A model generated the notes under the pieces. That model worked only from the letters and a program-made list of their open reading frames with translations. It ran no database searches and was not told where the DNA came from. A stretch of DNA of 26,547 bases. Source: a virus. Positions 1 to 26,547 of this stretch are shown piece after piece. Positions within the stretch are counted from its first letter, which is position 1, and the number at the start of each line of letters is the position of its first letter. The translations under genes were made by a program, and so were the position numbers. The stretch covers positions 1 through 26,547 of IMG/VR virus record IMGVR_UViG_3300009788_000272. The stretch is one strand, 5' to 3'.

Positions 1-973
1 CAAATTCCAGCGACTCATAACGGAAGTCGGAGAATGTAACCAATTCGTCTTCATCGCTACCACATGGTACACAATGCATTACGATCATATCTACGGCATA
101 AGGTTCACACAAGTCAGACGAACTTGACACCCACTCTGAAGCATCACTTTGCTGCTTCAAGGCATCAACCGGCGTAATGTCTTCCCCCGTGCCTGTTGTG
201 ATGTGTTCATAGACAAATTCCAAGGATACTTCAAGCGGTTGCTCGTCACCTTCCTTAACCGTGTCTAAATCGCCACGATCAAGCAAGTATTCGTATTCCT
301 TAGCTTCCGTCCAAGTAACATTCCCTTCACCAATCTTCACCTCAATCCGTTGGGAAATAAATGTAATCACATCAGACTGAGCAGGCGTCTCCGCTCCCCA
401 AGCTGGTGTGAAATCAAAGCTCGATGTTGGAGCGATACTACCCTTTACTGTTTCTGTGATAGTAACAGTTGTAGAACCGCCGCTGAGATTAGTTCCGTTA
501 CCTGTCATCAGGTCACAATCTATACTCCCCTCAGCACCCGTAAATTCAACAACCCAGTTGGTTGTCGGACCAGGGCCACCTGTCACCGTTACATTACCTG
601 TACCAATTGTTGACAACAGTTCCAAAGCAGATTCAACTTCAGCCATGTTGGCATCCCAATCAATAGCCCCCGTCTCTTGACTCTCATACGTGAGAGTGAA
701 GTTTCCACTTGAGGTTGCATCATCAATATTGATAGTTTGAGTCTCGTTGACTCCATATCTAGCAGTAACAGTGTATGTAGTTACGTTGTTCGCGGTATTA
801 ACCGTAAACCGTGCGCCGACCGGCACGAAATCAGTGTCGGTCGTATTAAGCACTACTGTATTCACGTCAACAGCAGTGTCCGTTGCACCTGGAGTAGCTT
901 CTGCAATTGTAGCAGAGCCACTTAAACCATCTTGAATATAGATGGTTGCATCGCGCAATTCAATACGTGCCAT
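1..973 (-). CDS. Tail-tube-like virion protein (partial, C-terminus beyond left edge)
   Basis: The reading frame is open from the ATG at 973 to the window edge (324 codons seen). AAGGAG lies 8 bases before the ATG. The start MARIELRDATIYIQDG and the long C-terminal beta-rich part fit the major tail protein of siphoviruses, which usually follows a tail-terminator gene as here; that placement is the main argument. Residues about 78-150 form an inserted beta-sandwich module: GNFTLTY, then an acidic helix ending ESALELL, then GNVTVTGGPGP and VVEFTGAEG. Modules of this kind are common in phage virion proteins, and three relatives occur in the 483-aa protein at 20018-21469. The last visible residues are FRYESLEF, so a few or many residues may be missing. 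It could instead be another tail-shaft or head-tail protein. Confidence 0.72.
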   Translation of the reverse strand, partial: MARIELRDATIYIQDGLSGSATIAEATPGATDTAVDVNTVVLNTTDTDFVPVGARFTVNTANNVTTYTVTARYGVNETQTINIDDATSSGNFTLTYESQETGAIDWDANMAEVESALELLSTIGTGNVTVTGGPGPTTNWVVEFTGAEGSIDCDLMTGNGTNLSGGSTTVTITETVKGSIAPTSSFDFTPAWGAETPAQSDVITFISQRIEVKIGEGNVTWTEAKEYEYLLDRGDLDTVKEGDEQPLEVSLEFVYEHITTGTGEDITPVDALKQQSDASEWVSSSSDLCEPYAVDMIVMHCVPCGSDEDELVTFSDFRYESLEF

Positions 974-986
974 AATCTGGCTCCTT

Positions 987-1481
987 TTATAGTTTCAGGT
1001 ACATCTCGTAGCGACCGTCCACCATAGCTTGCCGGATACGGTCTTCGCGACTTATCTGACCAAAGTGGATCAACCTGATTGATTCAGCCCTGCCTTTTCG
1101 TTGAGTTAGACAGTCAACTAACGTTCCATCGTCACCAACGGCGGGCCCGTACTTATACACGGGAATACGCTCCGTCATAGCTTGTGCAAACTTCCCGCCC
1201 CACCGTGCAATTCCGTAAGCATCTTCTTGAGACATCATCATCCTGTTAGTTAGCAGTATGTTGATATCAGTCCATAGCCGCCAGCATCCTTGACTGACCT
1301 CTCTAACGAACGGACCATTGACACGAAGTTCAGCATGATCCTCCCGCATTGTTTCTGGTTCACGCTCGTCAACGCCTTCGACCAGAAGCGGTAAGCTAAG
1401 CCCGTCTGCGATGTTTTTGAAGTACACCGAGATTGAAGCAAAAACCCACCGTGCCAGGTTTTCGTTCAATGTTGTTGCCAT
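987..1481 (-). CDS. Putative tail terminator / tail completion protein
   Basis: A 164-aa protein starting MATTLNENLARWVFASISVYF, with a GGAG-type ribosome site upstream. It has an N-terminal helix, then an alternating strand pattern (LPLLVEGVDE, HAELRVNGPFVRE, CWRLWTDINILLT) and a C-terminal REDRIRQAMVDGRYEMYLKL. Size, fold pattern and position between a neck-like domain and a tail-tube-like gene match tail terminator or tail completion proteins of siphoviruses, which cap the tail tube. I recognise it as a conserved phage type but have no specific named homologue. It ends 13 bases before the next gene, so the two are co-transcribed and probably co-translated. Confidence 0.6.
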   Translation of the reverse strand: MATTLNENLARWVFASISVYFKNIADGLSLPLLVEGVDEREPETMREDHAELRVNGPFVREVSQGCWRLWTDINILLTNRMMMSQEDAYGIARWGGKFAQAMTERIPVYKYGPAVGDDGTLVDCLTQRKGRAESIRLIHFGQISREDRIRQAMVDGRYEMYLKL

Positions 1482-1496
1482 AATACATCACTCCGG

Positions 1497-4400
1497 TTAA
1501 GTTGTTGTCCCACTGACAGTTTGCTCTAAACTCAGTTGTTGGGTGACGTGCTCAAAGAAGACCTCTTCAGGTCTCACACCCTTCACCTCTCTACCAATAA
1601 TAGACCAAGCTGTATTACACTCGAATTCCTCATAACTTTTGATATCGTACCGCCGCCCATGGTACACGATCCAATCATCATTTGTAAAATGATAACAGGT
1701 GGGCAAATCTCTTGCGTCAATGATGAACATTCGAGTTCCAACATCATACGAGCCGCCCATTATGAACATCTTGTTTGCTGAGATTTGAGTAATTGATTGT
1801 ACAACCTCCCTAGCAATTTTTACAGGGAGTACAATACATTTTCGTACAACATTCACCGTTTTATCGACTGTCTTCACCCCTGATTGGTAATCTGTCGCAA
1901 CATCAACAATTTGATACACATCGGCTCTATGTCCGTATTGCCTCTTTAAGCTGTATAAGGTGCGTCGGATGAAACGACTTAATGTACGATTCTCAACCAC
2001 CGGAGTGGCGGGAGACTCTACAACCGCGACTACAGTTTGATTCAATGCTAAAGCACTGAATGGTGCTGCACCTATTGTCCCTGACAACCCTGTACTTTGA
2101 TTTAGTGTGAGGGTATTAGATAAGGATCGTTCAATGTCCAGGGTTCTACTTACACTTTGGTTCATCGAAAGGGCACTAGAAAGAGATCGAATAAAGATCG
2201 ACCCCGCCGCAGATGCATTTTGAGTAAATGCTATGGCATGATTCAGTGATCTTTCATAAACTTGCGGCGGAGTAAATCCTAGCCGCCCTGTAATGTCATT
2301 GGTATCTATACCCGTCGGCGTCGTATCAATACCACTTATAGTTTCGCTAGTTTTCACGGTGGACGTGAACTGCCCACTTTGAAGATACAGTTTTTTATCA
2401 GTAGAACCAATCCAAAGAGTATTCACACCATCCCAAGAAATATCTTGAGGAACAGTATCGACGCCGCTTACATTTTCACTATCTTTGATTGTTGAGGTAA
2501 ACTGCCCACTTTGGAGATACAACTTTTGGTCTATGTTCCCTACCCAGGGTGTATTTGTACCATCATAAGAGATGCCAGCAGTACCTAAATCAACGCCGCT
2601 TACATCCTCACTGGTTTTCAAAGTAGACGTGAATTGACCACTTTGAAGATACAGTTTATCAGCCTCGGCACCTGACCAAGGGGTATCAGTACCATCATAA
2701 GATATCCCTGAAGGAAATGCATCGACTCCACTTACATCCTCACTGTCTTTGAGAGTTGAAGTAAACTGCCCACTTGTTAGATACAGTTTCTTATCTGTGT
2801 CACCAGTCCAAGGGGTGTTAGTATAATCCCAGGAGACGGCCGTCACACTTCCATCAATGCTGCCTACAGCTTCACTAGTCTTTACAGTAGACGAAAACTG
2901 CCCACTTTGAAGATACAATTTATCAGCTTCTTGGCCGCACCAAGGAGTATTGAGTCGAGCAAAAATAGAACCGGCTATAGATACACTTTGATTCAGTGAA
3001 AGTGCATCAGAAAGAGAACGATCATAGTCAACAATCGTAGATACACTTTGATTCAGTGAGAGTGCATCAGCAAGAGGACGATCATAGTCAACAATTGTAG
3101 CTACATTCTGTGTGAATGCTATAACATTGTTTGCTGACTCGTTATACTCTACCCCCGCCTGTGGAAGTCCTCGCCCTACATAATTGTTAGTGCATATACC
3201 CTTGGGGAAGGTATCAACGCCACCAATAGACTGGCTGGTTTTCATAGTAGACGTAAATTGTCCACTCTGAAGATATAGTTTTTGATCTTCACCGATCCAA
3301 GGCGTGTTCGTTCCATCCCAAGAAATACCATGAGGATCAGAATCTACAGTTGTAACAAGCTGGCTGGTTTTGATTGTAGAAGTGAATTGCCCACTTGTAA
3401 GGTACAGTTTATCGGCTTGATCGCCTACCCAAGGAGTATTTGTACCGTCCCAAGAAATATCTCGCGGGGTCGTGTCAACGCCGCTCACATCCTGACTGTC
3501 TTTGATCGTAGAAGTGAATTGGCCGCTTGTAAGATATAGTTTTTGATCTGAATACCCACACCAGGGAGTGTTGGTACCGTCCGCAGAGATTCCAGACAGC
3601 CCAGAATCAATACTGGTAACATCCTCACTATCTTTTACAGTAGAGGTAAACTGACCGCTTTTTAGACGTAGCTTCTTCGACCCTCCGCCAGCGAAGGGAG
3701 TATTTGTACCATCCCAAGTTATACCATTGGGAACAATATCACCAGCGTTAATACTAGTTTTTAGAGTAGAAGTAAACTGCCCGCTTTGCAGGCATAGTTT
3801 ATCACCTTGACTACCAGTCCAAGGGGTATCATAGACTGGCGGTGGAATGTCTAATCTAGCATCAAAGTCATCAATGCAAGTACCACTGCTCGAACTGTCA
3901 ACTGTCGTTGTAACTAAACTAGTTTTGAGTGTGGAGCTAAATTGTCCACTAGTGAGATATAGCTTGTCCCCAGCAGTGCCGCACCAAGGAGTATCCGTGC
4001 CGTCCCAAGAAATACCAGTGGGGGTTAATTCAACACCACCAATAGACTCACTAGTCTTTATCGTGGATGTGAATTGGCCACTCGTCAGATATAACTTATC
4101 GTCCCCTTGTCCGATCCAAGGAGTATTGGTCCCGTCCCAAGAAACATCTATTGGAACGCCGTCAATACTTATTACAGCTTCACTGTCTTTGATCGTGGAG
4201 GTGAATTTACCAGACTGTAAGTACAACTTACGAGCAGTAGACCCAATCCATGGCGTATTAGTCTCATCGGAAGAAACGCCCCGGGGAGTAGTGTCAACAG
4301 TAGTAACATCTTCACTGTCTTTGAGTGTTGAGGAAAATTGCCCAGACTGACGGTACAGCTTATCCGCTGTTATGTACCCACACCAAAGTGTGTCGGTACC

Positions 4401-4532
4401 ATCCCAGGATATACCATCAAGATTAGAGTTGATGGTTGTTACATCTTCACTAGTTTTTACTGTCGTAGTGAACTGCCCAGACAATAAGAATAGTTTGTCT
4501 GTACCGTCACCAGAGAAGAGTGTATTGGCCAT
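1497..4532 (-). CDS. Giant 15-repeat (3 x 5) virion protein fused to a neck-like domain
   Basis: A 1011-aa protein. Residues 1 to about 690 hold 15 repeats of about 40 residues with the consensus DKLYLQSGQFTSTIKTSE, then V..VDTTP.GISWDGTNTPW.G. Repeats 5, 10 and 15 lose the SWDGTNTPW part and end in variants of ND..GRL, so the array reads as three sets of five, as in five-bladed beta-propellers. A second repeat of about 20 residues (RSLSDALSLNQSVS and variants) follows sets two and three and reappears at the C-terminus (QLSLEQTVSG). Residues about 850-990 form a distinct domain (GHRADVYQIVDVATDYQSG, then KIAREVVQSITQISANK, MGGSYDVGTRMFIID, DWIVYHGRRYDIKSYEEF). From its character and position this looks like a head-tail connector or neck protein. 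The start overlaps the glycosyltransferase stop (TAATG). The repeats may bind carbohydrate or decorate the neck; that is inference. Confidence 0.85.
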   Translation of the reverse strand: MANTLFSGDGTDKLFLLSGQFTTTVKTSEDVTTINSNLDGISWDGTDTLWCGYITADKLYRQSGQFSSTLKDSEDVTTVDTTPRGVSSDETNTPWIGSTARKLYLQSGKFTSTIKDSEAVISIDGVPIDVSWDGTNTPWIGQGDDKLYLTSGQFTSTIKTSESIGGVELTPTGISWDGTDTPWCGTAGDKLYLTSGQFSSTLKTSLVTTTVDSSSSGTCIDDFDARLDIPPPVYDTPWTGSQGDKLCLQSGQFTSTLKTSINAGDIVPNGITWDGTNTPFAGGGSKKLRLKSGQFTSTVKDSEDVTSIDSGLSGISADGTNTPWCGYSDQKLYLTSGQFTSTIKDSQDVSGVDTTPRDISWDGTNTPWVGDQADKLYLTSGQFTSTIKTSQLVTTVDSDPHGISWDGTNTPWIGEDQKLYLQSGQFTSTMKTSQSIGGVDTFPKGICTNNYVGRGLPQAGVEYNESANNVIAFTQNVATIVDYDRPLADALSLNQSVSTIVDYDRSLSDALSLNQSVSIAGSIFARLNTPWCGQEADKLYLQSGQFSSTVKTSEAVGSIDGSVTAVSWDYTNTPWTGDTDKKLYLTSGQFTSTLKDSEDVSGVDAFPSGISYDGTDTPWSGAEADKLYLQSGQFTSTLKTSEDVSGVDLGTAGISYDGTNTPWVGNIDQKLYLQSGQFTSTIKDSENVSGVDTVPQDISWDGVNTLWIGSTDKKLYLQSGQFTSTVKTSETISGIDTTPTGIDTNDITGRLGFTPPQVYERSLNHAIAFTQNASAAGSIFIRSLSSALSMNQSVSRTLDIERSLSNTLTLNQSTGLSGTIGAAPFSALALNQTVVAVVESPATPVVENRTLSRFIRRTLYSLKRQYGHRADVYQIVDVATDYQSGVKTVDKTVNVVRKCIVLPVKIAREVVQSITQISANKMFIMGGSYDVGTRMFIIDARDLPTCYHFTNDDWIVYHGRRYDIKSYEEFECNTAWSIIGREVKGVRPEEVFFEHVTQQLSLEQTVSGTTT
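2978..3097 (-). repeat. Recent 60-bp tandem duplication inside the repeat protein
   Basis: Two adjacent 60-bp units (2978-3037 and 3038-3097) differ at only a few bases. Each encodes one 20-residue copy of the LSLNQSVS / IVDYDRSLSD repeat. Other repeats of the same protein have diverged much more at DNA level, so this duplication is recent. Confidence 0.85.
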
Positions 4533-5176
4533 TAGCTCACCATACCGTGTACGGACTCAATAACTTCAACTAGACTAACTTCATTGAAATGGTGGCAAGG
4601 ATAATCAAAGTGTGCCCAGATTTGGAAGCCGGCTTTCTTCACTTTTTGACAAAATGAATAGTCGCCTCCAACTTCTACTGTGCCGTCTTTGTTCCACTGC
4701 CGCATAAATGGCTGCTGATCTTTTAATCTTTCGATCACTCGCCGCGATACTAAAAAGCAACCACTTCCAATCGCATCAACCTCTCTTAACCCGCCCATCT
4801 CTTCACAATAAGGCTGGTAACCTTGCTCACTCTCAATCCATTTCAGAGCATTAAAATACCAAGGTCGATCACCTTGTACCTTATTATGCCAAACTGGTGT
4901 TGGGCAGCCCACTAAATCACAATCGTACTCGACTAAATCAAGGGGATTGTTTATCGGCGGGTTGTCGGTATCAATTGATAACCAATAATCCTCACCACCA
5001 TTCAAGAAATCTTTCACGCAATGGTGGAGATTATTAACATAGGGTGAGTGTGTCGGACAATCATGTCTGATAATATAGCGAGAATCAGACAACATCCGAC
5101 AAATGGCAAAATGCACCATTTTATGCAGCCACCCGTCACCGTTTGGAACCGTAATGTAGACCCGCTTCTTAATCAT
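4532..5176 (-). CDS. GT-A fold glycosyltransferase
   Basis: A 214-aa protein. The N-terminus (MIKKRVYITVPNGDGWLHKMV) is a strand-turn-helix typical of nucleotide-sugar binding. DYWLSIDTDNPP at residues 63-74 carries a DxD-type motif (D69, D71) that would bind the metal and sugar nucleotide. Later come AIGSGCFLVSRRVIERL, and VGGDYSFCQKVKKAGFQIWAH followed by a conserved-looking CHHF. The last part resembles the G(E/G)D..FC...AG..IW..P..CxH end of GT2-like enzymes. Donor and acceptor cannot be told. The ATGA overlap with the upstream gene and the TAATG overlap with the giant repeat protein put it firmly in the virion operon. A virion protein, or host surface sugar, is therefore the likely target. 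Confidence 0.8.
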   Translation of the reverse strand: MIKKRVYITVPNGDGWLHKMVHFAICRMLSDSRYIIRHDCPTHSPYVNNLHHCVKDFLNGGEDYWLSIDTDNPPINNPLDLVEYDCDLVGCPTPVWHNKVQGDRPWYFNALKWIESEQGYQPYCEEMGGLREVDAIGSGCFLVSRRVIERLKDQQPFMRQWNKDGTVEVGGDYSFCQKVKKAGFQIWAHFDYPCHHFNEVSLVEVIESVHGMVS

Positions 5177-5700
5177 GGCTGCTTAACTGTAAGACCTTCA
5201 ACATTTTTATAGGCTGACCATGTCTTACGCTTGTTACGCCGACGACCAGGAGTGGGATTATCTGGATTAAGAGCATCTACATCTTCTTGATCTTCAGCAA
5301 TATTCAAAGCTCTCTTAGCCGCAATAGCTTGAAGAGTGGCTGTATCTTCCTTGATAGCTGGATCACGCTTATGCGCGCGGTCATCATAAAACTTTTCAGC
5401 ATCAACTTCAGTCATAACTGAACACTGTGATGGAAATGCGTTGACCGCGGCCTGAGCAAAGTCATCAGGTACAAGAAGCATACCATTCCATTGACCCTGC
5501 GGACTATCTTCGCCAGGATCGTCATCAGCATGGCCCGAAAGTTGGTCATAGTGCCAGCCGCCAAACTTATCAACAAAGTATGACCAGTCCATGTCGTCAC
5601 GCACGCCAGCAGAAAGCTGGTTGAAATCAGGGAAACCATGGACTTTCTTCCCATTTACATTCTTCAAACCGATTTTCACTTTCAAAGGAACAAGTTCCAT
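5173..5700 (-). CDS. Conserved phage protein, function unknown
   Basis: A 175-aa soluble protein with GGGAG 8 bases before the ATG. Motifs include VKIGLKNVNGKKVHGFPDFN, then DMDWSYFVDKFGGWHYDQLSGH, then a GMLLVPDDFAQAAVNAFP block. The C-terminus is charged and low in structure, with GRRRNKRK. I recognise the general type as a protein often found beside phage head and neck genes, but no function is known to me. No signal peptide or membrane segment is visible. Its stop overlaps the glycosyltransferase start, suggesting linked expression. A virion or head-completion role is possible. Confidence 0.75.
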   Translation of the reverse strand: MELVPLKVKIGLKNVNGKKVHGFPDFNQLSAGVRDDMDWSYFVDKFGGWHYDQLSGHADDDPGEDSPQGQWNGMLLVPDDFAQAAVNAFPSQCSVMTEVDAEKFYDDRAHKRDPAIKEDTATLQAIAAKRALNIAEDQEDVDALNPDNPTPGRRRNKRKTWSAYKNVEGLTVKQP

Positions 5701-5733
5701 TAGATTTCTCCCTTAAATTGTACACACACGAAA

Positions 5734-6027
5734 TTAAACGAGTTCGCGCTGGGGCTTATCAGGAAAGTCAACATTTGGACAACGTCCACATATACGCTCA
5801 ACAACTCGCCCGACCCATTTCATTATTTCTGAATTTTGAACAAGTACGATTGTCCCTTTTTCCACAAGATGGGCAAGAGTTTCTTTCTGATAGTCTTCGA
5901 GCTTTTCTATACGTGCGGAAAGGCGCGCTTCACGCTTCCAGTCGCGCCAGATGAAGAAGAGAATCACTCCCATCAAAGGGCCGAGTTCTCGTAACATAGA
6001 CTGCCAATCAAAAACTGTAACGTCCAT
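5734..6027 (-). CDS. Small membrane protein with coiled coil, holin-like (BhlA/UviB style)
   Basis: I chose the ATG at 6027 (97 aa) because GGAGGG lies 8 bases upstream. The longer frame would run back through the terminator hairpin. The protein has a short N-terminal tail, one membrane segment (LGPLMGVILFFIW, about residues 15-27), then a charged coiled coil (REARLSARIEKLEDYQKETLAHLVEKG) and a second amphipathic helix. It ends in a short C..C part (CGRCPNVDFP). One membrane helix followed by a charged coiled coil is the plan of BhlA/UviB-type holins and of some phage spanin-like proteins. It lies just after the coat gene terminator, so it may have its own expression level. Confidence 0.65.
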   Translation of the reverse strand: MDVTVFDWQSMLRELGPLMGVILFFIWRDWKREARLSARIEKLEDYQKETLAHLVEKGTIVLVQNSEIMKWVGRVVERICGRCPNVDFPDKPQRELV

Positions 6028-6051
6028 ATCAGTACCCTCCAAGTCAAAAAA

Positions 6052-6079
6052 GCCGGGGCGGAGCGAAATCCGCCCCGGC
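6052..6079 (-). terminator. Rho-independent terminator after the coat protein gene
   Basis: On the minus strand GCCGGGGCGGA pairs with TCCGCCCCGGC: an 11-bp perfect stem with a 6-base loop, followed at once by TTTTTT. It lies 23 bases past the coat protein stop codon, in the right direction to end or attenuate coat mRNA before the tail genes. Confidence 0.93.
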
Positions 6080-6101
6080 ACAAAGACAAATTCAACTCAG
6101 A

Positions 6102-7508
6102 TCAACCGAGCAGAACGCAACCCAAGTTAGCATCCAGCATCGCAACCCCACACAGAAGGTCCAGAGTCACAATCGTACCCTGGCTGGTGATGTTGTACTG
6201 CATAGACACACGCATTGCTACGTCGTTATACACACCGACGCTAGAACGTACACCAAGAGCGGTGTTCGGCAGAGCGAGCGGACGAGATACGAGTGCAAGA
6301 GCGTTACGATGGAAGGCGAGGTTCAACGAACCAACCGGGCCCGGGAACGCCGTATCCACACCAGTGGTGACCGCGAGGGCCAGCGGACGGTCCAGGTAGA
6401 CGGTATAATCGCTACCATCCGTGTAAGCCTCGATAATGGTGTACACTTGACGTGTGGTACCAGTACCGAAAGCGAGCAGTTGACCCACTACGGGCGGCTT
6501 GGTGGCGGTATAGTTCTCCAGAACCAGACCCTTAGCATAACCAGCAGCGTAGTTGGCACCAAGATCACACGCCTTGAACAGCGTGCAAACGGCGTTGAGA
6601 GTCAGAGCCGTGCTCAGTCCGGTAACGATGTTCAGACTAGTTGTCTGACCTGTACCAGTCGAAGCGGCCACGACGTGAGGCTGACCTTCACCCTCAAACC
6701 AAATGTACTCACCTACTACAGCAGCGTAGCCGGCAATTGTTACGTTGATGGTAGTTTCGCCCACGGGCTCAACTTCATCAACCAGACCGTCCACGTAATC
6801 CACCGTGATTGTCTTAGACAACGCGGGGACGTTTTGATCCATGTAAGAATCAAAACCCAGGAGACGACCTAAGCTAGCCTCACGAAGAGCCGTACCTTCA
6901 TCGCCGCGCTTCTCAGCACTGATGAACAGTTCGGTCTTCAGCATCTCAGTCTCAGACTGAGGAGACAGTACCAGATTACGCCCAGTCGGATACGCCTTGT
7001 TGACGTTCATCTTCTCCCGGCATTCCAGGAGGAAGTTCTTGGCGTTACTTTCACTCATTTCCTGAAGCCGACCAACTTTGTTGGCGAGGAACTGATGGGC
7101 TTGACCAATCAGCACTCGGTCAACCGAGCGAGCGATTTGCATCGCAGCAGGCGTCAGGTAAATATCAACCAAGTCTTGGAAAGACTTAGAAGCCTCACCG
7201 TCCTTGATTGTGAAGGACACGTAAACGTGCTGATCCAACGGGACCTGTACGTTCGTGCTAACGGCATCTTGGTTGTCCACGTCATCAGCGTCAGTTTTAC
7301 GCCGTGTGGAGAACTCAGAAGGACGCCGAGTGTTTACTACGTCGCCATAATTGGCGACCTCATCGCTGAAATCTCGGTGGACAAGGCGGGCCATAACCAT
7401 ATTCTCTTCGAGAATGGCCAGACCTTCTTGCGCCCACAATTCGGGAATCAGCGCATCATTGTCATTGGCAAAACACGCCATGACAGGATTTGCATACAGA
7501 AGGTTCAT
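6102..7508 (-). CDS. Major capsid protein, P22 coat-like
   Basis: A 468-aa protein with GGGAG before the ATG. The N-terminus (PELWAQEGLAILEENMVMARLVHRD, then GDVVNTRRPSEFSTRRK) is the N-arm/E-loop style of the HK97-fold coat proteins of the P22 gp5 family. ASKSFQDLVDIYLTPAAMQIARSVDR and the long helix follow. About residues 240-380 is a beta-rich insertion (EVEPVGETTINVTIAGY to YTVYLDRPL), comparable to the I-domain of P22 coat. The end (NLAFHRNALALVSRPLALP, MRVSMQYNITSQGTIVTLDLLCGVAMLD) is the typical P-domain finish. Placement directly after a scaffold gene and before a terminator supports high-level expression. It forms the procapsid shell. Confidence 0.92.
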   Translation of the reverse strand: MNLLYANPVMACFANDNDALIPELWAQEGLAILEENMVMARLVHRDFSDEVANYGDVVNTRRPSEFSTRRKTDADDVDNQDAVSTNVQVPLDQHVYVSFTIKDGEASKSFQDLVDIYLTPAAMQIARSVDRVLIGQAHQFLANKVGRLQEMSESNAKNFLLECREKMNVNKAYPTGRNLVLSPQSETEMLKTELFISAEKRGDEGTALREASLGRLLGFDSYMDQNVPALSKTITVDYVDGLVDEVEPVGETTINVTIAGYAAVVGEYIWFEGEGQPHVVAASTGTGQTTSLNIVTGLSTALTLNAVCTLFKACDLGANYAAGYAKGLVLENYTATKPPVVGQLLAFGTGTTRQVYTIIEAYTDGSDYTVYLDRPLALAVTTGVDTAFPGPVGSLNLAFHRNALALVSRPLALPNTALGVRSSVGVYNDVAMRVSMQYNITSQGTIVTLDLLCGVAMLDANLGCVLLG

Positions 7509-7572
7509 GGATTTACTCCCATGTTGTTGTTATGCCCATAAAGGGCAGGTTCCGTGCCGCCCCACATAGGGC

Positions 7573-7596
7573 AACTAACAATTACTTTGTTTAGTT
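7573..7596 (-). other. AT-rich hairpin in the 111-base leader of the coat gene
   Basis: Between the scaffold stop (7620) and the coat ATG (7508) there is an inverted repeat AACTAA...TTAGTT extended by CAA/TTG around a bulged base. Two small GC hairpins follow (GCCC...GGGC near 7540-7570). This is the longest non-coding gap between the structural genes. It may shape coat mRNA stability or initiation. No convincing promoter was found in it. Confidence 0.35.
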
Positions 7597-7619
7597 AAAA
7601 GCACCACCCCGTTTTTTGA

Positions 7620-8615
7620 TTAACTAGAAGATGGACCACGTCGCAGCCCCAGGGCTTCCGGGTTTTCCTTACGAAGCTTACGATACTGATCCGGAGATAG
7701 TTTCGTAACGTCAATTCGTCCACCTTCACCTGATGTAACACCACCAGTTGCGGCACCAGACCCAATACCACTAACAACGTTTGCACGGAAAAGGTTGCCA
7801 TAATGCTCAGGCAACTGCTTCATTCGCTGTACTGCTTCTTGGGGGGTGCGAAGAGTCACTGTCCGATCCCCGGTATTCTCATCAATATCCGGGAATTCAA
7901 CTTTCGGAACCATTTGATCTTCAAGCTCGTTACCTTCTTCATCCGTTGCGGCGCGCATTTGCGTCATTGGACGAAGCAAGCCAACGATTTGTGTTGGGTT
8001 AAAAGCTTCCGCTTCAATCGCTGCATCTTGCAATGAACGTTGAACAATGGAGTCTTTGTACATTCGCTCCCACTTGACCGATGATTCTTTATAGTCCGTT
8101 ACCTCGCGAGTAAAACGCTCTCGTTCTTGCTTCCGTTCATATTCGGCCTGTTGTCCCTTTGTCCGGAACGTTTTCTGCAAGTCTTGCAACTCACTTTCAA
8201 GCTTGGCACGCTGGTCATTAGCCAAAGTTTTATCAGCCAGCATGTCTTTGTATGATGTTTCCAGTTTCTTGTATTTTTCTACGTGCTTCCGGCGGTCATC
8301 AGCAAGAAACTTATTCACGTCATCCTGATTGAAACCTCGCTCCTTCGCCGCAGCCGCTTCAGTAGCCGCTTGCCGTGCTTCAGCAGACTTGCGATCCGCT
8401 TCCTCTCGCGCTTGCTTTGCGTCTTCTTCAGCTCGTTTGAGGCGGTCTTCAATAGAAGCAGAAGCAGCGGAACCATCGTCGCCAAAGTCATAGCTGCCAC
8501 CATCACCACCACCATCGCCGCCATCACCACCGTCGCCACCATCGCCACCTTCGCCCTCATTGTCAAAACAAGTGAGAACAGGAAAACCATACAGTAATTC
8601 AAAATCGCGTATCAT
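7620..8615 (-). CDS. Capsid scaffolding protein
   Basis: Start set at the ATG at 8615 (331 aa, MIRDFELLYGFP), with AAGGAG 8 bases upstream; the longer frame overlaps the preceding gene without a ribosome site. Residues about 20-45 are a (GGD)n glycine-aspartate run coded by trinucleotide repeats. A long, highly charged coiled coil follows to about residue 230 (KRAEEDAKQAREEADRKS, RKQERERFTREVTDYKES). The C-terminus is MKQLPEHYGNLFRAN and a short basic end (LSPDQYRKLRKENPEALGL), which is where scaffolds contact coat. Position directly before the coat gene is the usual one. It should be removed from, or cleaved in, the mature head. No protease domain is visible. Confidence 0.85.
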   Translation of the reverse strand: MIRDFELLYGFPVLTCFDNEGEGGDGGDGGDGGDGGGDGGSYDFGDDGSAASASIEDRLKRAEEDAKQAREEADRKSAEARQAATEAAAAKERGFNQDDVNKFLADDRRKHVEKYKKLETSYKDMLADKTLANDQRAKLESELQDLQKTFRTKGQQAEYERKQERERFTREVTDYKESSVKWERMYKDSIVQRSLQDAAIEAEAFNPTQIVGLLRPMTQMRAATDEEGNELEDQMVPKVEFPDIDENTGDRTVTLRTPQEAVQRMKQLPEHYGNLFRANVVSGIGSGAATGGVTSGEGGRIDVTKLSPDQYRKLRKENPEALGLRRGPSSS

Positions 8616-8625
8616 TTTACGCTCC

Positions 8626-9150
8626 TTAATCAACCCTACTGAGTTTAACATCATCAGCGTCACGCAGAAAAGGTTTAAGGTATCTCCAAGCAGTGGCACT
8701 AGGAACGCCATGCATAAGATGCTCAACCTGCGATTGCGAGCGGGCGTAGGTAGTCCGCACAGACGCATACCCTTGACTAACAACGCCAAGGTTTTCTACA
8801 TCCAATTCGGGATCAATTCCGTCTAAAAGGGCGTGGGCAATTTCCCAACATGCTATTAAAATCGCATCAGGGATTTCTATGTCCTCACCGCGCGGAAATT
8901 CCGTTTCCTGCGCTTCTTCAGCTTCACGGATTTCCTCATCCGTTACATCAAGTTCATCCCCGTCCGCGTCATATAAGATGTCGTAGACGGTTGCCTTGTC
9001 GCCTTTGAAATTCAAGGCGTCAATAATCTGTGTTGCTTTGATTAAAGCTTTAGGGCGATCAGATGCAGCAGCATCGAACCAGGCTTCTTCAAAGAGTCTG
9101 TTATCGAAGTATTCATTAGCATCGGCCAGCGACCCATAATAACTATACAT
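8626..9150 (-). CDS. Head completion / adaptor protein (DnaT-like family)
   Basis: Start at 9150 (174 aa, MYSYYGSLADANEYFDNR), with GAGGAG upstream. The pattern matches the phage DnaT-like head-completion family: a Y.S...AN.YF.....WF..... start, RPKALIKATQIIDALNFKGDKA in the middle, then an acidic stretch, and IPDAILIACWEIAHALLDGIDP helices. Such proteins join portal to tail. The C-terminal part has SQGYASVRTTYA and AWRYLKPFLRD. Neighbours are portal, small virion protein and scaffold, as expected for a neck component expressed with the head genes. Confidence 0.75.
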   Translation of the reverse strand: MYSYYGSLADANEYFDNRLFEEAWFDAAASDRPKALIKATQIIDALNFKGDKATVYDILYDADGDELDVTDEEIREAEEAQETEFPRGEDIEIPDAILIACWEIAHALLDGIDPELDVENLGVVSQGYASVRTTYARSQSQVEHLMHGVPSATAWRYLKPFLRDADDVKLSRVD

Positions 9151-9163
9151 AGCAACACTCCTC

Positions 9164-9457
9164 TTAACTAGCGAGCCACTTGTAAGTTTGCCCAGCAGCA
9201 CCACCAATGACCCAAACCTTACTAGGATCATCAATAGCGATTTCAACGGCATTATCTCCTGCCGCCACTAATGGGTAACCATCCGCTGCCGTTACGTTAG
9301 TGCTGGTTCCCACATAAATAGTTCCAGTTATACACTTTACGTATACGCCTTTTATTGTTTCAAAAGCCCCCTCAGTAAGTTGTTGAGAAGCGCTGTCTCC
9401 AACAGTCCCAGCCCCTACTTTGAATTTGCTTTTACTTTGCTTTATAGGCAGTGCCAT
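9164..9457 (-). CDS. Small beta-rich virion protein (decoration or fibre type)
   Basis: A 97-aa protein with AAGGAG before the ATG. After a lysine-rich start (MALPIKQSKSKFKVG) it is all short strands. KGVYVK, TIYVGTSTNVTAADGYPL, AVEIAIDDPSKVWVIGG and QTYKWLAS match, strand for strand, the 100-aa product of 22461-22763. The two are therefore paralogous modules. This fold type is often seen in small phage virion proteins next to head or fibre genes. It may decorate the capsid or sit at the portal; the exact place is not shown by the sequence. Confidence 0.7.
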   Translation of the reverse strand: MALPIKQSKSKFKVGAGTVGDSASQQLTEGAFETIKGVYVKCITGTIYVGTSTNVTAADGYPLVAAGDNAVEIAIDDPSKVWVIGGAAGQTYKWLAS

Positions 9458-9468
9458 TCCTTGTCTCC

Positions 9469-11301
9469 TTATTTACCTTCTCCGCGCACTGACTTCTTAG
9501 TCGTTTCTTTGAGCGCAGTTTCTGTGGCTTGTCCCCGTTCTTCTTTACCTTCCCTCTCAGGCGCGTCAGAAATATCCTCCACGCCTCGGGCGCCGGGGTT
9601 TTCAATATTGTCTTCTGTACCTCCGCCCCCTTGTTCTCGAGCAGATGTTTGTGCTAATAGAATCCGTGCCGCCCTATCAGCATGATCTTTGCGAGCTTGT
9701 AAGTATTCATCTTCCGCAAACCCAAGGGCTAGAGAAGCAGTTTTCTCGCTAACAAGACCAGCTTCCTTAGCACTGATGATAGTGTCAGGATTACTAGTAG
9801 TGTAATCGGCCTTGTCAATTTCTTTGAAGATATTATCCATCGTTTCGACATCAATTTTACCACCCAGTAGTGACGTTACGATATCCTTAGCAAGTTCCTT
9901 CTTGACAGTAACGCCGGGGACAGTAAACATCAATTCAGCCAAATCCCCAGCCTCTTTGATACGATCACCATCTGTTTTCAGACTGTAACGATCTGGGTAC
10001 TTAATTGTTGCGACTTCCTGCCTATTTTCCTGTCGCTCTTCATACGCAGCCCAATGGTCAGCAATCTTTCTCTCGGCACCTTCCAATACCAATCCAATAT
10101 ACGATAATCCAGCCTCAAGTCCTTGGTCGCTCATCTTCAGAGCCTCGGCAGAAGAGGCTCGACGACCAATCTTATTTTGAACCGCTAAGTTGACAAGTTT
10201 ACGAATGTCGTCTTCAAGCTTTTCTTGAAGCTTTAACGACGCCTCCAAAGGTTCCGGTGATGGATGGATAAATCCAGGTCTCTCGGCTCTTATGTCGTAG
10301 ATACGACCATGCGTTGGACCGACATTCATTTCCCGTCCCATGGCTCTTTGACCGCCAGCGGTAGCCGTGCCATCAGGATTAGCACCATGCTTCAAGTGGT
10401 CGCCCACGGCCCGCATGTCAGCTTGCTCAGTGTAAAACGGGAAGTTAGCTTTTAGTGCATAAGCAACGTCGCTTGACGTTAAGTTAAGCAATGCAGATTG
10501 ATGCTTCACAACATCCTTCAAAAGACTATCTTCAATATCCAATAAGACAAAGGGAATTCGCCGCAAGGCAAGAACTATCGGTTCTTCAACTACTTGTTCA
10601 TTACCATCTGAGTCAATGGGTTTCCCCTCTTGATCGTAAAACTGAACATGAACAAAACCATCATCTTGGTCCACCCAAAGTAGTCGGTATCTTTCATACT
10701 CCCCGCTCGGTAACTCAATAGCTTCAATATCGTGACTAGAATAATCTAATCCTTTATCCCGCAACAGCAACGCTTGAAATTCCATTGGGTCTTCAGGTTT
10801 AGTGCAAGCCCATGAAAGGATGTCTTCAACCTTATAGCGATACAGATAAGGTCGCGCACCACCCACATCGGCTAATGTGTCACCTTTTGACTTAGGAGCG
10901 TCGATGAATACTCCAACCTTCCCCATTACAAGTAACTCGGTCAATACATCAATGCCGATAAAGGCATTCATGCTTGTACCCTTCATATCGACGCCACCCT
11001 TCTCACCTGCAACTGATTTCTTGTAGGTAGAGGTACCACCTTTACGAATGATGTCACGCATTCGTTGAAAGATAGAATTACGAATATCATTTACAGCAGC
11101 CTTGGCGTATGTGGGAGTCGGTGTAATATCCATCCTTGAATAATAATCATCATCAGATTCCCGCTCTGAGAACTTCTTCAGATTTTGTTCTACAAAGTAA
11201 TAGCCGCCCTCATAGCTTTCACGCCATTCAGCCCAGAAACCCATATCATAAGATATGCTGGGATGCCTCACGTCTATAATACGAAACTTGTCATTAGCCA
11301 T
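9469..11301 (-). CDS. Portal protein, DUF4055-type
   Basis: A 610-aa protein with GGAG 8 bases before ATG. The N-terminus (YDMGFWAEWRESYEGGYYFVEQNLKKF, ESDDDYYSRM) and the central GARPYLYRYKVEDILSW, with a long hydrophobic ELLVMGKVGVFIDAP strand, are the pattern of the DUF4055 phage portal family. RIPFVLLDIEDSLLKDVVKHQSALLNL and the stem-helix part around residues 360-430 (LEASLKLQEKLEDDIRKLVNLAVQNK) complete it. The C-terminal 70 residues are charged and probably disordered. It forms the dodecameric DNA channel at one capsid vertex and docks TerL, whose gene lies 35 bases upstream. Confidence 0.85.
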   Translation of the reverse strand: MANDKFRIIDVRHPSISYDMGFWAEWRESYEGGYYFVEQNLKKFSERESDDDYYSRMDITPTPTYAKAAVNDIRNSIFQRMRDIIRKGGTSTYKKSVAGEKGGVDMKGTSMNAFIGIDVLTELLVMGKVGVFIDAPKSKGDTLADVGGARPYLYRYKVEDILSWACTKPEDPMEFQALLLRDKGLDYSSHDIEAIELPSGEYERYRLLWVDQDDGFVHVQFYDQEGKPIDSDGNEQVVEEPIVLALRRIPFVLLDIEDSLLKDVVKHQSALLNLTSSDVAYALKANFPFYTEQADMRAVGDHLKHGANPDGTATAGGQRAMGREMNVGPTHGRIYDIRAERPGFIHPSPEPLEASLKLQEKLEDDIRKLVNLAVQNKIGRRASSAEALKMSDQGLEAGLSYIGLVLEGAERKIADHWAAYEERQENRQEVATIKYPDRYSLKTDGDRIKEAGDLAELMFTVPGVTVKKELAKDIVTSLLGGKIDVETMDNIFKEIDKADYTTSNPDTIISAKEAGLVSEKTASLALGFAEDEYLQARKDHADRAARILLAQTSAREQGGGGTEDNIENPGARGVEDISDAPEREGKEERGQATETALKETTKKSVRGEGK

Positions 11302-11336
11302 TTTTGTAACTCCAAATATCCTGCCGCTAATTCCTA

Positions 11337-13007
11337 TTACAGAAACCTGCCAATATCTCTTCCTGTGACAATACTCGCAGCCAAGGGTAAGGCGATTTCA
11401 GCGTAATTGAGCGCGTGGGCCATGTGATCGGGCCCTGTAGTTATGTATGTAGCTTTTGGATTGCCGTTTTCATCTTTCTCGTATGTTCTCACCAAATTCT
11501 TCATGTGCTCCCTAAATTCAAAACTAACATCAGCGGGTAATTGAATTCGGTCACTATGAAATCTACCGAGTGTGGCATCTAGCCAATTAGTGCGGTCCAC
11601 AGTTGCGATGGGGGCACCTTCTTCTTCCTCGGTAACTGAGATTTCTTTCCCAGTTTTTCCTCTCCTATAGCGGCAGAGATGAACGTAGCCGTGGAAGCGT
11701 CTTGCAAATCGTCGCGCGTCATTTATTTGTGGGTCAGCATCAATCACACAGCCTAAAATTTGCCACGTTCTCATAAGCCTATCAAGTTCTTCAAACTTAT
11801 CCCCTGGAAGTTTGCCTTCCCATAATACTTTGGCGTAGGCCGCAGCGTTAATATCGAAACTGTAATCATTGAAAAAATATTCAACTACAACTACATGATT
11901 CAGCTTGCCTTGATCCACCCCCATTACTATTGTTCGGTCACCACCGGTCGATGGTTGAAGAGCTAGATCCTGCTTTGAGTAGTTCTTTATTGAGTCAACA
12001 ATTTCCTCTTCCACTACTTGCCCACCGTCAGGAATAAATGGCATACCAATTTTAGAGTTGTGGAACTCACATAAAGCTGCCTCATCTCCTAGGCCGCGAA
12101 AATGCGCTAGTGCAATGTCCTTTGGCCTAACAGTGTAAGAGTAAAGTTGATTGATATACCATGAGCGATGGTCGCCGTCCGTCTCTACTGTTGGTTTCCA
12201 TATTCCCTTACCGAGCCATTCCGGCTTCGTTTCCTGCTCTAACTTATGCTTACATTCCTTACACTTTAGGTAGCTCTCCCCTATCCTGGGGTCAGTAATA
12301 ACCTCTCCTACGATTTCAAAACAATCGGGCCAAAGTAATTCAGTCCATCGACTACAGTGTGGACATTGAAAAATATAATGCTCCTGCGTCCCTTGCATAT
12401 ACAGCTTATGAATTCCGTACTTTGGTATCGTTGGCGTTGAAATTGCCCAGACCTTTTTCTCCAAGTTACCTGATAGACGTTCTAAAGCCAACCAAATTTG
12501 CTTCTGATCCATCTCGTCCAGTTCATCCAAAATCAAAGTCGAGACTGGAATCCCCTTCAGGTTAGAGTCCCCACGACTCCCTCGAATATACAGATTTATT
12601 CCGCCCGCTTGTTTCAAAGCAATCGTATTAGTGTCTGTAAAGATTTGTTTTAGATACGGACTGTAGAGTAAAGCTACATTAAAGCGACCTTTTGCAAAAT
12701 CACCCGCGTTCTTTTCAGTTGGGAGCACGTACAAAACATCCTTTTTTCGTACATCAATCGTGTAGAATGCAATGTTAATGGCAACTTCCGTGATGCCCAT
12801 TTGAGCAGATTTCATAGCCGTGTTAAACGAAGCTTGGGAGTCATGGATTTCACGTACCCAAGGATGATATTTGTAGCCGTAGAAGCCTGAAAAATCGCCA
12901 CCCATTATGCGGCGGTGCGAGGCCCATCTAGAACACTGGTTCAGCGTACGGCTTTTTAGCCCCTCCGCAATAGACTCACGGAGCGCTGTTAAAAGTTCAC
13001 TACTCAT
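11337..13007 (-). CDS. terL: Terminase large subunit, lambda GpA-type
   Basis: A 556-aa protein. The ATPase half has KSAQMGITE at residues 66-74. This is a deviant P-loop with lysine at its front end, as in lambda gpA, rather than the usual GKT. Walker B is STLILDELDEMD (D161, E162). Two CxxC pairs (CPHC and CKEC) form the zinc ribbon found in GpA-family terminases. The nuclease half shows GVDQGKLNHVVVVEYF, CVIDADPQINDARRFARRF and GPDHMAHALNYAEIAL, supplying the metal-binding aspartates. The enzyme cuts concatemers and pumps DNA through the portal. The start overlaps the upstream acidic gene by four bases (ATGA). Confidence 0.95.
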   Translation of the reverse strand: MSSELLTALRESIAEGLKSRTLNQCSRWASHRRIMGGDFSGFYGYKYHPWVREIHDSQASFNTAMKSAQMGITEVAINIAFYTIDVRKKDVLYVLPTEKNAGDFAKGRFNVALLYSPYLKQIFTDTNTIALKQAGGINLYIRGSRGDSNLKGIPVSTLILDELDEMDQKQIWLALERLSGNLEKKVWAISTPTIPKYGIHKLYMQGTQEHYIFQCPHCSRWTELLWPDCFEIVGEVITDPRIGESYLKCKECKHKLEQETKPEWLGKGIWKPTVETDGDHRSWYINQLYSYTVRPKDIALAHFRGLGDEAALCEFHNSKIGMPFIPDGGQVVEEEIVDSIKNYSKQDLALQPSTGGDRTIVMGVDQGKLNHVVVVEYFFNDYSFDINAAAYAKVLWEGKLPGDKFEELDRLMRTWQILGCVIDADPQINDARRFARRFHGYVHLCRYRRGKTGKEISVTEEEEGAPIATVDRTNWLDATLGRFHSDRIQLPADVSFEFREHMKNLVRTYEKDENGNPKATYITTGPDHMAHALNYAEIALPLAASIVTGRDIGRFL

Positions 13008-13462
13008 TCATCTTCGTCCCACTCGTCCTCGGTATCTCCCCTAACAACATCGAAGCTCACACCTGACTCCATTCCTAATTCTTCCTCGACTTCTTCCTCG
13101 ACTTCTTCCTCTACCTCTTTCTCTTCTTCCTCTACCTCTATCGCTACCTTTACCTTTACCTTTACATCTACATCCACTGCTTCCTCTACCTCTACCTCTA
13201 CCTCTTCCTCATCATTCTCAATGCGATCCCACAAATCTTCATCCTTGTCCTGCCAGCGGCCTTCAACCCACATCTTTTTAACAGGGGGTAGACCACTTCC
13301 ATCTTTCACCTCTAACGCGATGGCACGAACATCTTCTTCTTCGCCTGGGATGTAAAGTGTCGCATCTTCAGCCATGCCACGACGAACAATTGCCGTACCA
13401 TCAGTATAGATAACCTTGGCAATAAATGTCGAATAGTGGCGGTATGGATTCTTCAGCAACAT
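13004..13462 (-). CDS. Acidic low-complexity protein upstream of TerL
   Basis: A 152-aa protein. Residues 1-80 look folded (YRHYSTFIAKVIYTDGTAIVRRG, then LYIPGEEEDVRAIALEV). Residues about 83-130 are nearly pure E/V/D/K in alternation (EVEVEVEEAVDVDVKVKVKV, later EEEVEEEVEEE), coded by hexanucleotide repeats. The end is also acidic. Its position directly before terL with an ATGA overlap would suit a small terminase, but no helix-turn-helix is visible and I would not assign that. The N-terminal half may be an independent small domain. The array length probably varies by slippage. Confidence 0.7.
   Translation of the reverse strand: MLLKNPYRHYSTFIAKVIYTDGTAIVRRGMAEDATLYIPGEEEDVRAIALEVKDGSGLPPVKKMWVEGRWQDKDEDLWDRIENDEEEVEVEVEEAVDVDVKVKVKVAIEVEEEEKEVEEEVEEEVEEELGMESGVSFDVVRGDTEDEWDEDE
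13079..13216 (-). repeat. Simple-sequence hexanucleotide repeats coding E/V/K runs
   Basis: On the minus strand this reads as runs of GAGGTA, then AAGGTA, then GAAGTCGAGGAA-type units. The repeats are in frame and lie in the acidic protein. Such arrays change length by slippage without breaking the frame. Confidence 0.85.
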
Positions 13463-13485
13463 CGTTTAATCTCCTGTTTGTGTAT

Positions 13486-13518
13486 AAGTAGGGACGAGCC
13501 CAACTCCCGCCCCTACTT
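13486..13518 (-). terminator. Intergenic hairpin, possible weak terminator or attenuator
   Basis: AAGTAGGG pairs with CCCTACTT (8 bp) around a 17-base loop, in the gap between 13539 and 13462. A second small hairpin, CGGCC-GAAT-GGCCG, precedes it in the same gap. No T-run follows, so it may be an attenuator or mRNA-processing structure before the packaging genes rather than a true terminator. Confidence 0.45.
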
Positions 13519-13538
13519 TGAGACGGCCATTCGGCCGG

Positions 13539-13856
13539 TTATTCCGGCTCTTCATCGGATTGGGGAGGTGGCTCGATAAATACAAGTAGGGAGAGGATGA
13601 TCTTTAAGATTGCAGGCCAGTTTTCAATAAACCAGTCCCAAATCTCCGTCAACATCTCCCGCCAGTCTAAACCAGTTTTCAAAGTCCAAGGAGCTTGAGG
13701 GACGCCACTTTCTACAGCGGCCTTCCACTCACTTACTTTAGCGGGGTCACGAGAGCCCGTTACAATTTTCTGGTACGTTTTACGGTCTATCTTTCCATGT
13801 CGCCACTGACGCCGGGCAACACGTCGAACTTTTCTACCGAAGTTAAAAGCGAACAT
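13539..13856 (-). CDS. Small basic protein with one C-terminal membrane helix
   Basis: A 105-aa protein. The start is basic (MFAFNFGRKVRRVARRQWRHGKIDRKTYQKIVTGSRDPAK). There is a tryptophan-rich amphipathic part (WREMLTEIWDWFIENW), then one hydrophobic segment (PAILKIILSLLVFI) and a short acidic tail. The layout resembles the 87-aa product of 16876-17139: arginine-rich start, then a hydrophobic C-terminal helix. The ATG overlaps the stop of the DUF1360-like gene (TAATG), with GAGGAG upstream. A membrane role, such as a holin-like or membrane-anchoring peptide, is possible; no family is recognised. Confidence 0.7.
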   Translation of the reverse strand: MFAFNFGRKVRRVARRQWRHGKIDRKTYQKIVTGSRDPAKVSEWKAAVESGVPQAPWTLKTGLDWREMLTEIWDWFIENWPAILKIILSLLVFIEPPPQSDEEPE

Positions 13857-14176
13857 TATTCATTCTCCTCTGAGTCAATCTCATCAAGAGCCAAGAATAG
13901 CTGAGCAATTCCTAGTGATGCAAGACTTGCAATTGTTACAATCCCGAAAGATATCAAAATAAACCGTTCCAATGGTAACAAGCCAAATTTTCCCCACACT
14001 ACTACGAACGCAAGCCAATGACTCAAGCAATACGGACAGTGAATCAACTCTCTCGCCCGCCGGCCTAACTTTGATACTTGAATTCTCCAAGGCTCCATGA
14101 CGTTGGATGTGGAAACTGTCATCGTGATGCTGGCGACAGCAAGTCCGATCAGTAACATCTCAACTAATAAATGCAT
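13856..14176 (-). CDS. DUF1360-like small membrane protein
   Basis: I use the ATG at 14176 (106 aa), which overlaps the thioredoxin-like stop as TGATG. There are three hydrophobic segments: residues about 3-22, 55-66 and 70-95. Between the first two lies RRARELIHCPYCLSHWLAFVV. A CPxC....W motif next to a membrane helix is the hallmark of DUF1360 proteins, known in phages and bacilli with no firm function. The two cysteines face the membrane surface. They could take part in thiol exchange with the thioredoxin-like neighbour, which is inference from context. The acidic end DEIDSEENE is cytoplasmic or periplasmic, undetermined. Confidence 0.7.
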   Translation of the reverse strand: MHLLVEMLLIGLAVASITMTVSTSNVMEPWRIQVSKLGRRARELIHCPYCLSHWLAFVVVWGKFGLLPLERFILISFGIVTIASLASLGIAQLFLALDEIDSEENE

Positions 14177-14784
14177 CAATAAACAGCGTAATCAACGGTT
14201 TTCTTCCCATTCTTTTCCAGAACAGACCTGATTCGCGCTTCAACTTTCTTGCTAACATTAGAGTTTATTCCTACAACTCGCTTAACCTCTTCATCGTCAG
14301 TATAAACTATAGCTGTAGGAAGGAGCCCAACCCTACTCTTCTTTGCTTCTTCTTGATTCTCGTCGAAGTCAATGTAAAATACATCAAACCCCTCTGCCTT
14401 CAACTTGTCGCCAATCACTTTCATTTGGGGGCAGAATTTACACCACTCCGCTGTCCAAACAAGTAGGTAATTCGGAGGGTACTCTACTTTGTCCGCCGCC
14501 GAATCTTTAGCCGCCGCTTCCTTAGCGGAAGCAGTGGAGGGTCGATGTTGGGCGGACTTTCCGTCGATGTGTTCGGAAGTTTTGGACAGTTTTGCAGGTC
14601 TAAATAATCGTCCGCTATGTCCGTCGCCTCCTCGATCTTCCTGCTCCACTTCACAGGCTTGCCTCTTGACAGGGCTAAAGCGATTGACCTCAACAGGCGT
14701 ACAAAACGTCGCCAAACCATAAGCAATCGTAACATAGAACATTCCTAGCGTAATAATGATTTTACGTTTCATTTCTTTCCCCAT
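14176..14784 (-). CDS. Membrane-anchored or exported thioredoxin-like protein
   Basis: Start taken at the ATG at 14784 (202 aa), overlapping the protease stop as TAATG. A start four codons later (MKRKIII) has GGGGAAAG in front and is equally possible. Residues about 6-28 are a signal or anchor helix (KRKIIITLGMFYVTIAYGLATFC). A polar, low-complexity linker runs to about residue 100. The thioredoxin fold follows: YLLVWTAEWCKFCPQMKVI with the redox pair C115-C118, FDVFYIDFDEN, and RVGLLPTAIVY with the cis-proline P156. It would act outside the cytoplasmic membrane as a disulfide reductase or isomerase. Its tight linkage with a C1 protease and a CPxC membrane protein suggests a shared task. Confidence 0.85.
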   Translation of the reverse strand: MGKEMKRKIIITLGMFYVTIAYGLATFCTPVEVNRFSPVKRQACEVEQEDRGGDGHSGRLFRPAKLSKTSEHIDGKSAQHRPSTASAKEAAAKDSAADKVEYPPNYLLVWTAEWCKFCPQMKVIGDKLKAEGFDVFYIDFDENQEEAKKSRVGLLPTAIVYTDDEEVKRVVGINSNVSKKVEARIRSVLEKNGKKTVDYAVY

Positions 14785-15812
14785 TACCAAATCTGATAAT
14801 CTGGGATATTAACCCGAGGGTATCCCACATATCCGCTTAAAGCAATACTATCACCTTGCCTTAATGCGTAGTTAATTGCACTTGCATCGGCCCAAAAACT
14901 ACCGGCGGGCTGATCGTGGCGTGTAGGACCACTAACCCAATCTGATCCCCAAGAGTTTTGAACTAATGCGCCTCGTCGCCTAGATTTATCGTCAATTCCA
15001 AGGATCACCATTGCGTGATACCAAGGACGACGTGAACGCCGCAAGAAACCATCCTTGTCTCGCTTAGTATTAAAACCAGCGTTACTACACATTGCTACGG
15101 GGTAGCCGTTTGCAACTGCGTCACGACACTCCTCCCAAGAACGTACAATAGCACAAGTTTTTACTGGGTGTAAACGACAGAGGGGTTCTAAGATATTAGG
15201 TACACCAGTCTTCCCTAACTTACGTGCAACTGCCCCACTGTAGTTAGTATAGTCATACTTCCCATTCTCATACGCTTGACGGAGTAGGATGCCCCACTCT
15301 CGAACAAATTCAGATGCCCAAACTCCCGTGGAGCCATCCGATCTGCGAAGGCGGCCAGCACCAACCTCAACGCGTGAGCCAGCATAGATAATTTCCGTAG
15401 CACATTTTGTAACCCACATCTCAGGACGGTTGAGCATAAGGATCTGCACAGCCGTCAACACATCGACGCCAAGTCCAAAGGCATGTGCAACACAATCACC
15501 AATCTCTTGGTAATGCGGAACTAAGGGATTCTTGGTAATCTCTTCAAAAAACTTATAGAGTAAGACTACCTTGCCCCTACCACTGCCCTTAATTGACTCA
15601 TATTGTTGGCTTAGAAATGGTTCTGGGTGAGTTCGTATGAATTCCTCGCGAGCAGCCGAGCTATCAACCCAACCACATTGAAGTGGGCGAATTGTTTTAG
15701 CATTGAGTCCTTTTGGAAATCCATCACCGTAGCCACGCTTACTAAACAGGCCACCAGAGAGGATGCCCCCCGCTGCCCCCATGAGCCATTTTAACATCTC
15801 ACGTCGGTACAT
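14784..15812 (-). CDS. Papain-like (C1) cysteine protease with Tat-type leader
   Basis: A 342-aa protein. The start YRREMLKWLMGAAGGILSGG is a twin-arginine-like leader (RR at 3-4, then a hydrophobic glycine/alanine-rich stretch), suggesting export of a folded protein. The papain triad is in order: QEIGDCVAHAFG with Cys107 and an upstream Gln102 for the oxyanion hole; WYHAMVILGIDD with His266; ALVQNSWGSDW with Asn286. NSWG is the family signature. Extra cysteines at 137, 212, 220, 229 and 242 could form disulfides. No pro-domain is obvious. Genes on both sides also code exported proteins. A role in opening or remodelling the host envelope, or cleaving a virion protein, is inferred only from context. 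Confidence 0.85.
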   Translation of the reverse strand: MYRREMLKWLMGAAGGILSGGLFSKRGYGDGFPKGLNAKTIRPLQCGWVDSSAAREEFIRTHPEPFLSQQYESIKGSGRGKVVLLYKFFEEITKNPLVPHYQEIGDCVAHAFGLGVDVLTAVQILMLNRPEMWVTKCATEIIYAGSRVEVGAGRLRRSDGSTGVWASEFVREWGILLRQAYENGKYDYTNYSGAVARKLGKTGVPNILEPLCRLHPVKTCAIVRSWEECRDAVANGYPVAMCSNAGFNTKRDKDGFLRRSRRPWYHAMVILGIDDKSRRRGALVQNSWGSDWVSGPTRHDQPAGSFWADASAINYALRQGDSIALSGYVGYPRVNIPDYQIW

Positions 15813-15834
15813 TACTGTGCCCCCTACGGATTAG

Positions 15835-16611
15835 TCAAAACTGTGCTGCGTAATAACGCAAACCCTTAGCAATCTCCCCCCACAAAGCTTGATGTTGGTC
15901 GGGAGTTTCGAGTTTACCCTGCCCAGCTAACGTTTTCATAGTTGTCTGGAGTTCTCGTAACACAGGTAACCAAGCGGGTAGAGAATCGCCCAATGCTTGC
16001 TTGTTAGCATTGGAAGTAGCTGCAATAATATCATCTACTTCCTGTAAAACATCAGCGGCAATTTGTGCAGCAACGCTCTCAAAACTGCCAGCCAGATTTT
16101 CCGCCTCATCCTTTGGCAGTCTATTAACGGCGCACCAATAAGCTACCCACTTATCAGAACTAGCATTAACATCTGGTCGAGGTATGATAGGAGGTTCGTT
16201 TCCTTCTACTGTTACAATATGAACTGCAACATCAACTGTACCCTCATAAGCACACCCTATAATAAACATATACCTTCCCGGCTTACGAGCACTGAATACT
16301 GCACGCTGCCCGTCACGGTAAACCTCAAAATCCGCTGCATCAGGTACTAAAATCCACTTAAAAGATTCCGCTGTACTCTCAGTCAGATCAAATCGAACAA
16401 GTTCGCCAACTTCAGCGACTTCTTGAGCGTTAATCACAACTTTGGCAACATTCTCAGATTGAACATCCTCCGGTCCCTGACAGTATGCATTAACCGCACT
16501 CGCGGTCGAAGGGAGCACTGAGGTAGGTAAATTCAAGTAGGGACTAACCAGCAGCCCAGTACCTACTGTAACCGCAACTAAAAGTGCGGCAGTTTGAAGA
16601 CTTTTCCACAT
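15835..16611 (-). CDS. Exported protein with Ig/PKD-like domain
   Basis: A 258-aa protein with GAGGAA before the ATG. Residues 1-40 are a signal or anchor (WKSLQTAALLVAVTVGTGLLV). Residues about 55-135 read as an Ig/PKD-like beta-sandwich: VVINAQEVAEVGELVRFDLTE, then FKWILVPDAADFEVYRDGQRAVFSARKPGRYMFIIGCAYEG, then VAVHIVTV. A proline-rich hinge (EPPIIPRPD) leads to a helical C-terminal domain of about 110 residues. PKD-like domains often serve adhesion or protein contacts outside the cell. It precedes the C1 protease and may be its partner or substrate-binding subunit. No enzyme motif seen. Confidence 0.75.
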   Translation of the reverse strand: MWKSLQTAALLVAVTVGTGLLVSPYLNLPTSVLPSTASAVNAYCQGPEDVQSENVAKVVINAQEVAEVGELVRFDLTESTAESFKWILVPDAADFEVYRDGQRAVFSARKPGRYMFIIGCAYEGTVDVAVHIVTVEGNEPPIIPRPDVNASSDKWVAYWCAVNRLPKDEAENLAGSFESVAAQIAADVLQEVDDIIAATSNANKQALGDSLPAWLPVLRELQTTMKTLAGQGKLETPDQHQALWGEIAKGLRYYAAQF

Positions 16612-16622
16612 GGTATGATTCC

Positions 16623-16871
16623 TCAGAGATAAAAACGTGCTCTCGTAATCCTACCAGACCAACGAACCTGCGTCTCAACAAAACAATCTTCGCAAACATG
16701 TTTCCCTGCATATTTCACGACGTTGCCACATTTGCAAATAGGTAACCCTGTGTCTTGATCTGGTAGCATTGCTTTCCCAGGGCGGCCGGATGCAGGGGAG
16801 TCCGGCCGCCCACGGTTATTTTTACCCCGCCTACGGCGGCGTCTTATCGCTCGTCTTGAGCGTCTTAACAT
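16623..16871 (-). CDS. Small zinc-ribbon protein with arginine-rich start
   Basis: Taken from the ATG at 16871 (82 aa), four bases after the previous stop, although no clear ribosome site is seen. MLRRSRRAIRRRRRRGKN is strongly basic. The C-terminal part holds ICKCGNVVKYAGKHVCEDCF, a CxC...CxxC zinc-ribbon. Two GC-rich hairpins (16780-16811 and 16827-16839) lie inside the coding stretch. The true gene may therefore start at the ATG at 16769 (48 aa, MLPDQDTGLPICKC), with the hairpins in its leader. A nucleic-acid-binding or structural role is possible. No named family recognised. Confidence 0.55.
   Translation of the reverse strand: MLRRSRRAIRRRRRRGKNNRGRPDSPASGRPGKAMLPDQDTGLPICKCGNVVKYAGKHVCEDCFVETQVRWSGRITRARFYL
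16780..16811 (-). other. Strong GC hairpin inside or before the zinc-ribbon gene
   Basis: GGGCGGCCGGA pairs perfectly with TCCGGCCGCCC (11 bp, 10-base loop). A second hairpin, CCGCC-TAC-GGCGG, lies 15 bases away at 16827-16839. There is no T-run, so a factor-independent terminator is unlikely. An attenuator, RNA-processing site or protein-binding site is possible. Confidence 0.6.
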
Positions 16872-16875
16872 TGAA

Positions 16876-17139
16876 TCACCAGTTAAAGATTTCCCTGATG
16901 GCTTCAATAAGCTCAAGAATGAACTCGACTAACTGCATAATGAAGTTGACATCAATGTCAATCCCATCATCAGACGCCACATCCTGCGCCGCAGCATAGA
17001 ATGCCATTTGAGCATCGGCGTCGTTGGACTTCAACTTACGTAGAAATGTACCAACTCTTACATCAAGATAGTCCCTCGCAGCGCGACGTGCTACCCTAAT
17101 TGCCATTCGCCTCTTTCGTCTTCGGCTCATCTTAATCAT
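16876..17139 (-). CDS. Small arginine-rich protein with C-terminal amphipathic helix
   Basis: An 87-aa protein; GAGGAG lies 7 bases before the ATG. MIKMSRRRKRRMAIRVARRAARDYL is highly basic. The middle is helical (FLRKLKSNDADAQMAFYAAAQDVAS). The end is one hydrophobic/acidic helix (FIMQLVEFILELIEAIREIFNW). This plan is shared with the 105-aa product of 13539-13856. The gene opens the block of exported and membrane proteins ahead of the packaging genes. A membrane-active or DNA-binding role cannot be told apart from sequence alone. Confidence 0.7.
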   Translation of the reverse strand: MIKMSRRRKRRMAIRVARRAARDYLDVRVGTFLRKLKSNDADAQMAFYAAAQDVASDDGIDIDVNFIMQLVEFILELIEAIREIFNW

Positions 17140-17164
17140 CTCTCTTCTCCTCTGTTGGGTTAAA

Positions 17165-17353
17165 TCAACCCCGCGCGATACGCGTCAGGGTTTTCGCTAA
17201 TGAACACCGTTTCTTAGCCAACGGTGACAACTCTGATGCCGGCTGCGAACAAAATGAACGCCAGGTGCTAAAACCAGCTTGCTTCGCCATATTAGTTAAT
17301 GCACCTTCCTTGATATCCGCTTTTTGAATCCACTTTTTCTTTCGTTTGGCCAT
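17165..17353 (-). CDS. Small basic phage protein
   Basis: A 62-aa protein from the ATG that overlaps the previous stop (TAATG). The start MAKRKKKWIQKADIKEGAL and the end LAKKRCSLAKTLTRIARG match a recurrent type of small phage protein: W(I)..A..K.GAL at the front, K(R/K)..LAKTL at the back. I know such genes next to tail-fibre genes but not their function. One cysteine pair (C34, C50). It closes the fibre gene group. Confidence 0.7.
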   Translation of the reverse strand: MAKRKKKWIQKADIKEGALTNMAKQAGFSTWRSFCSQPASELSPLAKKRCSLAKTLTRIARG

Positions 17354-18036
17354 TACATTGTCCAACCTCTTACTATCACGTTACACTTTACATCTAAAGA
17401 AGCATTCGCCCAGTATCGCACTTTTCTGTTTGAATCAAGTTTTGCGAATACACTAGCCTCAAAGTTTTTATCCGCAACTGATATTACGGCTCCGGCGATA
17501 TTATTGTAAGTTCCAGTTCCAGTTTCCGCAACATAGAACCCCCCACTGGCAGAAGTAGATTGTACTTGAATTCTGAAGTAAGCAGAATAAGCTCCTACTG
17601 GAACAATGCTGCTTAAATCCAATTCATGCCAATCAGCATCTAGTGTAAAATCGCCAATTGTCCAATCCCAATTGGTATAACGTTCCCTGAGTATAAAGCC
17701 AGTCTCAGAACTAAGAGTCTTATCCGTAATGGTTAAGTAATCAGTTACCCATAACCACTTCAATGCACCGGCACTATCATCCCAGAAAAGAATACGGTCG
17801 CCAGCAGGATCGGTGAGAGCTTCAAAACCGAGATGTGAAAGTGAGAGCGTTCTTGTTGCACTGATATTTCCCCCACCTGACAAGCCAGTTCCAGGTGAAA
17901 CGGAAACATCTGCATGAGCGACGTGCTCATCGGCTACAAAATCGAGCAGACCATCGTGTGAGGCCCCTAACGTATCCGCAGCCTGAAGCTGCTCGACGCC
18001 TCCATCGTTAATCACAAGTGGTTTTCGACTAGCCAT
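17353..18036 (-). CDS. Fibre-like virion protein with shared N-terminal anchor
   Basis: A 227-aa protein. The first 25 residues (MASRKPLVINDGGVEQLQAADTLG) match the start of the next protein upstream (MALRKPLVINAGQIEQIQSGDTLD). This is a short attachment peptide typical of phage tail or head fibres. It continues with a GTGLSGGGNISATRTLSLS turn-rich repeat, seen before fibre shafts. The C-terminal domain (about residues 110-227) is all-beta, with WDWTIGDFTLDADWHELDLS, and ends WTM. It begins 4 bases after the upstream stop, with no separate ribosome site, so it should be translated by coupling. Probably the receptor-binding end of a small fibre. Confidence 0.75.
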   Translation of the reverse strand: MASRKPLVINDGGVEQLQAADTLGASHDGLLDFVADEHVAHADVSVSPGTGLSGGGNISATRTLSLSHLGFEALTDPAGDRILFWDDSAGALKWLWVTDYLTITDKTLSSETGFILRERYTNWDWTIGDFTLDADWHELDLSSIVPVGAYSAYFRIQVQSTSASGGFYVAETGTGTYNNIAGAVISVADKNFEASVFAKLDSNRKVRYWANASLDVKCNVIVRGWTM

Positions 18037-18039
18037 TGT

Positions 18040-18522
18040 TTACAACAGTATAGGTTGAGTGAATGATATTTCCATTTCAGTTGTACTAAGAGCTAATCCT
18101 GCTCTAACTACATATTGTCCACCGGTTGTCGGCGCCGTCTCTGTCAACTCGCCAGCAGTTGTCGCGCTGAGAAAATACACCGCACCAGCCGTTAAGCCGC
18201 CGGTTGTACCCGCTACTGCATCCCACTGACCAGTTGAAGCTGATAGTATACCGTCTGTCTGTATCTCACCACTAGCGGCGGCGGCGATGGAAGTGTCTCG
18301 TACTAATCCAAAAGTTTGAACTGTGCCGGATGCGTCCGCTTTTGCAAGATCAACCTTGTTGTCCGAGTCAGAATATACCGGAGCCCCGATAACAATTGGG
18401 CTAGCATTGTTGTTAGTCAGAGTAACTACATCTACCTCAGCAACAACAGCATCTAAGGTGTCCCCAGACTGTATCTGTTCAATTTGGCCGGCATTGATTA
18501 CAAGTGGTTTACGTAAAGCCAT
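18040..18522 (-). CDS. Fibre-like virion protein
   Basis: A 160-aa protein with AAGGA upstream. The N-terminal anchor (MALRKPLVINAGQIEQIQSGD) is shared with 17353-18036. The C-terminal 110 residues are shared with 18534-19226: an IVIGAPVYSDSDNKVDLAKAD strand pair, then T.GL..D......G.I.TDG, W..VAGTTGGLTAGAVYFLSAT..G.LT..APTTGGQYVVRAG.A.STTEM. It therefore looks like a hybrid of the anchor of one neighbour and the beta-domain of the other. Trimeric fibre tip or capsid fibre are both possible. Confidence 0.75.
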   Translation of the reverse strand: MALRKPLVINAGQIEQIQSGDTLDAVVAEVDVVTLTNNNASPIVIGAPVYSDSDNKVDLAKADASGTVQTFGLVRDTSIAAAASGEIQTDGILSASTGQWDAVAGTTGGLTAGAVYFLSATTAGELTETAPTTGGQYVVRAGLALSTTEMEISFTQPILL

Positions 18523-18533
18523 GAAAAATTTCC

Positions 18534-19226
18534 TTATAATAAAACGGGTAACTCAATCTCTACATCAAGTTCCGTTGTGCTAACTGCTCGGCCAACTCTA
18601 ACTACATACTGACCACCAGTGGTAGGGGCTACTGTCGTAATCTTACCAGTAGCCGTCGCACTTAAAAAGTAAGTAGCTCCAGGTGTAAGAGATACTACAC
18701 CGGCTATATCAGTCCAATCCGCACGCTCTACTTGACCTTCAGTAATGTATGAACAAGAAGCTGTTGGTGCAGTGTTTGAGATTGCAACACCAGCCACTTG
18801 TACGGTACTTGCACCATCAGCCTTAGCTAATTCGAGGTGGCTATTTGATTTCAAATAGATTACATTTCCGATTTTAGTCGTAGAATCTGCTTCTGCCGTC
18901 AGTGGAGTTATAGCCCCGGCTGTAATTGTAATAGATTCAGGGGCATGAGTAATAGTAATTCCACTGCCCTCGATGAGAACCTTGTACTCAAGTCCTGATT
19001 GGTCACTTTTCACACCTAGTAATGAATTTGCTGCGCCGGGATTTTCCAGCAATTCAATTGCTTCAATAACGTCTTTGAGCAATTCCTCTAACGCGATGAT
19101 TTCAGCCGAATGCCTGTTTCCAATCTCGCCATCAGGGCCTTTGTACACATCCTTAGAAGGTCGAGAATGGGGCGTTGTTCCATCCCATACTGCCCCATCT
19201 TCAAATTTTGGCGACGGTAACGGCAT
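18534..19226 (-). CDS. Fibre-like virion protein with coiled-coil neck
   Basis: A 230-aa protein starting MPLPSPKFEDGAVWDGTTPHSRPSK. A short coiled coil (IIALEELLKDVIEAIELLENPG) leads to SLLGVKSDQSGLEYK and GSGITITHAPESITIT, the hinge seen in fibre shafts. The C-terminal domain (about residues 118-230) is the same beta-domain as in 18040-18522 (YFLSATATGKITTVAPTTGGQYVVRVG, then STTELDVEIELPVLL). Gap to the previous stop is 3 bases. It likely forms a trimer through the coiled coil. Confidence 0.78.
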   Translation of the reverse strand: MPLPSPKFEDGAVWDGTTPHSRPSKDVYKGPDGEIGNRHSAEIIALEELLKDVIEAIELLENPGAANSLLGVKSDQSGLEYKVLIEGSGITITHAPESITITAGAITPLTAEADSTTKIGNVIYLKSNSHLELAKADGASTVQVAGVAISNTAPTASCSYITEGQVERADWTDIAGVVSLTPGATYFLSATATGKITTVAPTTGGQYVVRVGRAVSTTELDVEIELPVLL

Positions 19227-19229
19227 CTA

Positions 19230-19757
19230 TCATTCCCCAAACTTCTTCAAGCCAAGAGCTAATGAAATTGCCCCTAACTGCTCCTCTATCAGCCTCAACC
19301 GATTATCCCACCTATCTTCATGTGTTCGTTGCCAATTATTGAATTGATTCTTGAACACCAGTTGACTTTTATCCGTCGCTTTGACATGCGCGTTAATACG
19401 GTTGCTCACGTTCAAAAGCTGACGCTGAAGGAAATTTACCGTCTGAAGCACTTCTGCCGCATGTTTATAGATGTCGCGCAGTTTAGCCATCTCTTCACTA
19501 AGCTGGTCAACTTCCTCTTGAACATCTTCAGGTACGGAGAGTTGAGAAATACTAGCCTGTAGTGAACACAACTCCTTTTGTCTCGCCGCCATTCCTCTCA
19601 CGAGATCAGGCATCCCAGTAGCGTTACTTGCTAAGTTTGCTACGAATTCCTGAGTAATTTGTAACTCGCGAGTGATCCTTCGCCAGTCCTCACCATCTGG
19701 ACTTTTACGGACAAGTGCGTCATCACGCGATGCAGATAAACCATTCCAGATTTTCAT
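19230..19757 (-). CDS. Coiled-coil virion-associated protein, function unknown
   Basis: A 175-aa protein with GGAGGG before ATG. It starts MKIWNGLSASRDDALVRKSPDGEDWRRITREL. I recognise this as a recurrent phage N-terminus (NGLSA.RDDA.VRKSPDG.DW), usually beside fibre genes. The rest is helical and probably coiled coil (VQEEVDQLSEEMAKLRDIYKHAAEVLQTV, NRLRLIEEQLGAISLALGLKKFGE). A role as fibre adaptor or shaft is likely, given its neighbours. No enzyme motifs. Confidence 0.72.
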   Translation of the reverse strand: MKIWNGLSASRDDALVRKSPDGEDWRRITRELQITQEFVANLASNATGMPDLVRGMAARQKELCSLQASISQLSVPEDVQEEVDQLSEEMAKLRDIYKHAAEVLQTVNFLQRQLLNVSNRINAHVKATDKSQLVFKNQFNNWQRTHEDRWDNRLRLIEEQLGAISLALGLKKFGE

Positions 19758-19766
19758 AGGACCCTC

Positions 19767-19790
19767 CTGCGGGGCTGTGAGGCCCCGCAG
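19767..19790 (-). terminator. Intergenic hairpin between holin-like and coiled-coil genes
   Basis: CTGCGGGGC pairs with GCCCCGCAG (9 bp, 6-base loop). It is 13 bases past the stop of 19803-19991. There is no T-run: the following bases GAGGG form part of the ribosome site of the next gene. It may protect or process the mRNA, or limit translation of the next gene, rather than terminate. Confidence 0.5.
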
Positions 19791-19802
19791 ATAAAGATTT
19801 AC

Positions 19803-19991
19803 TTACTTAATCGGCCGCCAGGTTACAAATCGCAGGGCAACGTTTAAGGCACCTTGCACTGCAACTAAGCCGGCAAGCAATGTGGCGTTGTCTTGAATAA
19901 TCTCTTGACCCGCCATGTAGCCAACCACGCCGACTAATACTGTGAGGGCATTTACCCACACTGTCTTACTAGCATACCACTTCTTGTTCAT
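19803..19991 (-). CDS. Putative holin-like two-helix membrane protein
   Basis: I use the ATG at 19991 (62 aa) because GGAG lies 7 bases upstream. MNKKWYASKTVWVNALTVLVGVVGYMAG gives one membrane helix. ATLLAGLVAVQGALNVALRFV gives a second, and the end is WRPIK. The W..SKT.W.N start with two short helices is a frequent plan for small phage proteins annotated as holins. It lies apart from any recognised endolysin, so the label rests on form alone. The 97-aa protein at 5734-6027 is the other holin-like candidate. Confidence 0.68.
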   Translation of the reverse strand: MNKKWYASKTVWVNALTVLVGVVGYMAGQEIIQDNATLLAGLVAVQGALNVALRFVTWRPIK

Positions 19992-20017
19992 AACGTACTC
20001 CAATGTTTAAGTTGGGT

Positions 20018-21469
20018 TTACAGTAAACGACTAAGCCCCAGTGTTGCCATCAATGCAGGATACAAGGCATCGGTGCTATCATCAATAGCAGCCTGCATGG
20101 CCAAAGCCTGCAATGTCTCTTGGCGGGGCATCCAAGGATTTGACGTATAGTTTGAAATCGCCACTAGCCCAGCAGTTGTCCCTTGCGCCGGAGGCGGGGA
20201 AGCAATTATCCCCATCACATTCAACGCTGCCAGTGCTGTTCTGACTGTTTGTCCATTAGTTGTCGTGGTTGTTGCACCAGCATAGTCCGGGTCCAGGTCA
20301 ATGTCATTAACGATAGTGAGGGTTTGATCTGCATTATCTACAGAGACGCCACTGAAAGTCAAGACAAGAGGAGACGTGGTCAATGGACCACCGGTAACAG
20401 CAATAGCACCATTCGCGTAGGCAGTAATGTTACCTGACGCAGCGGTATCGACGGCTGTTTGAATAGTCGCCGCATTAGCATCATAAGCAATGTTCGCTGT
20501 ATCAAATGCAGCATCAGTAGTAACATTGATAGTCAATGTGTAATTACCACTTGCTATGTCAACAGGGAAGATCGCAATCGTCTGAATTTCATCTGTTCCC
20601 GTGACTCCAGGAGTGGATGTGGATACAGTATTCAGACTACCACCACCACTAAGGTCAACATCCGTGACCGTTAGTTCGTTTTGGTCTGTGCTATTAACAG
20701 AAGCACCATCATAGGTGAAAGAGGCTGCGTTAGCAGTCAGATCACCAACTAATGCTACAGTAATATCACCGTTTACCCAGCTAACAACTGACGCCGCTGT
20801 AGCGGCTACGTCAATGGCAGTCTCGATAGCGGCTTGAGCCGCGTCGAATGCAATGTTCGCCGTCGTAAACGGAGCTTCATCAGCTAGATTGATTGTGATT
20901 GTAAAGTTACCACCACTAACAGTGGCGACATGCGCCGCAAGAGACTGAACCTCATCCGTCCCAGCAGCACCGGCGGCTGTTTCAGCTACCGTACCCGTTG
21001 AGTTGCCTGTGAGGTCAACGTCAGTAAGCGTAGCGGCGGGATGATTCGTCGCATCAACAGAAGTGCCGTCGTACGTTAAGGTGGCTGCGTTAGCAGTCAG
21101 GTTACCAGTCAACGCCACAGAGATGTCACCATTAGTCCAGCTAGCTACATTACCAGTGCAGACAACATCAATGGCAGTCTCAATAGTAGCCGCAACCGCA
21201 TCGTGTGCGATATTCGCTGTTGTATGCGCTGTTCCAGCTATATTAACTGTGATTGTAAAATTGCCACCGGATACTACGCTCTCATGCGCTGCAATTACTT
21301 GCACTTCATCAGCTTCGTCGTACCCACTGGGATAAGCAAGGTCACCTTGCTTTGTCCGGAAACGTTCAATGTCCATGGTAATTACACGATCTGTGGCGAC
21401 TGATATACCATCTGCGCCCCCAGAGTCCCATGACTTCGCATTCGTTATAAGATCAGTATAAACACCCAT
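20018..21469 (-). CDS. Virion protein with three tandem beta-sandwich repeats
   Basis: A 483-aa protein with AAGGAG before the ATG. After a 53-residue start (MGVYTDLITNAKSWDSGGAD) there are three repeats of about 117 residues (about 54-169, 172-289, 291-405). Each has DE(V/I)Q.(I/L)A, then SGGNFTITVN, ANIA(H/F/Y)DA.AATI(E/Q)TA(I/V)D, NGDI.VAL.G.LTANA and L.(V/I)..DVDL. They resemble Ig-like surface modules of phage virions. One relative is inserted in the tail-tube-like protein at 1-973. The C-terminal 80 residues are helical (LAALNVMGIIASPPP, ETLQALAMQAAIDDSTDAL). Probably an exposed virion or fibre-associated protein. Confidence 0.8.
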   Translation of the reverse strand: MGVYTDLITNAKSWDSGGADGISVATDRVITMDIERFRTKQGDLAYPSGYDEADEVQVIAAHESVVSGGNFTITVNIAGTAHTTANIAHDAVAATIETAIDVVCTGNVASWTNGDISVALTGNLTANAATLTYDGTSVDATNHPAATLTDVDLTGNSTGTVAETAAGAAGTDEVQSLAAHVATVSGGNFTITINLADEAPFTTANIAFDAAQAAIETAIDVAATAASVVSWVNGDITVALVGDLTANAASFTYDGASVNSTDQNELTVTDVDLSGGGSLNTVSTSTPGVTGTDEIQTIAIFPVDIASGNYTLTINVTTDAAFDTANIAYDANAATIQTAVDTAASGNITAYANGAIAVTGGPLTTSPLVLTFSGVSVDNADQTLTIVNDIDLDPDYAGATTTTTNGQTVRTALAALNVMGIIASPPPAQGTTAGLVAISNYTSNPWMPRQETLQALAMQAAIDDSTDALYPALMATLGLSRLL

Positions 21470-21490
21470 TGTTATCTCCTTGGTTACGCT

Positions 21491-21796
21491 TTACTCGTTG
21501 TTTTCTAACTCTGTTACTCTCGCTATGAGAGCATCTATCTCCGCCTGTTGGTCCTGATTGTGCTTGATTAGATACGGAATGATGGCCGTTAATGATAATG
21601 AGTACATCCCATCTTCAAGATCCGGATCACCGACTGCGTCGGGAAACTCTTCTAACACATCCTGTGCAACTAAGCCCGTACATACTTTACCTGGCTTATG
21701 CTTCCACTCGAAATCTCTAACCCGCAACCTACTTATTAGGTCCTTCCCGGCTTTTGTTGAGTCCTTAATGTTCTTCTTCCGCCTCGCGTCCGACAT
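21491..21796 (-). CDS. Stand-alone S74-type intramolecular chaperone domain
   Basis: A 101-aa protein starting MSDARRKKNIKD, with SRLRVRDFEWKHKPGKVCTGLVAQDVLEEFPDAV after it. This is the Peptidase_S74 chaperone domain: S-D-.-R-.-K-.-N-I with the catalytic serine at residue 2, and F.WK......G..AQ.V...P..V in the middle. A C-terminal coiled coil follows (QDQQAEIDALIARVTELEN). In most fibres this domain is the C-terminal end of a large protein and cuts itself off after trimerisation. Here it starts exactly at the cleavage serine as its own gene. It may assist fibres in trans. The 86-base gap upstream is unusually long for this operon. Confidence 0.85.
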   Translation of the reverse strand: MSDARRKKNIKDSTKAGKDLISRLRVRDFEWKHKPGKVCTGLVAQDVLEEFPDAVGDPDLEDGMYSLSLTAIIPYLIKHNQDQQAEIDALIARVTELENNE

Positions 21797-21882
21797 GCAA
21801 ATAACCTTAGTATCTAATTGTGTAGGGAGAGAGCGAAACAGGAAGCTTGTAGGTTTGGTGCCCTACCCATGAAAAAATACCC
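21797..21882 (-). promoter_or_regulatory. 86-base leader of the S74 gene with a copy of the control-region motif
   Basis: This gap holds AACCTACAAGCTT on the minus strand (21843-21855). It matches the recurrent ACCTRCAAGCTAC motif of 23460-24637. The flanks GTAGGG...CCCTAC could close a stem of 6-7 bp around it. A run TATTTTTTC lies near the upstream stop. No clear -35/-10 pair was found. Confidence 0.4.
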
Positions 21883-22461
21883 TTACTTTGAGTGCTCTTG
21901 CTGAGAACCCAGTGTGTTCATTTTGAAATGAATATCAAACTCTATAAGATAAGCGTCCTTGGACGAGTATGTATCCAACACGTTATTTGAATTCCGCCTC
22001 AGTGAACACAGCAACATACTTGATATAAGCTTGCCGGTACCGGCTATATTAGGAAATTCCGCAACGTTGTGAAAATCCGTCGTTGAGGAATTGGCATCTG
22101 CTACCACTATAGACGTTTCTCCCGGGAATGCAACGCCTATAGGGGCCCATGTGTATGAGAACTTCCAAACAACGTCCCCTGCGGCACTGTCTTCCCCGAT
22201 CCAATGGACATGTGGCTCAATTTCTGTGCCTTCTTTGTAGCTGTGTGGTAGTTGAACTGAAAAGAAAACTCGTTCTTCATTAGCTTCAACTGCTTGATCG
22301 GAAAAAGCTAGAATGTAGGAACCTTTGTAAGGTGTCCACGCAGGCGCTTGAGCGGCAGGAAGCTTAACACTATTGACGGCAATGCGTATATCAGTCCACT
22401 CCGCCGTGCGAAGAGGAAAAACATTTCTGTAACTCAGTGTAGGACTATGGTTTAATCTCAT
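21883..22461 (-). CDS. Conserved virion protein, probable fibre or head-decoration type
   Basis: A 192-aa protein; I use the ATG at 22461, which overlaps the upstream stop as TGATG. It starts MRLNHSPTLSYRNVFPLRTAEWTDIRI. Strand-rich parts follow: KGSYILAFSDQAVEANEERVFFSVQLPHSYKEGTEIEPHVHW and VVWKFSYTWAPIGVAFP. I recognise this H.HW/GED pattern as a recurrent phage protein near fibre genes, with no defined role. HVHW might bind a metal. It sits between two small virion genes, so it likely forms part of a capsid or tail appendage. Confidence 0.72.
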   Translation of the reverse strand: MRLNHSPTLSYRNVFPLRTAEWTDIRIAVNSVKLPAAQAPAWTPYKGSYILAFSDQAVEANEERVFFSVQLPHSYKEGTEIEPHVHWIGEDSAAGDVVWKFSYTWAPIGVAFPGETSIVVADANSSTTDFHNVAEFPNIAGTGKLISSMLLCSLRRNSNNVLDTYSSKDAYLIEFDIHFKMNTLGSQQEHSK

Positions 22462-22763
22462 CACATTCCTATCCAAGCAAGTTTCTGGTCGGCGGCAGTT
22501 GAGATAGCGTACAAACGTGAACCATTCTCAAGAGGGAGGCTCAATGTCTCTCCAGGGGCAAGGGGCATACCGTCGTTTGCCGTGACAGCAGGACCACCGA
22601 CCCAGATCACATTGGTATTCGGTGTAGGATCATTGTCGCCAGCGGCTCGCAGAAGGATGCCTTTTGTGAAAGTGACATTGGCAAGCTCAATAACCTGTAC
22701 TATTGCCACCCCTACGGTTGTCTGACCGTGCTTAAAAATACCTACCGTATCTTTAATGAACAT
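22461..22763 (-). CDS. Small beta-rich virion protein, paralogue of 9164-9457
   Basis: Start at the ATG at 22763 (100 aa, MFIKDTVGIFKHGQ), with GAGGG upstream; it overlaps the previous gene by 11 bases. The C-terminal 65 residues (KGILLRAAGDND, VIWVGGPAVTANDGMPLAPGETLSLPLENGSRLYAIS, QKLAWIGM) align with the 97-aa protein beside the portal. Small single-domain proteins of this kind are found in many phage structural regions. Which one decorates the head and which serves the fibres cannot be told here. Confidence 0.75.
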   Translation of the reverse strand: MFIKDTVGIFKHGQTTVGVAIVQVIELANVTFTKGILLRAAGDNDPTPNTNVIWVGGPAVTANDGMPLAPGETLSLPLENGSRLYAISTAADQKLAWIGM

Positions 22764-23307
22764 CGTCTTTTCCCTCATTCTGTTGCCCAGCGATGGCTAT
22801 GACCACCCGCTCGCTGATACGGTCAACAATCGCTTCGTAGCCGTCTATCCCCTCTAGCTCGTCAGCCAGGATATTGATAATCTCCTGCCCTAACGCAAAA
22901 ACGGAAGCCTTGCTCAGCAGGGTGCCGAGAGAGACTTCCATTCTGTGACAACTATTTACGAGTTTGTCGATTGTGGCCAGATATGTATTAACGTTAGAGA
23001 AGGCCGCCAGCATGTCGCCGCGGTCGCCTTCCTCTACTAAATCAAGTCGGGTCTCGACCATCACTCTGGCCAAGTGGATTTCTTCGCGCAGACTGCGAAC
23101 TTCCTCGACCGCTGCCTGGCGATTGAGACGCGTCTGTAATTCTGGGTTGCTGAGCAGATAATGCCGCAGGCGGTCAGTGTGAGTCTTCTTTTGACCGTGG
23201 ACAAAGCAGAAATCGGACCCTTCAACAGAGAGTGCTTGGCACTGGCCTCTGCCGGTTGTAGCTTGACAACGCTGGGGATCTGCTGGATCGCATCTATCGT
23301 CGCGCAT
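22753..23307 (-). CDS. Zinc-finger protein, candidate small terminase subunit
   Basis: A 184-aa protein and the first gene of the long minus-strand operon, with GAGGAGG before ATG. The N-terminus has CQATTGRGQCQALSVEGSDFC and FVHG: a C14, C23, C34, H37 zinc-binding pattern often found in phage proteins annotated as small terminases or regulators. The rest is helical (VEEVRSLREEIHLARVMVETRLDLV, then NTYLATIDKLVNSCHRMEVSLGTLL, QEIINILADELEG), as expected for an oligomerising core. It lies about 9.7 kb from terL, which is unusual but known. A host-takeover regulator is the main alternative. Confidence 0.7.
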   Translation of the reverse strand: MRDDRCDPADPQRCQATTGRGQCQALSVEGSDFCFVHGQKKTHTDRLRHYLLSNPELQTRLNRQAAVEEVRSLREEIHLARVMVETRLDLVEEGDRGDMLAAFSNVNTYLATIDKLVNSCHRMEVSLGTLLSKASVFALGQEIINILADELEGIDGYEAIVDRISERVVIAIAGQQNEGKDDVH

Positions 23308-23445
23308 AGGGGTAACCCTCCTCTATTACCTAATACGGTTCCAAAACGATATTTCGGAAGTGAATTCCGGAAAAATCGTCAAAATAGTTAAAATAGTTAC
23401 AACCCGTACAATCTGCCCTCGACCTGCGGTCTTCCCTCGGACTAG

Positions 23446-23514
23446 TTGACGCGTCAACCACCTACAAGCTCCCCAGAATCAAAAAGAACGCGTTCTTTAG
23501 GTTTGACGCGTCAA
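23446..23514. promoter_or_regulatory. Three ACGCGT-centred palindromes (operator-like)
   Basis: TTGACGCGTCAA occurs twice as a perfect 12-bp palindrome (23446-23457 and 23503-23514). AAAGAACGCGTTCTTT, a perfect 16-bp palindrome, lies between them (23483-23498). Centres are 39 and 18 bases apart. Dimeric repressor operators look like this. They lie 140-210 bases upstream of the first gene of the minus-strand operon. Confidence 0.65.
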
Positions 23515-24637
23515 TGTACTGGTAACTTGTAGGTCCAGTCGGGATAGGGCCAAGGATGTAGGGTACCCCCCATAGGGGTGACGTCAGTTTGATCTGACCC
23601 TCCCCACCTGACAACCCCGACAACCCCCCGCTCCCACCTCCTCAGATCAATCATCACAATGTATACAGGTGGTACCACTGTACATACCAACACTATCATT
23701 ACCATCATCACAACCTACAAGCTACACAGTATCGGTTATCCTAATGGGGCCGATAATACTGCCCAGTCAAATTGTATCATCTGTACTTACTGTACAGGTT
23801 ATCAGTATCTTGCAAGTTAGCAGGTTATGGTGGTGGTGTCGAACCTGCAAGCTACGATGGTTGTCGGGGTCAGAGCATCTGTGCATATCAGGATAGCTGT
23901 ATCGAACAGGTAGTAATTGTGTCGATTGTAGCTTGCAGGTGGATTGTCGGGGTCATAGGGGGTGCCCCAATGCCGACTGGCGGGCCGGCACAACCAGCAG
24001 GATCAGAACAGGCGGTAATACCCCTCTGACCCCGACAACCTGCAAGATTCATACATAAGGGAAACGGTGGGTGGTGTATCTTTGACGGTTGTAGGGTTTG
24101 GGACGGGGGTGCTGGATATGGGAAACTTGTGGGTTGTAAGGGCTCTAACTGGCGTGCGGAATATCGCACATCGAACGCGCATTCGAGTTGTGCCAGGGGC
24201 AATGGTTAGTGGGTTAGTGATAGTTAATCGGGAGTTAATGAATATCAGGCTAAATCAGGGGATATTAACTGTAATCCCTGTATCAATCATCCCGAAAACA
24301 CTGTATATATAGTATATAGTTATTATAGTTAATAAAGTAGTTAAGAAGTTAATCATTCTAATTATATTCATTGTAGTAGTTGTAGCGGTTTTCTATACTG
24401 TACGGGTCAGAATGAAATAACTATTAACTTCGCCTGTATGACCTGTATAAGTCCTGTCTATATAAGGGGTTACGAGAGTTAAGCCGTCTGTGCCGCCTGT
24501 AGCACGATTAACTCCTTTAGCGGTTCTGAGGGCAGCATCGGGGCCTCGCTCCACAACCCCCCTCCACCTACAACCTACAGGCTACCATAGTGGGGGTGAG
24601 GGCATTGGCCCCCATATCCGGCTACCTGCAAGCTACC
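23460..24637. repeat. Recurrent motif ACCTRCAAGCTAC, both orientations
   Basis: Clear or near copies: 23460-23471, 23524-23534 (inverted), 23713-23727, 23808-23820, 23843-23855, 23928-23940 (inverted), 24038-24049, 24573-24586 and 24624-24637. The best copies read ACCTGCAAGCTAC or ACCTACAAGCTAC. A further copy lies far away at 21843-21855, and a weaker one at 25148-25160 inside a gene. Spacing is irregular, so it is not a CRISPR or tandem array. Binding site for a phage protein is the likely role. Confidence 0.7.
24296..24420. other. AT-rich island, possible origin-unwinding element
   Basis: About 125 bases of very high A+T (TATATATAGTATATAG, then repeated AGTTAAT-type words). It follows a stretch of repeated GTTAAT/GTTAGT words and an imperfect hairpin (24256-24280, CAGGG...CCCTG). 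Repeat motifs on both sides make a replication-origin reading attractive. No perfect DnaA box was seen. Confidence 0.4.
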
Positions 24638-24708
24638 ATAGTGGGGGTACTTGACCGATTGTATAGGATAGTAGGATTATATGGTTACTGTATCCTGTAG
24701 GTTGTAGG
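24567..24708. repeat. 17-bp direct repeat and 15-bp inverted repeat
   Basis: GCTACCATAGTGGGGGT occurs at 24581-24597 and 24632-24648. CCTACAACCTACAGG at 24567-24581 recurs in inverse at 24694-24708. These overlap the ACCTRCAAGCTAC copies and show that larger units have been duplicated. Confidence 0.8.
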
Positions 24709-24806
24709 TTGTGGGTTGTATAGGTTATCGGGGTCGCACCGGTTGTGAGGGCAATGCCGGGCCCGTACGTTACAACCCCGACAACCCTTGCCGGCCCCAC
24801 CTGCCC

Positions 24807-24995
24807 TTACACTCCGCACATTCGGAGAAACTCCCTTCTGCTGAAACAACCGCTAAAATCCTCATCATCGAAATCATCCGCAATTGCTTCAGCCAGAACT
24901 CTCAGCACAACCCGGCCCATCCGATCTTCCTGAACAGATGGTACACTTCGTACAGCCTTGATAATCGCTGCAAGCCGCCTATCAGTCATAAGCAT
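24807..24995 (-). CDS. Small protein, unknown function
   Basis: Start at the ATG at 24995 (62 aa, MLMTDRRLAAIIKAVRSVP) because AAGGAG lies 8 bases before it. It is helical and mixed charge, with RMGRVVLRVLAEAIADDFDDEDFSGCFSRREFLRMCGV at the C-terminus. The frame further upstream has no ribosome site. It follows the 57-aa gene in the same direction and is probably transcribed with it. No family recognised; small early or regulatory protein is likely from position. Confidence 0.65.
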   Translation of the reverse strand: MLMTDRRLAAIIKAVRSVPSVQEDRMGRVVLRVLAEAIADDFDDEDFSGCFSRREFLRMCGV

Positions 24996-25054
24996 AATTG
25001 GACTCCTTGTGTGTTTAATCATCGCGACCCCGACAATCGCGCCACTATGCGCCA

Positions 25055-25228
25055 CTACTGCGCCACCGGTTCCACTCGGAACGTACGGGCAGGAAATAGG
25101 GGGACAAGGCGCCGGATTGCAGCCCGTGCTTGTTCTAGGCTATCGTATGTAGCTTGCGTGGCGGGCTGCCGTGTGGCGGGTAGCTCCGTCCACTCCTTTG
25201 TGATTCGCCATTTTCGGGCTGTTTGCAT
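25055..25228 (-). CDS. Small protein, unknown function
   Basis: Start at the ATG at 25228 (57 aa, MQTARKWRITKEWTELPATR). GGGGAG stands close before the ATG and a strong promoter lies just upstream. The sequence alternates strand and helix (RKWRITKEW, ATYDSLEQARAAIRRLVPLFPARTFRVEPV), a plausible small alpha/beta fold. Function unknown. First gene of a short leftward unit with 24807-24995. Confidence 0.7.
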   Translation of the reverse strand: MQTARKWRITKEWTELPATRQPATQATYDSLEQARAAIRRLVPLFPARTFRVEPVAQ

Positions 25229-25248
25229 TATCTCCCCTTTCTGCTTGA

Positions 25249-25276
25249 AGTCTATCACGCCCCCTGCCCTTGTCAA
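25249..25276 (-). promoter_or_regulatory. Sigma70-like promoter for the two small minus-strand genes
   Basis: On the minus strand TTGACA (25276-25271), a 16-base spacer, and TAGACT (25254-25249). The -35 is perfect. The -10 has the key A at position 2 and T at position 6. It lies 20 bases before the ATG at 25228, leaving a short leader with the ribosome site. Confidence 0.75.
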
Positions 25277-25432
25277 CTCATAATGCCGCGCGCCCGGGGG
25301 TTGGATCGGGGCGCGGAAAACCGGATCGGGAGAAACAGCCCCACCAATGGGGGATTTCCAGCGGACGACCCCGATAACCGTTAAAATGAGCGATTATTTT
25401 CTCAGTATTCCCGCGCGTCCGCGCGTTTTCCC

Positions 25433-25460
25433 TTGCTATTCTCCCCCGGCGCTGTATGCT
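25433..25460 (+). promoter_or_regulatory. Candidate promoter for the plus-strand micro-genes
   Basis: TTGCTA (25433-25438), 16 bases, TATGCT (25455-25460). It lies about 40 bases upstream of the first small gene and points right. The match is moderate. The stretch 25277-25432 between the two promoters has no gene but holds GC-rich inverted words (CGCGCG...), one GACCCCGATAACC copy and two GGATCGGG copies. Confidence 0.5.
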
Positions 25461-25499
25461 TAATACAGACAAGGGAACACAACCGCGAAGGGGAAAACG

Positions 25500-25595
25500 A
25501 TGGTCGCAACACTCGCAACACTCGCAATTGTGGCGGTCGTGACGATTGTCCTAGTGGCCACGTCTGGCCCGAACATGCAAGGGAGGGGGTTCTGA
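25500..25595 (+). CDS. 31-aa membrane micro-protein
   Basis: ATG at 25500 with AAGGGG 8 bases upstream. The protein is MVATLATLAIVAVVTIVLV followed by ATSGPNMQGRGF: one membrane helix and a short polar tail. Very short, but the ribosome site, the promoter upstream and the next gene start 3 bases after its stop support it. It may modify a host membrane process early in infection; nothing in the sequence says which. Confidence 0.6.
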   Translation: MVATLATLAIVAVVTIVLVATSGPNMQGRGF

Positions 25596-25597
25596 TT

Positions 25598-25675
25598 ATG
25601 GCGATTCCGTACATTGTGGCGATTGTGCAAGAGATCAACGATTCTGCGGCTCGTGGCGATTCAACCGGCGATTAG
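25598..25675 (+). CDS. 25-aa micro-protein
   Basis: ATG at 25598 preceded by GGGAGGGGG and the shared leader GGGTTCTGATTATG. The product is MAIPYIVAIVQEINDSAARG plus a five-residue end. Too short for family assignment. Same leader as the genes at 25891 and 26190, which argues that it is translated. Confidence 0.5.
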   Translation: MAIPYIVAIVQEINDSAARGDSTGD

Positions 25676-25721
25676 GATTAGGCCAATTGTGCGACTTTTC
25701 CCAATTATTGGAGGACTACCG

Positions 25722-25856
25722 ATGAATACGATTAAGCGGATCAAGCGTTTTTTCCGGATTACAGCGGAAGACCAGCAAGAGTATCAGTTGCGCATCATAC
25801 GCCGGCAGAACCGGTTGGCCATGTTGCGACAATCGTACCGGCCGTGCGGATCGTAA
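25722..25856 (+). CDS. 44-aa basic micro-protein
   Basis: ATG at 25722 with GGAGGA before it. MNTIKRIKRFFRITAEDQQE begins a helical, arginine/lysine-rich peptide (QLRIIRRQNRLAMLRQSYRPCGS). No family recognised. Charge suggests nucleic-acid or membrane-surface contact. Confidence 0.6.
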   Translation: MNTIKRIKRFFRITAEDQQEYQLRIIRRQNRLAMLRQSYRPCGS

Positions 25857-25890
25857 ACAAAATGAGGGTTGAAACGAAAGGGTTCCGATT

Positions 25891-26157
25891 ATGACGACTA
25901 CAGTGAATGAGAAGCTAGTGGCAATCAGAACGGATTTGGCGGTTCTTCTGAGTGGGGTGGAGCGTAGCAATGTGCGGGATGTGCTGTGTGTGGCATTCGA
26001 TAGGGTTGCGCCAGATATGTCGTCTTACACGGCTACCTGGGTCGCGTCCATGCTGAGGGACACGGCAGTATCGACCGATTATGCGGGCGGAACCGATCTT
26101 TCCTTTGATCTGCATCGTGCGGCCCACGCGCTTGACAACGCCTGGGATGATTTCTAA
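25891..26157 (+). CDS. 88-aa small protein, unknown function
   Basis: ATG at 25891 within the shared leader GGGTTCCGATTATG. The product (MTTTVNEKLVAIRTDLAVLL) is helical, with VRDVLCVAFDRVAPDMSSYT and SFDLHRAAHALDNAWDDF. The VR..V..VA...A....SY pattern recurs in the next gene, so the two may be distant duplicates. Function unknown. Confidence 0.7.
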   Translation: MTTTVNEKLVAIRTDLAVLLSGVERSNVRDVLCVAFDRVAPDMSSYTATWVASMLRDTAVSTDYAGGTDLSFDLHRAAHALDNAWDDF

Positions 26158-26189
26158 GGGCAACGACAACTCTGAGGAGGGTTCCGATT

Positions 26190-26411
26190 ATGATGAGTGA
26201 ATGGAATACAGTAATCCCGAAGAAGAGTTCGACTATGACGACTGAACAGATTGCGCAGAGGATTCGGAAAGTGTTAGACACGCGGGTTGTACAGACTGAG
26301 CCGGATGTGCGAAATGGGGTGGTTATGGTAGCGCATCAGCTTGCCTCCCTTTGTGCCGAAAGTTACGGTCAACACACCCCTGATAGTTTCCTCCGGCAGT
26401 GCGGATTGTAG
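26190..26411 (+). CDS. 73-aa small protein, possible dual start
   Basis: ATG at 26190, in the shared leader (GAGGAGGGTTCCGATTATG). A second in-frame ATG at 26235 (58 aa, MTTEQIAQRIRKVL) is preceded by GAGTTCGACTATG, which resembles the same leader and gives an MTT start like the gene before. Both starts may be used. The core (VRNGVVMVAHQLASLCAESYG, then SFLRQCGL) resembles 25891-26157. Unknown function. Confidence 0.65.
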   Translation: MMSEWNTVIPKKSSTMTTEQIAQRIRKVLDTRVVQTEPDVRNGVVMVAHQLASLCAESYGQHTPDSFLRQCGL

Positions 26412-26420
26412 TGGTATTTT

Positions 26421-26455
26421 CGGAGGCGGGAAGGGGGCGCGCCCTCCCGCCTCCG
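26421..26455 (+). terminator. Strong GC hairpin after the micro-gene cluster
   Basis: CGGAGGCGGGAAGGG pairs with CCCTCCCGCCTCCG (14 pairs, one bulged A) around a short GC loop. It begins 10 bases after the last stop codon. No T-run follows because the 3' arm is continued as a tandem repeat. Likely a terminator whose tail was changed by repeat growth. Confidence 0.6.
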
Positions 26456-26547
26456 TCTGCCCGCCTCCGTCTGCCCGCCTCCGTCTGCCCGCCTCCGTCT
26501 GCCCGCCTCCGTCTGCCCGCCTCCGTCTGCCCGCCTCCGTCTGCCCG
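26447..26547. repeat. 14-bp tandem repeat at the right window edge
   Basis: The unit CCGCCTCCGTCTGC is present seven times without change, plus three bases, and runs off the edge. The first copy includes the 3' arm of the hairpin. It may be a true variable array or an assembly end effect. Confidence 0.9.

Follow-up and report, generated by a model that had tools for sequence, protein, structure and literature searches.

A gene block ahead of the terminase gene

The window analyzed here, i.e., a 26,547-bp virus record taken whole, is a tailed-phage fragment read on the minus strand. It encodes a portal and a major head protein, both with clear PHROG matches, and at its end a major tail protein for which the PHROG match is weak. 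Upstream of the gene for the terminase large subunit (TerL), between tail-fibre-like genes and TerL, lies a block of seven tightly packed genes (Table 1), with overlaps of 7 bp between the genes for the C1-type protease (C1) and the thioredoxin (Trx), 4 bp between Trx and DUF1360, and 1 bp between DUF1360 and the one-helix protein. A first-pass annotation, made from the sequence alone, had listed seven consecutive packed genes here, and all seven ORFs are indeed present, intact, and on the minus strand. The zinc-ribbon ORF spans 16623–16916 when opened from a TTG, while an in-frame ATG at 16871 is the likelier start. A holin-like gene that this annotation left unremarked lies 2.7 kb further upstream of the block.

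Table 1 Features of the block and its surroundings in the window.
Feature	Coordinates	Strand	Evidence and remarks
Terminase large subunit (TerL)	11337..13007	-	phrog_675, E 2.1e-93; late-gene neighbor, served to find relatives
Acidic protein of 152 aa, lying between TerL and the cassette, no assigned function	13004..13462	-	First ~80 residues conserved in relatives
Basic helical protein with a single C-terminal transmembrane helix ("one-helix")	13539..13856	-	In 23/27 TerL-found contigs; dN/dS 0.06
DUF1360 membrane protein with CPYC	13856..14179	-	PF07098, 3.1e-6; phrog_781, 3.2e-8
Membrane-anchored thioredoxin (Trx), CKFC at 117-120	14176..14790	-	Pfam PF00085, 1.3e-7 (over cut-off); PDB thioredoxins by profile, to 1.5e-16
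Tat-leader papain-like C1-type cysteine protease (C1)	14784..15812	-	Q102, C107, H266, N286; second conserved Cys, C242
Exported/anchored PKD-like protein	15835..16611	-	AlphaFold model, pLDDT 84.7; best PDB matches, PKD domains of clostridial collagenases (ColG/ColH, E 8e-5)
Small zinc-ribbon-like protein (CKCG..C..C)	16623..16871	-	Sequence; homologues at the same place in many relatives
87-aa protein with basic N-terminus and hydrophobic/amphipathic C-terminal helix, cassette-associated	16876..17139	-	ORF; homologues; dN/dS 0.24
Holin-like small membrane protein, 66 aa, two hydrophobic stretches	19803..20003	-	phrog_34682 'holin', E 0.03

Judged from its sequence, the protease is a remote C1-like protein rather than a clear Pfam member: the Peptidase_C1 match falls below the curated cut-off (17.4 vs. 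20.7 bits, E 0.0049), and a PDB profile search with the protein gave no match. The AlphaFold model is poor (pLDDT 46), and the best 50 Foldseek matches listed for it were all of the papain/cathepsin type, xylellain included (best E 5e-7). The Gln, Cys, His, and Asn residues occur in this order, and the catalytic motifs are conserved across the family; the intact Cys-His-Asn triad read in the first-pass annotation is thus found in the window protease and in its homologues alike. A second cysteine, C242, is conserved in 35 of 36 homologues and, when aligned with ananain, falls at what we take to be a residue position of the papain S2 pocket. Twin arginines are present at 40/40 C1 N-termini, 34 of which also show a hydrophobic window >1.0, and by this motif (RR followed by a hydrophobic N-terminal stretch) the protease is a predicted Tat substrate. 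The Gln-Cys-His-Asn motifs and, tentatively, the fold are shared with xylellain (3ois) and other bacterial C1 papain-family proteases, from which the phage protein differs by a QxxGDC in place of the usual QxxCGSC, by the conserved Cys242 aligned near the S2 pocket, by its late-gene setting, and, in some relatives, by inteins. A literature search returned nothing relevant on papain in planctomycete prophages.

These inteins are putative ones, recognized from the sequence ends of in-frame inserts within C1. The first insert, found in seven contigs (L011, L015, L018, L075, L090, L118, and L122), opens with a Cys straight after GD and closes in HN just before the catalytic Cys, so that this Cys would take the +1 position in splicing. 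In three contigs (L018, L098, and L118), the catalytic Asn motif NSWG is followed by a second insert. Two inserts are short, at about 130–160 aa.

The PKD-like protein combines an N-terminal hydrophobic segment, a PKD-like domain (residues about 52–137), and a C-terminal helical domain (about 150–256). With a good model and PKD domains as its best PDB matches, it bears out the earlier description of an exported Ig/PKD-like protein; a chagasin-type inhibitor was considered for it and dropped on the same fold matches. Trx has a thioredoxin fold with WCxxC, its CxxC is invariant in the homologue alignment (A12), and 42 of 54 homologues carry a hydrophobic N-terminal segment. The DUF1360 match exceeds the curated cut-off (27.6 vs. 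21 bits) and CPxC occurs in 35/35 homologues, so that both family match and motif are shared with DUF1360 (PF07098)/phrog_781. No function has been assigned to this family, which is encountered here within the protease–thioredoxin cassette of about half of the relatives; a literature search for DUF1360 with lysis gave no match. For the one-helix protein, a spanin reading was rejected, since it has a C-terminal transmembrane helix and a basic N-terminus rather than an N-terminal transmembrane segment or lipobox with a periplasmic coiled coil. Homologues of the 87-aa basic-helix protein were found at the same place in seven relatives (L006, L007, L009, L010, L011, L015, and L018).

Conservation, probable host, and recurrence

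Two C1-based scans yielded 19 IMG/VR loci with the same neighborhood, and a TerL-based scan, blind to the block, yielded 293 loci, 80 of which were kept. Presence was counted across the 27 distinct TerL-found contigs having at least 5.5 kb upstream: Trx was detected in 26, C1 and the PKD gene upstream of it in 25 each, the one-helix gene in 23, the holin-like gene in 22, and DUF1360 in just 13. In all 22 contigs that hold the four cassette genes, these genes and TerL run in one order: holin-like, PKD, protease, Trx, TerL. The two contigs without C1 are L048, whose TerL is only 31% identical, and L046, which also lacks the PKD gene and has in the slot an exported Trx and two further proteins. 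By eye, these two L046 proteins look like exported or papain-fold enzymes, while database searches, PDB included, gave no support for the papain-like reading.

Between the window and L006, dN/dS was 0.15 for C1, 0.14 for PKD, 0.34 for Trx, 0.16 for DUF1360, 0.06 for the one-helix gene, and 0.24 for the basic-helix gene, i.e., a range of 0.06–0.34 for block genes, with TerL at 0.04. Because homologous genes recur in the same order in relatives and evolve at these ratios, the block is more than a chance assembly, and its description as one conserved, export-directed unit is supported. A search of 50,697 phage records with the window C1 protein and a distant homologue as queries returned no match.

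A pattern scan of genome contigs for C1 produced no confirmed match, and a subsequent TerL scan gave planctomycete hosts. Two TerL relatives (61 and 64%) sit on contigs of 444 kb and 291 kb from Planctomycetota MAGs, both of which also carry PSD1, a planctomycete-type family matched in 0/14 control genomes; the 291-kb contig holds the full cassette, with a C1 49% identical. The flanks of the phages on these two contigs mix phage-like and cellular families. In a C1 profile search, homologues covering most of the C1 length (E < 1e-17 in Planctomycetota) were found in 11/392 Planctomycetota, 1/400 Chloroflexota, and 0/395 Desulfobacterota genomes, the sole Chloroflexota match being the Anaerolinea-labelled seed MAG, in which TerL and C1 lie on separate contigs. 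A planctomycete host, raised as a possibility in the first-pass annotation, is thus indicated by the contigs of relatives, PSD1, and the homologue distribution, and the window phage itself probably infects a member of the Planctomycetota.

Long chromosomal contigs, of up to 7.8 Mb, carry most of the distant C1 homologues of planctomycetes. Trx adjoins C1 in 6 of 10 such loci by HMM, and in two more, exported CxxC proteins were seen by eye beside C1. In L154/L155, C1 is followed by a small membrane protein, an exported Trx, and a terminase of another type, nearest to those of haloarchaeal tailed viruses, while L162 displays a holin-like gene, a PKD-like lipoprotein, an anchored C1, an exported CPAC protein, and the small and large terminase subunits. 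As far as gene order and homology indicate, the cassette is modular, the protease being found in closed planctomycete chromosomes beside Trx and other terminase types. Leaders of the C1 homologues vary between Tat-like, an N-terminal transmembrane segment (membrane-anchored), and none, the same spread as among known endolysins. Judged by eye, L159 and L160 look like small stand-alone C1–Trx clusters amid ordinary cellular genes, with no phage structural genes visible.

Putative lysis genes and envelope chemistry

Among 24 holin-like homologues, four matched phrog_34682 (best 0.009) and one matched the holin family phrog_4712 (2e-5), i.e., PHROG matches are weak. No peptidoglycan hydrolase family was detected in the block with Pfam or PHROG, and the earlier remark that the window lacks a classical endolysin holds across the 20 ORFs compared with protein families and in six-frame searches with Amidase_2 and Phage_lysozyme. 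On the related but incomplete contigs G003 (78.7 kb) and G016 (124.7 kb), no main-strand ORF of at least 90 aa matched a Pfam peptidoglycan hydrolase, and none was recognized in two regions beside the L047 phage; Amidase_2 and Phage_lysozyme were absent from 19 contigs (incomplete genomes), with control genomes positive. No spanin was recognized. Of the normal endolysin/holin/spanin set that the first-pass annotation had named as evidence against its own proposal, a holin-like gene is present nearby; an endolysin and a spanin were not found.

The same proposal presupposed a protein- and cysteine-rich wall, and this premise stands in part. The Planctomyces envelope has been described as Cys/Pro-rich, disulfide-stabilized, and SDS-resistant (PMC3035269), while peptidoglycan sacculi are now established in planctomycetes, being lysozyme-sensitive (PMC4432640) and also reported in a second study (PMC4432595). 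With peptidoglycan present, an endolysin would normally be needed, and an unrecognized one may exist in these incomplete contigs. A simpler role is also available for Trx, which may hold an exported cysteine protease reduced.

A candidate envelope-opening cassette

To our knowledge, almost nothing is known about phage exit from Planctomycetota, a large phylum with an envelope of long-disputed nature. The reading we favor, at roughly even chances, is that the block forms the enzymatic core of a lysis-stage, i.e., envelope-opening, cassette of Planctomycetota phages, carried with the late genes immediately before TerL. We infer this function from homology, gene order, conservation, export and anchor signals, catalytic residues, intein positions, and recurrence beside other terminase types. 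Mobile inteins favor indispensable sites, and the placement of the putative ones at both catalytic motifs counts for an envelope-opening function, as do the upstream holin-like gene combined with the lack of a recognized peptidoglycan hydrolase on related contigs, and the phylum specificity combined with modular recurrence. Counting against it are the peptidoglycan of planctomycetes, the weak PHROG holin matches, the lack of a recognized spanin, DUF1360 in only about half of the contigs, and further unknown genes in the cassette region of each related phage.

In such a lysis-stage scheme, the protease would fold in the cytoplasm and exit via Tat, and the anchored thioredoxin would hold the catalytic Cys107 as an active thiol in the oxidizing periplasm, possibly by reducing a disulfide between Cys107 and the conserved Cys242 near the active site, while DUF1360, through its CPxC, may relay electrons across the membrane. 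The PKD-like protein would bind the protease or place it where envelope material lies. Collapse of the membrane, brought about by the holin-like and one-helix proteins, would come first, after which the protease, and perhaps Trx directly, would cut proteins holding the planctomycete envelope together and let virions escape. More tentatively, and at odds that we put well below even, proteolysis and disulfide reduction of a protein-based, disulfide-linked layer might altogether replace a peptidoglycan endolysin, with a protease that is redox-gated (Cys107–Cys242, opened by Trx and DUF1360) and, in some phages, kept inactive until an intein lying directly before the catalytic Cys has spliced itself out.

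Enzymes of the NlpC/P60 and CHAP families, which have a papain fold, are well known to hydrolyze peptidoglycan, and the C1-like protein could itself be a de facto endolysin, i.e., a papain-fold enzyme that has come to act on peptidoglycan cross-links or on the linkage between envelope protein and peptidoglycan, with Trx as a redox helper only, in a cassette of conventional logic but unusual enzyme family. The genomic slot, the upstream holin-like gene, the Tat-led, anchored, and leaderless variants, and the by-eye resemblance of the L046 slot proteins to exported papain-fold enzymes would fit this, as would peptidoglycan in planctomycetes (PMC4432640). However, motif order and Foldseek neighbors point to C1 papain/cathepsin proteinases rather than NlpC/P60 or CHAP, and the L046 resemblance lacks database support, so that we regard an endolysin role as fairly unlikely.

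We also hold it unlikely that the exported protease and thioredoxin serve host takeover or exclusion, altering proteins of the periplasm or cell surface while the phage infects or persists as a lysogen (e.g., by receptor removal) with no role in lysis. Export signals are compatible with such a function, and the L159 and L160 clusters, by eye amid chromosomal genes, suggest that the unit may act outside the lytic cycle; near-universal retention in the TerL clade, a fixed late-gene place, and a holin-like neighbor are, however, atypical of accessory genes. PKD domains occur in surface-binding proteins, and this, together with a location between tail-fibre-like genes and TerL, would suit a protease and PKD protein that are carried by the virion and breach the envelope as the phage enters. 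Yet a Tat-like leader in 40/40 homologues, an anchored thioredoxin, and DUF1360 are the marks of proteins sent to the host envelope from within the cell, making a virion role highly improbable.

As a candidate lysis-stage unit, the block can be compared with holin–endolysin–spanin cassettes, including those of T7-type order with lysis genes by the terminase. Both feature late genes adjoining the terminase, a small holin-like protein, an export-capable enzyme occurring in Tat-led, anchored, or leaderless variants, and association with different phage lineages. Here, in contrast, the enzyme is a papain-type C1-like protease rather than a recognized peptidoglycan hydrolase; its companions are an exported thioredoxin, a PKD protein and, in part of the relatives, DUF1360, and no spanin was recognized. 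SAR endolysins of the P1 Lyz type are regulated by thiol chemistry and likewise are exported enzymes with a catalytic Cys that is redox-gated, which for the phage C1 is a possibility we only infer; unlike them, it has no SAR domain, and instead a Tat-like leader, a dedicated thioredoxin gene, and a predicted protease fold. A cassette that recurs beside several terminase types in Planctomycetota and has no match in 50,697 phage records would suggest that phages of this phylum must cut through some envelope layer; it would offer both a handle on the composition of that layer and a way to mark the host of uncultured planctomycete phages. The literature held nothing relevant linking an intein with a phage cysteine protease, and putative inteins placed exactly at protease catalytic residues are of interest in their own right.

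Interrupted protease and capsid genes in relatives

In relatives of the virus, the gene for C1, the Tat-leader papain-like cysteine protease, carries intein-like inserts that fall exactly before the catalytic Cys, immediately after the catalytic NSWG, or at both places (see table), and the inserts include both short and long ones. In several relatives, the major capsid gene is interrupted by ~0.9–1 kb past residue ~15–38, the interruption being a putative intein or intron; a similar interruption is suggested for L003 and L119.

Coordinates of interrupted genes in relatives (L) and of two window genes
Feature	Location	Note
Protease with insert	L011:3051-5219	before Cys
Protease with insert	L015:8546-10714	before Cys
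Protease with insert	L018:6913-10098	before Cys; after NSWG
Protease with insert	L075:7150-8649	before Cys
Protease with insert	L090:437-1909	before Cys
Protease with insert	L098:2432-4303	after NSWG
Protease with insert	L118:4819-7992	before Cys; after NSWG
Protease with insert	L122:2-2152	before Cys
Interrupted major capsid gene	L008:12425-14491	
Interrupted major capsid gene	L098:12282-14676	
Interrupted major capsid gene	L121:7764-10216	
Glycosyltransferase-like gene	window 4532-5176	phrog_12406, 5.5e-6
1011-aa protein	window 1497-4532	

Variation around the protease block

In L046, a planctomycete phage region without C1 and the PKD-like gene, the corresponding slot (6316-7550) holds an exported thioredoxin and two proteins that by eye resemble exported or papain-fold enzymes, a possible non-homologous replacement. 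In planctomycete chromosomes, C1 and thioredoxin genes also cluster together with genes for small membrane proteins or for lipoproteins (L159:8951-11881, L160:8951-11407), and no phage structural genes are visible around them. In the window, each end of the block consists of a gene for a small protein with an Arg-rich N-terminus and a hydrophobic C-terminal helix (16876-17139 and 13539-13856), and the two are possibly related.

Other genes and repeats

The last ~160 residues of the 1011-aa protein correspond to a late-structural protein conserved in relatives; fused to their N-terminal side is a stretch of ~850 residues built from degenerate 'SGQFTSTIKTSE..GISWDGTNTPW' repeats. Most relatives have the ~160-aa part alone, and longer forms also occur in some (L047, L115, L017). 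The glycosyltransferase-like gene, located between capsid and tail genes, was not seen at the corresponding place in most relatives. G003 (L038-L039), a related phage contig, encodes TROVE/Ro60 and SPFH/Band_7 family proteins. No convincing long ORF was seen in window 23300-26547, which closes at the contig end with a 14-bp unit (CCCGCCTCCGTCTG) repeated perfectly 7.3 times.
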